A stretch of DNA of 64,000 nucleotides. It comes from Roseibium aggregatum IAM 12614 (GTDB lineage: Bacteria; Pseudomonadota; Alphaproteobacteria; Rhizobiales; Stappiaceae). The translations under genes were made by a program, and so were the position numbers. The DNA lies in contig NZ_AAUW01000001.1 in NCBI RefSeq assembly GCF_000168975.1, forward strand, positions 186,001-250,000. Reading direction: 5' to 3'. The notes beneath the pieces were generated by a model. The model ran no database searches, was not told where the DNA came from, and saw only the letters and a program-made list of their open reading frames with translations. This document shows, piece after piece, positions 1-64,000 of the stretch (position 1 is the first letter of the stretch; every line of letters starts with the position of its first letter).

Positions 1-1
1 C

Positions 2-916
2 GACCCGCGCTTTGTGCTGACAACGGGTCTGGTGGCGGTGACCGGCTGGCTGGGGCTGGTTTTCTATGCGGCGTTCGCGGACATGGACCACATGCGTGTG
101 ACGCGCAATTACGTCGACTACCTGACGGGCAACACCATCCTGATCGGCGCCGAGCTCGACAAGACCATGGTCATTCTGGCCGTGACGGTGATCCTGTCAG
201 TCGCTCTCTACAGGGGCCGTTCCATGTTGTTCGAGGCTTCGAAAGACCATGCGGCCGCCATGGATCTGAGCCGTTTCTTTTCGCCTGAAGTCGCTGCCTC
301 GATCACCGGCTCGGACACCGAGTTGCAGGCCGGCGAGGGGAGTTTGCGCGACGCTGCCATTCTGTACGCCGATATTCGCTCCTTCACCTCCACCTCCGTC
401 ACATTGCCGCCGGAGACCGTTCTGGCGGTCCTGGCCGAGTATCAGAACCTTGCAGTGGATGTGATCGTGGAGGAGGGCGGCCGGGTCGATAAATTTCTCG
501 GCGACGGCATCCTGGCAACCTTCGGGGCCGTCTATCCCTCCACGACGTATGCAGCCGACGCCCTGCGGGCAGCAAGGCGGCTTGTGGAAGCCGTGGAAGG
601 GAACCAGCAGCGTTTTCTGGATGCTGGCTGGCCACAGCCGCTCCGCGTGGGTACGTCCGCTGCCGCCGGGTCGGTCACCGTCGGCGTGATCGGGTCGAAG
701 CAGCGTCTGGAATTCACTGTCATCGGAGATGCCGTCAACCGGGCTGCGAAACTGGAAGACGCCAACAAGATCCAACACACAACGGCGCTGACGGACAGGG
801 CGACGTACGAGCTCGCGCTCAGCCAGGGTCTTGAACTGCCTCTGCTCGAAGTTCGTGCCGGGGCCAATGTCACAGGCGTCAAGCAGCCGGTTGATCTGGT
901 TGTGCTGGCAAGATAG
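2..916 (+). CDS. Adenylate/guanylate cyclase, class III (5' end cut by window)
   Basis: The reading frame is open to the first base of the window, so the start lies upstream and this is the C-terminal 304 residues. Two hydrophobic stretches come first (about residues 5-26 and 55-68), so the protein is membrane-anchored. A class III nucleotide cyclase catalytic domain follows, from about residue 95 to 290. It has the metal-binding DIRSFT aspartate, the DKFLGDGILATFG segment with the purine-contacting lysine and second aspartate, and a late IGDAVNRAAKLE block with the catalytic Asn and Arg. It probably makes cAMP (ATP is the usual substrate in alphaproteobacterial relatives). The sensor part is missing from view, so the signal cannot be named. 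Confidence 0.88.
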   Translation, partial: DPRFVLTTGLVAVTGWLGLVFYAAFADMDHMRVTRNYVDYLTGNTILIGAELDKTMVILAVTVILSVALYRGRSMLFEASKDHAAAMDLSRFFSPEVAASITGSDTELQAGEGSLRDAAILYADIRSFTSTSVTLPPETVLAVLAEYQNLAVDVIVEEGGRVDKFLGDGILATFGAVYPSTTYAADALRAARRLVEAVEGNQQRFLDAGWPQPLRVGTSAAAGSVTVGVIGSKQRLEFTVIGDAVNRAAKLEDANKIQHTTALTDRATYELALSQGLELPLLEVRAGANVTGVKQPVDLVVLAR

Positions 917-1072
917 GCGTCTTGCCGTCCTCGAACTTCTCCATTTGGCCGATACGGAAGCGCTTGACCGGCACGTCAATCTGGGCCACTTTGCCTTCAA
1001 AATTGACCTTATCGTCAATTAGAGAGATTAAATTCATTGATTTCAATGAATTGCATCCATCTGGAGGTTGTC

Positions 1073-1840
1073 TTGAAACTGGACTCAACACTTGCCGCCG
1101 TGGTTACGGGCGGCGCATCCGGGCTGGGCGCTGCAACTGCACGCATGCTGGCAGCCGAAGGCGTCAAGGTGACGCTGTTCGATCGGAACGCCGCGCAGGG
1201 CGAAGCGGTTGCTGCGGAAATCGGCGGGGTCTTCGCCGATGTCGACGTGACCGATCAGGCCAGCGTCGAAGCGGGGTTCGAAAAAGCGCGCGCGGCGCAC
1301 GGTCAGGAACGGATTCTGGTCAATTGCGCCGGGATTGCTCCGGTAGCCAAGACCGTTAGCCGAGGCGAGCCCCACCCGATGGACATGTTCGAGAAGGTGA
1401 TTTCGGTCAACCTGATCGGCTCCTTCCGCTGTCTTTCGATTGCGGCGACCGGCATGGCCGGACTGGATCCGGTCACTGCGGACGGTGGCCGCGGTGTGAT
1501 CGTTTCCACGGCGTCGGTTGCCGCCTTCGATGGCCAGATCGGTCAGGTCGCCTATGCCGCTTCCAAGGCAGGGGTAGCAGGCATGACGCTGCCGGTCGCC
1601 CGTGACCTTTCCAAGTCCGGCATTCGGGTCATGACGATTGCACCGGGGATCTTCGAAACGCCGATGCTGCTGGGCCTGTCGCAAGAGGTGCAGGACTCTC
1701 TCGGACAGCAGGTTCCGTTCCCCTCGCGTCTCGGCAGGGCAGCGGAATATGCGCACCTGGTCAAATCCATTTGTGAAAACGACATGCTGAACGGCGAAAC
1801 CATCCGTCTGGACGGCGCCATCCGCATGGCGCCCCGATAA
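1073..1840 (+). CDS. SDR dehydrogenase, 3-hydroxyacyl-CoA dehydrogenase type-2-like
   Basis: This 255-residue short-chain dehydrogenase has the NAD-binding TGGASGLG motif at the N-terminus, the NCAG motif and the YAASK catalytic Tyr-Lys pair. The sequence around MAGLDPVTADGGRGVIVSTASVAAFDGQIGQ resembles the HSD17B10/3-hydroxy-2-methylbutyryl-CoA dehydrogenase branch, which oxidises short or branched 3-hydroxyacyl-CoA in fatty-acid or isoleucine breakdown. I chose the TTG at 1073 because GGAGG lies five bases before it and the SDR fold begins at once; an ATG at 1037 would add a 12-residue tail without a ribosome binding site. It stands alone, so the exact acyl-CoA substrate is inferred. Confidence 0.85.
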   Translation: MKLDSTLAAVVTGGASGLGAATARMLAAEGVKVTLFDRNAAQGEAVAAEIGGVFADVDVTDQASVEAGFEKARAAHGQERILVNCAGIAPVAKTVSRGEPHPMDMFEKVISVNLIGSFRCLSIAATGMAGLDPVTADGGRGVIVSTASVAAFDGQIGQVAYAASKAGVAGMTLPVARDLSKSGIRVMTIAPGIFETPMLLGLSQEVQDSLGQQVPFPSRLGRAAEYAHLVKSICENDMLNGETIRLDGAIRMAPR

Positions 1841-1879
1841 CACAGCAGGTCGCGCTCTGCGCCAGAGCCTCGCAAACAG

Positions 1880-1928
1880 CACAACCTATCCGGCCGATGC
1901 CCAAAGGTTGCCGGCCGGATAGGTTGTG
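1880..1928. repeat. Perfect 16-bp inverted repeat downstream of the SDR gene
   Basis: CACAACCTATCCGGCC at 1880-1895 pairs perfectly with its complement at 1913-1928 around a 17-base loop. It could form a strong hairpin at the end of the SDR transcript. No T-run follows on either strand, so a standard intrinsic terminator is not supported. Confidence 0.6.
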
Positions 1929-2037
1929 TCAAAGTCCTCCACGGACACACTTTTTCGTACGCATGAGCGAAAATCCCTTCTAAGGTTACGCTACTGTTTC
2001 CGCCATTTCGGGCGGAGCGGCCAAAGGGGAGTGTTCC

Positions 2038-2544
2038 ATGGCGGAAAATGCGCATGAGCTTGCGCCGCATCATCTGCCGCCTTTCATACCGGGTGCAGAC
2101 GGTAGTGATTGGCTATTTAGCGTGATGCTGGTCGTCCTGATTATCGGTGCGATCCTTGCCGGGGTTTTCTATCTGCATCTGCATTCGATTCCCGAACGGC
2201 TTGCCCACAAACACGGGCGCATGCAGTTCGAACTTGTTGCCATACTCGGCCTTCTGGCGCTGTTCACACACAACAACATCTTCTGGGTTGCTGCGCTTCT
2301 GCTGGCCTTCATTCAGCTTCCCGATTTCTGGACACCGCTGGAATCGATGGCCCATTCCCTGAGCCGGCTGGCCGGAACGGGAGGTATTCCCTCCGACACG
2401 CTGGTCGAAAAGGATTTCGAGCAGGAGGAGGTCGCTGCGCAAGACGGCACGACCGTGACAGACGCGACGCGCGACGAGGCGCCTGCGGAACAGGCCGCTC
2501 CGGCCGTGTCGCAGGCTGGAACGCAGGAGAGCAAACATGTTTGA
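2038..2544 (+). CDS. Small inner-membrane protein, YibI/DUF3302-like
   Basis: This 168-residue protein has two predicted membrane helices, about residues 22-45 and 64-92, joined by a short basic segment. An acidic, Ala- and Thr-rich soluble tail follows. The pattern of helix, HSIP motif, basic patch, and second helix beginning near LALFTHN resembles E. coli YibI (DUF3302), the partner of the HlyD-like protein YibH. The next gene is a YibH-like protein overlapping this one by eight bases, which supports the pairing. The start has GGGGAG a few bases upstream. The function of the family is poorly known; a role with the fusion protein in envelope transport is inferred from context. Confidence 0.6.
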   Translation: MAENAHELAPHHLPPFIPGADGSDWLFSVMLVVLIIGAILAGVFYLHLHSIPERLAHKHGRMQFELVAILGLLALFTHNNIFWVAALLLAFIQLPDFWTPLESMAHSLSRLAGTGGIPSDTLVEKDFEQEEVAAQDGTTVTDATRDEAPAEQAAPAVSQAGTQESKHV

Positions 2545-3778
2545 ACTCCTGTTCTGTTCGCTGCTTACGATATTGCCGGACTATCTGATCCGCAGATACG
2601 TCCAGGGCAAGCGCATCGGCCGGGAAATAACGCTCTATTCGGTCTGGTTCGAGCTGCGCTACGGCATCGTGCTTTGCCTGATGCTGACCGTTTCCCTGAT
2701 CACGCTGATCTTCTACTACCATCCGACGGCAACCACGGCTGTTTCCACATTCCGGACGATTCCCGTTCTGCCGGAATCGTCCGGCCGGGTTGTCGAGACA
2801 TTCGTGCCGCTTGAGCTTGAGGTCGACATCAAGGCGGGCGATCCGATCTTCAGGCTCGACAGCACGCGCCAGGAAGCGGATGTCGCGACAGCGCAACAGC
2901 AGGTGGTCGAAATCGAGGGTGAGCTTGCGCTCGCCCAAAGCGAATTGTCGGTTGCCAACGCACAGGTCGATCAGGCGCAGGCTTCACTGAAGCAGGCCCA
3001 GGATGAACTCGACACGCGGCAGGAGCTTTTCAACCGCAATGCCAATGTTGTCAGCGAGCGGGACATCGAAAAGCTCCAGAACACCGTGGATGCACGGGCA
3101 GGTGCACTGCGTGCGGCACAGTCCAATCAGGAGCTTGTCCAGACCAAAATCACGGTCTTTCTGCCGGCTCGCCTGAAAAGCGCGGAAGCCAGGCTGCGCG
3201 AGGCGCAGGTGGAACTGGAGAAGATGACCGTCTATGCCGGCGTTGACGGAATGATGAGCCAGTTCATCCTGCGTCCGGGCGACATCGTCAACCCGATGAT
3301 GCGGCCGGCTGGCCTGCTTATTCCCAAGGACGCACAAAGGGAACGGATCGTCGCGGGCTTCGGTCAGATCGAGGCCCAGGTTCTGAAGGAAGGAATGGTG
3401 GCGGAAGCTTTTTGCGGGGCCGTACCTTTCACGATCATTCCCTTGGTCGTGACCGAGGTTCAGTCGCAGATCGCCTCCGGTCAGGTTTCGATGTCGGGTC
3501 AGCTTCTCGAGACGACGCAGAGCGTGAAACCGGCGACAATCACAACAATGCTGGAACCGCTTTACAAGGACGGTCTGGCGGATCTGCCTCCGGGAGCCAT
3601 TTGCACGGTCAATGCCTATACCAGCAACCATGAGCGCCTGTCCTCCGGAGAACCGATCGGAACCGGCGAGTTCATCTTCCTGCATGTGGTCGACACGGTC
3701 GGTCTCGTTCATGCGATGATCATTCGGCTGCAGGCACTGTTGTTCCCGATCCAGACGCTGGTGCTGACGGGTCACTAG
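2537..3778 (+). CDS. HlyD-family membrane fusion protein, YibH-like
   Basis: This 413-residue periplasmic adaptor has an N-terminal membrane region (two hydrophobic stretches within residues 1-65), then a biotinyl-lipoyl-like half (LPESSGRVVETFV). A long Ala/Gln/Glu-rich coiled-coil hairpin (about residues 115-215) comes next, followed by the returning lipoyl half and a beta-barrel domain. The C-terminus ends in a hydrophobic segment, as in E. coli YibH. It overlaps the upstream YibI-like gene by eight bases, so the two are likely translationally coupled. No pump or outer-membrane channel gene is next to it, so the transport partner and substrate are unknown. A strong hairpin terminator follows. 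Confidence 0.75.
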   Translation: MFELLFCSLLTILPDYLIRRYVQGKRIGREITLYSVWFELRYGIVLCLMLTVSLITLIFYYHPTATTAVSTFRTIPVLPESSGRVVETFVPLELEVDIKAGDPIFRLDSTRQEADVATAQQQVVEIEGELALAQSELSVANAQVDQAQASLKQAQDELDTRQELFNRNANVVSERDIEKLQNTVDARAGALRAAQSNQELVQTKITVFLPARLKSAEARLREAQVELEKMTVYAGVDGMMSQFILRPGDIVNPMMRPAGLLIPKDAQRERIVAGFGQIEAQVLKEGMVAEAFCGAVPFTIIPLVVTEVQSQIASGQVSMSGQLLETTQSVKPATITTMLEPLYKDGLADLPPGAICTVNAYTSNHERLSSGEPIGTGEFIFLHVVDTVGLVHAMIIRLQALLFPIQTLVLTGH

Positions 3779-3790
3779 CCCGGAGACATC

Positions 3791-3833
3791 CCGGCAGGGT
3801 GGCATGGAGCCACCCTGCCGGCGCTATATTTTA
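3791..3833 (+). terminator. Intrinsic terminator after the HlyD-like gene
   Basis: A perfect 13-bp stem (CCGGCAGGGTGGC at 3791-3803 with its complement at 3809-3821) closes a five-base ATGGA loop. It is followed by CGCTATATTTT, a moderate T-rich tail. It lies between two converging genes and may serve both. Confidence 0.72.
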
Positions 3834-4220
3834 CTTGTTGTAGCTGACCACTTCGAACTCGATGCCATCGTCGTCGTGGAAATAGAACCTGCGGCCCGGC
3901 TCGTAATCGCCGTGATTGTGCGTCGCGTAACCATCGGCCTTGATCAGCCTTTCAGTGGCGTCGATGTCGTCGACTACGACGGCGATATGATTGAGGCCGC
4001 CGTGCTGGCTGTAGCTGTCTCCGGCGACTTTGCTGGTTGCGCCCGGTGGGGAATAGGCTGCCACATAGCTGGTCTCGTTGCCGATGTGATAGGTCGTGCC
4101 CCCGCCAAGACTGGCGCCCTTCCAGCGCACCTTCCAGCCAAACCATGTTTCCAGACGTTTGGAAGTCGCTTCAGGGTCGCTGACCGTGACGTTCACATGT
4201 TCCAGGAATGCGCTGCTCAT
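3831..4220 (-). CDS. VOC (glyoxalase/bleomycin-resistance) family protein under a SoxR-type promoter
   Basis: This 129-residue protein is one VOC fold of two beta-alpha-beta-beta-beta units. Likely metal ligands are the His in the opening EHVNVTV strand, the His in GGLNHIAVVV and the Glu in the GIEFEVVSY strand. VOC members include glyoxalase I, dioxygenases and antibiotic-binding proteins, so the reaction cannot be fixed from sequence. The start has AAAGGA upstream. The promoter carries a perfect SoxR box in a 19-bp spacer, so expression should respond to redox-active compounds or superoxide. A role in detoxifying such a compound is inferred. Confidence 0.8.
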   Translation of the reverse strand: MSSAFLEHVNVTVSDPEATSKRLETWFGWKVRWKGASLGGGTTYHIGNETSYVAAYSPPGATSKVAGDSYSQHGGLNHIAVVVDDIDATERLIKADGYATHNHGDYEPGRRFYFHDDDGIEFEVVSYNK

Positions 4221-4259
4221 TTCGGTGTCCTTTCAAGGTTTGACCTTTGGTGGACACCA

Positions 4260-4290
4260 GACATAATTCCTCAACCTTAGTTGAGGTCAA
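4260..4290 (-). promoter_or_regulatory. SoxR-controlled promoter of the VOC gene, with SoxR box
   Basis: The 18-bp palindrome CCTCAACCTTAGTTGAGG occupies 4269-4286 and matches the known SoxR box (E. coli soxS has the same half-sites). On the minus strand, TTGACC (4290-4285) and TATGTC (4265-4260) form -35 and -10 boxes separated by exactly 19 bp. That overlong spacer is the hallmark of MerR/SoxR-activated promoters. The box also lies 22 bases before the soxR start, so SoxR could bind over its own promoter. Confidence 0.88.
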
Positions 4291-4308
4291 GAGAGGCGAG
4301 ACGATATT

Positions 4309-4785
4309 TTGAACAAAGCCATGAAAGGCTCCGATCTGCTGACCATCGGAGACTTGTCCCAGCGGACGGGCTTGTCCGTATCGGCCATTCGATTCTACGA
4401 AGAAAAGGGGCTGGTGCACCCGACCCGGAACGCGGGAGGTCAGCGGCGCTTCCTCCGGGCCGACATCCGGCGTCTGTCCTTTGTACTGGTTGCACAGGAA
4501 TTCGGGTTTTCAATTGCGGAAATCGCAGCGCAGCTTCAGCGCTTGCCTGAGGGGCGGGCACCGACGAAAGCGGACTGGACCAGGATCAGCAGAGATTTCC
4601 GATCTCATCTCGACCGGAAAATCGAACGGATGATTGCCCTGCGTGACAAGCTTGACGGCTGCATCGGCTGCGGTTGCCTGTCAATGAAGTCCTGCCAGCT
4701 CTATAACGCGGGAGATGCGGCGGCCAGCAAAGGACGCGGTCCCCGCTATGTGCTGGGGGACCGCCCGGATTTCGGGGGAGACTGA
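4309..4785 (+). CDS. soxR: Redox-sensing transcriptional activator SoxR
   Basis: This 158-residue MerR-family regulator has an N-terminal winged helix-turn-helix (about residues 10-75) and a dimerisation helix. A C-terminal iron-sulfur motif has Cys118, Cys121, Cys123 and Cys129 in the C-x2-C-x-C-x5-C arrangement that holds the [2Fe-2S] cluster of SoxR. Oxidation of this cluster switches SoxR to an activator. The TTG at 4309 is used here; ATG at 4321 would shorten the N-terminus by four residues and is also possible. It is divergent from the VOC-family gene, which carries the only SoxR box seen in the window, so that gene is its likely direct target. No soxS gene is present. Confidence 0.93.
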   Translation: MNKAMKGSDLLTIGDLSQRTGLSVSAIRFYEEKGLVHPTRNAGGQRRFLRADIRRLSFVLVAQEFGFSIAEIAAQLQRLPEGRAPTKADWTRISRDFRSHLDRKIERMIALRDKLDGCIGCGCLSMKSCQLYNAGDAAASKGRGPRYVLGDRPDFGGD

Positions 4786-4807
4786 ACCGGTGACCGGATG
4801 GGCTAAG

Positions 4808-4840
4808 CCGCCGGGATGCCGAAAGGCGGGCCCGGCGGTT
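4808..4840. terminator. Hairpin between convergent soxR and yjhX-like genes
   Basis: CCGCCGGG (4808-4815) pairs with CCCGGCGG (4831-4838). Inside it a GCC-GAAA-GGC stem-loop with a GNRA tetraloop adds stability. The T-run after it is weak (TTCATCTC). Its place between convergent genes suggests a bidirectional terminator. Confidence 0.5.
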
Positions 4841-4844
4841 CATC

Positions 4845-5102
4845 TCACCTGTTGTCCAGTTGTGCCCTCACGCGTTTCAGCCCCAGCGGAGTGATCCGGT
4901 AGGGGCCGCTGTTCCTGGAAGCAATCAGCCGTTTGTACTTCAGCTTGTGGAACAGTTGCGGCGAACATCCGCCCCAATACCAGCCTTCGCGTGTGACAGT
5001 TTCATGTTTGACGACACGGCCATCCTCATCCTTTTCCACAAGGATATAGCCGCCTTGAGCCAGCAGGTGCAGGACCCGTTGCTCGGCTTTGGAAATGTCC
5101 AT
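4845..5102 (-). CDS. YjhX family (UPF0386) protein
   Basis: This 85-residue protein matches the YjhX/UPF0386 family over its whole length: the opening ISKAEQRVLHLLAQGG, the central REGWYWGGCSP and KLKYKRLIAS segments, and the closing YRITPLGLKRVRAQLDNR. E. coli YjhX is listed as the toxin of a toxin-antitoxin pair with YjhQ; no YjhQ-like acetyltransferase is adjacent here, so a toxin role is doubtful. The family resembles a small winged-helix protein. I chose the ATG at 5102 because homologues begin there; a longer frame from 5159 lacks family similarity. Confidence 0.75.
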   Translation of the reverse strand: MDISKAEQRVLHLLAQGGYILVEKDEDGRVVKHETVTREGWYWGGCSPQLFHKLKYKRLIASRNSGPYRITPLGLKRVRAQLDNR

Positions 5103-5395
5103 TGATTTGAAGTTGCCTGAAAGTATGCACAGAACTGCAGCCACTGCAGCAAACCGCATGCAGTGCTGTTGTGACTGGCCCCGGCTAACGTCAGCCGGGG
5201 TTTACAGGGACTCTTTCGATCCGCGCATAAAACCTCTCAGTTGGCAAAATGCCCTTAGCACAAGCAGAAGACTGCGGCAACGCGCCGAGGATAAACGGAC
5301 GGGCGAGGCAAGATGTATGGCACAGGCCGTTGTAAATCTGCAGCGATCCGGATTGTCTGGTCTTCGCTTTTCCGGCTTCAGATGCTGATGAGGCT

Positions 5396-5650
5396 TTAGC
5401 TGTGTTCAGCAGGCCAGTAGCCGTTGTCGGGATCGCGGGAAACGGCGACGGCCTCGACATCCTGTGAGCCGCAAGAGGCGCAAGTAAGTGTTTCGCTCAA
5501 GGACGATACTTTTTGATCTCCGGTGAACCGGGCGAAGTTCATGTAGCGGAAGCGGCCGCAGTGACGACAGAATATGGCGAGGCGCCTGTCTGTTTTGTAG
5601 AGAGTGTCGACCGTCGGATCTTCTGTTTCAATAGATGTGTGTAAATTCAT
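5396..5650 (-). CDS. Small protein with two CxxC pairs (zinc-ribbon-like)
   Basis: This 84-residue protein of unknown function carries CRHC near residue 29 and CASC near residue 60. The pairs are about 30 residues apart, typical of a four-cysteine zinc ribbon. The rest is polar. No strong ribosome binding site is visible and the flanking DNA is AT-richer than the window average. It could bind zinc and nucleic acid or protein, but that is only what the fold would allow. Neighbours give no clue. Confidence 0.5.
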   Translation of the reverse strand: MNLHTSIETEDPTVDTLYKTDRRLAIFCRHCGRFRYMNFARFTGDQKVSSLSETLTCASCGSQDVEAVAVSRDPDNGYWPAEHS

Positions 5651-5939
5651 GGGTTTTAATACTTGCTATAAGGAATGGGCGCTGCCAGAGGCAAAGCATG
5701 TTAAATACTTAGTCCTCCAAAAGTAGCATAGAGTTTTGCTATGCAAAACCACTTAAATCGACATGAGTAGGCGTTCATGTCCGGGGGAGATCCGAGACAC
5801 GCCACCTGTTTTAAGAAATTACATGGCTTTACGGTAAACTGCTCAGACAAAACCTGCAGCAAATTGCCGCCAGATTAATGCTTCCAAAGCCGGAAAGCGG
5901 CTCGCATTTTGGCCCGCGCAGGGGTATGAGAGGCCCATG
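5651..5939. other. Intergenic region, AT-richer, no feature recognised
   Basis: This stretch between the small zinc-ribbon-like gene and the downstream membrane protein holds A/T-rich tracts that may contain promoters for both divergent genes. I see no convincing box, RNA gene or repeat. Confidence 0.4.
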
Positions 5940-6239
5940 ATGACGCTATCTGAAACCTGGTACGACCTCTTTGGCCTTGCTGGCCTGCTCAACCCTTTTG
6001 CTCTGCTGATCGGCGGATATATGGGATGGCGGGCAGACCGTCTGCAAAAGCTCTGGATCGCGGGATTCGCGGCGGCGGCGCTGACACTCATCCTGGATGT
6101 GGCGATCGGCGCGCTGCCTGTGCCGCACCCCTTTGCGCATGATGCCGGTGCGCTGGCGATCTTCCCGTTCCGCTTTATTGGTGGCCTGATCGCCTCTGCC
6201 ATGACCTACTGGCTCAGCCGCCGCGCAAAACGCGCCTGA
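5940..6239 (+). CDS. Small integral membrane protein, unknown function
   Basis: This 99-residue protein is mostly hydrophobic. Predicted helices span about residues 12-28, 38-58 and 66-88, and it ends in a basic RRAKRA tail that would sit in the cytoplasm. GAGAGG lies six bases before the ATG at 5940; an ATG at 5937 sits too close to the ribosome binding site. I recognise no family. It is monocistronic, with a converging gene after it. Confidence 0.6.
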   Translation: MTLSETWYDLFGLAGLLNPFALLIGGYMGWRADRLQKLWIAGFAAAALTLILDVAIGALPVPHPFAHDAGALAIFPFRFIGGLIASAMTYWLSRRAKRA

Positions 6240-6310
6240 AGCACATCAGCATGTGATCCCATGGATGAAGCTGTAATTGCTTGCGTGGGGTCGCACTTAA
6301 AGCCGTAGGA

Positions 6311-6562
6311 TCAGCTTTCGATCCAGCTATTGAAGAGAGACGCGTTCGGGCAGCTTGGCAGCGCCTCGTCGGCACCGTCCGGATGGCTCTCCAGCCAGGC
6401 GCGACAGGCTTCCGTCTCAGTGCAATTGATGCACCGATGAGCAGCGGACCTCAGGGCCGCATCCGTGTGCGCGCCGGTCGGAACATGATTCATGGCGCCG
6501 ATTGTCTCCAGCATCCTGCCCATGAGTTCGGCACGCTCGTTGAGGCGATCCATCCAGTTCAA
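6311..6562 (-). CDS. DUF6455-type small cysteine-containing protein
   Basis: This 83-residue protein has the pattern of the alphaproteobacterial DUF6455 group: an N-terminal helix (MDRLNERAELMGRML), then a C-terminal half with CINC, a conserved C-R-x-W-L segment, and a closing CPNA-x-LF motif. The four cysteines could bind a metal or cofactor, but the family function is unknown. I chose the TTG at 6562 because AAGGAG lies seven bases upstream; an ATG at 6553 would be too far from it. The gene is divergent from the FliK-like gene. Confidence 0.65.
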   Translation of the reverse strand: MNWMDRLNERAELMGRMLETIGAMNHVPTGAHTDAALRSAAHRCINCTETEACRAWLESHPDGADEALPSCPNASLFNSWIES

Positions 6563-6808
6563 GCCGTTTCTCCTTCCCACGGGACGTGTGCAGAAAATGT
6601 CTGCCAGGGCCTTCTGTCTTTTGGCGCCGCTCTGGTTTCTGGCGCCGGTTGAGAAGACCACAGTGCAGCAGAAACACCCGCGTTACCTTGATCAGGGTCA
6701 ACTCTGGGCAAGCATCGCGAAAGCAGCCATACTGCAGGTTCATGATTCTGCGACCCTGCCAGGCAGCCTCCTGCAAGAAGGAGCGCCGCAACACCTGGAG
6801 ACGGTGTG

Positions 6809-9367
6809 ATGGTTGAAACGGTGAGCGCATCGCCGCTGCCCCAGGCAACCGGCAATGGCGCGGTCAACCAGGGACTTGAGCCGGGAACGGAACTCAAGGC
6901 CAGGGTCGAGGCCAACCTGCCGGGCGGCGTGGTGCGCCTGGCAACCGCTGACGCAAAGCTGGAGCTGCGCGTTCCAGCTCCTCTTCCTGAGGGCGGAGAG
7001 GTGACGGTCACCGTATCCGGCACCAAGCAGCAGCCCGCCATTCTGATAACCGTGGGCAAGGATCAGTCTCAGCCGCAACAGCAGGCCAATCCGGCACCAT
7101 CGTCGCAAAGTCCGGCATCTCAACCCCAAACACCTCAGGGCTCTCAAGGCCAGATCCCACAAGCTCAAGGGCCTCAAGGGCAAGCTCCTGCAAGTCAGGC
7201 AGGCCAGGTCCCCTTGCCATCCGAGCCTGCGGCGCAATCGCCGCCACAGCCCTCGTCGGCTGCGACCTATCCCAAGCCGGCTCCGGTTCTGGCGCATCTG
7301 ATTCAGGTCCTGTCCGTCAATACGGCTCCGGGGCAGGCAACCGGCAATTTTCAGCCTTTGCCGCAAGCGCCACACCTGGCAGCTCCGGCTCCCACCCCTG
7401 CTTCGCAAGGGGCCGTGACGGCGCAGCCGGCTGCGCCCGGAAATGCGGTGCAGGTTCAACCTATTCCTCCGGAGGCCGCATCGGGACAGGTGTCCGGCAA
7501 TGCGGCCGCCCCGGCAGGTTCTGCTGCGCAAGGTTCAACAGCGCCTCCAGTTGCCACCGGTCAACCTCCGCTTTCCGCACCTGTTCAAGACAGTGCAGCC
7601 CAAGGCGCGGGGCAGCCGTCAGCAGGTGCTGTGCCGCCAGCAGGCGCGCCTGCTTCCGGTGCGCCTCCGGCAGTGCAGCCTGCGTCCTCGGCAGGCCTGG
7701 CGACCGGCGTGTTTCAGCCAGGGGCAGGTGGTCCAGCACCCGGCAGTCCCGTTCAGGTCGATGGCGGTGTTCCGAGCCAACCGGTTTCACAGCCGGCAGC
7801 ATCGACAGTTCCCGCCGGTGGGGGGGCACCCGCGCAACCGGCGCCAGGGACGAGTGCCCCATTCGCTTCACCCTCCGGCGGCCCCACTCAGGCACAGCCG
7901 GCGTCAATTGCTGCAGGTATAGCGGTTGCATCAGCACCGACCGCGTCGCCGGCCAATCCGGCGTCAGCACCTCCGTCAGGAAGCTTTGCAACAGCAGGGA
8001 GCCCGACCCTGACAGCAGGTGGTGGACCTGGCGTGCAAGCGTCGGTTGGAGGATCGGCATCAGGTTCGACTGCGGCGGGTGGGGCAACCGGAACCCCGAT
8101 TGCCAACACGCCGCCGGGACCTGTTTCGCAGTCAGGGTCGGCAGGCTTCAGTTCCAATCCGAGCTCTCAACCGCCACCATTCGTCTCGGCTGCAAATGTC
8201 AGTCCTGCGTCCGCTCCGGCGGCAAATCTGCCGGGACCTGGAATGCCCAGTCAGGGCACCGCTCAGACAAGCAACCCCTTCCTGTCTACCGGGGGGCAGG
8301 CAGCAGCGTTGACGCGTACAGCTGTTTCCCAGCCTTATCCTGCTTCCACAGGCGTATCCGTTTCGCAAGCCGTTTCCGCCGGACAGGGACAACCTGCCAG
8401 CCTGCAACCAGCGAGCCAACAAGCAGCCAGTCAGGTAGCTGACATCTTCCGGCAGCCCCTCAGCGAGCAGCAGGCCGGTCTGGGCAGCCTCTTTGCCCAG
8501 ATTGGGAGCCTCATGTCGGCGCAAAGCAGCGGGACCGTTTCCCTGCCGGATCCTGTGGTCAAGGCGATGCAGCAGATCCTCGGGCTGCGCTTGTCCTCTG
8601 CCCAGGCGCCGACTGCACAGGACGTGCAGCAGGCCGTGCGCTTGTCGGGACAGTTCCGCGAAGCGCAAATGGCGCTTCCTACTGGTGCGCCCGCAACGGG
8701 CCAAGCTGCGCTGCCCGACCTGAAATCCGCCCTGTTGTCGTTCAAGGCGCTGCTGCAGCAACTGGGGGCACGCTCCGAAATCAGCCGTCCTGCGGGACAG
8801 CCCCCGGCGCCCTCCCGGCATGGAGCGCCGCACGGGCAGGCACAACAGACCAGCAGCGGCTTCTGGGCTGGCGCAGCCCCGCAAAACCTTCAGGCGCTCC
8901 TGAAGGAAACCGATTCCGCCCTGGCGCGGCTGCGGCTGACCCAACTCAGCAACACGAAACTGTCGCGGGACGATGCGCCACGCGTCGGTTCACGCCCCAT
9001 GGATCTCGTGGTCGAACTGCCGCTTGCGTTCGGTCACGAAACGGCCGTCCTGCAAATGCAGGTTGGCCGCGATGGCGCAGGCAACAAGGACGAGGATGAG
9101 GGCGAACCGGCCTGGCGCCTGCGTTTCGCGCTTGATCTGACCGCCACCGGGCCGCTGGAAGCAGCCATCAGCCTGCGCAGCGGCGGCACCTATGCCAGCC
9201 TGTGGGTCGACCGCAAGGAAACCTTCGACAGTCTGAACGCGGTGCGCGAAACCATGGAAGCCGCCTTTGCCGATGCGGGGCTGGATCTTCAGGAGCTGCG
9301 TCTGATCCGGGGGCTTCCGCCGAAAACCTCCGCCAAATATGGCGCGCTGATCGACAGGCAATCGTGA
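6809..9367 (+). CDS. FliK-like hook-length control protein, Pro/Ala/Gln-rich
   Basis: This 852-residue protein begins with about 80 ordered residues. Then comes a very long low-complexity region rich in Pro, Ala, Gln, Gly and Ser (about residues 85-560), and a C-terminal domain (about residues 725-830) with the FliK C-terminal pattern of paired beta-strands (LVVELPLAFG, WRLRFALDL, YASLWV). FliK measures hook or needle length with its flexible N-terminal part and switches export through FlhB with its C-terminal domain. The next gene encodes the FlhB C-terminal-like switch partner, which supports the call. No other flagellar genes are in the window, so flagellar use is inferred. GTG at 6806 is an alternative start. 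Confidence 0.72.
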   Translation: MVETVSASPLPQATGNGAVNQGLEPGTELKARVEANLPGGVVRLATADAKLELRVPAPLPEGGEVTVTVSGTKQQPAILITVGKDQSQPQQQANPAPSSQSPASQPQTPQGSQGQIPQAQGPQGQAPASQAGQVPLPSEPAAQSPPQPSSAATYPKPAPVLAHLIQVLSVNTAPGQATGNFQPLPQAPHLAAPAPTPASQGAVTAQPAAPGNAVQVQPIPPEAASGQVSGNAAAPAGSAAQGSTAPPVATGQPPLSAPVQDSAAQGAGQPSAGAVPPAGAPASGAPPAVQPASSAGLATGVFQPGAGGPAPGSPVQVDGGVPSQPVSQPAASTVPAGGGAPAQPAPGTSAPFASPSGGPTQAQPASIAAGIAVASAPTASPANPASAPPSGSFATAGSPTLTAGGGPGVQASVGGSASGSTAAGGATGTPIANTPPGPVSQSGSAGFSSNPSSQPPPFVSAANVSPASAPAANLPGPGMPSQGTAQTSNPFLSTGGQAAALTRTAVSQPYPASTGVSVSQAVSAGQGQPASLQPASQQAASQVADIFRQPLSEQQAGLGSLFAQIGSLMSAQSSGTVSLPDPVVKAMQQILGLRLSSAQAPTAQDVQQAVRLSGQFREAQMALPTGAPATGQAALPDLKSALLSFKALLQQLGARSEISRPAGQPPAPSRHGAPHGQAQQTSSGFWAGAAPQNLQALLKETDSALARLRLTQLSNTKLSRDDAPRVGSRPMDLVVELPLAFGHETAVLQMQVGRDGAGNKDEDEGEPAWRLRFALDLTATGPLEAAISLRSGGTYASLWVDRKETFDSLNAVRETMEAAFADAGLDLQELRLIRGLPPKTSAKYGALIDRQS

Positions 9368-9380
9368 GACAGAACCGGCC

Positions 9381-9665
9381 ATGAGCGAACAGGACAAATC
9401 CGGCAAGAAGCTGGCAGTGGCGCTGCAATATGAGAGCGAGGGCGCTCCCGTCGTTACCGCCAAGGGCACTGGCTCCATGGCGGAGCAGATCGAGCGCCTT
9501 GCACGCGAAGCAGGCGTGCCGATTGAACAGAATCCGATGATGGCGGAGGCCTTGTCGCAGATCGAGGTCGATCAGGAGATTCCGATCGAGCTCTATCAGG
9601 CCGTCGCCGTGCTGATCGGTTTCATCATGCGCACCGGCCACGCCAAGCATCCACCGCACGAGTGA
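9381..9665 (+). CDS. FlhB/YscU C-terminal domain-like protein
   Basis: This 94-residue protein corresponds to the cytoplasmic C-terminal part of FlhB after its self-cleavage site. It has AVALQYESEGAPVVTAKG, then AREAGVPIEQNP, and IEVDQEIPIELYQAVA, all typical of FlhB_CC. The membrane domain and the NPTH cleavage motif are absent, so it is a stand-alone domain and cannot autocleave. It lies 13 bases after the FliK-like gene and is surely co-transcribed. A role binding FliK or export substrates is inferred from this pairing, which is common in alphaproteobacteria. Confidence 0.8.
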   Translation: MSEQDKSGKKLAVALQYESEGAPVVTAKGTGSMAEQIERLAREAGVPIEQNPMMAEALSQIEVDQEIPIELYQAVAVLIGFIMRTGHAKHPPHE

Positions 9666-9946
9666 CATCATCTGGCTGAGCTTTTGGTCCACCGGCGCAA
9701 CACAAGCGGAAGAGGTCAATTCCGATCCAGGCGTTTGCCGTGGCCCCGCCAATTACGGGATTGTCGGATCGTTCAGCGGGCAACGTGCGTCCCGCTGTGC
9801 GAAAGCTGACGTTACAGGCAAGGAAAACCTTGCAGCCGGGACAATTCCCGACTAGGTCATCAAACGGCTACAAATTCGCGCCGCAGCATGTCTTCCCCGC
9901 TGGTTGATCAGACGCGAAATCAAAACGAACAGGATTTTTGACGACT
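9666..9946. other. Intergenic region before gatB
   Basis: About 280 bases without a gene. It must hold the gatB promoter, but no clear box, hairpin or repeat stands out. Confidence 0.4.
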
Positions 9947-11428
9947 ATGACGATTGTCGACGTACGCACACCCGATCCGAAGAAATTCATCAAGGGCGCG
10001 ACGGGCGATTGGGAAATCGTGATCGGTATGGAAGTCCATGCCCAGGTCACGTCCGAAGCCAAGCTCTTTTCCGGCGCCTCCACGGAATTCGGCAAGGACC
10101 CCAACGATAACGTCAGCCTTGTCGATGCGGCGATGCCGGGCATGCTGCCGGTGATCAACGAGGAGTGTGTGCGTCAGGCGATCCGCACCGGCCTCGGGCT
10201 CAAGGCCCAGATCAATCTGAAGTCCGTGTTCGACCGCAAGAACTACTTCTATCCAGATCTGCCGCAGGGCTACCAGATCTCCCAGTTCAAGCAGCCGATT
10301 GTCGGTGAGGGCAAGATCCTTCTCGACATGCCTGACGAGCAGGTCGAGATCGGTGTCGAGCGTCTGCATCTCGAACAGGACGCAGGCAAGTCGCTGCACG
10401 ACCAGCATCCGACCATGTCGTTCGTCGATCTGAACCGCTCCGGCGTGGCGCTGATGGAAATCGTTTCCAAGCCGGATCTGCGGTCTTCCGATGAAGCAAA
10501 GGCCTATCTGACCAAGCTTCGTACGATCCTGCGTTATCTGGGCACCTGCGACGGCAACATGGACCAGGGCTCCATGCGCGCCGACGTAAACGTGTCCGTC
10601 CGCCGTCCGGGTGGTGAATTCGGCACCCGCTGCGAGATCAAGAACGTCAACTCGATCCGCTTTGTCGGTCAGGCTATCGAATATGAAGCCCGTCGCCAGG
10701 TCGCTATTCTGGAAGACGGCGGTTCGATCGACCAGGAAACCCGCCTGTTCGACGCCGTAAAGGGCGAAACGCGGTCCATGCGCTCCAAGGAAGAAGCGCA
10801 TGACTACCGGTATTTCCCGGATCCGGACCTGCTGCCGCTGGAGTTCACGCAGGAATTCGTTGACGAACTGGCGCAGCACCTGCCGGAACTGCCGGACGAC
10901 AAGAAGAACCGCTTCATGAGCGACTATGGCCTGACGGCCTATGACGCCGAAATCCTGATTGCCGAAAAAGTCTCGGCCGATTTCTTCGAGGAAGTCGCCA
11001 AGGGCCGCGATGCCAAGCTGGCAGCAAACTGGGTGATCAACGAACTCTTCGGTCGCCTGAACAAGGAAGGCAAGGATCTCTCGAACAGCCCGGTTTCCGC
11101 AGCACAGCTCGGCGGGATCGTCGATCTGATCAAGGACGGTGTCATTTCCGGCAAAATCGCCAAGGACCTGTTCGAGATCGTATGGACCGAAGGCGGAGAC
11201 CCGGCGCAGATCGTCGAAGAACGCGGTATGAAGCAGGTGACTGACCTCGGTGCCATTGAAGCCATCGTTGACGAGATTATCGCCGCCAACCCGGACAAGG
11301 TTCAGCAGGCCATCGCCAAGCCGGGTCTGCTCGGCTGGTTTGTCGGCCAGGTGATGAAACAGTCCCAGGGCAAGGCCAACCCGCAGGCCGTCAGCGACAT
11401 GCTGAAACAGAAGATCGGTCTGGAATAA
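9947..11428 (+). CDS. gatB: Asp-tRNA(Asn)/Glu-tRNA(Gln) amidotransferase subunit B
   Basis: This 493-residue protein matches GatB end to end: the opening [13 protein letters not shown], the [14 protein letters not shown]-like segment, [14 protein letters not shown], the [16 protein letters not shown]-type block, and the YRYFPDPDL motif before the helical and YqeY-like tRNA-binding tail. It binds misacylated tRNA and transfers ammonia with GatA and GatC, which are not in the window. I chose the ATG at 9947 because AGGA lies 12 bases upstream, while the TTG at 9938 is too close to it. A GFA-family gene follows four bases after the stop. Confidence 0.97.
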
Positions 11429-11432
11429 GACC

Positions 11433-11828
11433 ATGACCGGTGAAGGGACAGCGCCGAAAGTCGAGCTGCCCATCATCGGTTCCTGCCATTGCGGGGCGGT
11501 GTCTTACGAGATGAAGACGCCGCCCCGTCACGCTGTTGAATGCAATTGTTCTATCTGCCGGCGCCTCGGCACCATCTGGGGCCATGGAAAAGCCGGTGAT
11601 ATCGAGATCAAGGCAGCGCCTGGCGCGACGCTCAGCTATTCCTGGGGTGACAAGGGGCTGGCCTTCCATACCTGCCGCACCTGCGGCTGCACCACGCACT
11701 GGCAAAGCCTGTCGGCAGAATATCCCGACCGCCTGGCCGTAAACCTCCGCCTTGCCCCTCCCGGTACCATCGAAGCCATCGGCCTGCGTCATTTCGACGG
11801 TGCGGAAACCTGGACCTTCCTGGACTGA
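11433..11828 (+). CDS. GFA-family protein (Mis14/CENP-V fold)
   Basis: This 131-residue protein has the zinc-binding cysteine pattern of the GFA family: CHCGAV near the start, CNCSICRR and then CRTCGC. The family is named after a glutathione-dependent formaldehyde-activating enzyme, but few members have been shown to act on S-hydroxymethylglutathione. The specific substrate is therefore open. It begins four bases after gatB and is probably read through from it; the pairing has no obvious functional meaning. Confidence 0.85.
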   Translation: MTGEGTAPKVELPIIGSCHCGAVSYEMKTPPRHAVECNCSICRRLGTIWGHGKAGDIEIKAAPGATLSYSWGDKGLAFHTCRTCGCTTHWQSLSAEYPDRLAVNLRLAPPGTIEAIGLRHFDGAETWTFLD

Positions 11829-12128
11829 AGCAGCCCGCTCTTGCTGCCGACGAAAGGATTGAGTCCGGTTAATGAACCACATTGATCGTTGCCGGAGCTG
11901 ACAACCCTGATTTCCGTTCATGCCGGGCGGTTCCAATTTGCACAATTAAAGGCATGACCAATAAATAGGCAAATGCCTTCGTCGTTCGCTTATACTTAAA
12001 GTCCTGCCGCAGATTTACTGCGAAGACCTTCACTTCTTTCCTTTGGCACAAGCCTTGCTGTTCGGGCTTAGGTTTGAACCATTGGAAGAATTAGATGAAG
12101 AGCCGCCGTGCTTCTCTGGTTGGTATAA
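11829..12128. other. Intergenic region before the amino acid ABC operon
   Basis: Three hundred bases without a supported gene. AT-rich segments around 11930-12000 could hold the promoter of the downstream transporter. No palindrome or RNA gene is evident to me. Confidence 0.4.
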
Positions 12129-12809
12129 ATGTCCAACCTTAGATTTTTCGAGATATACCGGAATCCGGAATACTTGTGGCTTCTTGCGAAAGGAGCGTTG
12201 ATCAGTGCCGTGCTGACAATTGGCGGCGGTGTCCTCGGGTTTTTGCTGGCCGTGGTGCTCGCCGCGGTCCGTCATTACAAGATCCCGGTTCTGGCCCAAC
12301 TGGCGGCGGCCTATGTGGAGTTCATCCGGAACACGCCCCTGATCGTGCAGATGTTTTTCGTGGCGTTCGGGTTGCCGCTGCTGCTTGGCTATCAATGGCC
12401 CTTCTGGGCACACGCGCTGCTGGCGCTGTCGATCAATTTTTCCGCCTATTTTGCCGAGATTTTGCGCGCGGGGCTGGCCTCCCTCGGCGCTGGTCAGGCA
12501 GAGGCCGCCGATGCGCTCGGTCTGCCGCGCTGGCTCAGCTTCGTGAAGGTTTGCCTGCCGCAGGCGGTTGCCGCAATGTATCCCTCGCTCAACAGTCAGT
12601 TCATCTTCCTGTTCCTGACGACCGGCATCATTTCGGAAATCGGCGTCACCGACCTGACCTGGGCAGGCCTCGTTATCGACAGCCGGAATTTCCGCTCGTT
12701 CGAGATCTTTTTCACGCTGACGATCATCTATCTGCTGATGTCGCTGGGGTTCAAGACCCTTCTGGCGCTGCTGCATGACCGGCTGTTCAAATGGAAGGTG
12801 GTTCGATGA
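12129..12809 (+). CDS. Polar amino acid ABC transporter permease (HisM/GlnP type)
   Basis: This 226-residue protein has about five membrane helices and the amino-acid permease motif: VEFIRNTPLIVQMFF near residue 60, then the EAA loop AEAADALGLPRWLSFVKVCLPQA, which contacts the ATPase. It forms one half of the membrane channel with the next gene product. The stop codon overlaps the next ATG (ATGA). Upstream promoter elements are not clear. The substrate is probably a polar amino acid or opine-like compound, inferred from the family. Confidence 0.9.
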   Translation: MSNLRFFEIYRNPEYLWLLAKGALISAVLTIGGGVLGFLLAVVLAAVRHYKIPVLAQLAAAYVEFIRNTPLIVQMFFVAFGLPLLLGYQWPFWAHALLALSINFSAYFAEILRAGLASLGAGQAEAADALGLPRWLSFVKVCLPQAVAAMYPSLNSQFIFLFLTTGIISEIGVTDLTWAGLVIDSRNFRSFEIFFTLTIIYLLMSLGFKTLLALLHDRLFKWKVVR

Positions 12810-13516
12810 AAGACGCTTTTATCGCCATCCTCGGCAAACCCTTCGGTATCGTCCTGTTCCAGCTTCTGGAAGCCACCCAGTACACGATCTACCTGTCGCT
12901 GATCGCATTCATTGGCGGGGGGCTGATCGGTGCGTGTGTCACCGCGGCGCGGGTCTCACCGGTCAAGACACTGGCCAGGATCTTTACCGCCTACACCTGG
13001 CTGTTCCAGTCAGTACCCTTGTTGATGTTGCTGTTCCTGCTTGGGCTCGGAATTCCGCATCTGTTCGAAATCCAGGTGGATCCGTGGCGCGCGGCCGGCA
13101 TTGCCCTGACGCTTTATACCAGTGCCTATCTGGCCGAAGTCTGGCGCGGGGCACTGACAGCCATACCGTCCGGCCAGCATGAAGGCGGCAAGGCGCTGGG
13201 CATGACCTTTGCCCAGATCATGCTTCTCATCATCCTGCCGCAGGCGTTTCGCCTGGCCATCGCGCCGACGGTCGGCTTCATGGTGCAGATCATCAAGGGC
13301 ACGTCGCTCGCCTATATCATCGGCTTTCACGACCTGATGACGGTCGGCAAGCGCTGGGCGAACGCGCCTGTGCCGGGCACTCAGCCTTTCGTCATCTATC
13401 CGCTGATGGCGATGATCTACTTTTCTCTCTGTTTTCCGCTGTCTGTGTGGTCGCGGCGCCTTGAAAGGCGTCTTGGGTCCGCATCGTCCAGAGGTGGGGC
13501 TGCTGCCGCCGCCTGA
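12806..13516 (+). CDS. Polar amino acid ABC transporter permease, second subunit
   Basis: This 236-residue permease pairs with the preceding one. It has YTWLFQSVPLLMLLF, the YLAEVWRGALTAIPSGQ helix entrance and the EAA loop HEGGKALGMTFAQIMLLIILPQA. I chose the ATG at 12806, which overlaps the upstream stop by four bases and has GGAAGGTGG before it. About six helices are predicted. The binding protein follows 39 bases later. No ATP-binding subunit is encoded in this cluster, so the pair must share one from elsewhere. Confidence 0.9.
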   Translation: MKDAFIAILGKPFGIVLFQLLEATQYTIYLSLIAFIGGGLIGACVTAARVSPVKTLARIFTAYTWLFQSVPLLMLLFLLGLGIPHLFEIQVDPWRAAGIALTLYTSAYLAEVWRGALTAIPSGQHEGGKALGMTFAQIMLLIILPQAFRLAIAPTVGFMVQIIKGTSLAYIIGFHDLMTVGKRWANAPVPGTQPFVIYPLMAMIYFSLCFPLSVWSRRLERRLGSASSRGGAAAAA

Positions 13517-13555
13517 CAAATCGCGCTTGAAGAACAACCGAAGGAGGGTCGCGCA

Positions 13556-14344
13556 ATGTTAAAGAGATTTCTGGGGCTAACAGGTTTGGCGGTATCCGCC
13601 GCCTTGATGATCGCAAGTCCTGCATCTGCAGAGCTGAAGGACATTCTGGAAGCCGGCAAGATCAAGATCGCCACACCGGAAAACTTTCCGCCATTCGGCT
13701 CCCTCGGCAGCGAAGGTGAGTATGAAGGCTATGATATCGACGTCGCCAAGATGATTGCTGAAGATCTCGGTGTCGAACTGGAGCTGGTGCCCGTTACGTC
13801 CAAGCAGCGCATTCCGTTTCTGGAAACCGACAAGGCCGATCTCGTGATTGCGACGCTCGGCGCCAATCCGGAACGCGCAAAGTCGATCTGGTTCTCTCAT
13901 GCCTATGCTCCGTTCTTCTCCGGAGCCTTCGCCAAGCCTGACGTCGCGGTGTCCACCATCGACGATTTCTCGGGCAAGAAAATTGCCGTCACCAGCGGCA
14001 CGCTTGAAGATCTGGCAATCACCGCGGATGCGCCGGAAGATGCCGAGATCATCCGCTTTGGCGACAATGCCGCCACCATCGCCGCCTATGTGTCCGGCCA
14101 GGCCGATGTCATCGTGACCGGCAACATGGTTGCGCTCGGCATTTCCAACGACAACCCGGACTTCAATCTGGAAAACAAGTTCATCATCGCCAACTCGCCG
14201 TCCTTCATCGGTGTGAAGACGGGCAACATCGATCTGCTGCAATGGGTCAATGTTTTCGTTCTGCACAAGAAGCTGAACGGCAAGCTGGATGAACTTTCGA
14301 AGAAATGGCTGAAGACGCCACTTCCGCCTTTGCCTGCCCTTTGA
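13556..14344 (+). CDS. Periplasmic amino acid-binding protein (SBP family 3)
   Basis: This 262-residue protein has a Sec signal peptide (about residues 1-24, ending PASA) and a family 3 solute-binding fold: GKIKIATPENFPPFG, YEGYDIDVAKMIAEDLG, the hinge segment SGKKIAVTSGT and GQADVIVTGN. It binds an amino acid and delivers it to the two permeases encoded just before it. GAAGGAGGG precedes the ATG. A strong terminator follows, closing the three-gene operon. Confidence 0.92.
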   Translation: MLKRFLGLTGLAVSAALMIASPASAELKDILEAGKIKIATPENFPPFGSLGSEGEYEGYDIDVAKMIAEDLGVELELVPVTSKQRIPFLETDKADLVIATLGANPERAKSIWFSHAYAPFFSGAFAKPDVAVSTIDDFSGKKIAVTSGTLEDLAITADAPEDAEIIRFGDNAATIAAYVSGQADVIVTGNMVALGISNDNPDFNLENKFIIANSPSFIGVKTGNIDLLQWVNVFVLHKKLNGKLDELSKKWLKTPLPPLPAL

Positions 14345-14366
14345 GGCCTGCCGGCTGAATGCCTGA

Positions 14367-14400
14367 AACGCGCGGTGGCAAGCCGCGCGTTTTTTGTTTT
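14367..14400 (+). terminator. Intrinsic terminator of the amino acid ABC operon
   Basis: AACGCGCGG (14367-14375) pairs with CCGCGCGTT (14383-14391) around a seven-base loop, followed by TTTTTTGTTTT. This is a textbook rho-independent terminator. Confidence 0.92.
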
Positions 14401-14453
14401 CGCGAGGGAAAATGCGAGGTTACAGCCATCTGAAAATCTAGTATCCCCCTGCC

Positions 14454-15998
14454 ATGATGTTTCGCAGTTCGACCGCCGGGACAGGGCCGGCTCCGTTTTA
14501 CGCCACGCCTTTCGGGGTCTGGGCCATTGTTGCCCTTTGGGGGCTCGCGCATATCCTGCTAAGGGCGTTGAACACGCCCGTGCTCGGCACGGACGACATG
14601 TTCGAGAACGTTCTGGTGCAGACGTTGGAGCCCGGCTACATGCTGCGTCAGCCGCCGCTTTACGAGTGGCTGCTCTGGTCCGCGCAGCAGATGTTCGGCC
14701 CGACGATCTGGGCAGCACTTTTCGTCAAATACACCCTGATCTCCATTGCCGCGCTGTTTCTGTTTCTGATCGCGCGCAAGGCCATTCACGACACGCGCCT
14801 CGCGGCCCTGTGTGTCTTTTCCTATTCGCTGTTCTACCAGTTCGGCTGGAACCTTCACGAAGGTGTCACCCACACGGTGGTTCTGACCACTGCCTGTGCC
14901 ATGAGTGCCTTCTTTTTCCTGAAGGCCCTGGAGACGGGGCGGCTTGGCTTCTACGTGCTGTTTGGCATGGCAGCCGGGGCAGGGCTGCTTGGCAAGCATT
15001 CTTACCCGATTTTCGTGCTGGCCCTGATCCTGGCCGCGGCCAGCGATCCGGCCTGGCGCAGCCGGCTGCGTGTTTCCGGCCTTTTGCTGGTGCCCTTCGC
15101 GGCGGCGCTGATTTACAGCCCTTATGCCTACTGGATCTTCAGCGAAGGGCTGAAGCTGCTGGCATCTGTCTCCGACACCATGGGCGTCAGTGCTGAAACC
15201 TCGCATCTCATGCGTATGGGCGAAGGGCTAGGCAAGCTTGCTTTCGGTCTTGTCGGCTTTTCCGTTCCGCTGGTGCCGTTGCTGTTGCTGCTGTTCTGGC
15301 AACGCTATTTCGGCCGCAGGCAGTCCGAAACACCTGCCGTCAGTGATGTGGCGCGCCTGTGCGGACGCACGGTTCTGGTGATGATCCTGCTGACCGCCCT
15401 GATGATTGCGATTACCGGCGCGACCTACGTCAAGGAACGGCACATGCACCCGCTGCTTCTGCTGTTGCCGGTGTGGCTGTTTGCCGACCTGGAACGCTTC
15501 GGTTTTGAAAAGCAGTGGCGCTGGTTGACGGCCGTTGTTCTGGCGTTTGTCGCGGTTGTTTTTCTGGCCCGGGTGCCCGGGCTGATCGCACCGGATAAAA
15601 CCTGGTGCGGCGGCAAGTGCCGGCATATGAAGCCCTATGCGGATCTGAAGGCGCCGCTCGCCGGACTTGGAGCCGCGGACGCGACACTGATTGCCGACGA
15701 TGGTTACACCGGTGGCAATCTGAGAGTTCTGTTCCCTGAGGCCCGGCTGGTCACCAAGGCCATTCCGGCCAGAACACCGGCACGCGCAAGCTGTTTCTTC
15801 ATCTGGGAAGAGGGCGACAGGGAGCCGGAAGCAGCTGCGGCTGAGCGCTTCCAAAAGGTGGCTTTCTGGGAGGTTTTCGAGCCGCTGGAAGCGACATATC
15901 TGACCGGTGCCTGGCCGCATTTGTGGAAGGCGTCCGGTTGGCGGACAACGTGGTGGGGCGTTGCGAAGCTCCCGCCCGACAGCCCCATCTGCCGTTGA
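14454..15998 (+). CDS. GT39/ArnT-type membrane glycosyltransferase
   Basis: This 514-residue protein has many membrane helices (about 10-12) across its first 390 residues. An early periplasmic loop carries the acidic GTDDMFENV and the RQPPLYEWLLW motif typical of PMT_2/ArnT-like enzymes, which move a sugar from a polyprenyl-phosphate carrier to lipid A, a lipid or a protein. The last 120 residues are a soluble periplasmic domain. No sugar-synthesis genes are adjacent, so the acceptor is unknown. The start follows the upstream terminator by about 50 bases. Confidence 0.8.
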   Translation: MMFRSSTAGTGPAPFYATPFGVWAIVALWGLAHILLRALNTPVLGTDDMFENVLVQTLEPGYMLRQPPLYEWLLWSAQQMFGPTIWAALFVKYTLISIAALFLFLIARKAIHDTRLAALCVFSYSLFYQFGWNLHEGVTHTVVLTTACAMSAFFFLKALETGRLGFYVLFGMAAGAGLLGKHSYPIFVLALILAAASDPAWRSRLRVSGLLLVPFAAALIYSPYAYWIFSEGLKLLASVSDTMGVSAETSHLMRMGEGLGKLAFGLVGFSVPLVPLLLLLFWQRYFGRRQSETPAVSDVARLCGRTVLVMILLTALMIAITGATYVKERHMHPLLLLLPVWLFADLERFGFEKQWRWLTAVVLAFVAVVFLARVPGLIAPDKTWCGGKCRHMKPYADLKAPLAGLGAADATLIADDGYTGGNLRVLFPEARLVTKAIPARTPARASCFFIWEEGDREPEAAAAERFQKVAFWEVFEPLEATYLTGAWPHLWKASGWRTTWWGVAKLPPDSPICR

Positions 15999-16033
15999 CC
16001 GTACTCTTTCCTGACCTGAGGCGCGAACCGATC

Positions 16034-16510
16034 ATGCCGGACACAACTGCCCCAACCGTATCCATCGAGAAGGCCCGCCCGGAGCACCTTCGCGAGATAG
16101 TCGCCATCATCAATGCGGGCGCGACCAGCGTTCGAAAGGACAAGGAGTTTGCCGACTGGCAGGACTATCGCCCGGCATTTGACGCGCTTGTCGCCGCACC
16201 CGAGTGCGACATCTACGTTGCGCTTGCCGAAAGCGGCGAGGTGGTCGGCACCTTCCAGATCCATTTCATGAAGGGCCTCGCCTTTCAGGGCCGCCCCCGG
16301 GTGGAACTGGAAAGCGTTCACGTGCGGGCAGACCAGCGCGGCACCGGTGTCGGGCGGCTGATGATGGCAAGGGCTGAAGACCTGGCACGGCAGGGCAACA
16401 CCTGTATGGTGCAACTGACGTCGAACAGGGAACGCGAAGGCTCCCACCATTTCTACAAGCGCCTTGGCTATGATCAAAGCCATCTCGGCTACAAGAAGAT
16501 GTTCGTCTGA
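16034..16510 (+). CDS. GNAT-family N-acetyltransferase
   Basis: This 158-residue acetyltransferase has the acetyl-CoA pyrophosphate loop VRADQRGTGVGRLMM (motif A, about residues 97-111) and the late GSHHFYKRLGY motif B. The substrate cannot be told. It starts 36 bases after the glycosyltransferase stop and may be co-transcribed. The ATG at 16034 is preferred over a longer frame because it opens the GNAT fold. Confidence 0.85.
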   Translation: MPDTTAPTVSIEKARPEHLREIVAIINAGATSVRKDKEFADWQDYRPAFDALVAAPECDIYVALAESGEVVGTFQIHFMKGLAFQGRPRVELESVHVRADQRGTGVGRLMMARAEDLARQGNTCMVQLTSNREREGSHHFYKRLGYDQSHLGYKKMFV

Positions 16511-16526
16511 GCCGTCATTGAACCGC

Positions 16527-16913
16527 TTATGTCTGGAAAGGCGTACCCTGATGGAACCTCAGTTTCCAGGCGCCATCCTGTCTGCTCCAGACAGAACTGC
16601 GGTTCGCCCGTTCAATCTCACCGCTCTCGCGCCTGACTTCGCTGACATAGGTCACGAGCACTGACTGGGTGTGGATGACCGTGAACTTCAGGCGGGGCAG
16701 GGGCAGGCGCACATCGATGGGCTGCGCGGCGCTTGCCGGCAGGATCAGGTCTTCACGTGAATAGACACGGCCTGATCGGCCGAATTCGAAAAAGTCGTCC
16801 GCGAAAACCCGGTCCATCAGAACCGGGTCATAACGCGTTTCCGCCTGCCACAGGCTTTCTTCCAGCCGTGTGAGTGTTTCGGCAACCTCTGGCAGAAGAG
16901 ATGTGTCAGGCAT
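16527..16913 (-). CDS. NTF2-like protein, DUF4440 type
   Basis: This 128-residue protein has a helix-rich first half (LPEVAETLTRLEESLWQAE) with the MDRVFADDFFEFGRSGRVYSRE segment, then alternating beta-strands ending in SSVWSRQDGAWKLRFHQGTP. This is the SnoaL/DUF4440 cone fold of the NTF2 superfamily. Members are enzymes or ligand-binding proteins with no fixed role. The gene converges with the acetyltransferase. AGGT precedes its ATG. Confidence 0.72.
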   Translation of the reverse strand: MPDTSLLPEVAETLTRLEESLWQAETRYDPVLMDRVFADDFFEFGRSGRVYSREDLILPASAAQPIDVRLPLPRLKFTVIHTQSVLVTYVSEVRRESGEIERANRSSVWSRQDGAWKLRFHQGTPFQT

Positions 16914-16944
16914 GGTTTCGGGCTGACCTGGAGAACGGACGCAG

Positions 16945-17457
16945 TCAGTCGACCCGGCGCCAGGTTTCCTTTTCACAGACATTGAAAACAACACGGACGC
17001 AGCCCTGCACTTCAAGGGCGGACGCATTTTTGCGGCGTACCGTGGCATTTGCGCTGAAGCCGCGCCGCGGGTCGTAGACCCGGCCCTTCCAGCCGTCCTT
17101 TTCCGGGGCTAGCCGCCAGAGCACGGTCAGGCCGAGCACCTTGCGTTTGCGCTTGCTGGCATCCTTGTTGTTGATGTCCGGCGTGTTTTCCATGGAATAG
17201 CCTTTGGGCGCCGGAAACCGGACGATCTTGCCACAGGGCACCTTGCCGCATTTGTCAATCTGGATGACCGCGCCTGCCGGTGTCTGCCATTTGCCGTTGA
17301 TGTCCGGGGCAGCAAGGGCTTCCCCGCCCGCACCTGCAAGCAAAAGCGCAAACAGACCGGCGCGCGAATAAAGTCTGCAAGCCGGAAAAGCAGAACCAAA
17401 GAAAGAAAAAGGAACCAAGATTATCCCCCGCCGCAATGCTGATGACGACTGCGCCAC
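16945..17457 (-). CDS. DUF2147 exported protein (paralogue 1)
   Basis: This 170-residue protein has an N-terminal hydrophobic export signal ending near GEALAA and a DUF2147 domain of about 110 residues. The domain starts at INGKWQTPAGAVIQI and holds the paired cysteines CGKVPCGK, a KGRVYDPRRGFSANA segment and a late GCV...CEKETW. DUF2147 proteins are lipocalin-like periplasmic proteins of unknown function. The start is uncertain; translation may begin inside the first 30 residues. It lies next to a second DUF2147 gene in the same direction, probably a tandem duplication. Confidence 0.75.
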   Translation of the reverse strand: MAQSSSALRRGIILVPFSFFGSAFPACRLYSRAGLFALLLAGAGGEALAAPDINGKWQTPAGAVIQIDKCGKVPCGKIVRFPAPKGYSMENTPDINNKDASKRKRKVLGLTVLWRLAPEKDGWKGRVYDPRRGFSANATVRRKNASALEVQGCVRVVFNVCEKETWRRVD

Positions 17458-17532
17458 AATCTGTGACCGGCAATTGCGACGGAGGAAAGGCCAAATCGAC
17501 TGATTTGGCGATTTCAGGCTCTGTTCAGCCGA

Positions 17533-17955
17533 CTATTGCACCCGTTTCCAGGTTTCACCCTTGCAGATCAGCCCGCCCATGACGCAGCCCTCCAGCTTCA
17601 GCGCGTTGGTGGATGTCAGTTCGATGAAACCGGTATAGGTCTTGCCGTCCTCGGCATTGTAGACCTTGCCCTTCCACTGATTGTCCTTGTCGGTCGGCTT
17701 CATCGCCTGAACGATCTGCACACCCAGCAGCGGCCGGTCCCGCTTGGCAGCGTCCGGGTTCTTCGTGTCATTGCGCGGATCCCGCAGCCAGATCAGCTTG
17801 CCGCAGAGGGAACTGCCGCAGGGGCTGATCCGGATCTTGGAGGCCCCGTTGGGGCGAACCCAGTCGCCGGTGGCATCGCCGGCGAAAGACATCGTGGCCG
17901 ATGTGATGATAAGGGCGCCTGCCAGAACTGCGGACGTCAGAATGGTCTTGAGCAT
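17533..17955 (-). CDS. DUF2147 exported protein (paralogue 2)
   Basis: This 140-residue protein has a clean signal peptide (about residues 1-25, ending MSFA) and a DUF2147 domain with the features of its neighbour: GDWVRPNGASKIRI, CGSSLCGKLIWL, KGKVYNAEDGKTY and GCVMGGLICKGETWKRV. It lacks the extra N-terminal residues of paralogue 1 and is the better-preserved copy. AGGAGG-like bases precede its ATG. The role is unknown; by the family it acts in the periplasm. Confidence 0.82.
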   Translation of the reverse strand: MLKTILTSAVLAGALIITSATMSFAGDATGDWVRPNGASKIRISPCGSSLCGKLIWLRDPRNDTKNPDAAKRDRPLLGVQIVQAMKPTDKDNQWKGKVYNAEDGKTYTGFIELTSTNALKLEGCVMGGLICKGETWKRVQ

Positions 17956-18328
17956 ATGTTCCTCCCAAAGCGGAATACCCTCCGTTTACGGAAAGGGAAT
18001 GCATAGCCCTGGAAACCCGCTGAAAAGCCGTCACCCAACGTCACGTATTCCGAAAATCCGTCTGCTACCGGAGAGAAGGTGAAGCGCTCCGATCTGGAGT
18101 GCCTGGGAGGAGACCAGGTCAGACAAAGAGATGTGGAAACGAATCCATGGTGAACAGAAGGTTGATCGGCCTTGTCAAATTTTCGGAGAATGTGATTGAT
18201 TGAAAAGGGAAATTCGCTGCCACATACTTACCGCAATATGAATTTCAGACTTATTTAAAATTTTATTCGCATTACGTTAAACCTGTCTTTTAACGCCCCT
18301 TTTAACTGCTGCTGATGAAGTAGAGGTC

Positions 18329-18369
18329 AAGAAACAACGGGGAAAGCTTCGCGAAAGCTTGTGTTTCTT
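18329..18369 (+). promoter_or_regulatory. Leader hairpin 1 (bulged stem)
   Basis: An outer 8-bp stem (AAGAAACA at 18329-18336 with TGTTTCTT at 18362-18369) encloses a seven-base bulge and an inner 6-bp stem made of AAGCTT at 18344-18349 and 18355-18360 with a CGCGA loop. The outer pairing is perfect. Confidence 0.5.
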
Positions 18370-18428
18370 AGATCGGTCCGTGCCAGGCACTTGTGTTCAG
18401 AAACGCGACCGGTTGGCAGTAGGGAACC

Positions 18429-18461
18429 GGAACGGTGGATCCAGAAGGATCGGTTCGTTCC
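18429..18461 (+). promoter_or_regulatory. Leader hairpin 2
   Basis: GGAACG (18429-18434) pairs with CGTTCC (18456-18461). Inside, GATCC pairs with GGATC across an AGAA loop, separated by a small internal loop. It ends about 20 bases before the Shine-Dalgarno sequence of the Sel1-like gene. Confidence 0.5.
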
Positions 18462-18492
18462 ACAGAAGTTAAAAAGACGAAAGGGGAGCGTT

Positions 18493-18762
18493 ATGGCTCG
18501 TTTTGAAATGCACTCGGCCGATATGGCCATCATCGGTGAAAAGGCGGTTACCGCTGACATCCTGTTCCAGATGGGTCTGGACAGCGCATGCGGCCGTCAC
18601 GGCGCGACGGATCTCATCACCGCGCACAAGTGGTTCAACATTGCCGCTCTCAAGGGCAACAAGGACGCAGCACGCTACCGCAAGGAAATTTCCGGTGAAA
18701 TGTCCACGTCCGAGATCGCCGAAGCGCAGCGTTCGGCTCGTGAATGGCTGTCGATGCATTGA
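18493..18762 (+). CDS. Short Sel1-repeat-like protein
   Basis: This 89-residue protein contains one Sel1-type helical pair, with DLITAHKWFNIAALKGNKDAARYRKEI matching the repeat pattern of Ala, Leu and Gly spacing. Helical flanks end in AREWLSMH. Sel1 repeats mediate protein binding. GGGGAG precedes the ATG by four bases. A single-repeat protein of this length is common in alphaproteobacteria but not assigned a role. Its leader is long and structured, so post-transcriptional control is plausible. Confidence 0.75.
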   Translation: MARFEMHSADMAIIGEKAVTADILFQMGLDSACGRHGATDLITAHKWFNIAALKGNKDAARYRKEISGEMSTSEIAEAQRSAREWLSMH

Positions 18763-18813
18763 ACCGGATGAAGGCTGCCGGCCGTACGGCACCTGAACCG
18801 AATTTTACAACCT

Positions 18814-18842
18814 GACGCGGCAGCACAGTTTTCTGCCGCGTC
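18814..18842. terminator. 10-bp hairpin between convergent genes
   Basis: GACGCGGCAG (18814-18823) pairs perfectly with CTGCCGCGTC (18833-18842) around a nine-base loop. It lies 51 bases after the Sel1-like gene and before the converging DUF930 gene. No T-run follows, so termination is likely but not proven. Confidence 0.45.
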
Positions 18843-18874
18843 CAGTTCCCGGACCTTTGCCGGGACCGGTCCCG

Positions 18875-19654
18875 TCAATGGATTGGCGCCAGACCGTATT
18901 CGTCCCAGAGCGACCGGTCGATCGGCGCACCAAGGGCATATTCGAACCCGCTGACGATCTTGCCGCTGGCGTCCAGCCGACACCGATAGGCAATCTCATA
19001 CCAGACCCGGTTGCTTCTGAGCGCTCCGGCGGGCACGATGATCGTATCTTCCTTCTGAAATGAATTGCGGAACGCATGCGGCGCAAGCCGTGTCGGCTTG
19101 AAGCCGGGACGAGCATGACGTACCTGCTCCATCGCCTCCAGCGCGCATATCTGCTCGCGCCCGTCCTCACTGGTCAAGGTCGGTAGAAACTCACGTGCCT
19201 GCGCGGAGCGCGGGTCGTTCAAAACATCATTGGCAAAATAGGTGTTGGCGGTAACCCATTCCTGTTCAGGTTTGGCTGCTGTAGACGGTGGGGCTGTCTG
19301 TTCCGGCACACGGGCACCCGAGGAGTGCGGCTGGTCCGGAGCGCTCGTCGAACCGGGAGCCGGATCGGGCAGGGTCTGCGGCGGAACCGCCGCCGTTTGC
19401 CGCTGGCTTTCTTCAACGTCCTCCAGTGCCGCGTCCGGCACGGACGGCGGCACGAATTCCGGTATGATCTCGACCGAGACGGGCTCAGGCGGATCCGGCA
19501 CAACGCTTCGCCACAGGGCTGCATCGCTCAACACCGCATACAGCGCAAGGTGCAGCCAGAGCGCACAGATCCACGGAAACTTTTCCGCGACAAACCGTGT
19601 CATATGCGTCGGAGGAGCGAGCTCGGCTATGGCACTTCTCCGATACCCGGGCAA
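18875..19654 (-). CDS. DUF930 domain protein with N-terminal membrane anchor
   Basis: This 259-residue protein has a single hydrophobic helix near residues 27-45, a Pro/Glu-rich linker of about 80 residues, and a C-terminal DUF930 domain (about residues 135-255) with CALEAMEQVRHARPGFKPTRLAPHAF and WYEIAYRCRLDASGKIVSGFEYALG. The layout of one helix, proline-rich spacer and globular domain resembles TonB-like periplasm-spanning proteins, but the C-terminal domain is not TonB. The start is uncertain: the frame opens with TTG, and the ATG at 19603 would still keep the helix. Function unknown. Confidence 0.75.
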   Translation of the reverse strand: MPGYRRSAIAELAPPTHMTRFVAEKFPWICALWLHLALYAVLSDAALWRSVVPDPPEPVSVEIIPEFVPPSVPDAALEDVEESQRQTAAVPPQTLPDPAPGSTSAPDQPHSSGARVPEQTAPPSTAAKPEQEWVTANTYFANDVLNDPRSAQAREFLPTLTSEDGREQICALEAMEQVRHARPGFKPTRLAPHAFRNSFQKEDTIIVPAGALRSNRVWYEIAYRCRLDASGKIVSGFEYALGAPIDRSLWDEYGLAPIH

Positions 19655-19972
19655 GTTGAAGAGGCCTGCATGGCATCAAAGGACTGCGGCTGAATTATGA
19701 AGGGGCGATGGAATATGAGCGCCTTCGAGAGTAGCTCATGATGAAGGTCAGACCACGAGCACTAGCAGCCCGCTGTTTTGCGGTTTGTCTATAAGACCTG
19801 AATCTGCCTACGGTCCGGTTCCGCAACGCAGCTCAGCGAGTGGCTTAATCGGAAAATCAGGAGCGTGACACCACTCTGCCGGAAGCAAAATCAGGTTGAT
19901 GTGTTATCGCCAGAACGCTTGAAAGTGAGAGATTTTTCAAACCGCTTTTGCAGTAAATCTGCCGGGATGCTC
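19655..19972. other. Intergenic region, no feature recognised
   Basis: About 320 bases between the DUF930 gene and a short beta-helix-like frame. I see no gene, hairpin or repeat that I can support. Confidence 0.4.
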
Positions 19973-20218
19973 TCATTCGCTTGATTGAAGATCGGGCGAT
20001 ACAACCGTGGAACCGGATGGGTCGTCTACCGCGGAAACCTTTCCAACCACGGTTGCCGTGCCGCCTCTGTTGCGCAGCGTTCCGTTGATCATGCCGTCAA
20101 ACGTTACCTGACTGTTTTCCCACACGATCAGATCGCCGTTCAAAATGCCGGACATTTTGAACGAGACGTTTGGCGCGACAGAAATATCTCCGTTTGCCCG
20201 ACGATTATTTCGGCACAC
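19973..20218 (-). CDS. Short polymer-forming/bactofilin-like protein, possibly a remnant
   Basis: This 81-residue frame starts at a GTG and has the regular short-strand pattern of a bactofilin or polymer-forming beta-helix: GDISVAPNVSFKMSGILNGDLIVWENSQVTFDG then INGTLRNRGGTATVVGKVSAV. Bactofilins are usually 110 residues or more, so this may be truncated or a minimal relative. It ends just upstream of the tRNA-Ser gene on the opposite strand. No good ribosome binding site is seen, so it may be a decaying gene. Confidence 0.35.
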   Translation of the reverse strand: MCRNNRRANGDISVAPNVSFKMSGILNGDLIVWENSQVTFDGMINGTLRNRGGTATVVGKVSAVDDPSGSTVVSPDLQSSE

Positions 20219-20306
20219 GGCCGCGCAGCAGGGGGCGTGGAAAACCTGCTCTGTAAATCAAAAAAGGCTTGCTTCCCAAGGCGTCGGCCTCTAAACGGAA
20301 CGAACC

Positions 20307-20396
20307 GGAGAGGTGGCCGAGTGGTCGAAGGCGCTCCCCTGCTAAGGGAGTAGACGGGCAACCGTCTCGAGGGTTCGAATCCCTTCCTCTCCGCCA
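20307..20396 (+). tRNA. tRNA-Ser (GCU)
   Basis: The 90-base gene has acceptor arm GGAGAGG (20307-20313) pairing with CCTCTCC (20386-20392). The D arm contains GTGGCCGAGTGG, and the anticodon loop CTGCTAA has anticodon GCU (20341-20343). A long variable arm typical of class II tRNA-Ser is present, along with the GGTTCGAATCC T arm and an encoded CCA end. It reads AGC and AGU codons. Confidence 0.97.
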
Positions 20397-20406
20397 CTTC
20401 TACCTT

Positions 20407-21706
20407 TGTCCGACCCGGAGACATAGGTAACAGTTTGTACCGGAGACATGGGTTACAACCTCGTGCCGAACGGGTTGTCGATTGTCTGTAGTGTTCTCTG
20501 CTCCAGGTCGATGTATCCCAGATCATAGCTCATGAAGCTGATCAGCCAAATTCCCTCGTCGACCTCCTTGATACCGAGCTTTTGACCGGCAAGCACGGTG
20601 GAGACATTGATCTTCTTTCGATACATGCAGATCCGCCCGCAGGCAGTCACAAGCGCATCCCGGTCGTGGAAGGGATAGTCCAGCTCCGGCAAGCCCCGGT
20701 AAGGTCTGGGTGAAGGTTTGTAGACTTCATCGGGTATCTGCATGGTGAGCGCCTCGTGCGGGCGTTCCTCGTTGAACTCCTTGAGAAAAGCATCGAACTT
20801 CGCCTGCTGCTGGAGGCTGTTCATGCCCGGTGGGCGGGTCGCCTCCTTCTTGAGCGTCAGATGCATGCGTTCATGTCGACCGTTCTGCTGGGGATGTCCG
20901 GGCTTGATGCGTTCGATGCCGATGCCCAGGCGTAGCCACCACACCGACAGCTTCGACAGATTGTAGAGCCCGTTAGGTGAGGCAAATGGCAGTCCGTTGT
21001 CGGTGCGGATCGCCCCTGGCAGGCCGCGTTCCTTGAACAGGCGCACGAAGGCCTCAATGACCGGCCTTTCCTTCGTGCTGTCAAAGGCTTCGCACATCAA
21101 CAGATAGCGCGAGGCATGGTCACTGACCGTCAAGGGGTAACAGTATTGCCGGTTGCCCAGTTTGAACTCACCCTTGAAATCGGTACACCACAGATCGTTG
21201 GGACGAACGCCTGCCGACAGTGCCGTGCCTTCGGCCTTGTAGGCGCGCTGCCGCTTGCGGGCGCGCTTGACAAGGCCGTGGCGATCAAGCACCGCATGCA
21301 CCGTGCTTTGGGCCGGGATCCGCACATCGCCGGCGAGCTTCCTGACCAGGATCTCCCGGATCTTGCGCGCACCCCAGTGCGGTTTGTCCTTCTTCGTGGA
21401 AACAATCAGCCGCTCAACCTGGTCCGGCAGCTGGTTGGCATAGCGCACCGGACGGCGGGACCGGTCGCAAAGTGCTTCCAGGCCGTCCTGCCGGTAGCGA
21501 TCCCAGATCTTGTAGCCGGTCTTGCGCGAGATGCCGAACTCACGGCACACCGCACTCATGCCTTCCCCATCCAGAAGACGGGCGATGAAGCGAAGACGTT
21601 CCTCCATGACGGACACCTCTTTCCACGGCATCGACACCTCCCGCAAAAACGAAAAGTGTTACCTATGTCTCCGGAACGGTCTGTAACCTATGTCTCAGGT
21701 CGGGCA
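20407..21706 (-). mobile_element. IS481-family insertion sequence, about 1300 bp, intact
   Basis: The element starts TGTCCGACC at 20407 and ends with the inverted partner GGTCGGGCA at 21706. Each end carries two copies, 25 bases apart, of an 18-bp motif close to CCGGAGACATAGGTAACA: at 20415 and 20440 on the left, and inverted at 21657 and 21682 on the right. One transposase gene fills the interior. The left end lies 10 bases after the CCA of tRNA-Ser. A clear target duplication is not visible; CTT on both sides may be chance. Confidence 0.85.
20453..21631 (-). CDS. IS481-family transposase
   Basis: This 392-residue transposase has an N-terminal helix-turn-helix (about residues 20-55, GMSAVCREFGISRKTGYKIWDRY) and an rve-type DDE core with Asp151 (WCTDFKGE), Asp211 (RTDNGLPF) and Glu254 (QQNGRHER). 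All three catalytic residues are present and the frame is unbroken, so it is probably active. GGGAGG precedes the ATG at 21631. The stop overlaps the inner copy of the left terminal motif, an economical layout usual for insertion sequences. Confidence 0.93.
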   Translation of the reverse strand: MPWKEVSVMEERLRFIARLLDGEGMSAVCREFGISRKTGYKIWDRYRQDGLEALCDRSRRPVRYANQLPDQVERLIVSTKKDKPHWGARKIREILVRKLAGDVRIPAQSTVHAVLDRHGLVKRARKRQRAYKAEGTALSAGVRPNDLWCTDFKGEFKLGNRQYCYPLTVSDHASRYLLMCEAFDSTKERPVIEAFVRLFKERGLPGAIRTDNGLPFASPNGLYNLSKLSVWWLRLGIGIERIKPGHPQQNGRHERMHLTLKKEATRPPGMNSLQQQAKFDAFLKEFNEERPHEALTMQIPDEVYKPSPRPYRGLPELDYPFHDRDALVTACGRICMYRKKINVSTVLAGQKLGIKEVDEGIWLISFMSYDLGYIDLEQRTLQTIDNPFGTRL

Positions 21707-21868
21707 CTTGGCGCTGCCACCTTCGGCTACTTGAGCGAATAGCTCCGGGCTCGGACGTTGTCCTCGCTCCCGCGCCCTTTTCCCCTCGACATCATCCCAC
21801 ACCATCAGCACCTGCCGCAGAAGCGGACGGTATTGGCTTTCTGTCCGGAATAGTCCGCAGCCTGTTTC

Positions 21869-22531
21869 TCAGGCTGGGGCTGATAACAGGTTCTCGGCAA
21901 GGGCGGGGAAGTCGGTGAAGGTCGAAAAGACCACCGTGTGCGGGATCTCGGAGACCGGCCGTTTGCGGTAGCCTTCGCTGAACAGTGCGAACGGCATGCC
22001 GGCATTGACGGCGGTTTCGGCGTCGACCTCACTGTCGCCGACATAGATCACCGGACCACCGCCGAGGGAGGAATGCAGATAGTGCAGGCCCGCAGGGTCC
22101 GGTTTGCGGGCGGTCAGGCTGTCACCGCCCACCAGGGCGTCGAAGAAATGCGACAGGCCAAGGTCTTCGATAATCTTCTCGGCGGGCCGTTGTGGCTTGT
22201 TGGTGCAGATTGCCAGCGTGTGTCCGGTCTGCTGCAGGTGGGTGAGCGTTGCTTCAACCCCCGGGTAGAGCACCGTCAGGTCTGTGGCATGCGCCTGGTA
22301 ATCCTCCAGAAAACTCGAAATCAGACGGGTGCGGTCCCTGGACTTGAGATCAGTGGCATCGATCATGCGGTCGACCAGCGTCGGAATGCCGTTGCCGATG
22401 AAAGATCGGATGGTCTCAAGCGGCAATGCTGGCAGGCCTTCGCCTTGCAGCAGGCGGCTTGCTGCTGCGTGCAGATCCTGAGCGCTGTCGATAAGCGTTC
22501 CGTCGAGGTCGAAAATCAGGATCGGTTTCAT
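21869..22531 (-). CDS. gph: Phosphoglycolate phosphatase (HAD superfamily)
   Basis: This 220-residue HAD hydrolase has the nucleophile motif DLDGTLIDSAQD at residue 7 onward, a helical cap with IGNGIPTLVDRMI, the second motif AICTNKPQ, the lysine in TARKPDP, and the closing VIYVGDSEVDAETA aspartate pair. It removes phosphate from 2-phosphoglycolate, a product of DNA repair and oxygenase side reactions. The ATG at 22531 overlaps the stop of the upstream gene (ATGA), so translation is coupled. Confidence 0.87.
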   Translation of the reverse strand: MKPILIFDLDGTLIDSAQDLHAAASRLLQGEGLPALPLETIRSFIGNGIPTLVDRMIDATDLKSRDRTRLISSFLEDYQAHATDLTVLYPGVEATLTHLQQTGHTLAICTNKPQRPAEKIIEDLGLSHFFDALVGGDSLTARKPDPAGLHYLHSSLGGGPVIYVGDSEVDAETAVNAGMPFALFSEGYRKRPVSEIPHTVVFSTFTDFPALAENLLSAPA

Positions 22532-23082
22532 GCCGCCTTCCATTTGATGGAGCATCCCATGGACGGGATCTGATCTTCCGGTCCCTTGCCCGTTTCCGCC
22601 ACCTGCCGCATTGCTTCGAACAGGTCACGCCGAAGGTCCGCAGGGCCGGTTTCCCGGCGCGACGCATCGAGACGCCCGCGGTATTGCAGTTCCAGCGCGG
22701 CATTGAAGCCGAAGAAATCCGGTGTGCAGGCTGCATCATAGGCGCGGGCGACAGACTGGTCCGCGTCATAGAGATAGGGGAAGGGGAAGTTCTCCCTGGT
22801 CGCCAGTTCGGTCATTTTCTCAAAACTGTCTTCAGGATAGCTCTCGGCGTCATTGGCGCTGATCGCGGCAACGCCGATGCCAAGTGCCTGAAGATCGTGG
22901 GCATCGCGCAGGATCCTGTCGCGGACGGCAATCACATAGGGGCAATGGTTGCAGATGAACATGATCAACGTGCCCTTGGGGCCGGCTATGTCGGACAGCT
23001 TGTAGGTCCGGCCATCGGTTGCGGGCAGCTCGAAATCGGGAGCTTTCCAGCCAAAATCGCAAACGGGTGGAATGGCGGCCAT
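22528..23082 (-). CDS. Thioredoxin-fold protein (AhpC/TSA-like) with CNHC motif
   Basis: This 184-residue protein has a peroxiredoxin-like thioredoxin fold: PDFELPATDGRTYKLSDIAGPKGTLIMFICNHCPYV. The CxxC pair (CNHC) sits where the thioredoxin active site lies. The rest follows the PF00578 fold, ending in the variable SMGCSIKWK. It may reduce disulfides or peroxides; the exact role is unknown. AAGGAGAG precedes the ATG at 23082; a longer frame from 23148 lacks support. It is translationally coupled to gph. Confidence 0.8.
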   Translation of the reverse strand: MAAIPPVCDFGWKAPDFELPATDGRTYKLSDIAGPKGTLIMFICNHCPYVIAVRDRILRDAHDLQALGIGVAAISANDAESYPEDSFEKMTELATRENFPFPYLYDADQSVARAYDAACTPDFFGFNAALELQYRGRLDASRRETGPADLRRDLFEAMRQVAETGKGPEDQIPSMGCSIKWKAA

Positions 23083-23226
23083 CGTGTCGTCTCTCCTTGG
23101 AAGGATGCTCTGTTTCAAAGGGAGAGAGTAGGTCAGTCCTTTGAACAATTGAAGGGAGCGGACGGCTGAAATTCGCAGGTGGGAACAAGCCGGTCCGGAA
23201 ATCCGGACCGGCGCTGCTCTGTTTCT

Positions 23227-24030
23227 TCAGAACCAGGCTTGCTCAGGATCGGGCAACGGGATCGCGTCGAGCAGGGTGCGTGTATACTCCGCCTTCGGAT
23301 TGGCGAAAAGCTCTGCGGTTTCGGAGTTCTCGACGATCTCGCCCTTGTAGAGCACCAGAATGCGCGTACACAGCCGCCGGATGACCGAGAGGTCATGGCT
23401 GATGAACGCCAGCGTCAGGCCGAGGTCCTTGACGAGGCTCTCAAGCAGGTTGAGCACCTGGGCCTGGGACGACACATCGAGCCCGGACACGATTTCATCC
23501 GCCAGGATGAAGTCGGGCTTCAGGGCGATTGCCCTTGCAATCCCGACCCGCTGGCGTTGACCACCCGACAATTCGTGCGGATAGCGGGTCGCGAAATGCC
23601 GGGGCAGGCCAACCATGTCGAGCGCTTCATCGACACGGCACTTGATATTGTCGAGCCCCTGAAGGCGCAGCGGCCCGGCGATGATCCCGCCGACCCGCCT
23701 CCGCGGGTTGAGCGACGACATCGGGTCCTGAAAGATCATCTGGAAGCGCCGGCGCAAGGGCCGCAGCCTGTCCTCGTGAAGATGGGTGATGTCGGTGCCT
23801 TCAAACAGGATCGCGCCGCTGTCGGGCTCGATCAGGCGGGTCAGCGCTCTGCCGAGCGTGGATTTGCCCGACCCGGATCCGCCGACGATGCCGAGGACTT
23901 CGCCCCTGGGAATGTCGAAGGTTAGCCCTTTCAGAACGTCGATGCGCGGCGCAGCCCCCAGAAGCGGCTTGCGGGACATGTCCGGAAAGGAAACGCGCAG
24001 GTCTTTCAGTTCGTAAATCGTTTCGCTCAT
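23227..24030 (-). CDS. Peptide/nickel-type ABC transporter ATPase (DppF type)
   Basis: This 267-residue ATPase has the Walker A GGSGSGKST, Q-loop, signature LSGGQRQRVGIARA and Walker B FILADE. The C-terminal region carries the short oligopeptide-transporter tail (YTRTLLDAIPLPDP). It is the last gene of a leftward operon with a second ATPase, two permeases and a binding protein, and overlaps the preceding gene by four bases. It powers uptake of the substrate bound by the protein encoded at 26858-28384. Confidence 0.92.
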   Translation of the reverse strand: MSETIYELKDLRVSFPDMSRKPLLGAAPRIDVLKGLTFDIPRGEVLGIVGGSGSGKSTLGRALTRLIEPDSGAILFEGTDITHLHEDRLRPLRRRFQMIFQDPMSSLNPRRRVGGIIAGPLRLQGLDNIKCRVDEALDMVGLPRHFATRYPHELSGGQRQRVGIARAIALKPDFILADEIVSGLDVSSQAQVLNLLESLVKDLGLTLAFISHDLSVIRRLCTRILVLYKGEIVENSETAELFANPKAEYTRTLLDAIPLPDPEQAWF

Positions 24031-24905
24031 GGCCGGGTTCCTGCCCTCGCTTGTTCGTCGAAAGCAGCCACTTCGGCTTCCACGGCTGTGATCACACTTT
24101 CAGGCACGGGTGTCAGCGACCCCTGCGGGTCCGTGTATTTCGGCGTTGCTGCAAGCAAGGCCTTGGAATAGGCATGCGACGGCGCGGCAAAGAAATCCTT
24201 GACCGTGGTTTCCTCGATCACCTTGCCCGCATAGAGCACCGTCAGCGACTGGGCGATCTTCGAGACGACACCCAGGTCGTGGGTGACGAACAGCAGCGCG
24301 GTGCCGTGGCGTTGCTGCATTTCGCGGATCAGCTTGAGGATCTGCTTCTGCACGGTCACGTCCAGCGCCGTTGTCGGCTCATCCGCGATGATCAGCTTGG
24401 GTTCTGCAGCAAAGGCGGACGCAATCAGGATGCGCTGGCGCATGCCACCGGAAAGTTCGTGCGGATAGGCTTTCATCACCCGGTCGGGCGACTGGATGTG
24501 GACTTCCTCCAGAAGCTCCAAAGCCCGCTTCTCCGCATCCGGCCGTTTCCAGCCGAGAATATCCACCAGCCTGTCGGTGATCTGCGGCCCGACGCGGCGG
24601 GATGGATTGAGCGCGGTGAGCGGGTCCTGTGGTATCAGGGCCGCGCGAGCGCCAATCCGCTGCCGTCTTGCCTTCTGGGAGAGCGTTTGCAGGTCTTCCC
24701 CGTCGAGCAGGATCTTGCCGCCGGTCAGCCTTGCCGCCTTGGGCAGAATGCCGAGAACAGCCTTGCCGATCATGCTCTTGCCGGCACCACTTTCCCCAAC
24801 GAGGGCCCGCACTTCACCCGGCGCCACATCTAGCGAGACATGCCGGAGCAGCGGCATGCCGTTCTTCAACTGGACCGTCAGGTCCTGAATGGACAGAAAG
24901 CTCAT
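24027..24905 (-). CDS. Peptide/nickel-type ABC transporter ATPase (DppD type)
   Basis: This 292-residue ATPase has Walker A GESGAGKSM, signature LSGGMRQRILIASA, Walker B LIIADEP and the H-loop FVTHDLG. The C-terminal YSKALLAATPKY region is the oligopeptide-type extension. Note the unusual serine-methionine ending of Walker A (GKSM rather than GKST), which still keeps the essential lysine. I chose the ATG at 24905, overlapping the upstream permease stop. It forms a heterodimer with the DppF-type subunit. Confidence 0.9.
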   Translation of the reverse strand: MSFLSIQDLTVQLKNGMPLLRHVSLDVAPGEVRALVGESGAGKSMIGKAVLGILPKAARLTGGKILLDGEDLQTLSQKARRQRIGARAALIPQDPLTALNPSRRVGPQITDRLVDILGWKRPDAEKRALELLEEVHIQSPDRVMKAYPHELSGGMRQRILIASAFAAEPKLIIADEPTTALDVTVQKQILKLIREMQQRHGTALLFVTHDLGVVSKIAQSLTVLYAGKVIEETTVKDFFAAPSHAYSKALLAATPKYTDPQGSLTPVPESVITAVEAEVAAFDEQARAGTRP

Positions 24906-25753
24906 CGCAGCACCGGATCGAAATGGTCCTTCAGGCCTTCGCCGAGCTGGGAAAAGCTCAGCACCGTCAGGAAGAGTGCGAATAGAGGAAACACCAGGAC
25001 CCACCAGGCCTGATAGATCGAGGTGCGGCCTTCGGCGATCATGCCGCCCCAGGTCGGCTGGTCGGTGGAAATCGACAGGTTGACGAAGGACAGGATCGCT
25101 TCGACGATCACCGCAATGCCCATTTCCAGCGTCAGCAGGGCAACGATGGTCGGCAGCACGTTCGGCAGGATCTCGGTGAGGGCGGTGCCGAAACGGGTGC
25201 GGCCGGCAACTTGCGCCGAGGCGACATAGTCCATCGCGCCCTGTCCCATCGCCTCCGCCCGCACCACGCGGGCAAAACGCGTCCAGTCGATGACGACAAT
25301 GGCGATGATGACCGACATCAGCCCGGTGCCGAGAACCGCAATCAGCAGGATCGCGAAGAGGACCGGCGGGAAGGCCATCCAGATATCGATGAAGCGTGAG
25401 ATCACCAGATCCACCCAGCCCCGATAGTAGCCTGCGATGAGGCCGAGGGACGCCCCAATGAGGCAGGTGAGCGTTCCGGCAACCAGCGCCACGATCAGAG
25501 CAAGCCTTGCGCCGTAGAGCATGCGGCTGAGCACGTCGCGGCCGAGGCTGTCGGTCCCCAGGAGATAGGCCGGATCGGCACCTTGTTCGAAGAAGGGCGG
25601 CAGGCGTCCGGCGAACAGGTCCTGCGCCAGCGGGTCATGCGGGCTGATCAGGGGGGCGAAGATGGCTGCCAGCACCAGGAAGGTGAGCCAGCCACCGCTG
25701 AGCCAGAGCCTGATGCCAGGCAGGCGGCGGATATTTCCACGGGCGTCACGCAT
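24902..25753 (-). CDS. Peptide-type ABC transporter permease (DppC type)
   Basis: This 283-residue permease has an N-terminal helix, the HPLGTDSLGRD-like segment (here LLGTDSLGRDVLSRMLYGARLAL), five further helices and the EAA loop VASAQVAGRTRFGTALTEILPNVLPTI. It overlaps the preceding permease by eight bases and the following ATPase by four. It pairs with the DppB-type subunit to make the channel. Confidence 0.92.
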   Translation of the reverse strand: MRDARGNIRRLPGIRLWLSGGWLTFLVLAAIFAPLISPHDPLAQDLFAGRLPPFFEQGADPAYLLGTDSLGRDVLSRMLYGARLALIVALVAGTLTCLIGASLGLIAGYYRGWVDLVISRFIDIWMAFPPVLFAILLIAVLGTGLMSVIIAIVVIDWTRFARVVRAEAMGQGAMDYVASAQVAGRTRFGTALTEILPNVLPTIVALLTLEMGIAVIVEAILSFVNLSISTDQPTWGGMIAEGRTSIYQAWWVLVFPLFALFLTVLSFSQLGEGLKDHFDPVLR

Positions 25754-26756
25754 GGCGCAGCCTCGGGTTCAGTGCGGCATAAGCCATGTCCACCACCAGA
25801 TTGACCATCGTGAAGAGCAGGGCAAATATCAGGACGATGCCTTGGATCAGCGGCAGATCGCGGTTGATCACAGCGTCGATCGCCATGTTGCCGAGACCTT
25901 CATAGGAAAACAGACGCTCGATGATAACCGTGCCGCCGATGAGGAAGGTGAACTGCACGCCGATCAGCGTCAGCGTCGGTAGGATCGCGTTCGGCAAGGC
26001 ATCGCGCAGGATGATGGAGCTTTCCGCATAGCCCTTTGTCCGGGCAAGGGTGATGTAATCGTCGTGCATGCATTCCTTCAGGGATTGCTTGAGGAGCTGC
26101 AAAATGATGGCTGCCAGCGGGATCGCCAGCGCAAGCGCCGGCATCAGCATGTGGCCCATGAGATCGAGCACCACATCGAAGCGGAAGCGGGCGAGCGCTT
26201 CGAACAGATAGAAGTTGGTGCTGAACTCGAACCCGAGCGACGGCGAGATCCGGCCGGAAATATGAAACAGCGGCCACAGAACCCCGAATAGCAGGATCAG
26301 CGCCAGCCCCCACAGGAAATCCGGCAGGGAGAGCGCGATGCCGCCGGCAACGTCGATCCCGCCTTCCACCTTGGAGCCGCGGTAGAGCGTTGCAGTGAGC
26401 GCAGCCGCACCGCCGATGACAACGGCGATCAGCAGCGCCATCACCGAAAGTTCCAGCGTGGCGGGCAGGCGGCCGATCACCAGGTCGTAGACCGGCTGGC
26501 GCAGGGTGATGGAGGTGCCGAAATCGCCCTGGACCACATTCGAGATCCAGATCACGAATTGTTCGAAAATGCCCTTGTCGAGCCCGTAGAGCGCTTTCAG
26601 CCGGTCTATGTCGGCCTCGCTCGCCCCCGGCGGCAGCATCATGGCGATGGGGTTGCCCGGAACGACACGAATGACCACGAAAACGATGATCGCGGCACCG
26701 AACAGGGTGATAAGCGTTGTGATGAGGCGCGTCAGCAGCGCGCGCACGATTTGCAT
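25746..26756 (-). CDS. Peptide-type ABC transporter permease (DppB type)
   Basis: This 336-residue permease begins with a helix (LITTLITLFGAAIIVFVVIRVVPGNP) followed by the usual periplasmic loop with LYGLDKGIFEQF and GDFGTSI. The EAA loop YITLARTKGYAESSIILRDALPNAILP comes near residue 235, and further helices end near VDMAYAALNPRLR. A terminator-like hairpin separates it from the binding-protein gene upstream, so it should be made in smaller amounts than that protein. Confidence 0.92.
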   Translation of the reverse strand: MQIVRALLTRLITTLITLFGAAIIVFVVIRVVPGNPIAMMLPPGASEADIDRLKALYGLDKGIFEQFVIWISNVVQGDFGTSITLRQPVYDLVIGRLPATLELSVMALLIAVVIGGAAALTATLYRGSKVEGGIDVAGGIALSLPDFLWGLALILLFGVLWPLFHISGRISPSLGFEFSTNFYLFEALARFRFDVVLDLMGHMLMPALALAIPLAAIILQLLKQSLKECMHDDYITLARTKGYAESSIILRDALPNAILPTLTLIGVQFTFLIGGTVIIERLFSYEGLGNMAIDAVINRDLPLIQGIVLIFALLFTMVNLVVDMAYAALNPRLRHA

Positions 26757-26779
26757 GGCAGTATTTGGCCCAAAAAATC

Positions 26780-26831
26780 GGAAAAAAGCCGCCGCAACAC
26801 CCCGGGAGCAAGCTTTGGAGGATGTTGCGGC
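26780..26831 (-). terminator. Intercistronic terminator/attenuator between binding protein and permease genes
   Basis: Read leftward, the complement of 26823-26831 pairs with that of 26791-26799 (GCCGCAACA arm) around a 23-base loop. GGCTTTTTTCC follows at once. This is a partial intrinsic terminator inside the operon, typical of binding-protein-dependent importers that make more binding protein than permease. Confidence 0.68.
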
Positions 26832-26857
26832 GAAGGCGGGTTCGAATATTCCGGTTT

Positions 26858-28384
26858 TTAGGAGCGCGTCATCAAGGCAGGCAGCAGCGCGCCGGAAGCA
26901 TGCGGCGTGACCTTGACCTTGTCGCTGTGCAGGATCGGCTGAACGTACTGCAGCAGCGGAATGACCAGGGCATTGTCCGCTATGTAGCGGTCAACTTCCT
27001 TCCAGCCTTCAATGCGCTTGTCCTCGTCGGCCTCACCCCACAGCGGCAGGATCTTCTGCATCAGCTCTTCGCCATCCCAGACGGAATGGGGCGAGGGGCC
27101 GAACATGGCAAAGCCTGTCGAAGTGGTCGGGTCGCCGATGGCATTGCCCCAGTTGTAGAAGGCTGCCGGGGCAAGCGTATCGGCCGCGCGCAGTTCGTAG
27201 TGCTTGGCGATTTCGTAGACTTCGATTTCCGCCTCGATGCCGATCCTGCGCCACAGGCCGACGATGGCCTGGATAATTTCATAATCCTTTGGCTTGAAGC
27301 CGCGGGTGGTCTGGATCTTGAACTTGACCGGATTGTCCGGGCCATAGCCGGAAGCCGCCAGCAGTTCCTTTGCCTTGTCGGGGTCGTAGGGAACGGCGAT
27401 AGAGGCGTCATAGGCGCTGTAGTCGGGCGTCTGCAGCGTGTCGATGGGCACGCCGTAGCCGGACAGGAGACGCTCGATGATGGTCTTCTTGTCGATGGAA
27501 TAGGCCATGGCCTTGCGCACGTTCTCGTCCAGCATCGGATCGACATCGTTGATGAAGATCATGCCGATATCGGAGATCGGTGCGGAGGTGCCGACAATGC
27601 CGTCGTTTTCCTTCAGGCGGTCGAATTCCTCGTACGGCATTTCCAGGGTGACATGGGCGTTGCCGGACATCACTTCGAATGTACGGCTGGAGGCGTCGGT
27701 GACGAACTTGATCGTGACCGTCTTGAACTCCGGTGCGCCGCCCCAGTAGTTTTCGTTGGCTTTCAACCGGACGAAGGCGTTGCGCTCGAACTTGTCGACC
27801 ATGTAGGGCCCGGTGCCGATCGGCTTGGCCTCGAAGCCGTCCGCGCCGACTTCCTCATAGTATTTCTTGGGCATGACGTAGCCGGTCAGGAAGCTCATCC
27901 ATTTGAAGATGGTCGGCTCGTATTCCTTGACGTCGGCGGTGATCTTGTTGCCGTCGATCTGGAAATTGCCGATCTTGCCCCAGATGAACTGGATCGGGTT
28001 GCCGGTGTCCGGATTGCCGGCGCGCTCCAGCGACCAGACAATGTCTTCCGGGGTCAGCGGATCGCCATTGTGCCAGGTGACGCCCTCGCGCACATCCATC
28101 CAGATTTTCGACTTGTCGTCGTTCCAGCCCCAGGCGGTGATGATGCCCGGCGCAAAGCTGAGATCGGTGTTCTGATGAATGAACATGTCGAACACGGACT
28201 GGTAGATGCCCTGGATGGTCGGGTTGACCGCAGAAGGACCGACAGTCGGGTCCCAGCTCGGCAGGTTGACGTTGTAGGCGATCACCAGTTCTTCGATATC
28301 GCTGGCAAAGGCAGGTGTTCCGACGGCTGTCAGCAGTCCGCTGGCAGCCGCACTTTTAAGCAGTGTGCGTCTTGAAACTTTCAT
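26858..28384 (-). CDS. Peptide-type ABC substrate-binding protein (SBP family 5), Tat-type leader
   Basis: This 508-residue protein opens with SRRTLLKSAAASGLL, a twin-arginine export signal ending near PAFA. The family 5 fold follows: YNVNLPSWDP, a W-x-DVREGVTWHNGDPLTPEDIVWSLERA block, and the usual PIGTGPYMVDKFERNAFVRLKANENYWGG. These proteins bind peptides, nickel, or small amides and opines. A Tat signal may mean it folds in the cytoplasm first. It follows the flavoprotein gene by 52 bases and is probably in its operon, which suggests it imports the substrate of that enzyme. Confidence 0.9.
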   Translation of the reverse strand: MKVSRRTLLKSAAASGLLTAVGTPAFASDIEELVIAYNVNLPSWDPTVGPSAVNPTIQGIYQSVFDMFIHQNTDLSFAPGIITAWGWNDDKSKIWMDVREGVTWHNGDPLTPEDIVWSLERAGNPDTGNPIQFIWGKIGNFQIDGNKITADVKEYEPTIFKWMSFLTGYVMPKKYYEEVGADGFEAKPIGTGPYMVDKFERNAFVRLKANENYWGGAPEFKTVTIKFVTDASSRTFEVMSGNAHVTLEMPYEEFDRLKENDGIVGTSAPISDIGMIFINDVDPMLDENVRKAMAYSIDKKTIIERLLSGYGVPIDTLQTPDYSAYDASIAVPYDPDKAKELLAASGYGPDNPVKFKIQTTRGFKPKDYEIIQAIVGLWRRIGIEAEIEVYEIAKHYELRAADTLAPAAFYNWGNAIGDPTTSTGFAMFGPSPHSVWDGEELMQKILPLWGEADEDKRIEGWKEVDRYIADNALVIPLLQYVQPILHSDKVKVTPHASGALLPALMTRS

Positions 28385-28436
28385 TGTTACTGTTCCCCAT
28401 TTTTACCTCTGGAGCCGGTGCGTTTCTGTTTTTTCG

Positions 28437-30005
28437 CTATCCGGCAAGTTTTTGTGCGAGCAGATATCCGGGCCCCGCGCCGGTGCCTGCACCCGGCCAG
28501 ACGGCGGCACCGGTGTGGTAAAGGTTTCCCACCGGTGTCGTGCCGTCGGCAAAGCCGCGTACGGGCCTGAACATGAAATGCTGGGTCAGGTGATGGCTCC
28601 CGCAGACCTGGTCTCCTCCGACCAGGTTGGGATTGACCGCCTCCAGCAGGGCGGGCGATACGATATGGCGGCCGAGGATCTTGGCTCTCGTGCCGGGGGC
28701 ATAACGTTCCAGGATGTCGAGGGCGCGTTCGGCAAAAGGCTCCGCCGCTTCGCTCCAGTCCGTGGCGGTAATCTTGCCGGCGGCATCCCCCTTGATCGTT
28801 CCAGGTGCCATGCGCACCTGAAGCCAGAGCACGTGCTTGCCCTCAGGTGCCCGGCTCGGATCGACGACGGTTGGCTGGCCGCAGACGATCACAGGTTCAT
28901 CCGGCAGCAGGCCGGCGCGCGCCTGGGCATAGGTGCGCGCCATCTGGTCTAGATCCGGAGCCATGTGCACGTAAGCGAATTTTTTCAGCTCTTCGCCTGC
29001 GCTCCAGTCGGGCAGGGCGTCCATCGCCAGATGGATCATCATCGTGCCGGGTGCATGGACGAATGTCTTCAGTCCGAGATCATAGCGCTTGTCGCCCGTC
29101 TCGCCCGCGAGTCTCAAAAGGGCTGACGGGGCAACGTTGGCAATAACAGCCTTGCGAGCCATGATCTGCCGCCCGTCGCTGAGTTCGATGCCGCGTGCCT
29201 GTCCGTTTTCGACAATCACGCGCGTTACTTCGGCATTGCAGGTCACCGATCCGCCGCTCGCCTCGATCTGCGAGACCATGGCCTTGACGATCGTATCCGC
29301 GCCGCCCTGACCCAGCACCATGCCGAAGGCCTGGTTGGTCATGCCTTCCAGATAGGGAAACAGGGCGCCACCTGAAATGTCGGGTGCAAAATCAAGATGC
29401 ATGCCCCAGGCGGCAAGAAGCGCGCGCACCTTGGGTGAAGTGAATGTCGCGTTCAGCCAGTCGCGTGGGGCGGAGAGCAGGAAACGGCCAAGGTCCAGCA
29501 CGCCGTCCGCACCGCTCTTCCGCCACTGCTTGAATAATATATATGCAAATGCACGTTTTTTTGCCGGGCTGCCCAGAAGGGAGAACAAGGTCTCCGCACG
29601 GCCGGGGAATTCCGACGTCAGCGTGCGCCAGACATGAGCGTCTTCCGGGCTGACTTTTTCGATTCGCGAAGCGGTCGTTTCCAGGTCGTTGCTGACCCCA
29701 AGCCAGGTGCCGTCCGGAAAAACGGAAGAGAAACAATCGGATGCAGGAGCGAATGCAAGACCGTGACCGCCCAGTTCTTCGGCATATTTCTTGAAGAAAG
29801 CCGAACCCGCGAACAGGGAAAGGTTCATGGCCGCCCAGTCATGGCGGTAGCCCGGAAGCGTGTATTCACCGGTTTTGACCGCGCCGCCAGGCTCTGCCGC
29901 ACGTTCGAAGACACCTATCTTCCAGCCCTGAGCGGCAAGATGAACAGCGCAGGCGAGGCTGTTATGCCCGCTGCCGATAATGACGCCGTCCAACATCTCT
30001 GTCAC
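28437..30005 (-). CDS. PYROXD2/phytoene-dehydrogenase-like FAD oxidoreductase (copy 1)
   Basis: This 522-residue flavoprotein opens with the Rossmann GSGHNSLACAVHLAAQG motif and the ribose-binding acidic FERAAEPGGA. It has the COG1233 pattern with HDWAAMNLSLFAGSAFF, ISGGALFPYLEGMTNQAFGMVLGQGGADTI and the closing NLYHTGAAVWPGAGTGAGPGYLLA FAD motif. Carotenoid desaturases share the fold, but no carotenoid genes are near, so it probably oxidises a small molecule. The GTG start at 30005 has GGAGGGG seven bases before it. It leads the importer operon and is divergent from the cyclase gene. Confidence 0.85.
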   Translation of the reverse strand: MTEMLDGVIIGSGHNSLACAVHLAAQGWKIGVFERAAEPGGAVKTGEYTLPGYRHDWAAMNLSLFAGSAFFKKYAEELGGHGLAFAPASDCFSSVFPDGTWLGVSNDLETTASRIEKVSPEDAHVWRTLTSEFPGRAETLFSLLGSPAKKRAFAYILFKQWRKSGADGVLDLGRFLLSAPRDWLNATFTSPKVRALLAAWGMHLDFAPDISGGALFPYLEGMTNQAFGMVLGQGGADTIVKAMVSQIEASGGSVTCNAEVTRVIVENGQARGIELSDGRQIMARKAVIANVAPSALLRLAGETGDKRYDLGLKTFVHAPGTMMIHLAMDALPDWSAGEELKKFAYVHMAPDLDQMARTYAQARAGLLPDEPVIVCGQPTVVDPSRAPEGKHVLWLQVRMAPGTIKGDAAGKITATDWSEAAEPFAERALDILERYAPGTRAKILGRHIVSPALLEAVNPNLVGGDQVCGSHHLTQHFMFRPVRGFADGTTPVGNLYHTGAAVWPGAGTGAGPGYLLAQKLAG

Positions 30006-30116
30006 GATTAATCCCCTCCATCGTTCGAAGAAGATAATTGCAAATACAAATAAATCTGTCTAGCATTGAATTGTGATAACGAGCCGACAGGCCACAGAGG
30101 TACAGAGGGAACGAAT
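30006..30116. promoter_or_regulatory. Divergent promoter region of flavoprotein and cyclase operons
   Basis: The 111-base gap must carry promoters for both directions. It has an AT-rich core (AATTGCAAATACAAATAAAT near 30037) unlike the GC-rich surroundings. No perfect palindrome is visible. The MarR-family protein encoded at 32473 is the likely regulator, but its operator is not identified. Confidence 0.5.
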
Positions 30117-30908
30117 ATGTCTGCACAGAGCGCGCTCAGCGGGCTTGGAGCAAAACTCCTGTCCGGAGAAGTGGAAGTGGTGGATTGCACGGGCGTTCTG
30201 GGTCCGAATACGCCGATCCTGCAGCTTCCGCCTGATTTTGCAAAGAATACGCCGAAGGTCGAGATCCACAAGATCAGCGAGTATGATTCCGACGGTCCGT
30301 TCTTCGCCTGGAACTGGATGGTTCTGGGGGAACATTCCGGCACGCACTTCGATGCGCCGCACCACTGGATCACCGGGAAAGACTACAGCGACGGCTTTAC
30401 CGACACCCTGGACGTCCAGCGTCTGATTGCGCCGGTCAATGTGATCGACTGCTCCAAGGAGAGCGCGGCAGATCCTGATTTTCTGCTGACTGCGGATTTG
30501 ATCAAGGCCTGGGAAGCCGAGCACGGTGAGATCGGTGCCGGCGAGTGGGTGGTAATGCGCACCGACTGGGACAAGCGCGCCGGCGACGAGGCTGCGTTCC
30601 TCAATGCCGACGAAACCGGTCCGCACAGCCCTGGACCGACCCCGGATGCCATTGAATATCTTCTGTCCAAGAAGATCGTGGGTTGGGGCAGCCAGTGCAT
30701 CGGAACCGATGCTGGCCAGGCAGGTGGCATGGAGCCGCCGTTCCCGGCGCACAACCTCCTGCACCGCGACAATTGCTTCGGTCTGGCCTCGCTTGCCAAT
30801 CTCGACAAGCTGCCGGCCAAGGGCGCGATCCTGATTGCCGCGCCGCTGAAGATCGAGCGCGGCACGGGCAGTCCGATCCGTGCGCTGGCTCTGGTCCCCA
30901 AAGCCTGA
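30117..30908 (+). CDS. Metal-dependent cyclase/hydrolase (kynurenine formamidase-like, PF04199)
   Basis: This 263-residue protein has the metal-binding motif HSGTHFDAPHHWITG (H-x-G-T-H-x-D-x-P-x-H) at about residue 80, and a later GGMEPPFPAHNLLHRDNCFG segment typical of the cyclase family. The family includes kynurenine formamidase, isatin hydrolase and related enzymes that open amide or lactam bonds with Mn or Zn. GAGGGA precedes the ATG. It is the first gene of a rightward operon, and hydrolysis of a cyclic or N-acyl aromatic is inferred. Confidence 0.87.
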   Translation: MSAQSALSGLGAKLLSGEVEVVDCTGVLGPNTPILQLPPDFAKNTPKVEIHKISEYDSDGPFFAWNWMVLGEHSGTHFDAPHHWITGKDYSDGFTDTLDVQRLIAPVNVIDCSKESAADPDFLLTADLIKAWEAEHGEIGAGEWVVMRTDWDKRAGDEAAFLNADETGPHSPGPTPDAIEYLLSKKIVGWGSQCIGTDAGQAGGMEPPFPAHNLLHRDNCFGLASLANLDKLPAKGAILIAAPLKIERGTGSPIRALALVPKA

Positions 30909-30919
30909 GGCGACCCGGG

Positions 30920-32476
30920 ATGGCCGCTCCGCATGTCATCGTAGGGTCCGGCATCAACGCTCTTGTCGCGGCAGCCATGCTGTCGCGGCGGGGAGAGCCG
31001 GTCCTGCTTCTGGAACGCTCTGACGTCCTTGGCGGCTGCATGCGGACCGAGGAAATCACGCTGCCGGGGTTCCGGCACGATGTCATGGCGGCCACCTTTG
31101 TCCTCTTCCTGACATCGCCTGCCTATGCGGAACTGGCGGAAGATCTGGGCCGTCATGGCCTCGACTTCTGCCACACCCCGCATCCGACCGCCGTTTTACG
31201 GCCGGGAGGGGAGGCGCTGAAGCTGACCACGGACCGTGAGGCCAATGTTGCCACCTTCGAAGCCCTCGCGGCAGGAGACGGCAAGCAGCATGCGGCCGAC
31301 GTCGGCGGTATCGAAGCCGATGCGGAGTTTCTGTTCGCCTTGCTGGGAGGCCCGCTCTGGTCCGGCAAGATGGCGCGCCTGATGCTCGGCCAGGCCTGGA
31401 AACGCGGTCTTGGCGGCTTGAAAACCTGGTTAGGCACCTGTCTCCAGCCGGCACGTGGCTGGCTGGAAGGAGGCTATCAGAGTGACACCCTGCAGGCGCT
31501 CTGGGCGCCCTGGGTTCTGCATACCGGCCTGACGCCGGAAAGCACCTACTCGGGCCAGATGGGCCGGGTGATCGCATTTGCGCTGGAAGCTGCCGGCGCG
31601 CCGGTGGCCAAGGGGGGCTCAGGCTCCGTGCCGGAAGCGTTCAGACGCCTGATTGAAGCCAAGGGTGGCAAGATCCGGACGGGTGTCGATGTCGAACGTG
31701 TTCTGGTGAAGGACGGCAAGGCGGTCGGTGTCGAAACGGCGGACGGAGAAACCATCAAGGCGCGGTCGGTGATTGCGTCCGTCACGCCGACACAGCTTTA
31801 CCAGCGGCTTCTGAAACAGGAAACTCTTCCCGAGCAAACGCAGAAGTATCGCTACGGCCGTGGCAATTTCCAGCTTCACTATGCTCTCGACGGGGATCCG
31901 GACTGGATTTCCGAAGGTCTGGAAGATGTGGCGCTGATCCACCTGACGGACGGCATCGACAGTGTTTCCAAATCCGCCAACGAGGCCGAGCGGGGGCTGT
32001 TGCCGGAAGTGCCGACGATCTGCGTTGGCCAGCCCCATCGGCTTGACCCGTCGCGCGCACCGGAAGGCAAAGGCATCCTGTGGCTTCAGATCCCCGATGC
32101 CCCGCGCACGATAAAGGGCGACGCTGCCGGCAAGATCGAGACCGGGACCGAATGGACCGAGGCAATTCGTGAAGCCTTTGCCGACCGGCTGGAAGACATC
32201 CTCAGGCGGCATATCCGCAATTTCGATCAGATCAAGCTTGCCCGGCGGGCCTACTCCCCGGCGGATCTGAATAACCTCAACATCAATCTGGTCGGCGGCG
32301 ACCCTTATGGCGGTGCCTGCAGCATCGATCAGTTTTTTGTCTGGCGCCCCTTTGCTCATTCCGTTAATAGCGCCACCCCGATCCGGAACCTTCACATGAT
32401 CGGCGCTTCGACCCATCCAGGGCCGGGGCTCGGTGGCGGGTCCGGTTACAATCTGGCGAAATGGATGGGTGCATGA
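30920..32476 (+). CDS. PYROXD2/phytoene-dehydrogenase-like FAD oxidoreductase (copy 2)
   Basis: This 518-residue flavoprotein has GSGINALVAAAMLSRRG at the N-terminus, the acidic LLERSDVLGGCMRT segment, the HDVMAATFVLFLTSPAYAELAEDLG block that parallels copy 1, and the closing NLHMIGASTHPGPGLGGGSGYNLA FAD motif. It is a diverged paralogue of the enzyme at 28437. The gene starts 11 bases after the cyclase stop and its stop overlaps the MarR start (ATGA), so it is firmly in this operon. Confidence 0.85.
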   Translation: MAAPHVIVGSGINALVAAAMLSRRGEPVLLLERSDVLGGCMRTEEITLPGFRHDVMAATFVLFLTSPAYAELAEDLGRHGLDFCHTPHPTAVLRPGGEALKLTTDREANVATFEALAAGDGKQHAADVGGIEADAEFLFALLGGPLWSGKMARLMLGQAWKRGLGGLKTWLGTCLQPARGWLEGGYQSDTLQALWAPWVLHTGLTPESTYSGQMGRVIAFALEAAGAPVAKGGSGSVPEAFRRLIEAKGGKIRTGVDVERVLVKDGKAVGVETADGETIKARSVIASVTPTQLYQRLLKQETLPEQTQKYRYGRGNFQLHYALDGDPDWISEGLEDVALIHLTDGIDSVSKSANEAERGLLPEVPTICVGQPHRLDPSRAPEGKGILWLQIPDAPRTIKGDAAGKIETGTEWTEAIREAFADRLEDILRRHIRNFDQIKLARRAYSPADLNNLNINLVGGDPYGGACSIDQFFVWRPFAHSVNSATPIRNLHMIGASTHPGPGLGGGSGYNLAKWMGA

Positions 32477-32967
32477 GCGACGAGGATCAGACGGACGTAA
32501 CTTTGGAAGAGGCCCGCTTGCCGCGGCTCGGTGAAATCGGACTGGAAAATTTTCCGCCCTATCTGATGAACCGCATCATGGGCCGCTACAACGCCGCCCT
32601 GCGCGAGGAAATGGCCAATCTGGGCCTGACGACGCCGAAGATGCGAACCCTGGCCGTGTTGTCCGTGATCGACGGTCTGCTGATCCGGGAGCTTGCCATC
32701 TATGCGGTCGTCGAAGTCTCGACGTTGAGCCGGGCGCTGGACGCGCTTGAGCGGGACGGTCTGGTGCGCCGGGTCTCCGACAAGGAGGACAGCCGTGCCG
32801 TCCGTATTCACCTGACGTCCAAGGGGCGTGACACCCACGAGCAGCTTTGGCCGCATCTGGCCGGCGCTTACCGGCAGATGTTCAAAGGCATCAGCGATGC
32901 GGATCAGAGGGCCTTCGTCGCCACGCTGCAGGCAATTTTGAAGAACGTGCGCAAGCACCCGATATAA
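32473..32967 (+). CDS. MarR-family transcriptional regulator
   Basis: This 164-residue protein has the MarR winged helix-turn-helix: LTTPKMRTLAVLSVIDGLLIRELAIYAVVEVSTLSRALDALERDGLV with the wing RRVSDKEDSRAVRIHLTSKG. MarR repressors of catabolic operons usually release DNA on binding the substrate, often an aromatic acid. It is co-translated with the upstream flavoprotein and precedes the ferredoxin oxidoreductase genes, so it probably controls this regulon. Confidence 0.87.
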   Translation: MSDEDQTDVTLEEARLPRLGEIGLENFPPYLMNRIMGRYNAALREEMANLGLTTPKMRTLAVLSVIDGLLIRELAIYAVVEVSTLSRALDALERDGLVRRVSDKEDSRAVRIHLTSKGRDTHEQLWPHLAGAYRQMFKGISDADQRAFVATLQAILKNVRKHPI

Positions 32968-32990
32968 GTTGATCGCGTAAGGAGGGGCCG

Positions 32991-35141
32991 ATGGCCGAAA
33001 GGTCGTTCAAGGCTGAGGTAGAGCATCTTCGCAAGGGAACCGGAGACACCTTCACGGGTGAGGGCATTCTGGCCATCACGAAGGCGCTTCTGGAAAACGG
33101 TGTCGGCTATGTCGGCGGCTATCAGGGCGCGCCGATCTCCCATCTGATGGATGTTCTCGCGGACGCCGAGGATCTTCTGGGCGAACTCGGAATTCGTTTC
33201 GAGGCAAATGCCTCCGAAGCTGCCGCAGCCGCCATGCTGGCCGCCTCCGTGCATTATCCGATACGCGGCGCCGTCACCTTCAAGGGCTCGGTCGGCGTCA
33301 ACGTGGCATCGGATGCCCTGGCCAATCTGGCGTCTTCCGGCGTCAACGGCGGCGCGCTTGTCATCGTCGGCGAGGATTACGGCGAAGGCAGCTCCATCAT
33401 GCAGGAGCGTTCCTACGCCTTTGCCATGAAATCGCAGTTCTGGCTGCTGGATCCAAGGCCCAACCTGACGTCGATCGTCAAATCCGTCGGCGATGGTTTC
33501 GCCCTGTCGGAGGCCAGCAATTCGCCGGTCATGCTGATGGTCCGCATCCGCTCCTGCCACGTTACCGGCCGGTTCGAGACCCGGGACAACGTGCCGCCGC
33601 CGCTTTCCGTGCGCGATGCGCTGTCCAGTCCGATGCGCGACTTCAAGCGGGTGGTGCTGCCGCCCATGTCCTATGCCCACGAGCATGACAAGATCGACAA
33701 CCGCTGGCCGGCAGCCGAAAAGTTCATTCTGGAAAACCGTCTCAACGAACGTTTCGGACCGGAAGAGGGCAAGGTCGGTATCGTCTGCCTCGGCGGCATC
33801 TACAACAGCGTCATCCGCGCGCTGCAACGGCTCGGGCTTGCCGATATCAGCGGCAACACGTCGATCCCGCTTCATGTGCTCAACGTCACCTATCCGCTGG
33901 TGAAATCCGAGCTTCTGGAGTTCTGCGCCGGCAAGGAAGCCGTTCTGATGGTCGAGGAAGGCCAGCCGGAATTCATCGAGCAGCAACTCGGGGCCATGCT
34001 CTACAAGGAAGGCCGAACGACAAAGCTGGAAGGCAAGGGCATCTTCCCGCGTGCGGGTGAATACACCGGCCAGATCATGCTCGACGGCCTGGATGCCTTT
34101 GTCCGCCAATATGCGCCGGAGCTTCTTCCGGGCAAGGTGCTGGCGCCGAACACGCCCAAGCCGGAGCTGCCGGATCTCACCAAAACGGTGCCGATCCGCC
34201 CGCCGGGTTTCTGCACCGGCTGTCCGGAACGTCCGATCTTCGCCTCTTTGAAGATGGTAGAGCAGGAAGTCGGCCAGCATCAGATCACCGGTGACATCGG
34301 CTGCCACCTCTTTGCCTGCCTGCCACCCTTCGAAATCGGCGGTTCGACCATGGGCTATGGCCTTGGACCGGCCTCGAACGCCGCCTTCGATGGCGGCGGC
34401 GAGAGGCGGGCGATCTCCATCATTGGCGATGGCGGCTTCTGGCACAACGGCCTCAGCACCTCCATCGGCAACATGGTGTTCAACAAGTCCGACAGTGTCG
34501 CGATTATCGTCGATAACTATTATTCGGCGGCAACCGGCGGGCAGGACATTCCCTCCAGCCGGGCAAAGAACAAGACCAAGTCGACCAACAATCCGATTAC
34601 CAAGGCGCTGCAAGGCGCCGGGGTCAAGTGGATCCGGCAGATCGACCGGACCTACGATGTCACCCGGATGCGCGAGACCATCCGCGAGGCGCTGACCACT
34701 GAGTATGATGGTCCGAAGGTGATCGTTGCGTCCTCCGAGTGCATGCTCAATCGCCAGCGCCGGGAAAAGCCCCTGCGCAACAAGGCGATTGCAGGCGGTG
34801 AACGGGTGGAGGTGCCGCGGTTCGGCGTCGATCAGGACGTGTGTACCGGCGATCACGCCTGTATCCGCCTGTCCGGATGTCCGTCGCTCTCCCTGAAGAA
34901 GCTGGACGATCCGCTGCGCGACGATCCGGTGGCCCACATCGACCAGTCGTGTGTCGGTTGCGGCAACTGCGGCGAAGTCGCCGATGCGGCCATCCTGTGT
35001 CCATCCTTCTTTGAGGCGAAAGTGGTTCATAACCCGACCGGCTTCGAAGCCTGGTATGCCGGGCTTCGGACGAAGATCATTTCCTGGCTGCAGACACGGC
35101 GGGCCGGTGCCCGTCTGACCTTTACCGGGGAGGGCGCGTAA
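32991..35141 (+). CDS. iorA: Indolepyruvate:ferredoxin oxidoreductase, alpha subunit-like
   Basis: This 716-residue protein has the N-terminal pyrimidine domain (YVGGYQGAPISHLMDVL, NASEAAAAAMLAASV), a transketolase-C-like middle and the TPP-binding domain with IGDGGFWHNGLSTSIGNMVFN. The C-terminal ferredoxin-like part (about residues 615-670) has cysteines in CTGDHACIRLSGC and CVGCGNCGEVADAAILC. The family decarboxylates aryl-2-oxoacids such as indolepyruvate to aryl-acetyl-CoA, reducing ferredoxin. The stop overlaps the next ATG (TAATG). The first iron-sulfur motif has unusual spacing. Confidence 0.9.
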   Translation: MAERSFKAEVEHLRKGTGDTFTGEGILAITKALLENGVGYVGGYQGAPISHLMDVLADAEDLLGELGIRFEANASEAAAAAMLAASVHYPIRGAVTFKGSVGVNVASDALANLASSGVNGGALVIVGEDYGEGSSIMQERSYAFAMKSQFWLLDPRPNLTSIVKSVGDGFALSEASNSPVMLMVRIRSCHVTGRFETRDNVPPPLSVRDALSSPMRDFKRVVLPPMSYAHEHDKIDNRWPAAEKFILENRLNERFGPEEGKVGIVCLGGIYNSVIRALQRLGLADISGNTSIPLHVLNVTYPLVKSELLEFCAGKEAVLMVEEGQPEFIEQQLGAMLYKEGRTTKLEGKGIFPRAGEYTGQIMLDGLDAFVRQYAPELLPGKVLAPNTPKPELPDLTKTVPIRPPGFCTGCPERPIFASLKMVEQEVGQHQITGDIGCHLFACLPPFEIGGSTMGYGLGPASNAAFDGGGERRAISIIGDGGFWHNGLSTSIGNMVFNKSDSVAIIVDNYYSAATGGQDIPSSRAKNKTKSTNNPITKALQGAGVKWIRQIDRTYDVTRMRETIREALTTEYDGPKVIVASSECMLNRQRREKPLRNKAIAGGERVEVPRFGVDQDVCTGDHACIRLSGCPSLSLKKLDDPLRDDPVAHIDQSCVGCGNCGEVADAAILCPSFFEAKVVHNPTGFEAWYAGLRTKIISWLQTRRAGARLTFTGEGA

Positions 35142-36691
35142 TGTCGCTTTCATTGCCATTGGATGCCAGGCCGGCCGATCCGGCGCTCGAAGGGATCATC
35201 AAGCTTGCCATTCTCGCCGTTGGCGGGCAGGGCGGCGGCGTTCTGACCAACTGGATCGAGAGCCTGGCGAGATCGCAGGGCTATCATTGCCAGGCCACGA
35301 GCGTGGCGGGTGTCGCCCAGAGGACCGGTGCGACCATTTATTATATGGAAATGGCGCCGGGGGACGTAGACGCTCCTGTCTTTTCGCTCGCCCCGTCCGC
35401 AGGCGATGTCGATATCATCATTGCAGCGGAAATGATGGAAGCGGGCCGGGCGATCATTCGCGGCTTCGTGACCCCGGACCGCACCACGCTTATCGCTTCG
35501 AGCCACCGCATGCTCGCGGTTTCCGAAAAGACCGTGCCGGGTGACGGCATGGCGTCTTCGGAAGAGGTGAAGGCGGCAGCTGAACTGGCCGCGCAGAAGC
35601 TTGTGCTGGCCGATATGGATACCGCTGCTCTCAAAGTCGGCTCCGTGATTTCCGCTTCCCTGTTCGGGGCGTTGGCTGGCTCCGGTGCCTTGCCCTTCGA
35701 ACGGGAGGCCTTTGAAGAGGCCATTCGCGCGGGTGGCAAGGGCGTGGAAGCCAGTCTGAGGGCTTTTGCTGCCGGTTACGATCTGGCGAAAAACGGTGAG
35801 GAGCCCAAGGCCGAGGCCGTAAAGCCCGCTCACCAGGAAATCGTCAGGCCTGCAGGCCCGGACATGGCGCAAAAGGCCTGGGCTTCGCTGGAAGCCAAGG
35901 TCGCGGCCTTGCCGGAACCCGTTCGCGAAATGGCCCGTGCCGGATTGCGCAAGGTGGTCGATTTTCAGGACACGGATTACGGAGCGGAATATCTCAGCAG
36001 GCTGGAAGGTCTCGTCAGCCGGGATAGCGCGGAGAAGGATTACGAACTCTCCCGTGAGGCCGCGAAATACATTGCCAATGCCATGGCCTATGACGATGTC
36101 ATCCGGGTCGCCGATCTGAAAACACGTCCGCAGCGATTCAACCGCATCGAGACGGAAATGAAGGTGAAGGACGGCAAGCTGCTGCATTTGACCGACTATC
36201 TTCATCCGCGCGCGGAAGAAATCGTCGGCCTTCTGCCGGAGAAGATGGGTCGCAAGATGGAAAGCGATCCGGCGTGGATGAAACGGATCGACCGCTGGTT
36301 CAACCGTGGCCGCCGTATCCGCACCGACAGCCTGCGCGGCTTTGCAATGCTTTACTTCCTGGGCGGTTTGCGCGGCTGGCGCCGCCGGACCCTGCGCCAT
36401 CGGATGGAACAGGAGCATCTGGAGAGCTGGCTCAAGATGGTGTCGGGCTACCTGCCGGACCGCTATGCCATGGCCGTTGAGGTTCTGAAATGCCGGCGTC
36501 TCATCAAGGGCTACTCCGACACCCATGCAAGGGGCCTGTCGAAGTTCGACAAGGTGCTGGCTGGCGCAAGGCTGGTGGAAAGCAGGGACGACGGCCCGGA
36601 ATGGGTCGCCCGTCTGCGCGAGGCCGCCCTCAAGGATGAGAAGGGCACAGATCTCGACGGGGCGCTGAAGACTGTTGAGAGCTTTGTGTGA
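35141..36691 (+). CDS. iorB: Indolepyruvate:ferredoxin oxidoreductase, beta subunit-like (long form)
   Basis: This 516-residue protein has an N-terminal 2-oxoacid:acceptor oxidoreductase gamma-type domain (AVGGQGGGVLTNWIESLARSQGYHCQATSVAGVAQRTGATIYYMEM, about residues 20-210) and a long C-terminal helical domain of the DUF6537 type found in aerobic relatives. Archaeal IorB is only about 200 residues, so this is the long bacterial form. It overlaps iorA by one base and the two must assemble together. The electron acceptor gene (ferredoxin) is not in the cluster. Confidence 0.88.
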   Translation: MSLSLPLDARPADPALEGIIKLAILAVGGQGGGVLTNWIESLARSQGYHCQATSVAGVAQRTGATIYYMEMAPGDVDAPVFSLAPSAGDVDIIIAAEMMEAGRAIIRGFVTPDRTTLIASSHRMLAVSEKTVPGDGMASSEEVKAAAELAAQKLVLADMDTAALKVGSVISASLFGALAGSGALPFEREAFEEAIRAGGKGVEASLRAFAAGYDLAKNGEEPKAEAVKPAHQEIVRPAGPDMAQKAWASLEAKVAALPEPVREMARAGLRKVVDFQDTDYGAEYLSRLEGLVSRDSAEKDYELSREAAKYIANAMAYDDVIRVADLKTRPQRFNRIETEMKVKDGKLLHLTDYLHPRAEEIVGLLPEKMGRKMESDPAWMKRIDRWFNRGRRIRTDSLRGFAMLYFLGGLRGWRRRTLRHRMEQEHLESWLKMVSGYLPDRYAMAVEVLKCRRLIKGYSDTHARGLSKFDKVLAGARLVESRDDGPEWVARLREAALKDEKGTDLDGALKTVESFV

Positions 36692-36741
36692 GTGGGGTCC
36701 GGTCCTGACCTGAGGTGTCGGATCTTCCCCTTCGATTGTGC

Positions 36742-36769
36742 CCCCGGGTGAGCTTTGCGATACCCGGGG
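36742..36769 (+). terminator. Hairpin after iorB
   Basis: CCCCGGGT (36742-36749) pairs perfectly with ACCCGGGG (36762-36769) across 12 bases, 51 bases after the iorB stop. No T-run follows, so termination is possible but unproven. Confidence 0.4.
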
Positions 36770-36886
36770 TTCACTCTTATGCGGAGCACCTGAGCTTCAA
36801 GATCGATTCTCGGGAGAATGACTTCGAAGCAGGTGAGTGGAAACGTAAGCCGTTTTTTGATCAGTTTGTTTGGTTGCTGAGTTTGC

Positions 36887-36930
36887 GGCCCATCCTTCGA
36901 GACGGCCTCACGGCCTCCTCAGGATGAGGG
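36887..36930 (-). repeat. Palindromic intergenic repeat, family A, copy 1
   Basis: This 44-bp element, read on the minus strand, runs from CCCTCATCCTGAGGA to CTCGAAGGATGGGCC with a GC-rich middle. It faces copy 2 in opposite orientation, about 55 bases away. Confidence 0.8.
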
Positions 36931-36984
36931 GTAGGTTGATGCGAGGCTGAAAGTTCCCCGAGTAAACCTGTTAACTTGTGCCAA

Positions 36985-37028
36985 CCTCATCCTGAGGAAG
37001 CGCGAAGCGCTGTCTCGAAGGATGGGCC
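36985..37028 (+). repeat. Palindromic intergenic repeat, family A, copy 2
   Basis: This 44-bp element starts CCTCATCCTGAGGAAGCGCG and ends GTCTCGAAGGATGGGCC. The inner AGCGCGAAGCGCT is itself a small palindrome. It forms an inverted pair with copy 1 between two converging genes. Confidence 0.82.
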
Positions 37029-37057
37029 ACATCCGCTGGCGAACCTCCCTCCCGGGG

Positions 37058-38191
37058 TTACCGGGGAAGCATCGTCCCCAGTTCCACCACTACTTCGCGT
37101 GTGGCGTCTTCCGTCGTCTGGATGCCAGGGGAGAGACGGAGCGTTGCGTCGCGAGTATCTGCGGAAAAACCAGCGTCACGCAACTGGTTCAGAACCAGTT
37201 TTGCCTGATCGGCTGAGTCAAGGCCGAACATCAGGCTACCGCCACGGTCTTCTTCCGCCCGGGGTGTGAGAAGTTTCAGGCCGAGCGCATCCGCGCCATC
37301 TATGAGAATGCTGCAAAGATGCCTGTTGCTGCGCAGGATCGCATCCCTGTCGGCGCTCGCATGCCACTTGAGGGCAGGCACGGAGGCGGCTGCAGGCATG
37401 ATCGACGGCGTGCCGTTGTCGAACCGGCGAATGTCCGGCGCATATTCGAAAGCGTCGATATCCCAGTTGAACGGGTTGTCCTGACTGAACCAGCCACACA
37501 GCTCCGGCCTGCAATCGCGGATCAGGTCCGGATGAACGTAGAGGATACCGGCGCCAGGCGTGCCGCACATCCATTTGAGGCTGGTCGAGACGACAAAATC
37601 CACATTCGGGGCATCGACAGAAAAAGGCAGCAGGCCAGCACCCTGGGTGATGTCCACGCCGATGATGCTGCCCATCGAACGGCCATGGGCAACGAGGCTT
37701 TCGAGATTCGAGCGCCGGGACGTGGTCGAGCTGATCCAGGTAATCAGGCAGAGCGCGACATCGCGGTCCCATTCGGCGATCATGTCTTCGTCGGAAACGA
37801 AATTCGCTCCTTGACGGGCCCGGACGGTCACCAGCTCGAACCCGAGCCTTTCCTGCAGACGGGTCAGCAGAAAATGGTTCGAAGGGAAACAGTCCGCAGC
37901 AACGAGAACCTTGCGGCCGCGCAGCAAGCCGTCCGGCAGGGAGCGCATCACCATGTCAACGCCCTGGGTGACGTTCTCGCAAGTCGTGGCCGTTCCGGGG
38001 GGCGCACCGATGATCGCGCGCCAGTAATCGATGAACTCTCCGCGTTTGCCGAGCAGATAAGCCCACTGCTGATCGTTGGGGGCGCTCCAGACGGAAGCCA
38101 GCTCCGCCATTGCGGCGCTTAATCCGGCTTCCTTGCCGGGATACTGGCCGATGGAATGATAGAGGAAGTAGCCGTCTTCCCTGGTCGTCAT
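37058..38191 (-). CDS. Kynureninase-like class V PLP enzyme
   Basis: This 377-residue enzyme has the aminotransferase class V fold. Asp180 (GVDITQGAG) should hold the pyridine nitrogen and Lys206 (STSLKWMCGTPGAG) the PLP. SLKWMCGTPGAG is close to the kynureninase lysine motif. Kynureninases cleave the side chain of kynurenine to give anthranilate and alanine; this protein is shorter than classical kynureninase (about 410-465 residues), so the substrate may differ. I chose the ATG at 38191 with GGGGGAC upstream. It is divergent from a GntR gene. Confidence 0.75.
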   Translation of the reverse strand: MTTREDGYFLYHSIGQYPGKEAGLSAAMAELASVWSAPNDQQWAYLLGKRGEFIDYWRAIIGAPPGTATTCENVTQGVDMVMRSLPDGLLRGRKVLVAADCFPSNHFLLTRLQERLGFELVTVRARQGANFVSDEDMIAEWDRDVALCLITWISSTTSRRSNLESLVAHGRSMGSIIGVDITQGAGLLPFSVDAPNVDFVVSTSLKWMCGTPGAGILYVHPDLIRDCRPELCGWFSQDNPFNWDIDAFEYAPDIRRFDNGTPSIMPAAASVPALKWHASADRDAILRSNRHLCSILIDGADALGLKLLTPRAEEDRGGSLMFGLDSADQAKLVLNQLRDAGFSADTRDATLRLSPGIQTTEDATREVVVELGTMLPR

Positions 38192-38286
38192 GCGGTCCCC
38201 CGAAAACTCGTGTCCGTCGGTCAATCGGGGCGCTGAAACAGATCGGTTCCTGCATCAAACACGCTATTGACCGTTACGGGAATATT

Positions 38287-38391
38287 CGTATACAGTTTTT
38301 GAGATAGTTCAAGCTTAAAGGACTTTTCAAGTGTCTGGAAATGGGTTGAATAAACGAATGATCCATTTTGGCTTGAATTGTTCTGTATACG
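38287..38391. promoter_or_regulatory. Pair of inverted GTATAC operator candidates in a divergent promoter
   Basis: CGTATACAG at 38287-38295 and its exact inverse CTGTATACG at 38383-38391 flank the centre of the gap between the kynureninase-like and GntR genes. TNGTATACNA-type sites are typical of FadR/FCD-class GntR regulators. One site lies near each gene's start region. Confidence 0.6.
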
Positions 38392-38434
38392 ATTTTGTCG
38401 TGGGAACGGCGTTCGTGACAAGGGGAGCTTGCCG

Positions 38435-39142
38435 GTGACAGCAGGAAAGTCATCCGCCAACTCATCAGTCGCGCAAAGCACCAGCGGTCAGATCCACGAC
38501 CTGCTCATGGGGCGCATCCAGCGCGGCGAGCTTGGACAGGATGTCCGACTTGTCGATACGGCCGTTGCAGCCGAGTTCGGTGTTTCCCGCATGCCGGCAC
38601 GCGACGCCTTGATGCGCCTTGCCCATGAAGGTTATCTGGAGCCGACTACACGCGGCTTCATGCTGCCACGGCTCGATCATCAGGAAATTCTGGAAATCTT
38701 CGACCTTCGCCGCCTGCTGGAGCCGCGCGCTGCGGCCATGGCTGCGCTCAACCTGTCGGACGAAGAGCTGAAGGCACTGGACGACATCCAGGCTGAAGCG
38801 CACGCTGCCATGGCGGCGGGAGATATCGAACGGTTACATCGGGCCTGCGAGATATTCCGCAACAGCTGGATCGCCGCCGTTCCCAATGTTTCGCTGCGCA
38901 AGGCGCTGCAACGCTACATGACCCAGGTTCAGGCCGTGCGCCTGATGACCTTTGCCGACCAGGCAAATCACCCGTTGATCGTTGCGGGCAACACCCAGCT
39001 TTACCAGGCCTTCTGCCGCCGGGATGCGGTGGCCGCCGGCGACAGGATCCTGCGGTTCGTCTTCGAAGGGGAGGCGGCCTACCTCCAGGCGCACGAAGAG
39101 GCCCACAATCAGACCGCAACATCATCCGCGCAGGCAGGTTGA
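38435..39142 (+). CDS. GntR-family (FCD type) transcriptional regulator
   Basis: This 235-residue regulator has the GntR winged helix (IHDLLMGRIQRGELGQDVRLVDTAVAAEFGVSRMPARDALMRLAHEGYLEPTTRGFMLPRL) and a C-terminal all-helical FCD ligand domain with IFDLRRLLEPRAAAMAA. FCD domains bind small acids, often through a metal. I chose the GTG at 38435 because GGGGAG lies seven bases upstream. It is divergent from the kynureninase-like gene and precedes the bicupin gene by 32 bases. Confidence 0.87.
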   Translation: MTAGKSSANSSVAQSTSGQIHDLLMGRIQRGELGQDVRLVDTAVAAEFGVSRMPARDALMRLAHEGYLEPTTRGFMLPRLDHQEILEIFDLRRLLEPRAAAMAALNLSDEELKALDDIQAEAHAAMAAGDIERLHRACEIFRNSWIAAVPNVSLRKALQRYMTQVQAVRLMTFADQANHPLIVAGNTQLYQAFCRRDAVAAGDRILRFVFEGEAAYLQAHEEAHNQTATSSAQAG

Positions 39143-39174
39143 CGCGCAGAAGCAACAGGAGCGATGGACAGGAT

Positions 39175-40263
39175 ATGAGCGAAACCCGCGCCGAAGTCAG
39201 ACTACCGACCCAGGACCTTGCCAAGGATCTGCCGTTCTTCACCAAGACGCTGAACATGCGGCTGGATATGATCTATCCGGCCGATAATCCGGAAATCGCC
39301 GTGTTCTCGGGGCACGGCCTGCGCGTGCGGGTGGAAAAGGGCGCAAGCGAAGCGCCAGGCACGCTGCGCATCCTCACCGATAATCCGGATGAATTCGCGG
39401 ATGGCGAGCGTCTTCTGGTGTCTCCGGGCGGTACGCGCGTCGAGATCGATGAACTCAATCCGCCGCTGGTTCTGCCACAGACCGAGCACGCCTTCGTGGT
39501 GCGCCGCCTGGCCGACCAGGCCCCCTGGGTGATCGGACGGGCCGGCATGTCCTATCGTGATCTGGTGCCCACGCGGCTTGGCGGCGCGATGATCGCCTCG
39601 CATATCCGGGTGCCGGACGGGCCGGTGCCGGACATGGTCCATTTCCACAAGGTCGGTTTTCAGCTCATCTTCTGCGTGCACGGCTGGGTTGACGTTCTGT
39701 ACGAAGACCAGGGCGGCATGCGCCGCCTGAGGGCAGGTGACTGCTTCATCCAGCCGCCGGAAATCCGCCACCGGGTGATGCATGCAGCCGAAGGCATCGA
39801 AGTGGTCGAGATCGGCGTTCCCGCCGAGCACATTACCGAGATCGACCACGAGATGACCCTGCCGACACCCCATGAGCGGCCGGACCGCGAGTGGCAGGGC
39901 CAGAAGTTCGTGCACAGCCTGGCAAAAGACGGCACCTTCCGGCCGTTCCGCATCCCGGGTTTTGAAGCGCGCGACACCACCATCTGTGACAACACCAGAG
40001 GTGTGGCATCTGTTATGGTGGCACGTCCGGCCGGGGAGGCCTCTCCCTGGACACGCCATGACTGCGATATTCTATTCAACTTTGTGCTGGCAGGCGAAAT
40101 GACCCTGGAGGGCGAAGGCAAAGATCCTTACCGCCTGTCTGCCGGAGACGCCTTCGTAATCCCGCCGCATATGGCGACGCGATACGCGGATGCAACTGCC
40201 GACCTGGAGCTGCTGGAAGTCAGCTTGCCGGGTCGGTTCGAAACGGAAGTTCTGCGCGATTAA
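39175..40263 (+). CDS. VOC-like domain fused to two cupin domains
   Basis: This 362-residue protein begins with a short VOC-like half-domain (VRLPTQDLAKDLPFFTKTLNMRLDMIYP, about residues 6-55). Two cupin barrels follow. The first has FHKVGFQLIFCVHGWVDVLYED and AGDCFIQPPEIRHRV; the second has ILFNFVLAGEMTLEG and AGDAFVIPPHMATRY. Such fusions may be dioxygenases or isomerases, but I cannot name the reaction. It lies between a GntR gene and a LIV-type importer and probably belongs to the same pathway. Confidence 0.75.
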   Translation: MSETRAEVRLPTQDLAKDLPFFTKTLNMRLDMIYPADNPEIAVFSGHGLRVRVEKGASEAPGTLRILTDNPDEFADGERLLVSPGGTRVEIDELNPPLVLPQTEHAFVVRRLADQAPWVIGRAGMSYRDLVPTRLGGAMIASHIRVPDGPVPDMVHFHKVGFQLIFCVHGWVDVLYEDQGGMRRLRAGDCFIQPPEIRHRVMHAAEGIEVVEIGVPAEHITEIDHEMTLPTPHERPDREWQGQKFVHSLAKDGTFRPFRIPGFEARDTTICDNTRGVASVMVARPAGEASPWTRHDCDILFNFVLAGEMTLEGEGKDPYRLSAGDAFVIPPHMATRYADATADLELLEVSLPGRFETEVLRD

Positions 40264-40337
40264 AAAGACAAAGCCTGTCGTGGAGGAAAGAACAGGCTGT
40301 GCAGGATTTCAAGGTCAAGCAATGAGGGGATGACAGT

Positions 40338-41540
40338 ATGAAAAAGTTGACGACATTTATGGCCGCGGCAGCATTGCTCGGCTCAGGAACCGCCGCATTG
40401 GCGGACGACACGAAAATCGGCATTCTGATGGACATCACGGGTCCGATCGCCAATTTCATTCCACCGCTTCAGAACGCGGCTGATCTCGCCGTCAAGCAGG
40501 TGAACGAACAGGGCGGCCTGCTTGGTGGCTCTGCTGTTGCAGTCTATGGCGACACCACCGGCACCGCCCAGGGCGCGGTCGACGCTGCCCAGAAACTCGT
40601 GAACGTTGAAAACGTGCCGATCATCATGGGCTCGCTCATGTCCGGCACCACCATTGCCGCGGCTGAAGCCGCGATCATTCCGGCGGGCGTGCCGCAGATC
40701 TCGCCGACCGCGACGTCGCCGGCCATGACCTTCCTGGAAGACAACGGCCTGGTATTCCGCATCGTGCCCTCCGACAACTATCAGGGTGAGATCCTCGCCA
40801 AGATGGTGATGGACGAAGGCATCAAGAAAGTCGCGCTGACCTACGTCAACAACGACTATGGCGTCGGCATTGGCGAAACCTTCATCGACGCCTACACCGA
40901 AGCCGGCGGCGAGATCGTCGCCGAGGCAAAGCACGAAGAAAAGAAAGATTCCTACCGGTCCGAACTTGCAAGCCTGGCCAAGGGGGATGCCGAAGCGTTG
41001 GTCGTGATCGCCTATGCTGGCGACAGCGGCGGCAAGATCGTCCGTCAGGCCATTGAAGGTGGTCTCTTCACCAAATTCGTCGGCACCGATGGTCTTCGCG
41101 ACGAACTGCTGATCCAGAACGTTGGTGCTGATGCTCTGAAGACCTCGTTCTTCTCTTCCCCGACGTCTCCGGCCGAAAACCCGGCCCAGAAGGCGTTGCA
41201 TGATGCCTTCAACGCTGCGTACGGCGAAGGTGCCGACAAGGCTTTTGTCGACCAGACCTATGACGCTACCTTCCTGGCCCTGCTGGCGATTGAAAAGGCC
41301 GGTTCGACCGACCGCGCCAAGATCGCCGAAGCCCTGAAGGAAGTCGCCATGGCTCCGGGGGAGAAAGTCGGGCCGGGCGAATGGGCGAAGGCAATTGCGC
41401 TCATCAAGGAAGGCAAGGACATCGACTATGAAGGCGCCAGCGGCTCTGCGGAGTTCGATGAAAATGGCGATGTCGGCGGTTATATCGGCAAGTTCGTCGT
41501 CGACGGCGACGGCTACAAGCAAGTCGAAATTGTTGAATAA
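40338..41540 (+). CDS. LIV-type ABC substrate-binding protein
   Basis: This 400-residue protein has a signal peptide ending near AALA (about residue 22) and a type I periplasmic-binding fold of two lobes: KIGILMDITGPIANFIPPLQNAADLAVKQVNEQGG and the NNDYGVGIGETF segment. The LIV family binds branched-chain or aromatic amino acids, amides and aromatic acids; the identity here is unknown. It is the first gene of a five-gene importer unit. Confidence 0.9.
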   Translation: MKKLTTFMAAAALLGSGTAALADDTKIGILMDITGPIANFIPPLQNAADLAVKQVNEQGGLLGGSAVAVYGDTTGTAQGAVDAAQKLVNVENVPIIMGSLMSGTTIAAAEAAIIPAGVPQISPTATSPAMTFLEDNGLVFRIVPSDNYQGEILAKMVMDEGIKKVALTYVNNDYGVGIGETFIDAYTEAGGEIVAEAKHEEKKDSYRSELASLAKGDAEALVVIAYAGDSGGKIVRQAIEGGLFTKFVGTDGLRDELLIQNVGADALKTSFFSSPTSPAENPAQKALHDAFNAAYGEGADKAFVDQTYDATFLALLAIEKAGSTDRAKIAEALKEVAMAPGEKVGPGEWAKAIALIKEGKDIDYEGASGSAEFDENGDVGGYIGKFVVDGDGYKQVEIVE

Positions 41541-41557
41541 GCCGATCAGGCAACAGT

Positions 41558-42331
41558 GTGATTGAGCTGGATAAAATCTGCGTCGATTTTGGCGGTTTGC
41601 GGGCCATTGACCATGCAAGCTTCAAGATCGACGCAGGCCGCATCACAGGCCTGATCGGGCCCAATGGTGCGGGAAAAACAACCGCCTTCAACGTCATCGC
41701 AGGCGCGATCCGGCCAAGCGCCGGCCGGGTGCTTCTGGACGGGAAGGACATCACTGCGCTCAAACCCCATCAAAGGGCCAAGGCAGGTCTCGCACGCACC
41801 TTTCAGATACCGCATGAATTCGGGCATCTCTCCGTCCTGGAAAACCTGATGGCCTCCGCCTCGGCACCGGAAGGCGAGAATGTCTTCAACGTGATTTTCC
41901 GGCGTGGGCATTATCAGGCCGAGGAACGGCAGATCTATGAGACAGCGCGGGACACCGTGCGGCTGCTTGAGCTGGACCATGTCATCGACGAAAAGGCCGG
42001 TAATCTTTCCGGCGGTCAGAAGAAGCTGGTCGAACTCGGCCGCGCCTTGATGCGCAACCCCAAGATCATCCTGCTGGACGAGATCGGGGCCGGCATCAAC
42101 CGCACGCTTTTGTCGAAACTGGCAGACAAGATCCTGATGCTGAACCGGGAGCGGGGACTGACCTTCTGTCTGATCGAGCATGATCTCGATTACGTCTCCA
42201 AGCTGTGCGACCACGTGCTGGTAATGGCGCAGGGCTCACTTCTGACCGAAGGCTCGGTTGAAGAGGTGCGTAACGACGAACGCGTGATCGAAGCCTATTT
42301 CGGCGGCGGAAAATATGAGGCGCAGCTATGA
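41558..42331 (+). CDS. LIV-type ABC ATPase (LivG-like)
   Basis: This 257-residue ATPase has Walker A GPNGAGKTT, the LivG-type ARTFQIP Q-loop, signature LSGGQKKLVELGRA, Walker B IILLDE and the H-loop EHDLDYVSKLCD. It starts at a GTG 17 bases after the binding-protein stop and overlaps livF by four bases. Confidence 0.92.
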   Translation: MIELDKICVDFGGLRAIDHASFKIDAGRITGLIGPNGAGKTTAFNVIAGAIRPSAGRVLLDGKDITALKPHQRAKAGLARTFQIPHEFGHLSVLENLMASASAPEGENVFNVIFRRGHYQAEERQIYETARDTVRLLELDHVIDEKAGNLSGGQKKLVELGRALMRNPKIILLDEIGAGINRTLLSKLADKILMLNRERGLTFCLIEHDLDYVSKLCDHVLVMAQGSLLTEGSVEEVRNDERVIEAYFGGGKYEAQL

Positions 42332-43047
42332 CCGAACGACTTTCCGTCTCGGGCGTCAGCGCCGGTTATGGCGGCCCGCCGATCATCGAAGACGTGTCGC
42401 TGACGGTCGAGCCGGGTGAAATCGCGGTCATTCTCGGACCGAACGGTGCCGGCAAGTCTACCCTGCTCAAAACGATCTTCGCACTGACTACCGTTTCCGC
42501 CGGATCGATCAAACTCGGCGAGAAAGAGCTTTCAGGCTGCAAGACATCGGCTCTTGTTCCGCTCGGTGTTTCCGCAGTGCCTCAGACGAAAAACGTCTTT
42601 GCCACCATGTCCGTAGACGAAAACCTTGATGTCGGAACCTATGCAGCTCCACCAAAGGATAAAGCGGCAACGCGCGAGCGCGTGCTTAACCTGTTTCCGG
42701 ACCTTCGGGACAAGTTGAAACAGCCTGCGGGCGAGCTTTCCGGCGGACAGCGGCAGATGGTTGCCATGGGCCGCGCCTTGATGAGCGACCCGAAGCTGGT
42801 GCTTCTGGACGAGCCGACAGCCGGGCTGTCGCCTGCCTATCTGGAGCGGATCTTCGACCTGCTCATCGACATCCGCAAAACCGGGATCACGATATTGATG
42901 GTGGAACAGAATGCCCGCCAGGCCCTGCAGATTGCCGACCACGGCCATATCCTGGTGAATGGCCGGAATTATGCCAGCGGTACCGGCAAGGAACTGCTTG
43001 CCGATGAAGACGTCCGGCGCCTCTTCCTCGGGGGAGCGGCCGCATGA
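42328..43047 (+). CDS. LIV-type ABC ATPase (LivF-like)
   Basis: This 239-residue ATPase has Walker [11 protein letters not shown], the PQTKNVFATMSVDENL Q-loop region typical of LivF, signature LSGGQRQMVAMGRA, Walker B LVLLDEPTAGL and the EQNARQAL H-loop variant. It overlaps its neighbours by four bases on both sides. Confidence 0.92.
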   Translation: MTERLSVSGVSAGYGGPPIIEDVSLTVEPGEIAVILGPNGAGKSTLLKTIFALTTVSAGSIKLGEKELSGCKTSALVPLGVSAVPQTKNVFATMSVDENLDVGTYAAPPKDKAATRERVLNLFPDLRDKLKQPAGELSGGQRQMVAMGRALMSDPKLVLLDEPTAGLSPAYLERIFDLLIDIRKTGITILMVEQNARQALQIADHGHILVNGRNYASGTGKELLADEDVRRLFLGGAAA

Positions 43048-43934
43048 TCGAGTTCGTGAACTTCTATCTGTTCCCGGCGCTGGCCATCGGCAGCATCTAT
43101 GCGCTCGGCGCAGTCGGGATTTCCATGATCTTCGGCATCCTGCGCTTTGCCCATTTCGCCCATGGCGATCTGATGACCCTGGGCACCTACGGTGTGCTGG
43201 CCATGGCCGCCATCGTGCCGGTCAATCCGCTTCTGCTGATCCCCTTCGGCATGGCGCTCACCATTGTCTCGGCGCTGCTGGTCGACCGTTATTTCTACAA
43301 GCCGCTGCGCGAACTGCCGACCATCTACACGGTGATCTCGTCCTTCGGTATCGCGCTGGTCTTCCGCTCGATCGTTCAGTTGGTCTGGGGATCGCAGAAC
43401 CAGGTCTTCTCCACCGGTGTCAAACCGCCGCTTGTGCTGTTCGATACGTTCCGGATTTCCGTCCTGCACCTGCAGGCGGTGATCTCAACCGCGATCATCG
43501 CCGTGCTTCTGCACTACTTCCTGACCGTGACCAGAACCGGTCGGTCCATGCGGGCGGTTGCCGACGATCCGGAACTGGCCGAAGTCTCCGGCCTCGATAC
43601 GGCCAAGGTCATTCGCTGGACCTGGATCATCGGCGCGGCTCTGGCGGCCATTGCCGGAACCTTTGCCGCGCTCAACACCAGCGCGCACCCCAATCTGGGC
43701 TGGAACCTGCTGATGCCGATGTTCGCCGCCGCCATTCTGGGTGGGATCGGCAAGCCGATGGGCGCAATGGCAGGCGGTTTCATCATCGGCCTGGCCGAGG
43801 AACTGTCGTCCTATCACTGGATTGGCGACGATGCGCTCATTTCGCCGTCCTACAAGACGGCGGTCGCTTTTGTCCTGATGATCGGGCTGCTCATCTTCCG
43901 GCCCCAGGGCCTCTTCAAGGGGAGGTTGCTCTGA
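43044..43934 (+). CDS. LIV-type ABC permease (LivH-like)
   Basis: This 296-residue permease has about eight helices, beginning with YLFPALAIGSIYALGAVGISMIFGILRFAHFAHGDLMTLG, the sequence that marks LivH proteins, and the late LGGIGKPMGAMAGGFIIGLAEE. It forms the channel with the LivM-like subunit. Confidence 0.92.
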   Translation: MIEFVNFYLFPALAIGSIYALGAVGISMIFGILRFAHFAHGDLMTLGTYGVLAMAAIVPVNPLLLIPFGMALTIVSALLVDRYFYKPLRELPTIYTVISSFGIALVFRSIVQLVWGSQNQVFSTGVKPPLVLFDTFRISVLHLQAVISTAIIAVLLHYFLTVTRTGRSMRAVADDPELAEVSGLDTAKVIRWTWIIGAALAAIAGTFAALNTSAHPNLGWNLLMPMFAAAILGGIGKPMGAMAGGFIIGLAEELSSYHWIGDDALISPSYKTAVAFVLMIGLLIFRPQGLFKGRLL

Positions 43935-44884
43935 TGGAACTCACCGGTCTCTTTTTCTATGCCGTCAGCCTTCTGATCCTGGGCGGGATCTATGCAATCC
44001 TCTGCCTCGCGCTGAATGTGCAATGGGGCATGGGCGGGCTGTTCAATGCCGGCATCGCCGGGTTCTATGGCGTCGGCGCCTATACCTCGGCGATCCTGAC
44101 AACCTCGGCCTCTTCCAAACACCTCGGGGGCTTCGGCCTGCCTGTGCCGCTTGGACTGGTCGGGGCTGCCATTCTCGCAGGGCTGGCCGGCTGGGCGGTC
44201 GCCAGGATCTGCGTGCGTCTCAAAAGCGATTATCTGGCGATGGCCTCCATCGGGATCGCCGAGATCCTGCGGCTGGTCATCGTCAACGAAAGCTGGCTCA
44301 CCAACGGCAGCCTGGGCCTGTCCCGCATTCCAAGGCCTCTGGCGGATCTCACCACCGGACGCATGGGCGACATCGTGTTTCTAGGCTTTGTCTGGTTCGT
44401 GGTGCTGCTGGTCTATCTGGCAGCCTCCCGCCTTCACGACAGCCCGTGGGGCCGCAGCCTGCGCGCAATCCGCGACAATGAGGCATCGGCGGCGGCTGCC
44501 GGAAAGAACGTCGAGAAATTCAGGATCCAGACCTTCGTCATCGGCTGCGCCATCATGGGGATCGCGGGCGCCCTGTCGGCGCATTATTTCCGCTTCCTGT
44601 CGCCGACAGCCACCGATCCGCTGCTGGTGACCTTCCTGGTCTGGGTAATGCTGATGGCTGGTGGTTCCGGTAACAACAAGGGTGCCATTCTCGGCGCGCT
44701 GACCATCTGGACGCTGTGGTCGGTGACAGAGATCTTCACCAACCGCCTGCCACCGGAATGGGCGACCCGCAGTTCCTTCATCCGGATGCTGCTGGTGGGC
44801 CTGCTTCTGCAAGTGGTGCTGCAACGTTTCCGGTCCGGGTTGCTGCCGGAAAAATCTCCTCCGGTGAAGTTCCGGCAGGAATAG
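43934..44884 (+). CDS. LIV-type ABC permease (LivM-like)
   Basis: This 316-residue permease has GGIYAILCLALNVQWGMGGLFNAGIAGFYGVGAYTSA near the start, the RIPRPLAD loop and the RAIRDNEASAAAAGKNV segment that contacts the ATPase. The ATG overlaps the LivH stop by one base (TGATG). A longer open frame upstream overlaps livF and is not real. The gene converges with the Lrp gene. Confidence 0.9.
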   Translation: MELTGLFFYAVSLLILGGIYAILCLALNVQWGMGGLFNAGIAGFYGVGAYTSAILTTSASSKHLGGFGLPVPLGLVGAAILAGLAGWAVARICVRLKSDYLAMASIGIAEILRLVIVNESWLTNGSLGLSRIPRPLADLTTGRMGDIVFLGFVWFVVLLVYLAASRLHDSPWGRSLRAIRDNEASAAAAGKNVEKFRIQTFVIGCAIMGIAGALSAHYFRFLSPTATDPLLVTFLVWVMLMAGGSGNNKGAILGALTIWTLWSVTEIFTNRLPPEWATRSSFIRMLLVGLLLQVVLQRFRSGLLPEKSPPVKFRQE

Positions 44885-44901
44885 CTGGATGGCCCGTCAG
44901 G

Positions 44902-45360
44902 TCAGGCGAGCGGTGGAAACACCGCCGTCTTCTTGACGGTGCCATAGACGAAACTGGTATCGATCGACGCAATGCCGCCGATCGGATGAATGCGACTGCG
45001 AATGAAAGTCTCATAGGCTTCAAGATCCGACACGACCACACGAAGCTGATAATCCATCGCACCGGTCAGGACGTGGCATTCCAGAACCTCCTCGATGGTC
45101 TGTATCCGGCTTTCGAACCGGCGCACATCCTCCTCGTTGTGCCGCTCCAGCCGGATGCGGACAAAGACCGTGATCGGCAGTCCGTAGGCGGCAGCGTCCA
45201 CATCCACTGAAAACCCCTTGATAGCCCCGGAGGCTTCCAGGTTCCGCAACCGGCGCAGGCAGGGTGAGGGTGACAGATTGACCGCCTCCGCCAGGTCTTG
45301 ATTGGTCATGCGGCCATCCCGCTGCAGGGCGCGGATGATCTGGCGGTCTTTCGTGTCCAT
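44902..45360 (-). CDS. Lrp/AsnC-family regulator, MdeR-like
   Basis: This 152-residue protein has an N-terminal helix-turn-helix (DRQIIRALQRDGRMTNQDLAEAVNLSPSPCLRRLRNLE) and an Lrp/AsnC ligand domain with HVLTGAMDYQLRVVVSDLEAYETF. It is divergent from mdeA with a perfect 18-bp palindrome between them. In Pseudomonas putida the Lrp-type MdeR activates mdeA in response to methionine, so the same role is inferred here. Confidence 0.88.
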   Translation of the reverse strand: MDTKDRQIIRALQRDGRMTNQDLAEAVNLSPSPCLRRLRNLEASGAIKGFSVDVDAAAYGLPITVFVRIRLERHNEEDVRRFESRIQTIEEVLECHVLTGAMDYQLRVVVSDLEAYETFIRSRIHPIGGIASIDTSFVYGTVKKTAVFPPLA

Positions 45361-45405
45361 TTTGCTCTCGATTGGCAGATTCTGCTAATTTGATAACTAC
45401 CACTG

Positions 45406-45423
45406 ATAGATTTCGAAATCTAT
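45406..45423. promoter_or_regulatory. Perfect 18-bp palindrome, likely Lrp operator for mdeA
   Basis: ATAGATTTCGAAATCTAT is a perfect palindrome in the 113-base gap between the Lrp-family gene and mdeA, about 50 bases before the mdeA start. Confidence 0.65.
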
Positions 45424-45473
45424 AGCCCTCGAAGTTGGATCATATTGCTCAGGCTGAAATCAGGGAGACAGCC

Positions 45474-46676
45474 ATGAGTGCCTACAAGGGTTTTGCCAGC
45501 CGCGCGATCCACCTCGCTTACAATCCGCATGATAACGAGGGTTCGCTGACACCGCCGCTGCATCTGACCTCAACTTTCGTATTCGAGACGGCCGAGGCCG
45601 GGGGCGAGATGTTTGCCGGCGAGCGGGCAGGGCACATCTACAGCCGCATTTCCAACCCGACGCTGAATCTGCTGGAGCGCCGCATCGCGGATCTGGAAGG
45701 AGCGGAGGCAGGTCTCGCCCTGTCGTCCGGCATGGGCGCTATCACATCGACCCTTTGGACGCTCGTGGCACCGGGGGACGAGATCATCGTCGATGAAACC
45801 CTCTACGGCTGCACCTTTGTCTATATGCGCCATGGCCTGACCAAGTTCGGCATCAAGATCACCCATGTGGACCTGACCGACCCGGAAAACCTGCGCAGCG
45901 TCATTTCCGACAAGACCCGCGTTGTCTATTTCGAGACCCCGGCCAACCCGAACATGCGCCTTGTCGACATCAGCCACGTTTCGGAAATTGCCCATGAAGC
46001 TGGCGCCACGGTGATCGTCGACAACACCTATGCCACGCCCTATCTGACGCGCCCGATCGAACTCGGCGCCGACCTCGTTCTGCATTCGGCCACCAAGTAT
46101 CTGGGCGGTCATGGCGACGTCGTCGCCGGTCTCGTTGCCGGACGGGCCGAACAGATCCAGGAAATCCGCCTTGTCGGCATGAAGGATATGACCGGCGCCG
46201 TGATGGCCCCGTTCAACGCCATGCTGATCCTGCGCGGCCTGAAGACTCTAGCCCTGCGCATGGACCGGCACTGTGCTTCTGCCCAGAAAGTCGCCGAGTG
46301 GCTGGAAGCCCACCCCGCGGTGTCAAAGGTCTATTTCCCGGGCCTTGAAAGCTATGAGCAGCACGAACTGGCAAAAAGGCAGATGAGCCAGCCGGGTGGC
46401 ATGATCGCCTTCGAACTGAAGGGCGGTCTGGAAGCCGGTATTTCCATGATGAATGGCCTGAAGATGATCCAGCGGGCCGTGTCCCTGGGCGATGCCGAAA
46501 CGCTGATCCAGCACCCGGCCTCCATGACCCATTCCACCTACACCCTGGAAGAACGCGCTGCCCACGGCATCAGCGACGGTCTCGTGCGCCTGTCCGTTGG
46601 GTTGGAAGACCTCGAAGACATCCTGGAAGACATGGCGCAGGCAATGCCGCAGGTTCCTGTTGCGGCGGCGGCCTGA
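45474..46676 (+). CDS. mdeA: Methionine gamma-lyase
   Basis: This 400-residue PLP enzyme follows the Pseudomonas methionine gamma-lyase closely. It has the opening GFASRAIH, AGHIYSRISNPTLNLLE, LASGMGAITSTLWTL (here LSSGMGAITSTLWTL), Cys113 in TLYGCTF (the active-site cysteine that distinguishes the lyase from cystathionine enzymes), the HSATKYLGGHGD motif with PLP-lysine Lys208, and SMTHSTYTLEERA. It cleaves methionine to methanethiol, ammonia and 2-oxobutyrate. The ATG at 45474 follows GGGAGAC. The 2-oxobutyrate is probably used by the enzyme encoded at 47460. Confidence 0.95.
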   Translation: MSAYKGFASRAIHLAYNPHDNEGSLTPPLHLTSTFVFETAEAGGEMFAGERAGHIYSRISNPTLNLLERRIADLEGAEAGLALSSGMGAITSTLWTLVAPGDEIIVDETLYGCTFVYMRHGLTKFGIKITHVDLTDPENLRSVISDKTRVVYFETPANPNMRLVDISHVSEIAHEAGATVIVDNTYATPYLTRPIELGADLVLHSATKYLGGHGDVVAGLVAGRAEQIQEIRLVGMKDMTGAVMAPFNAMLILRGLKTLALRMDRHCASAQKVAEWLEAHPAVSKVYFPGLESYEQHELAKRQMSQPGGMIAFELKGGLEAGISMMNGLKMIQRAVSLGDAETLIQHPASMTHSTYTLEERAAHGISDGLVRLSVGLEDLEDILEDMAQAMPQVPVAAAA

Positions 46677-46731
46677 ACTCAGTCAACGCCCAAGTCTTTC
46701 CGCGGACCTCCAGATCCTCTCCTCCTCTCAA

Positions 46732-46772
46732 CCTCATCCTGAGACAGCGCTTCGCGCTTCCTCAGGATGAGG
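46732..46772. repeat. Palindromic intergenic repeat, family A, copy 3
   Basis: CCTCATCCTGAG (46732-46743) and its inverse CTCAGGATGAGG (46761-46772) form a 12-bp stem with a CG-rich middle. This copy has matching ends, so it is a symmetric variant of the family A element. Confidence 0.75.
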
Positions 46773-46866
46773 GAGTTGGGGAGGCGAAGGAATGGTGAAG
46801 GAGAGGGAATGAGGGGGACGTGAGCTGAGGGCATGAGCAAGTGACAGGGTCGGCGGCCGGCCCAGA

Positions 46867-47349
46867 TCACGGCGTCCGCGCGACGCCGGACTTGACGCGT
46901 CTCAGCGGAATGGAGCTTTCGATATTGGCGACACCCGGCACCTTGGTGAGTTTCCCGGTCAGGAAGGTCTCGAAGGCCGCGAGCCCGGTAGTTGCCACGC
47001 GCAGGAGATAGTCCCGGTTACCGGTCATCAGCCAGCAGTCGACGACTTCCGGAAACGCCTGAATGGCAGCTTCGAACTGGTCCAGCGTGACGTCGATCTG
47101 CTTGTCGAGTTGCACGGACACAAAAACCGAGACCTCGTAGCCGAGCTTCACCTCGTCGATCAGAGCGCAATATCCGGTCACGATGCCGCGCTCTTCCAGG
47201 TGCCGCAGGCGGCGGGCGGCCGGGGTCGCGCTCAGGCCGATACGCTCGGAAAGATCCTGAATCGATATTCTGCCATTCTGGCGCAGTTCTCGCAGGATCT
47301 GGATATCAAATGTGTCGAGCGTGTCGGAAATCGCCAAGAGAGGCTCCAT
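46867..47349 (-). CDS. Lrp/AsnC-family regulator beside mdeB
   Basis: This 160-residue protein has a helix-turn-helix (DIQILRELRQNGRISIQDLSERIGLSATPAARRLRHLEERG) and an Lrp ligand domain with WLMTGNRDYLLRVATTGLAAFETF. It shares the fold of the protein at 44902 but differs in sequence. It is divergent from the E1-like gene, and a 21-bp inverted repeat begins one base before its start codon, so it should sense a substrate or product and control both genes. Confidence 0.88.
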   Translation of the reverse strand: MEPLLAISDTLDTFDIQILRELRQNGRISIQDLSERIGLSATPAARRLRHLEERGIVTGYCALIDEVKLGYEVSVFVSVQLDKQIDVTLDQFEAAIQAFPEVVDCWLMTGNRDYLLRVATTGLAAFETFLTGKLTKVPGVANIESSIPLRRVKSGVARTP

Positions 47350-47370
47350 TCTTGGTGGAAGTCACCAAGA
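47350..47370. promoter_or_regulatory. 21-bp inverted repeat, likely Lrp operator
   Basis: TCTTGGTG and CACCAAGA form perfect 8-bp half-sites around GAAGT. It abuts the start of the leftward Lrp gene, so binding there would repress that gene directly. Confidence 0.65.
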
Positions 47371-47459
47371 CTTAACCGAAAAGATTAGGAAATAGCAAGA
47401 AACCGGTTCTTGTCCGAAGCTAGAGTAACGTCGAGTACGCATTTAACGGGAACGCCTCC

Positions 47460-49817
47460 ATGAGCACCGAGCACCTGAAGACCATCGAACAGCGCCTGCT
47501 GTGGCTGTCACACTGGATGATCCACCACGCCAACCACATCCGTCCGAAAGTGGATGGCATCAAGATCGGTGGGCATCAGGCAAGTTCGGCTTCCATGGTT
47601 TCCATCATGACGGCGCTCTATTTCTCGGTGCTGCGGCCGGAAGACCGGGTCGCGGTCAAGCCGCATGCCTCGCCGATCTTTCATGCGATCCAGTATCTGA
47701 TGGGCAATCAGACGCGTGAGAAGATGGAAAACTTCCGGGGCTACGGCGGCGTCCAGTCCTATCCTTCGCGCACCAAGGATATCGATGATGTCGATTTCTC
47801 CACCGGTTCGGTTGGGCTCGGCGTCGCGATTACCTCCTTCGCCTCGCTGGTCCAGGACTACATCGCCGCCAAAAGCTGGTCCGGCGATAAACCGCTTGGC
47901 CGCATGATCGCGCTGGTCGGCGATGCTGAACTGGACGAAGGCAATGTCTACGAAGCCCTGCAGGAGGGCTGGAAGAACGACCTCAGGAACTGCTGGTGGA
48001 TCATCGACTATAACCGTCAGTCGCTCGACGGCATTGTTCGCGAGGGGCTCTTCGACCGTGTCGAGAAGATCTTCGATGCCTTCGGCTGGCAGGTGGTCCG
48101 GATCAAATACGGTGCCTTGCAGCGCGCAGCCTTTGCCGAACCCGGTGGCGACAAGCTGCGCCAGTGGATCGACGATTGCTCCAATCAGGAATATTCCGCG
48201 CTCACCTTCATGGGGGGCGCCGTCTGGCGCAAACGCCTGATGGATGATCTGGGCGACCAGGGCGATGTCACCGCGCTGATCGACCGCCGCTCGGACGACG
48301 AACTGGCGGATCTCATGGAAAATCTCGGCGGCAACTGTACCGAGACCATGGCGGAGGCCTTTGGCGCCATCGATCATGACAAGCCGACCTGCTTCCTTGC
48401 CTACACCATCAAGGGCTGGGGCACGCCGATTGCAGGTCACAAGGACAATCACGGCGGCCTGATGAACAAGTCCCAGATGGCCGCGTGGCAAAAGCACATG
48501 GGTGTTGTCGAAGGAGAGGAATGGGAGCCGTTTGCGACCGTTCAGGACGTTGGCGCGCTGAAAGCGTTTCTGGATCAGGTACCCTTCTTTGCCAAAGGCA
48601 CGCGCCGCTTCTCTGATGACAAGATCGCCGTGCCTGCCATCGAGATCGCCTCGGACCGGGATATTTCCACCCAGATGGCCTTCGGCAAGGTGCTGGACGA
48701 CCTTTCCAAGGGCGACAGCAAGCTGGCAGAGCGCATCGTCACCACGTCGCCGGATGTCACCGGCACGACCAACCTCGGGCCCTGGGTTAACCGTCGCAAG
48801 CTCTTTGCCCGCAAGGCAATGGCCGACGCCTTCATCGAACACCGGATCCCGTCGACCGCGAAATGGGAGTTCACGCCGGAAGGCCAGCATATCGAACTTG
48901 GCATCGCCGAGATGAACCTGTTCCTACTGCTGGGAGCTGCCGGTCTTTCTCATTCGCTCTTCGGCGAACGGCTGATCCCCATCGGCACGGTCTATGATCC
49001 CTTCGTCTGCCGCGGCCTCGATGCCCTCAACTATGCCTGTTATCAGGATGCCCGCTTCATGATTGTCGGCACACCGTCAGGCGTCACCCTGTCGCCGGAA
49101 GGCGGTGCGCACCAGTCCATCGGCACGCCGCTGATCGGCATGAGCCAGGACGGACTGGCCGCATTCGAACCGGCCTTTGCCGACGAACTTGCCGTGATCA
49201 TGGAGTGGGCCTTCGACTATCTGCAGCGGGATGGCGAGGGCGATCCGGATGAACGAACCTGGCTGCGCGACGAGACCGGCGGCTCGGTCTATCTGCGCCT
49301 GTCGACCAACCCGATCGAACAACCTGTCAAACGGGCGGACGATGCCTTCCGCCAGGGCGCCATCGACGGTGCCTACTGGCTGCGCAAACCGGGGCCCAAT
49401 TGCGAAGTGGTGATTGCCTATCAGGGTGTCGTGGCTCCTGAAGCCATCAAGGCGGCAGGAGAACTCGCCGGCAACCGGCGCGATGTCGGCGTTCTGGCCG
49501 TCACCTCCGCCGACCGCCTCAACGCCGGATGGACAGCAGCACAAAGGGCACGGTCCCGCGGCAATGCAACGGCCAGATCTCATATCGAGCTGCTTCTGGG
49601 AGATCTGCCAAGCCACTGCAAGCTGATCACCGTGATCGACGGCCATCCCGCGACGCTCGCCTGGCTCGGTGGTGTCGCCGGTCACCAGACCATCCCGCTC
49701 GGTGTCGAACATTTCGGCCAGACGGGCACGATCGGCGATCTTTACCGGCACTTCGGCGTCGACGCGGCCTCGATCATAGAGAAGGTGAATGGACTGACCC
49801 CGGGGCGGCGGGTTTAG
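47460..49817 (+). CDS. mdeB: AceE-like 2-oxoacid (2-oxobutyrate) dehydrogenase E1
   Basis: This 785-residue TPP enzyme resembles the homodimeric pyruvate dehydrogenase E1 (AceE, about 890 residues). It has GGHQASSASMVSIMTALYF, the TPP motif GDAELDEGNVYEALQEGWKNDLRNCWWIIDYNRQSLDG, and a second-half ELGIAEMNLFLLLGAAGLS. The Pseudomonas mdeAB pair has a homologous E1 that acts on 2-oxobutyrate made by methionine gamma-lyase, giving propionyl-CoA with shared E2 and E3 subunits. No E2 or E3 genes are here, so those partners must come from elsewhere. Confidence 0.82.
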   Translation: MSTEHLKTIEQRLLWLSHWMIHHANHIRPKVDGIKIGGHQASSASMVSIMTALYFSVLRPEDRVAVKPHASPIFHAIQYLMGNQTREKMENFRGYGGVQSYPSRTKDIDDVDFSTGSVGLGVAITSFASLVQDYIAAKSWSGDKPLGRMIALVGDAELDEGNVYEALQEGWKNDLRNCWWIIDYNRQSLDGIVREGLFDRVEKIFDAFGWQVVRIKYGALQRAAFAEPGGDKLRQWIDDCSNQEYSALTFMGGAVWRKRLMDDLGDQGDVTALIDRRSDDELADLMENLGGNCTETMAEAFGAIDHDKPTCFLAYTIKGWGTPIAGHKDNHGGLMNKSQMAAWQKHMGVVEGEEWEPFATVQDVGALKAFLDQVPFFAKGTRRFSDDKIAVPAIEIASDRDISTQMAFGKVLDDLSKGDSKLAERIVTTSPDVTGTTNLGPWVNRRKLFARKAMADAFIEHRIPSTAKWEFTPEGQHIELGIAEMNLFLLLGAAGLSHSLFGERLIPIGTVYDPFVCRGLDALNYACYQDARFMIVGTPSGVTLSPEGGAHQSIGTPLIGMSQDGLAAFEPAFADELAVIMEWAFDYLQRDGEGDPDERTWLRDETGGSVYLRLSTNPIEQPVKRADDAFRQGAIDGAYWLRKPGPNCEVVIAYQGVVAPEAIKAAGELAGNRRDVGVLAVTSADRLNAGWTAAQRARSRGNATARSHIELLLGDLPSHCKLITVIDGHPATLAWLGGVAGHQTIPLGVEHFGQTGTIGDLYRHFGVDAASIIEKVNGLTPGRRV

Positions 49818-49874
49818 AGCGCTTGGTCAGTCACCGACGGCTGTATGATACCGAAGCCAGCGCCAGACTATGAT

Positions 49875-49910
49875 GTCACCCCGGGCGACCGAAGGGAGAC
49901 CCGGGGCCCA
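49875..49910 (+). repeat. Palindromic intergenic repeat, family B, copy 1
   Basis: This 36-bp element begins GTCACCCCGGG and ends CCCGGGGCCCA, making an imperfect hairpin. It is the inverse of copy 2. Confidence 0.6.
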
Positions 49911-49982
49911 CTCATTTCCAGAACGTGGGCGAATGACAATCACTTTTGAAAAGACGCGGGCTTCAGCAAGCGGCACTGCGAA

Positions 49983-50019
49983 TGGACCCCGGATCAGCGC
50001 TTCGCTTGTCCGGGGTGAC
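49983..50019 (-). repeat. Palindromic intergenic repeat, family B, copy 2
   Basis: Read on the minus strand it begins GTCACCCCGGA and ends TCCGGGGTCCA, matching copy 1 in both ends with a different middle. Repeats of this look are common in Hyphomicrobiales intergenic DNA. Confidence 0.6.
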
Positions 50020-50113
50020 GCCGTAGCAAGGTGTTCAAAGTCATTCAGCGGACAGGCCGGGTAGCCGTCGCTGCAGCACCGGGACGGATTGTACCAGATT
50101 CAACTACACTCAG

Positions 50114-50158
50114 CCTCATCCTGAGGAAGCGCGCAAGCGCTGTCTCGAAGGATGGGCC
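50114..50158 (+). repeat. Palindromic intergenic repeat, family A, copy 4
   Basis: It matches copy 2 almost base for base, starting CCTCATCCTGAGGAAGCGCG and ending GTCTCGAAGGATGGGCC, with one extra base in the middle. Confidence 0.82.
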
Positions 50159-50179
50159 GCTTGCTCCGAATAGCTGGCT

Positions 50180-50221
50180 TATCCTTTGAGAGAGGCCTAT
50201 CGACCTTCCTCAGCACGAGGG
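50180..50221 (-). repeat. Degenerate family A repeat, copy 5
   Basis: TATCCTTTGAGAGAGGCC and CCTTCCTCAGCACGAGGG echo the inverted family A element (compare copy 1) with several changes. It faces copy 4 in the same inverted arrangement as copies 1 and 2. Confidence 0.5.
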
Positions 50222-50227
50222 TGAGAA

Positions 50228-51061
50228 TTAATCCGCCCTCTCGAGATAAACCCGCTCCGCATTCCCACCTAGAACGGCCAGCCGTTCTGCTTCATCAAGG
50301 TCACTCAGCAACACATCGGTGATCCCGATCCAGTCCTCATAGGAGCAGGCGAGGGTAGAGACCGGCCAGTCGCTGCCCCAGATCAGACGGTGCGGACCAA
50401 AGGTGTCCAGCAGGTGGGCCACATAGGGGCGCAAGGTCTCTGTGGTCCAATCTGAGCCGGCTTCGGTCACGAGGCCAGAAAGCTTGCAGAAGGCTGAAGT
50501 TTCCCGCGCAATGGCGGCCATGTCCTCTGCCCAGCCGTTCATCCGGCCATCCGCGATATGCGGTTTGGAGCCATGGTCGACGACGATGCGCATGTCCGGA
50601 TGTCGATCTGCGATTGTCAAAAGGTTCGGCAGATGCTGTGGCAGGGTGAGGGCATCGAAAACGAGGTCATGCTCGATAAGCGCTTGATATGCGGGCATAA
50701 GGTCCGGGCGCAGCATCCAGTCGGGATCTTCGATGTCCTGGATCATCGGCCTGAGCCCGACCAGCTTCGGGTTGCCAGCCAGATCGGCAATCTGGTCCGG
50801 CGCTTCTGCCGCCTCGAAATCCACCCAGCCGACAACGCCCTTGATGAAGTCGTTCTCATCGGCAAGGTCCAGCATATAGCGGGTTTCCGCCACGGTCGGC
50901 GCCGCCTGGACCAGGATCGTGCCCTCAATCCCGAACCGGTCAAGATACGGTGTGAGGTCGATCGGGCCGAAATCGCGATAGATCAGTTCGAGGTCCGGCG
51001 TCAGCCAGCCATAGTCGCCACGGTCAAGGGCCCAGAAATGCTGATGTGCATCCAGTCTCAT
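50228..51061 (-). CDS. Amidohydrolase-family sugar lactonase (L-fuconolactonase-like)
   Basis: This 277-residue amidohydrolase-2 protein opens with the metal-binding LDAHQHFW (H-x-H) and has the IVVDHGSKP histidine and the closing WGSDWPV aspartate. COG3618 members hydrolyse L-fucono-1,5-lactone and related sugar lactones. It overlaps fucU by four bases, and the sugar dehydrogenase precedes it, which fits lactone hydrolysis after oxidation of the sugar. Confidence 0.85.
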   Translation of the reverse strand: MRLDAHQHFWALDRGDYGWLTPDLELIYRDFGPIDLTPYLDRFGIEGTILVQAAPTVAETRYMLDLADENDFIKGVVGWVDFEAAEAPDQIADLAGNPKLVGLRPMIQDIEDPDWMLRPDLMPAYQALIEHDLVFDALTLPQHLPNLLTIADRHPDMRIVVDHGSKPHIADGRMNGWAEDMAAIARETSAFCKLSGLVTEAGSDWTTETLRPYVAHLLDTFGPHRLIWGSDWPVSTLACSYEDWIGITDVLLSDLDEAERLAVLGGNAERVYLERAD

Positions 51062-51489
51062 GGTTCGATAATGCCCTTGGTCAGGATGATGTTGCCGTAA
51101 AGACGGGTTTCCCCTGTCTGAACCACGGCGAAGGCACTGCTGGCCGCTTCATAGAAGGCGTGACGCTCAAGCGTTTCGATCTGCGCAGGTTTGTCGGCGG
51201 TGCCGTCGATGATGGTCTGAAACTCGGCAACGATCTCGGGCACCGCATCGGGATCGCCGACCACCTGCATCGTCCTGGCGGGCGCCGGAACGAAAGTGTC
51301 GAGCGGCATTACCGACAGGATCGCCTTCAGCGTGTCGGTTGCCGATATGCCGTCGAGGCGAACACAATCGGGGCCGGAGCTTTCCGCCGGAAAGTTGGCG
51401 TCGACAATGGCAATCTCGTCGCCGTGGCCCATGGCTCTGAGGGCATAAAGCAGCGAAGGGCTCAGGATGGGGGGAAGGTTACGCAACAT
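51058..51489 (-). CDS. fucU: L-fucose mutarotase-like protein (RbsD/FucU family)
   Basis: This 143-residue protein has the family motif ALRAMGHGDEIAIVDANFP, with the catalytic His, and a late FAVVQTGETRLYGNIILTKG. It speeds anomer exchange so that the dehydrogenase gets the right form of the sugar. The ATG at 51489 overlaps the end of the dehydrogenase gene by 11 bases, so translation is coupled. Confidence 0.87.
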   Translation of the reverse strand: MLRNLPPILSPSLLYALRAMGHGDEIAIVDANFPAESSGPDCVRLDGISATDTLKAILSVMPLDTFVPAPARTMQVVGDPDAVPEIVAEFQTIIDGTADKPAQIETLERHAFYEAASSAFAVVQTGETRLYGNIILTKGIIEP

Positions 51490-52531
51490 GGCTGGTCTCG
51501 CTCGGCAAGGGGGCATCGGGACGGATCAGCTTGGCGGACCTGAGGTCCGACCAGAGCGCTGCCGGAATATCGGTGTGTAGAAGCGCGATATTGGCTTCCA
51601 CCTCGGCAGCGTTCACCGCGCCGGGGATGACGGTTTTCACGCTTGGATGCCCAAGCACGAATTGCAGGGCGGCCGCGATCAAAGGGACCGAGTGGTTCCG
51701 GCAAACCTCCTCGATCTTGCGCACGCGCTCCAGGATCTCCTCCGGCGCATCGGCATAATTGTATTTCGCACCGGGAACGGCGCCCGTTGCCAGAATGCCG
51801 GAATTATAGGGCCCGCCCAGAATGATGCCCACATCGCGCTGTTCGCAAAGCGGCAGGAAGCTCTCAAGGGCGTCCTGTTCGAGAAGCGTGTAGCGGCCGG
51901 CCAGCAGGAAACAGTCGAAATCGGCAAGGCCCAGCAGCTTCTGGCACACCTGCCATTCATTCACCCCGGCGCCGATGGCGGCAATCTCACCGGCCTCTTT
52001 CAACTCGGTCAGGGCCTTGTAGCCGCCAAGATCGAAGAGTTCGCGAACGCGTGCATCGCTTGCTTCCTGAGAGCCTTGAGAAAAGGCGCAGACATCATGC
52101 ACGAAAAGGATGTCCGCATTGGCGACCTCCAGCCGCTGTCGGCTTGCCTCGTAGCTGCGCATGACGCCGTAGTAGCTGTAGTCGAAGACGATCCGTTTCT
52201 GCGGAACGTCGACAAAGGCTTCCGGTGTGACTTCATGCGGCTCGCAGTCCAGCAGCAGGCGACCGATCTTGGTCGAAAGCTGGATGTTGCCACGGCCGAA
52301 GCGTTTGATTGCAACACCGAAGCGCATTTCCGAACGGCCGAGGCCATACTGCGGTGCCGTATCAAAGTAGCGGATGCCGTTGTCAAAGGCCGCCTGCAAC
52401 GCGGCCTGGGCATCGTCTTCAGAGACCTTGCGATAAAGATTGCCGAGCGGCGCGCCGCCGAAACCCATCTCCGTCAGGTCGATGGGTCTTGCGGTTCTGC
52501 CGTTCAGCCGCTGTGTTTTCAAGGCGGTCAT
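51479..52531 (-). CDS. Aldo/keto reductase, L-fucose (D-threo-aldose) 1-dehydrogenase-like
   Basis: This 350-residue AKR has GFGGAPLGNLYR at the start, the catalytic tetrad in YFDTAPQYGLGRSE (Asp, Tyr), STKIGRLL (Lys) and LFVHDV (His), and a late QFVLGHPSVKTVIPGAVN cofactor site. D-threo-aldose dehydrogenases of this branch oxidise L-fucose to the lactone. The ATG at 52531 follows AAAGGAAA; the longer frame to 52675 has no support. It starts 85 bases after the GntR stop. Confidence 0.83.
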   Translation of the reverse strand: MTALKTQRLNGRTARPIDLTEMGFGGAPLGNLYRKVSEDDAQAALQAAFDNGIRYFDTAPQYGLGRSEMRFGVAIKRFGRGNIQLSTKIGRLLLDCEPHEVTPEAFVDVPQKRIVFDYSYYGVMRSYEASRQRLEVANADILFVHDVCAFSQGSQEASDARVRELFDLGGYKALTELKEAGEIAAIGAGVNEWQVCQKLLGLADFDCFLLAGRYTLLEQDALESFLPLCEQRDVGIILGGPYNSGILATGAVPGAKYNYADAPEEILERVRKIEEVCRNHSVPLIAAALQFVLGHPSVKTVIPGAVNAAEVEANIALLHTDIPAALWSDLRSAKLIRPDAPLPSETSHVA

Positions 52532-52616
52532 GTGTTTCCTTTGGACATTTCCCCGGGGTCGGATTGATTTTGCGCCGCATGACCTGCGGTCTTGTGTCGG
52601 GCCGAAGGGCCAGGTG

Positions 52617-53330
52617 TCAGTCGAACAGATCCGGTCTGGTTTCGGCGAGCGGTTCCAGACGGCTGACAAGTTCACTCAGGTGCTTTTTCATGGCCTGTCG
52701 GGCCCGTTCCGGATCGCGGTCGCGGATCGCCTCGACGATGACCCGGTGTTCGTCATAGGCCTCAAAGGCACGGCCGCGCATGGGCAGCAGCAATTGCCGC
52801 GCCCGGTTCACCTGCACCCAGCCGGTGGCGGCAAGCGTGTTGAGTTTCGGATACCCGGTGAACGAGAAGATGAGCTCGTGCATATGCTCGTCCTCCCGAT
52901 AAAACCCGGCTTCATCGTGGTCTTCCAGGCAAAGGGCCTGAAGGCGCATGTTGCGGTTCAACTCAAGAAGCTGTTCCTCGGTCCGCTCAGAGGCGACTTT
53001 TGATACCGCCGCCAGTTCAATCGCTTCCCGAAGAAACGCACCTTCACGAATTTCGGACATTGAAAACTTGGTGACGCGCGACCCTGACTGGGGAATGACC
53101 TCCACCAGACCTTCGCCGGCCAACCGGGTGATGGCTTCCGTCACGGGGGAGCGGGAGACGCCGAGCTGATCGCAGATGACCTGCTTCTTGAGCGGAGTTC
53201 CCGGCGGCAGGTCCATGGCGAGGATGGCGGTGCGCAGGGCCTCGTAGACACGCTGCGCCAGCGAACCGGACAGTTTGCCGATGTCGGGCAGGGTGATCTC
53301 GGGAAAGTCTTGTTCGCTGTTCAGGGACAT
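52617..53330 (-). CDS. GntR-family (FCD type) regulator of the deoxy-sugar regulon
   Basis: This 237-residue regulator has the GntR winged helix (LAQRVYEALRTAILAMDLPPGTPLKKQVICDQLGVSRSPVTEAITRLAGEGLVEVIPQSGSRVTKF) and an FCD domain with the metal-ligand pattern EDEHMHELIFSF. It is first in the leftward operon and divergent from the dehydratase gene, with a 12-bp palindrome between them. A role as repressor responding to a pathway intermediate is inferred. The ATG at 53330 is used; TTG at 53336 is possible. Confidence 0.87.
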   Translation of the reverse strand: MSLNSEQDFPEITLPDIGKLSGSLAQRVYEALRTAILAMDLPPGTPLKKQVICDQLGVSRSPVTEAITRLAGEGLVEVIPQSGSRVTKFSMSEIREGAFLREAIELAAVSKVASERTEEQLLELNRNMRLQALCLEDHDEAGFYREDEHMHELIFSFTGYPKLNTLAATGWVQVNRARQLLLPMRGRAFEAYDEHRVIVEAIRDRDPERARQAMKKHLSELVSRLEPLAETRPDLFD

Positions 53331-53349
53331 TGTCAACTCGATTAGAATG

Positions 53350-53361
53350 CTAACATGTTAG
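53350..53361. promoter_or_regulatory. 12-bp palindrome, likely GntR operator
   Basis: CTAACATGTTAG is a perfect palindrome in the divergent gap. It sits immediately before a TTGACA box (53362-53367), and TAATCG follows 17 bases later, so it could repress the rightward dehydratase operon. Confidence 0.6.
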
Positions 53362-53536
53362 TTGACACAGTTGCCCTGTCAAGCTAATCGTGAAGAAAGA
53401 CCGGCCAGATCGGCATTCCTTCTCAGGCGTCCTGAGCGAAGTGAAAAGCCGATATTCGTCAAAAGGTTGCGTGAGCCCAAGTCATCTATTGATGGCAGGG
53501 TGGACCGACCAAGCCGGCCGTAGCGGGGAGACAGAC

Positions 53537-55063
53537 GTGTTGCAACCACATGCCAATTCAATCCTTCTGAATGCCGATGACAACGTGGTCATCGCCCTTC
53601 AGGACATTGCGGCCGGCGCCAGCGTTTCCCACGTCGAAGGGCCCATTCCCGGACAGATCCTGCGCGGCCACAAGATTGCCTGCAAACCGATCTCGGCTGG
53701 CGAAAACGTCATCCGTTACGGCCAGATCATCGGCCAGGCGAAAGCTGACATCCGGCCGGGAGAGCATGTGCATGTGCATAACCTTGGCATGGGTGAGCAC
53801 AGCCAGGACTATCAGCACGCCGAAGCCTCCGTTCCCCTGGAGCCGGTAACTGAAGAGCGCACCTTTCTCGGCTACCGCCGTCAGACGGGGCGCGCCGGTA
53901 CGCGCAATTATATCGGGATCCTGACCTCGGTGAACTGCTCCGGTTCCGTCGCGAAGTTCATTGCGGAGGCTGCAGAAAAGTCCGGTTTGCTGGAAGAGTT
54001 TCCGAATGTGGATGGGATCGTTCCCATCGTTCACGGCACCGGTTGCGGCATGTCCGGCAAGGACGAAGGCTATGCAACCCTGTTCCGGACCCTTTCCGGT
54101 TATGCCCAGCATCCGAATTTCGCAGCCATCCTGCTGATTGGTCTCGGTTGCGAGGTCATGCAGATTGCCGACCTCATCGGTGACCGCAAGATCCGCCCGG
54201 ATGGCGATCTGCGCTATATGACCATTCAGCAGACAGGCGGCACGCGCAAGACCATCGAGGCTGGGCTGAAGGAATTGCGGGCGCTTGCCGAACTTGCCAA
54301 CAAGGCCGAGCGCACACCGGTGCCGGTCTCTGAAATCACCGTCGGCATGCAGTGCGGCGGTTCGGACGGATATTCCGGCATCACGGCCAATCCGGCCCTC
54401 GGGATCGCATCCGATCTTCTGGTCCGTCACGGCGGCACCACCATCCTGTCCGAAACGTCGGAGATCTACGGCGCGGAACATCTTCTCACCCGGCGAGCCG
54501 TGTCTGTCGATGTCGGCAGGAAGCTGATCGAGCGCGTGCGCTGGTGGGAAGACTACACAGCCCGCAATGGCGGCGAGATGGACAACAATCCGTCCCCAGG
54601 CAACAAGCGCGGCGGCTTGACGACTATCCTGGAAAAGTCGCTCGGTGCGGCTGCCAAGGGCGGCTCCGCGCCATTGGTTGACGTCTACAAGTTTGCGGAA
54701 CCGATCGACAAGAAGGGCTTTGTCTTCATGGACAGCCCTGGCTTCGATCCGTGCTCGGTGACCGGCCAGATCGCCTCCGGTGCCAACATCATTGTCTTCA
54801 CGACCGGGCGCGGTTCCGTCTCGGGTTACATGCCGACACCTTGCATCAAGCTTGCCACCAACAGCGAGATGTATGGCCGTATGTCGGAAGACATGGACAT
54901 CAATTGCGGTGACATCATCTCCGAAAACGTCAGCCTGGAAGCCAAGGGTGAGGAGATCTTCGAAATGATCATTACCGTCGCCTCGGGCAAACAATCCAAG
55001 AGTGAGGAACTCGGCTTCGGCGGTGTTGAATTCGTGCCGTGGCAGATCGGTGCGGTGATGTAA
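53537..55063 (+). CDS. UxaA-family dehydratase (altronate dehydratase type), SAF plus catalytic domain
   Basis: This 508-residue protein has an N-terminal SAF domain (about residues 1-95) and the UxaA catalytic domain with TSVNCSGSVAKFIAE, GTGCGMSG, the LIGLGCEVMQI cysteine segment and a late IASGANIIVFTTGRGSVSGYMPTPCIKLATN. These enzymes dehydrate sugar acids using iron. In this operon it probably acts on L-fuconate or a similar 6-deoxy sugar acid in place of the usual enolase-family enzyme. I chose the GTG at 53537 with GGGGAG upstream; TTG at 53540 is also possible. Confidence 0.83.
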   Translation: MLQPHANSILLNADDNVVIALQDIAAGASVSHVEGPIPGQILRGHKIACKPISAGENVIRYGQIIGQAKADIRPGEHVHVHNLGMGEHSQDYQHAEASVPLEPVTEERTFLGYRRQTGRAGTRNYIGILTSVNCSGSVAKFIAEAAEKSGLLEEFPNVDGIVPIVHGTGCGMSGKDEGYATLFRTLSGYAQHPNFAAILLIGLGCEVMQIADLIGDRKIRPDGDLRYMTIQQTGGTRKTIEAGLKELRALAELANKAERTPVPVSEITVGMQCGGSDGYSGITANPALGIASDLLVRHGGTTILSETSEIYGAEHLLTRRAVSVDVGRKLIERVRWWEDYTARNGGEMDNNPSPGNKRGGLTTILEKSLGAAAKGGSAPLVDVYKFAEPIDKKGFVFMDSPGFDPCSVTGQIASGANIIVFTTGRGSVSGYMPTPCIKLATNSEMYGRMSEDMDINCGDIISENVSLEAKGEEIFEMIITVASGKQSKSEELGFGGVEFVPWQIGAVM

Positions 55064-55112
55064 TCGCATCCATAAGATGTGAAAAAATACGCGGGCCTTC
55101 AGGAGGATTTCA

Positions 55113-55862
55113 GTGCGCTTGAAAGATAAAACAATTTTGGTGACAGCGGCCGGGCAGGGCATTGGCCGTGCAAGCGCGATTGCCTGCGCCAGAGAAGGCG
55201 CGAAGGTTTATGCGGCCGACATCAACGAGGAAGCGCTGTCGACGCTTCCCACGGGGTGCCCCGGTATCGAGATCCACAAACTGGACGTTTGCGACCGCGC
55301 GGCCATCGACGCCCTGGCAGCCGAATTGCCTGCGCTCGATGGCCTCTTCAATTGTGCGGGCTTTGTTCATAACGGCACGGTTCTTGACATCAGCGAAGAC
55401 GACTGGGCCTTCAGCTTCGAGCTGAACGTCACCTCCATGTACCGCATGACCCAGGCTTTCCTGCCGGGTATGCGCGAACGGGCCAAGGCCACCGGAACCG
55501 CTTCGATCCTGAACATGGCGTCAATGGCATCGTCCATCAAAGGCTTTCCGATGCGCACCGCCTATGGTGCCACCAAGGCGGCCGTGATTGGCCTCACCAA
55601 GGGTGTCGCGGCAGACTTCGTGAAGGAAGGCATCCGCTGCAACGCGCTGTGCCCGGGCACCGTCGACACCCCGTCCTTGCGCGGACGCATCGCCTCTGCG
55701 CCTGATCCCGTGGAAGCGGAGAAAAACTTCATTGCCCGGCAGCCCATGGGCCGTCTGGCGACCGTCGACGACATGACGCCGATGGTCGTCTACCTGCTGT
55801 CTGACGAGAGCCGGTTCGTTTCCGGTCAGGCACTTCTGGTCGACGGAGGTGTCACCATCTGA
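55113..55862 (+). CDS. SDR dehydrogenase, 2-keto-3-deoxy-sugar-acid dehydrogenase-like
   Basis: This 249-residue SDR has [14 protein letters not shown] (NAD site), NCAGFVHNG, the YGATKAAV Tyr-Lys pair and the [14 protein letters not shown] substrate loop. Relatives oxidise 2-keto-3-deoxy-L-fuconate at C4. GTG at 55113 has AGGAGG six bases before it. It sits between the dehydratase and the importer, as expected for the third step of the pathway. Confidence 0.84.
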
Positions 55863-55899
55863 CGGTGGCCCCTTTGTCGCGGTTTGGGAGGATCGCGCC

Positions 55900-57422
<1,523 letters not shown>

Positions 57423-57426
<4 letters not shown>

Positions 57427-58427
57427 CCGCCGTCAATCCGTCCTCTTCGCCGTCGCTCGTTGCACGTCTGATCGAGACCGGGGCGCACCAGAAATTGCTG
57501 GCCTTCGCCAGCCTGGTTCTTTTGCTGATCGGCTTCTCGATCGCATCGCCCAACTTCATGCAGACCTCCAACATGATCGCCATCCTTCAGGCGACCTCCG
57601 TCAATGGCGTGCTGGCGGTTGCGGCAACCCTGGTAATCATCACGGGCGGTATCGATCTGTCCGTTGGAACCTTGATGACATTCTGTGCGGTGATAGCAGG
57701 CGTCGTGCTGACAAATCTCGGCATGCCGTTGCCGCTTGGCGTGATTGCCGCCATTGCAACGGGGGCTCTCTGCGGCCTGTGTTCGGGCACCTTCATTGCA
57801 AAAATGAAAATCCCGCCCTTTATCGCGACACTCGGCATGATGCTGATCCTGAAAGGCCTGTCGCTGGTGATTTCCGGAACCCGGCCGATCTATTTCAACG
57901 ACACGCCGGGCTTCGACCTGATTTCCCGCGGTTCGCTGATTGGTGACATTTTTCCGGCTCTGCCGATCCCGAACGGGGTTCTGATCCTGTTCCTGGTGGC
58001 CGGGGCCGCATCCTACATTCTCGGCCGCACGGTTCTTGGCCGCTATACCTTCGCGCTGGGCTCCAACGAAGAGGCGGTCCGCCTGTCCGGCGTCAACACC
58101 GATTTCTGGAAGATGTCGGTCTACGCCCTGGCTGGCTCCATCTGCGGCATCGCCGGCATCCTGATCGCATCGCGCCTCAACTCTGCCCAGCCTGCGCTCG
58201 GCCTGGGGTATGAGCTGGAAGCCATCGCGGCTGTCGTGATCGGTGGCACATCGCTGTCCGGCGGCCGCGGCACGGTTCTGGGCACCTTGATCGGAGCGCT
58301 GATCATGGCTGTCCTGACCAACGGTTTGCGCGTCCTGTCCGTCGCCCAGGAGTGGCAGACGGTGGTGACCGGCGCAATCATCATCCTGGCCGTTTACGCG
58401 GACATGGTGCGCAGGCGCAAAGCCTGA
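57423..58427 (+). CDS. Sugar ABC transporter permease (RbsC type)
   Basis: This 334-residue permease has about eight to ten helices, the [13 protein letters not shown] motif that marks the RbsC family and a [22 protein letters not shown] segment near the C-terminus. It overlaps the ATPase stop by four bases and is followed by the binding protein 71 bases later. Confidence 0.93.
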
Positions 58428-58498
58428 GTGAAACCACAAGAGGGCGACAATGCCCCGACTATCGGACCTTCCGTCCGTTTCTACCAAAGGAGAGGAAT

Positions 58499-59443
58499 AT
58501 GCTGAACAGACGTACTCTTATCGGAGCCGCAAGCGCAGCCGCTCTGATGCTTTCGGGTAACTTCGCCTTCGCCCAGGAGACCTACATTCCGCTGATCTCC
58601 AAGGGCTTCCAGCACCAGTTCTGGCAGGCCGTGAAGGCCGGTGCAGATCAGGCCGCCTCGGAAATGGGCGTTACGATCACCTTCGAAGGCCCGGACAACG
58701 AGACCATGGTCGACCGCCAGATCGACATGCTGGCCGCTGCGCTCGCCAAGAACCCGACGGCTATCGGCTTCGCGGCTCTCGACAGCCAGGCGGCCATTCC
58801 GCTGCTGAAGCAGGCTCAGGAAAAGGGCATCCCGGTCATCGCTTTTGACAGCGGTGTCGACAGTGACATTCCGGTGTCGACCGCATCCACCGACAACATC
58901 GCAGCCGCCGCTCTGGCCGCAGATAAGATGGCCGATCTGATCGGCGGAGCTGGCCAGGTCGCCGTCGTGGCACATGACCAGACCAGCCGAACCGGCATCG
59001 ACCGCGTGGATGGTTTTGTCAACCAGATGAAGGCGAAGCACCCGGATATCGAGGTGGTGACCGTTCAGTACGGTGGCGGCGACCATCTGAAGTCGACCGA
59101 ACTCACCAAGGCCATCCTGACGGCCAACCCGGACCTGAAGGGCATCTTCGGTGCCAATGAAGGCTCGGCCCTGGGTGTCGTCAACGGTGTCTCCGAAATG
59201 GGCAAGTCCGACGTCGTCATCATCGGTTATGACAGCGGCAAGGCCCAGAAGGATGCCATCCGCAATGGCGTCATGGCGGGTGCGATCACCCAGAACCCGG
59301 TCGGTATCGGCTACGAGACCGTGAAAGCGGCGCTTGAAGCCTCTCAGGGCAAGGAAGTTCCCGCCCACATCGATACCGGCTTCTACTACTACGACAAGTC
59401 CAACATTGACGATCCGAAGATCGCTGCTGTCTTGTACGACTGA
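58499..59443 (+). CDS. Periplasmic sugar-binding protein (RbsB type)
   Basis: This 314-residue protein has a signal peptide ending near FAFA (about residue 23) and the two-lobe type I fold with YIPLISKGFQHQFWQAVKAGADQAA, the QIDMLAAALAKNPTAIGFAALD segment, the PVIAFDSGVDSD hinge and ANEGSALGVVNGV. AAGGAGAGG precedes the ATG. The likely ligand is L-fucose or another 6-deoxy hexose, inferred from the operon. Confidence 0.9.
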   Translation: MLNRRTLIGAASAAALMLSGNFAFAQETYIPLISKGFQHQFWQAVKAGADQAASEMGVTITFEGPDNETMVDRQIDMLAAALAKNPTAIGFAALDSQAAIPLLKQAQEKGIPVIAFDSGVDSDIPVSTASTDNIAAAALAADKMADLIGGAGQVAVVAHDQTSRTGIDRVDGFVNQMKAKHPDIEVVTVQYGGGDHLKSTELTKAILTANPDLKGIFGANEGSALGVVNGVSEMGKSDVVIIGYDSGKAQKDAIRNGVMAGAITQNPVGIGYETVKAALEASQGKEVPAHIDTGFYYYDKSNIDDPKIAAVLYD

Positions 59444-59469
59444 TCGATTTTGTCGTAACCAAACCCATC

Positions 59470-59497
59470 GAGCCCGGTTGCATCTGCGACCGGGCTC
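59470..59497 (+). promoter_or_regulatory. Hairpin between the binding protein and hydrolase genes
   Basis: GAGCCCGGT (59470-59478) pairs perfectly with ACCGGGCTC (59489-59497) across a 10-base loop. No T-run follows. It ends about 10 bases before the Shine-Dalgarno of the hydrolase gene and could stabilise the 3' end of the upstream message or attenuate. Confidence 0.45.
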
Positions 59498-59520
59498 CAA
59501 CCATGCAAGGACGATCCTTT

Positions 59521-60375
59521 ATGAAATTGCTGAGATATGGCGCGCCGGGACAGGAAAAACCCGGTGTTCTCGATGCCGACAACCGTGTTCGTGACCTGTC
59601 TTCCGTTGTCGCGGATATTTCCGGCGATGCTCTGCTGCCTGAAAGCATTCAGCGCCTTCAGGGGCTTGATGTCGCTTCTCTGCCGCTGGTTGAAGGAACA
59701 CCCCAGCAGGATCTGCGCGTCGGACCTTGTGTCGGCAACATTGGCAAGTTCATTTGCATCGGCCTCAACTACGCCGACCACGCTGCCGAATCCGGCATGG
59801 ACGTTCCGCCGGAACCGGTGGTCTTCAACAAGTGGACCTCAGCCGTCGTTGGTCCCGATGATGACGTGAAGATCCCGCGCGGATCGCAGAAGACCGACTG
59901 GGAAGTCGAGCTCGGCGTCGTGATCGGCAAGGGTGGTGCCTATATCGAGGAAGCCGATGCGATGAGCCATGTCGCCGGCTTCTGCGTCGTCAACGATGTG
60001 TCCGAACGCGAATTCCAGATCGAACGCTCCGGCACCTGGGACAAGGGCAAGGGCTGCGATACCTTCGGCCCGATCGGCCCCTGGCTGGTGACGCCGGATG
60101 AAGTCGGCAACTTCGACGATCTCGGCATGTGGCTGGAAGTCGACGGCAAGCGCTACCAGAACGGTTCCACCAAGACCATGGTCTACCGCGTGCCCTTCCT
60201 GATTTCCTATCTCAGCCGCTTCATGAGCCTGCAGCCGGGAGACGTCATCTCCACCGGCACGCCTCCGGGCGTCGGCATGGGCCAGAAGCCGCCGGTCTAT
60301 CTGAAGGGCGGCGAAGTCATGACACTGGGCGTCGACAAGCTGGGCAGCCAGACCCAGAAGGTCACCAAGGCCTGA
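59521..60375 (+). CDS. FAH-family hydrolase, 2,4-diketo-3-deoxy-sugar-acid hydrolase-like
   Basis: This 284-residue protein has the fumarylacetoacetate hydrolase fold: FICIGLNYADHAAESG, the metal ligands in DWEVELGVVIG (two Glu) and a following FCVVNDVSERE (Asp), and the late GDVISTGTPPGVGMGQKPP. Members of this branch split 2,4-diketo-3-deoxy-L-fuconate or -rhamnonate into pyruvate and L-lactate, which would complete the pathway. AAGGA lies nine bases before the ATG at 59521. Confidence 0.87.
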   Translation: MKLLRYGAPGQEKPGVLDADNRVRDLSSVVADISGDALLPESIQRLQGLDVASLPLVEGTPQQDLRVGPCVGNIGKFICIGLNYADHAAESGMDVPPEPVVFNKWTSAVVGPDDDVKIPRGSQKTDWEVELGVVIGKGGAYIEEADAMSHVAGFCVVNDVSEREFQIERSGTWDKGKGCDTFGPIGPWLVTPDEVGNFDDLGMWLEVDGKRYQNGSTKTMVYRVPFLISYLSRFMSLQPGDVISTGTPPGVGMGQKPPVYLKGGEVMTLGVDKLGSQTQKVTKA

Positions 60376-60401
60376 TCCCTCAGGCTTCACCACGTAGAGT
60401 T

Positions 60402-60431
60402 ACGGCCGAATGCGGTAACGCGTTCGGCCGT
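60402..60431. terminator. 9-bp hairpin between convergent genes
   Basis: ACGGCCGAA (60402-60410) pairs with TTCGGCCGT (60423-60431) across 12 bases between the hydrolase and LuxR genes. No T-run follows, so terminator function is a guess. Confidence 0.4.
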
Positions 60432-60489
60432 CGGCGTATGTTGGCACGGCCCAGGTCAAAACGCCTGAAGCCGGGCAGGTGGCAGCCCG

Positions 60490-61029
60490 CTATTGTCCGG
60501 AAAGCCTGGACAACAGCACGGCAACGCTTTTGACCTGAAACTTCTTCAGGAGCCTTGCCCGCACGTCCTCGACAGTTCTGGGGGAAAGATTCAGCACGCG
60601 CCCCATTTCCTTGCTGGTCTGGCCCTGGGACAGGAGCAGCAGAACGTCGCGCTCGCGCGGTGTCAGTTTCGGACCCGCGGCTGCATTGTCGATCAGGGCG
60701 AAACTCAGGACGATCCGCGCCAGCGGTGTTTCCGGCGTCAGGGTGCGGGCCCGGAACCGGCACCAGATCGGCGTTCCATCGGAACGCCGCATCAGCCGTT
60801 CGTCCGTATAGGGCAGCGACCGGCGCAGGGGCTCCAGACCGATGTCGCGAATCTGGTGGAACTCCTGGTCCGTGCCGTAAAGCAGCCGGAAACTCTGGCC
60901 GATCAACTGATCCTTCTTGAACCCGAACATCTCCACGAATGTCTGGTTGCAGGCGCGGATGATGCGGTTCTCGGTCAGCGCAAGGCCCATGGGGGCATTT
61001 TCAAAAGCGAGTTGGTCGAGGTCTTCCAT
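60490..61029 (-). CDS. PAS-domain LuxR-type regulator
   Basis: This 179-residue protein has an N-terminal PAS domain (about residues 5-115, with IIRACNQTFVEMFGFKKDQLIGQSFRLLY) and a C-terminal LuxR/GerE helix-turn-helix (LTPRERDVLLLLSQGQTSKEMGRVLNLSPRTVEDVRARLLKKF). There is no receiver domain, so the PAS domain senses a ligand or cofactor directly. It is divergent from the M20 peptidase gene with a 20-bp palindrome between, which is the likely operator. Confidence 0.88.
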   Translation of the reverse strand: MEDLDQLAFENAPMGLALTENRIIRACNQTFVEMFGFKKDQLIGQSFRLLYGTDQEFHQIRDIGLEPLRRSLPYTDERLMRRSDGTPIWCRFRARTLTPETPLARIVLSFALIDNAAAGPKLTPRERDVLLLLSQGQTSKEMGRVLNLSPRTVEDVRARLLKKFQVKSVAVLLSRLSGQ

Positions 61030-61043
61030 GGTTCACCGTGTTC

Positions 61044-61063
61044 CTACGGTATTGGCACCGTAG
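61044..61063. promoter_or_regulatory. 20-bp palindrome, likely LuxR-type operator
   Basis: CTACGGT and ACCGTAG are perfect 7-bp half-sites separated by ATTGGC. A third near-copy, GACGGTAG, lies 4 bases after. The site is 14 bases from the regulator start and about 50 from the peptidase start. Confidence 0.65.
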
Positions 61064-61114
61064 ATTGACGGTAGCATAGTTCTCGCCTGATTTTCCAACG
61101 GGAGGTGGGACAGG

Positions 61115-62440
61115 ATGGCGCTTGCAGACGATCTGATCCGTGAAATTGACGGAAGACGCGAAGATCTGATCGCGCTGACGCAGGACCTTCTGCGTATTCC
61201 CACGCTCAACCCTCCCGGCGAGAACTACCGGGAAATCTGCGACTATCTTCAGAAGCGACTGTCCAGGTCCGGTTTCGACATCGAACTGATCCGGGCCCAC
61301 GGCACACCGGGCGACAGCGACAGATATCCGCGCTGGAACATCATCGCGCGCCGCGATGGCGACCGCCCCGGCGAATGCGTGCATTTCAACAGTCATATCG
61401 ATGTGGTCGACGTTGGCCACGGCTGGACGAAAGATCCCTTCGGTGGAGAACTCATCGACGGCAAGATCTATGGCCGGGGTGCCTGCGACATGAAGGGCGG
61501 CCTTGCCGCCAGCATCGTCGCGGCCGAGGCTTTCCTGGCGGTCTGCCCGGATTTCGCCGGGGCCATCGAGATCAGCGGCACGGCGGACGAGGAATCAGGT
61601 GGCTACGGCGGCGTCGCCTATCTCGCAGGCAAGGGCTACTTCAGCCCGGACCGGGTTCAGCATGTCATCATTCCCGAACCGCTCAACAAGGACCGTATCT
61701 GCCTCGGTCACAGAGGCGTCTGGTGGGCGGAACTGGAAACCTTCGGGGAGATCGCCCATGGCTCGATGCCGTTCCTCGGTGATTGCGCCGTCCGGCACAT
61801 GGGCGCGGTGATCGACGAAATGGAGCAGAGCCTGTTTCCGGCGCTTGCGCAAAAGCGAACCGAAATGCCTGTGGTCCCGGAAGGGGCCAAGCAGTCTACG
61901 CTCAACATCAATTCCATCCACGGTGGCCAGTCGGAAGGTGAAGCGGATTTCACCGGCCTTCCGAGCCCCTGCGTGCCGGACAGTTGCCGGATGGTGATCG
62001 ACCGCCGGTTCCTGCTGGAGGAAAACATCGACGACGTGCAGGCGGAAGTTCTGGAAGTGCTGAAGACGGTCGAAGGCCGGCGCGACAAGTTCCGCTATGA
62101 CCTGCGCGAATTGCACAGGGTGCTGCCGACCATGACGGAAAAGGACGCACCCGTCGTGCGGACCGTCGCCAAGGCGATTGCCGAGACCATGGGCCGTGAA
62201 GCGGAGTATGTCGTCAGTCCGGGCACATACGACCAGAAGCACATCGACCGCATCGGTAAACTGAAAAATTGCATCGCCTATGGCCCGGGCATTCTGGATC
62301 TGGCACATAAACCGGACGAATATGTGGGAGTGGATGACATGCTCGATTCTGCGAAGGTGATGGGCCGTTCGCTGATCGAGCTGTTGGCAAGGCCTTGCGA
62401 AAGCAGCCTCAATAAAGGGGGAAGTCATGCGTTTGCGTAA
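61115..62440 (+). CDS. M20-family amidohydrolase (ArgE/DapE type)
   Basis: This 441-residue protein has the M20 zinc site: FNSHIDVVDVGHGWTKDPFGGELIDGKIYGRGACDMKGGLA (His, Asp), the catalytic GTADEESGGYGG glutamate and later ligands in the second half. Members deacylate acetylornithine, succinyl-diaminopimelate or other N-acyl amino acids. GGGAGG precedes the ATG. The gene overlaps the binding-protein gene by 14 bases, so both may serve uptake and hydrolysis of the same N-acyl compound or peptide. Confidence 0.87.
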   Translation: MALADDLIREIDGRREDLIALTQDLLRIPTLNPPGENYREICDYLQKRLSRSGFDIELIRAHGTPGDSDRYPRWNIIARRDGDRPGECVHFNSHIDVVDVGHGWTKDPFGGELIDGKIYGRGACDMKGGLAASIVAAEAFLAVCPDFAGAIEISGTADEESGGYGGVAYLAGKGYFSPDRVQHVIIPEPLNKDRICLGHRGVWWAELETFGEIAHGSMPFLGDCAVRHMGAVIDEMEQSLFPALAQKRTEMPVVPEGAKQSTLNINSIHGGQSEGEADFTGLPSPCVPDSCRMVIDRRFLLEENIDDVQAEVLEVLKTVEGRRDKFRYDLRELHRVLPTMTEKDAPVVRTVAKAIAETMGREAEYVVSPGTYDQKHIDRIGKLKNCIAYGPGILDLAHKPDEYVGVDDMLDSAKVMGRSLIELLARPCESSLNKGGSHAFA

Positions 62441-63911
62441 GTTTGGATTGGGTCTGGTCAGTGCTTTGGCACTGGCAGCGAGCATGGGAGTGGCCCATGC
62501 AAAGAGCGATATCGTGGTGGCCATGCAACTGGAACCGCCTCATCTGGACCCGACTGGTGCCGCTGCGGGCGCGATTGATTCCGTTCTTTATTCCAACGTC
62601 TTCGAAGGGCTGACCCGCTTCGGCCCCGATGGCTCGGTCAACCCGGGCCTTGCCGAAAGCTGGGAGATTTCCGAGGACGGCAAGACCTACACCTTCAAGC
62701 TGCATGAAGGCGTGAAATTTCATGATGGATCGGATCTGACGGCAGACGACGTCAAGTTCAGTCTGGATCGTGCACGCGCCGACGATAGCCAGAACGCGCA
62801 AAAGGCGCTGTTCACCGGCATCGAAACCGTCGAAGTGGTTGATCCGCTGACCGTGAAAGTGACGCTCAAGGAGCCGAACGGCAGTTTCCTGTTCAACATG
62901 GCCTGGGGCGATGCGGTTATCGTCGCGCCGGAATCCATCGGCGATATCAAGAGTAAGCCAATCGGCACGGGTGCCTTCAAGTTCACCAACTGGGTGCAGG
63001 GCGACCGTATCGATCTGGAAAAGAACGCCGATTACTGGGGTGAACCGGCGAAGCTCGACAAGGTCACCTTCAAGTTCATTTCCGATCCGACGGCGGCCTT
63101 TGCTGCCGTGATGGCGGAAGACGTCAATGCTTTTGTCGGTTTTCCGGCACCGGAAAACCTGCCGCAGTTCGAAGCCGATTCCCGCTTCCAGGTGCTGGTC
63201 GGCTCGACCGAAGGCGAGACCATTCTTGCCGCCAACAACAAGCTGCCGCCGCTCGACAACATCAAGGTGCGTGAGGCGATTGCCCATGCGGTTGACCGGC
63301 AGGCGATCATCGATGGCGCCATGTTCGGCTACGGCACGCCGATCGGCACCCATTTCGCGCCGCATAGTCCTGATTACGTCGATCTGACGGCGAACAGCCA
63401 GTACGATCCGGAACTTGCCAAGAAGCTGCTGGCCGAGGCCGGTTACGCGGAGGGGTTCACCACCACGCTCAAGCTGCCGCCGCCTTCCTACGCCCGCCGT
63501 GGCGGGGAGATCATCGCGGCACAGCTGCGCGCTGTCGGCATCGAAACCGAGATCAGCAATCTGGAATGGGCGCAGTGGCTGGAACAGGTGTTCAAGGGCA
63601 AGGATTTTGGCCTGACGATCGTCAGCCATACCGAGCCGATGGATATCGGCATCTATGCCCGGCCGGACTACTATTTCCAGTATGACAATGCGGACTTCCA
63701 GAAGCTCTTTGCCGATCTGACGGCGGAGGACGATCCGGAAAAACGGTCAGTCTTGTTGAAACAGGCCCAGGAGATGATCTCCAAGGATTACGTCAACACC
63801 TACCTGTTCCAGCTCGCGTTCCCGACCATCGCCGATGCCAAGATCAAGGGCCTCTGGGAAAACCAGCCGACCCAGGCAACGGACCTGACGGCGGTCTACT
63901 GGGAAGACTGA
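62427..63911 (+). CDS. Peptide-type ABC substrate-binding protein (SBP family 5)
   Basis: This 494-residue protein has a Sec signal peptide (about residues 1-25, ending VAHA) and the family 5 fold: VAMQLEPPHLDPTGAAAGAIDSVLYSNVFEGL, then YTFKLHEGVKFHDGSDLTADDVKFSLDRA and KPIGTGAFKFTNWVQGDRIDLEKNADYWG. GGGGAAG precedes its ATG. It is the last gene in the window and its permease partners would lie past the end or elsewhere. A strong terminator follows, so it ends its transcript here. Confidence 0.9.
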   Translation: MRLRKFGLGLVSALALAASMGVAHAKSDIVVAMQLEPPHLDPTGAAAGAIDSVLYSNVFEGLTRFGPDGSVNPGLAESWEISEDGKTYTFKLHEGVKFHDGSDLTADDVKFSLDRARADDSQNAQKALFTGIETVEVVDPLTVKVTLKEPNGSFLFNMAWGDAVIVAPESIGDIKSKPIGTGAFKFTNWVQGDRIDLEKNADYWGEPAKLDKVTFKFISDPTAAFAAVMAEDVNAFVGFPAPENLPQFEADSRFQVLVGSTEGETILAANNKLPPLDNIKVREAIAHAVDRQAIIDGAMFGYGTPIGTHFAPHSPDYVDLTANSQYDPELAKKLLAEAGYAEGFTTTLKLPPPSYARRGGEIIAAQLRAVGIETEISNLEWAQWLEQVFKGKDFGLTIVSHTEPMDIGIYARPDYYFQYDNADFQKLFADLTAEDDPEKRSVLLKQAQEMISKDYVNTYLFQLAFPTIADAKIKGLWENQPTQATDLTAVYWED

Positions 63912-63925
63912 TCCGAACTGCACAG

Positions 63926-63958
63926 AAGATGCCCGCGCCGGGTGTGCGGGCATCTTTC
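63926..63958 (+). terminator. Intrinsic terminator after the binding-protein gene
   Basis: AAGATGCCCGC (63926-63936) pairs perfectly with GCGGGCATCTT (63946-63956) across a nine-base loop, followed by a short T stretch (CTTTC). Confidence 0.7.
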
Positions 63959-64000
63959 ATCCCTCCTTTCCTTTTGACGGTATCTGACTGCCGATAGGCA

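Follow-up and report, generated by a model that had tools for sequence, protein, structure and literature searches.

What compound is broken down by the divergent cluster of 11 genes at 23227-36691 of the window, the whole 64,000-nucleotide stretch of Roseibium aggregatum DNA analysed here? A first-pass annotation had described a regulon of unknown substrate in which flavoproteins, a PF04199 cyclase and IorAB act together. The open reading frames and domains listed below match that description, with two corrections: importer genes carry the minus-strand unit left to 23227, and the start of the cyclase is better placed at 30117, the start of the solved protein. We lean, on balance, towards an isatin-catabolism regulon in which IorAB converts isatinate to anthraniloyl-CoA for the 2-aminobenzoyl-CoA monooxygenase/reductase (ACMR) pathway.

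23227..24030, minus strand: Dpp/Opp-type ABC ATPase 2 (open reading frame; at least 50% identity in 32 of 80 named loci)
24027..24905, minus strand: Dpp/Opp-type ABC ATPase 1 (PF00005; at least 50% identity in 33/80)
24902..25753, minus strand: DppC-like permease (PF00528/PF12911; at least 50% identity in 33/80)
25746..26756, minus strand: DppB-like permease (PF00528/PF19300; at least 50% identity in 32/80)
26858..28384, minus strand: solute-binding protein (SBP_bac_5) with Tat-like leader (PF00496, E 4.9e-71; at least 50% in 34/80)
28437..30005, minus strand: FlavoA, CrtI/CrtO-like FAD oxidoreductase, COG1233-type (PF13450/PF01593)
30033..30068, no strand: conserved element around the palindrome TTGCA-NN-TGCA (core 30038-30053), putative MarR operator
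30117..30908, plus strand: isatin hydrolase B (PF04199; isatin to isatinate), identical to PDB 4J0N/4M8D
30920..32476, plus strand: FlavoB, CrtI/CrtO-like FAD oxidoreductase (model and fold match), predicted to convert dioxindole to isatin
32461..32967, plus strand: MarR regulator (closest solved relative 3CJN)
32991..35141, plus strand: IorA, TPP subunit with C-terminal Fe-S-type cysteines (PF02775), predicted alpha subunit of an isatinate:ferredoxin oxidoreductase
35141..36691, plus strand: IorB, long form with POR gamma and DUF6537 domains (PF01558, PF20169), predicted beta subunit
37058..38224, minus strand: class-V PLP enzyme, loosely linked to the cluster (PF00266; kynureninase-like, far under the cut-off)

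Divergent promoter and MarR regulator

The tight operon packing seen earlier is borne out by a gap of 11 bp between the cyclase and flavoprotein genes and by overlaps of the flavoprotein with the MarR gene and of iorA with iorB. The shared divergent promoter is likewise supported, since the gap of 111 bp between the two units (30006-30116) contains a conserved element as well as hexamers resembling a promoter for FlavoA. The palindrome TTGCA-NN-TGCA lies across the spacer between these hexamers and is probably the operator from which MarR would repress both divergent operons. At no more than one mismatch, it has a single site in the 6.56-Mb genome, and a reversed-pattern control also gave one match. 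An operator common to the iad-type locus of the same genome was considered and rejected: that locus (L165) has two sites at two mismatches of TTGCAAATGCAA, which is chance level, and none closer. The nearest solved chain to the MarR protein is 3CJN, followed by 7KYM of Bradyrhizobium japonicum, and the 3CJN fragment matches 85 of 88 residues of the MarR encoded directly upstream of IorAB in Ruegeria pomeroyi (L101). The hallmark of IadR, the IAA-binding MarR, is IAA binding, with residues that contact the carboxylate, for example Ser28 and Arg46 in MarR_73.

Conserved core and alternative front ends

Conservation was counted over 80 named loci. In 31 of them, all 11 genes are arranged in the same order and orientation, far beyond chance, and the gene set is thus conserved, as the neighbourhood comparison proposed earlier would have it. 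Its most stable core is isatin hydrolase-MarR-IorAB: the genes for isatin hydrolase B, MarR and long-form IorAB form a conserved operon core, which is found without flavoproteins in, for example, Sulfitobacter indolifex (L179) and Paracoccus (L180). FlavoA is present in 39 loci, always with FlavoB (39/39), and all 40 loci with FlavoB have isatin hydrolase (40/40). The two flavoproteins and the importer are split from the core yet lie on the same plasmid in S. indolifex and share a genome with it in S. dubius and S. delicatus. The first-pass view of flavoproteins, cyclase and IorAB as one unit therefore stands as far as one catabolic regulon with genes kept together is concerned, although the flavoproteins, with FlavoB in 40/80 loci and isatin hydrolase in 66/80, are not essential to the core. 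We also considered that FlavoB might be hidden elsewhere in genomes having isatin hydrolase or MarR-IorAB without adjoining flavoproteins; this held for just 3 of the 20 examined, among them G306, in which a second full cluster (L084) is present.

The core is joined to alternative front ends: an indole/styrene monooxygenase, the iad Rieske oxygenase, or a pair of CrtI-like flavoproteins plus Dpp importer. The first two oxidise the indole ring: a styrene/indole monooxygenase with an SDR occurs in 5/80 loci and also in Alloyangia (L117 and L161); the iad Rieske gene occurs in 10/80, nine of them with ligase and thiolase. The ACMR gene is downstream in 6/80 loci and also in Alloyangia (L117 and L131), and L131 holds iad genes, isatin hydrolase, IorAB and ACMR in one stretch. 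The monooxygenase and SDR of these relatives (L117, L116, L058, L070, L085, L097, L104, L161) are the same kinds of first enzyme as in the iif/ind/dho-ipo indole clusters. According to the accessible text of PMC12538310, the published indole route ends in a cofactor-free oxygenase giving anthranilate; here, in contrast, FlavoB, isatin hydrolase and IorAB would replace that final enzyme. The Alloyangia indole/styrene monooxygenase has no match in the genome of the window at E<=0.001.

Isatin and the predicted fate of isatinate

The PF04199 protein and the isatin hydrolase B from Labrenzia aggregata (PDB 4J0N/4M8D) agree at 263/263 residues, and the metal motif HSGTHFDAPHH fits the pattern HxG[T/A]HxDxPxH given in the accessible part of the isatin hydrolase paper PMC6117287, a part which has no mention of 'operon' or 'gene cluster'. 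Judged by its identity to the protein already crystallised, the cyclase has isatin as its substrate, which partly answers the question of what the regulon acts on. The PF04199 enzyme is indeed a ring opener, and the guess of an indolic compound was well placed, since isatin is an indole breakdown product. Its role in the breakdown of indole is contested (PMC6221969, accessible text). Isatinate, (2-aminophenyl)glyoxylate, is an aryl-2-oxoacid of the kind suggested for IorAB. The aryl-acetyl-CoA named earlier as the product is rejected: because isatinate is an arylglyoxylate, IorAB acting on it would yield anthraniloyl-CoA (2-aminobenzoyl-CoA).

In the pathway that we propose, the Dpp-type importer would take in an oxidised indolic compound, FlavoA and FlavoB would dehydrogenate it, and isatin hydrolase would open the resulting isatin to isatinate. 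IorAB, as a TPP/Fe-S 2-oxoacid:ferredoxin oxidoreductase, would then use CoA to convert isatinate to 2-aminobenzoyl-CoA by oxidative decarboxylation, saving the ATP otherwise spent by anthranilate-CoA ligase. Of these parts, we infer the IorAB step, the roles of the flavoproteins and the imported compound. FlavoA and FlavoB share 36% identity. A model of FlavoB (pLDDT 83.8) has gamma-carotene desaturase 4rep as its best fold match (TM 0.78/0.82), a search that gave the broad CrtI/amine-oxidase fold alone. FlavoB is most likely the isatin maker, catalysing the last step from dioxindole, and FlavoA is predicted to oxidise the imported compound. The solute-binding protein has the N-terminus MKVSRRTLLKSAAASG, a leader which we take to be a Tat motif, and no NCBIfam SBP model names its solute, the highest score being 145.6 bits where 600 would be required.

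Anthraniloyl-CoA would enter the ACMR pathway encoded on the same contig, outside the window and 40 kb past IorB. There, a protein scoring 1320.5 bits with NF006101 (cut-off 1078) is followed by an SDR, a MarR, an enoyl-CoA hydratase, an acyl-CoA dehydrogenase and a CoA ligase (C48:262837-269920). Classically this pathway is fed by anthranilate-CoA ligase, whereas IorAB would supply it here with no ATP. Isatin hydrolase is found in 9 of 289 class genomes, with IorA in 9/9 and ACMR in 8/9 (raw counts, which ignore kinship). However, this co-occurrence is non-specific, because ACMR is common (57/289 class genomes) and also co-occurs with IorA in 25 of 32 genomes outside the IorA clade described below (again a raw count that ignores kinship). 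This genome, L084 and L091 all retain a CoA ligase belonging to the ACMR cluster, and in Alloyangia one lies next to the cluster (69%); therefore, free anthranilate is still handled.

The long-form IOR domains are present (TPP-binding PF02775 in alpha, PF01558 and PF20169 in beta). IorB scores above the cut-off of NF006179 (684.7 against 348 bits). IorA has cysteines at 618, 624, 630, 654, 657, 660 and 670, where Pfam reported no Fe-S domain. In a quick tree of rows found with the window IorA (two from annotated plasmids), built without the IadA of Variovorax and Bradyrhizobium, all IorA linked to isatin hydrolase or iad genes fell in one clade of 92 rows (SH-aLRT 100). The linked rows number 78 plus the window's own, which thus shares its clade with iad-linked IorA, and none of the 31 rows outside is linked.

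The strongest alternative, which we still consider unlikely, is that IorAB acts on another aryl-2-oxoacid of the same regulon, such as indolepyruvate, indoleglyoxylate or phenylglyoxylate, with isatin hydrolase in a parallel branch. Arylpyruvates are the known substrates of the IorAB family. However, IorA scores 277.3 bits, below the 650.9 cut-off of the indolepyruvate equivalog TIGR03336, and so is not classed as an indolepyruvate enzyme. Nine in-clade loci (L125-L130, L047, L082, L099) have neither isatin hydrolase nor iad genes within about 9-10 kb upstream. IorA relatives from genomes lacking isatin hydrolase are 61-71% identical; TRAP transporter genes lie near IorA in L125, L127, L128 and L099, and a search at E<=1e-40 found isatin hydrolase in none of the L125-L130 genomes. 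The clade may therefore use other aryl-2-oxoacids. Furthermore, isatin hydrolase is linked to in-clade IorAB in only four of the nine class genomes (G000, G001, G154, G202). In the other five (G065, G185, G187, G279, G281), it is 45-50% identical and on a contig other than that of IorA, and the sole IorA found (52-53%) is outside the clade. Against this, isatinate is itself an aryl-2-oxoacid, and isatin hydrolase and IorAB remain operon neighbours across many rearrangements. Among the papers listed in our search, which covered few subscription journals, we found no assay of any IorAB or IadAB on isatinate, and isatinate is absent from all 19 that mention at least two of 2-aminobenzoyl-CoA, anthraniloyl-CoA and oxidoreductase.

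Auxin degradation and a proposed reaction of IadAB

Conversion of isatinate by IorAB would bear directly on the iad loci of Variovorax, Bradyrhizobium and Achromobacter, which have IorAB (iadAB) and MarR regulators in common with the cluster. The same genome encodes isatin hydrolase A (255/255 residues identical) on contig 29, in an iad-type locus that also holds genes for a reductase, Rieske oxygenase, ligase, thiolase and SDR as well as TRAP genes; an annotated R. aggregatum operon has the same layout. There, isatin hydrolase A lies beside the Rieske oxygenase, ligase and thiolase. The window cluster, in contrast, is without these three and has two CrtI-like flavoproteins and the Dpp importer instead. 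A Ring_hydroxyl_A search of the genome gave three places, one in the iad-type locus and none on contig 48, which carries the window. The earlier statement that no characterised pathway has this combination thus needs qualification: iad loci already hold IorAB, MarR and a PF04199 protein, although flavoproteins or the importer occur in 0/10 iad-linked named loci.

The iadAB genes (COG4231/COG1014) are exclusive iad markers, for one of two aerobic auxin-degradation systems (Conway 2022), and the accessible parts of the auxin-degradation literature assign no reaction to them. A less probable alternative than another 2-oxoacid, and one that we consider improbable, is the published iad-type route, in which isatinate loses its carboxyl group independently of IorAB to give 2-aminobenzaldehyde or anthranilate, the ACMR-cluster ligase activates anthranilate, and IorAB serves another purpose. 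In the accessible text of the Variovorax studies, anthranilate is the measured product (PMC9613470), and a nine-gene iadC-K2 construct without iadAB suffices to restore it (PMC12633357). The same construct strongly accumulates C8H7NO3, which in our own reading is the formula of isatinic acid and speaks instead for the IorAB step. In favour of the iad-type route, a benzoate-CoA-ligase-like gene also ends the ACMR cluster of the genome, and a relative ends that of Alloyangia. However, this route would account neither for iorAB sharing an operon with isatin hydrolase and marking iad loci exclusively, nor for the response to IAA in B. japonicum, where iorA rises 30.7-fold and iorB 7.6-fold (accessible text of PMC3788728). 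Moreover, the three Ring_hydroxyl_A proteins are far below two anthranilate dioxygenase cut-offs or under the listing threshold.

Variovorax IadI is annotated as kynurenine formamidase (PMC12633357, accessible text). For the window, a kynurenine formamidase or other lactam/amide hydrolase in a tryptophan-kynurenine route could appeal to PF04199, a weak arylformamidase match (32.2 bits, cut-off 223) and the adjoining class-V PLP gene, and a PLP gene directly precedes isatin hydrolase-IorAB in seven loci without MarR, but the full identity to crystallised isatin hydrolase B speaks against a formamidase as the cyclase and almost refutes the route already, and the PLP protein is far under the kynureninase cut-off (63.4 against 246.4 bits), with a homologue (>35% identity) in just 20/80 named loci.

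With the isatinate reaction of IorAB again as the preferred reading, a broader proposal can be offered tentatively, with the balance a little short of even. IorAB of this clade would be an undescribed isatinate:ferredoxin 2-oxidoreductase (anthraniloyl-CoA forming), the common exit of modular indole-ring pathways (indole, auxin and imported oxindole-type compounds) into ACMR, so that neither free anthranilate nor its ATP-dependent activation would be needed; in FlavoA and FlavoB, indole catabolism would have recruited enzymes of the CrtI fold. The same reaction would give iadAB of the auxin-degrading loci the function so far missing for them. If this is true, it suggests a real branch point at isatin in many marine members of the Rhodobacterales and Stappiaceae, and an isatin hydrolase in Variovorax IadI, and it would supply a reaction for iadAB, the genes used as exclusive markers of one auxin-degradation system.

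Isatin hydrolases of Roseibium aggregatum

ORF calling and domain search bore out the genes and domains of the first-pass annotation, which lie on contig 48; the genome comprises 6.56 Mb in 48 contigs:

30005 down to 23227, minus strand: FlavoA (CrtI-like flavoprotein), binding protein and Dpp-type ABC importer
30117-36691, plus strand: PF04199 protein, FlavoB (second CrtI-like flavoprotein, 36% identical to FlavoA), MarR, IorA and IorB (long-form 2-oxoacid:ferredoxin oxidoreductase)

The substrate had been called unknown; however, the cyclase is already known, because the PF04199 protein, in which the metal motif is present, is identical at 263/263 residues to isatin hydrolase B of Labrenzia aggregata (PDB 4J0N/4M8D), whose hydrolysis of isatin to isatinate has been shown elsewhere. 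The genome has a second homologue, 52% identical to this protein and identical at 255/255 residues to isatin hydrolase A (5NNA/5NNB). It lies on contig 29 in an auxin (IAA) degradation, or iad-type, locus (L165, G000:C29:104001-124000) with a reductase, a Rieske oxygenase (81% identical to that of iad locus L072), a ligase, a thiolase, an SDR and a TRAP transporter; IorAB was not found in the 20 kb read around it. An annotated R. aggregatum plasmid operon has the same layout. The source organism is accordingly probably R. (Labrenzia) aggregatum or a very close relative. The location of isatin hydrolase A suggests that IadI is an isatin hydrolase; its annotation in Variovorax is kynurenine formamidase.

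Beside the core (isatin hydrolase-MarR-IorAB), at 37058-38224 on the minus strand, is a kynureninase-like class-V PLP protein scoring below the kynureninase cut-off. Such a gene precedes isatin hydrolase-IorAB in seven Silicimonas/Boseongicola loci (L067, L069, L074, L075, L087, L094 and L108), where no MarR, flavoprotein or operator was found. Past the cluster (38378-44884) are a GntR regulator, a double-cupin protein and a Liv-type ABC transporter; among the loci fetched, close GntR and cupin homologues occur only in L035-L038, L044 and L046 (Roseibium/Labrenzia/Stappia).

Conservation and a predicted MarR operator

The best 80 of 293 candidate loci found with the window IorA were scored at a 50% identity threshold. 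Isatin hydrolase and MarR are each present in 66/80, IorB in 78, FlavoB in 40, FlavoA in 39 and the importer genes in 32-34; because some contigs end early, genes may be truly absent from fewer loci than these counts imply. All 11 genes are conserved together in 31/80 loci, with order and strands kept in every one. Isatin hydrolase accompanies FlavoB in 40/40 loci, and FlavoB accompanies FlavoA in 39/39. The core also occurs without flavoproteins, for example in Paracoccus and in Sulfitobacter indolifex, whose plasmid also carries the FlavoA-FlavoB-importer module, some 60 kb from the core. In 20 genomes whose loci were chosen for the absence of flavoproteins, FlavoB was found in trans in three (S. 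dubius, S. delicatus and, within a second full cluster, Planktotalea arctica) and was not found elsewhere in the other 17.

A palindromic 16-mer in the divergent gap, lying across the spacer of FlavoA's promoter-like site, recurs with at most 3 mismatches in 46/66 other upstream regions; among 60 shuffled 16-mers the highest count was 2. The consensus gATA.TTGCAAAtGCAtaTAAatcTGTCTAGCaT is present in 57/68 upstreams including the window (with a permissive threshold set post hoc), that is, in 56/60 loci with MarR versus 1/8 without. The four exceptions with MarR are L039 and L045 (core variant), L079 (cut) and L117 (diverged MarR, 40%). Among iad loci, the palindrome precedes the MarR-IorAB pair in L089, L098, L101, L103 and L111, and IorA in L054, where MarR was not detected; L072 has MarR without the palindrome, and neither was found in L055, L060 and L061. 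Of the loci with only MarR-IorAB, L047 has the palindrome and L082 and L099 do not. MarR of L101 matches 3CJN at 85/88 residues of the fragment compared. At up to 1 mismatch the site is unique in the genome; a reversed-pattern control likewise matched once. Common ancestry also leaves such elements in related sequences, so the MarR operator is a prediction.

The IorA lineage and its genomic partners

A quick-method tree was built from 123 IorA rows, of which two came from annotated plasmids and the rest were retrieved with the window IorA. All 78 rows with a link to isatin hydrolase or an iad Rieske gene fall in a single isatin clade of 92 rows (SH-aLRT 100), as does the window's own row, scored unlinked because its fetched locus is only 5 kb. 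Outside the clade, 0/31 rows are linked in the flanks read. The clade's 13 further unlinked rows include cut contigs (L049, L068, L077 and L106); for L047, L082, L099 and L125-L130 no link was found in the approximately 9-10 kb of upstream sequence read (L126 and L128 are truncated on the downstream side), and the L125-L130 genomes have no isatin hydrolase at E<=1e-40. TRAP genes adjoin IorAB in L125, L127, L128 and L099. These rows, without isatin hydrolase and several with TRAP, are the main evidence against a role of the clade confined to isatinate; where IorAB stands beside other transporters, a ready-made aryl-2-oxoacid is perhaps imported. Another Dpp importer lies beside isatin-clade IorAB, without isatin hydrolase, in L129 and L130.

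Across 289 genomes of the class, IorA (E<=1e-60) was found in 42, ACMR (2-aminobenzoyl-CoA monooxygenase/reductase, E<=1e-100) in 57, isatin hydrolase (E<=1e-40) in 9 and FlavoB (E<=1e-80) in 3. Genomes with isatin hydrolase have IorA in 9/9 and ACMR in 8/9 cases, and 33 of the 289 have both IorA and ACMR (Fisher p 1.3e-8, 1.1e-5 and 5e-20, respectively, not corrected for kinship). The last association also holds outside the isatin clade (25/32 genomes) and is thus not specific. The 9/9 figure calls for caution: only 4/9 genomes (G000, the window's own, G001, G154 and G202) link isatin hydrolase to isatin-clade IorAB. In G065, G185, G187, G279 and G281, the isatin hydrolase (45-50% identical) is on a contig other than that of IorA, with an iad-like thiolase adjoining it in the loci read, and IorA (52-53%) falls outside the clade. 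In two related genomes (L133 and L134; IorA 57%, outside the clade) IorAB and an ACMR cluster are some 8 kb apart; neither genome has an isatin hydrolase at E<=1e-40.

A proposed route through isatinate

Oxidative decarboxylation of aryl-2-oxoacids to acyl-CoA is the reaction of the IOR family, and isatinate is one such acid. We propose that IorAB would convert isatinate, CoA and oxidised ferredoxin to anthraniloyl-CoA and CO2, and that anthraniloyl-CoA would then pass to ACMR. This reaction fits three observations from the literature: IAA induces iorA 30.7-fold and iorB 7.6-fold in B. japonicum (PMC3788728); IadAB, the IorAB counterparts, mark iad loci exclusively (PMC9613470); and in Variovorax a nine-gene construct (iadC-K2) that brings back anthranilate formation in the absence of iadAB strongly builds up C8H7NO3, for which N-formylanthranilate was ruled out, with C7H7NO alongside (PMC12633357). 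The two formulae are those of isatinic acid and 2-aminobenzaldehyde, respectively. In our own reading, C8H7NO3 accumulation reflects an IadAB block.

Neighbouring modules vary. Alloyangia pacifica L117 carries a continuous run of SDR, indole/styrene monooxygenase, flavin reductase, ACMR (salicylyl-CoA 5-hydroxylase/oxidoreductase type), other genes and then isatin hydrolase-FlavoB-MarR-IorAB-FlavoA-importer, and a CoA ligase 69% identical to that of the window genome's ACMR cluster (C48:262837-269920, outside the window, 40 kb downstream of IorB). The Alloyangia monooxygenase has no match in the window's genome. Azospirillum thermophilum L116 has SDR-monooxygenase-reductase-FlavoB-isatin hydrolase (51%), and IorAB was not found in the 25 kb read. 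FlavoB, with a CrtI-type FAD fold, may convert dioxindole to isatin, because in both loci it is located between the monooxygenase/SDR pair and isatin hydrolase; this role and that of FlavoA are the weakest of our enzymatic claims.

Among the 80 loci, an indole/styrene monooxygenase is nearby in five (L058, L070, L085, L097 and L104), ACMR in six (L084, L086, L091, L102, L105 and L113) and the iad Rieske gene in ten (L054, L055, L060, L061, L072, L089, L098, L101, L103 and L111), with ligase and thiolase in all ten except L061. In L131, iad ligase, thiolase, SDR, Rieske, isatin hydrolase and IorAB are followed by a convergent ACMR cluster. A luciferase-like monooxygenase (PF00296) is near the core in eight of the 80 (L109, L086, L088, L090, L105, L113, L070 and L097), two with and six without a styrene-type monooxygenase; an FMO-like monooxygenase occurs in three of the 80, beside the PF00296 enzyme in L086, L090 and L109:

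L109, 14260-17550, minus strand: PF00296 luciferase-like monooxygenase region

Both are possible alternative indole-oxidising enzymes.

The first-pass annotation knew of no characterised pathway with this combination. IorAB, MarR and PF04199 already coexist in iad loci, as in the window cluster, and isatin hydrolase itself is known. As far as the matches listed in searches of a literature mostly outside subscription journals show, the variant with flavoproteins and Dpp importer, the modularity of the front ends, the link to ACMR and the reaction proposed for IorAB/IadAB are new.
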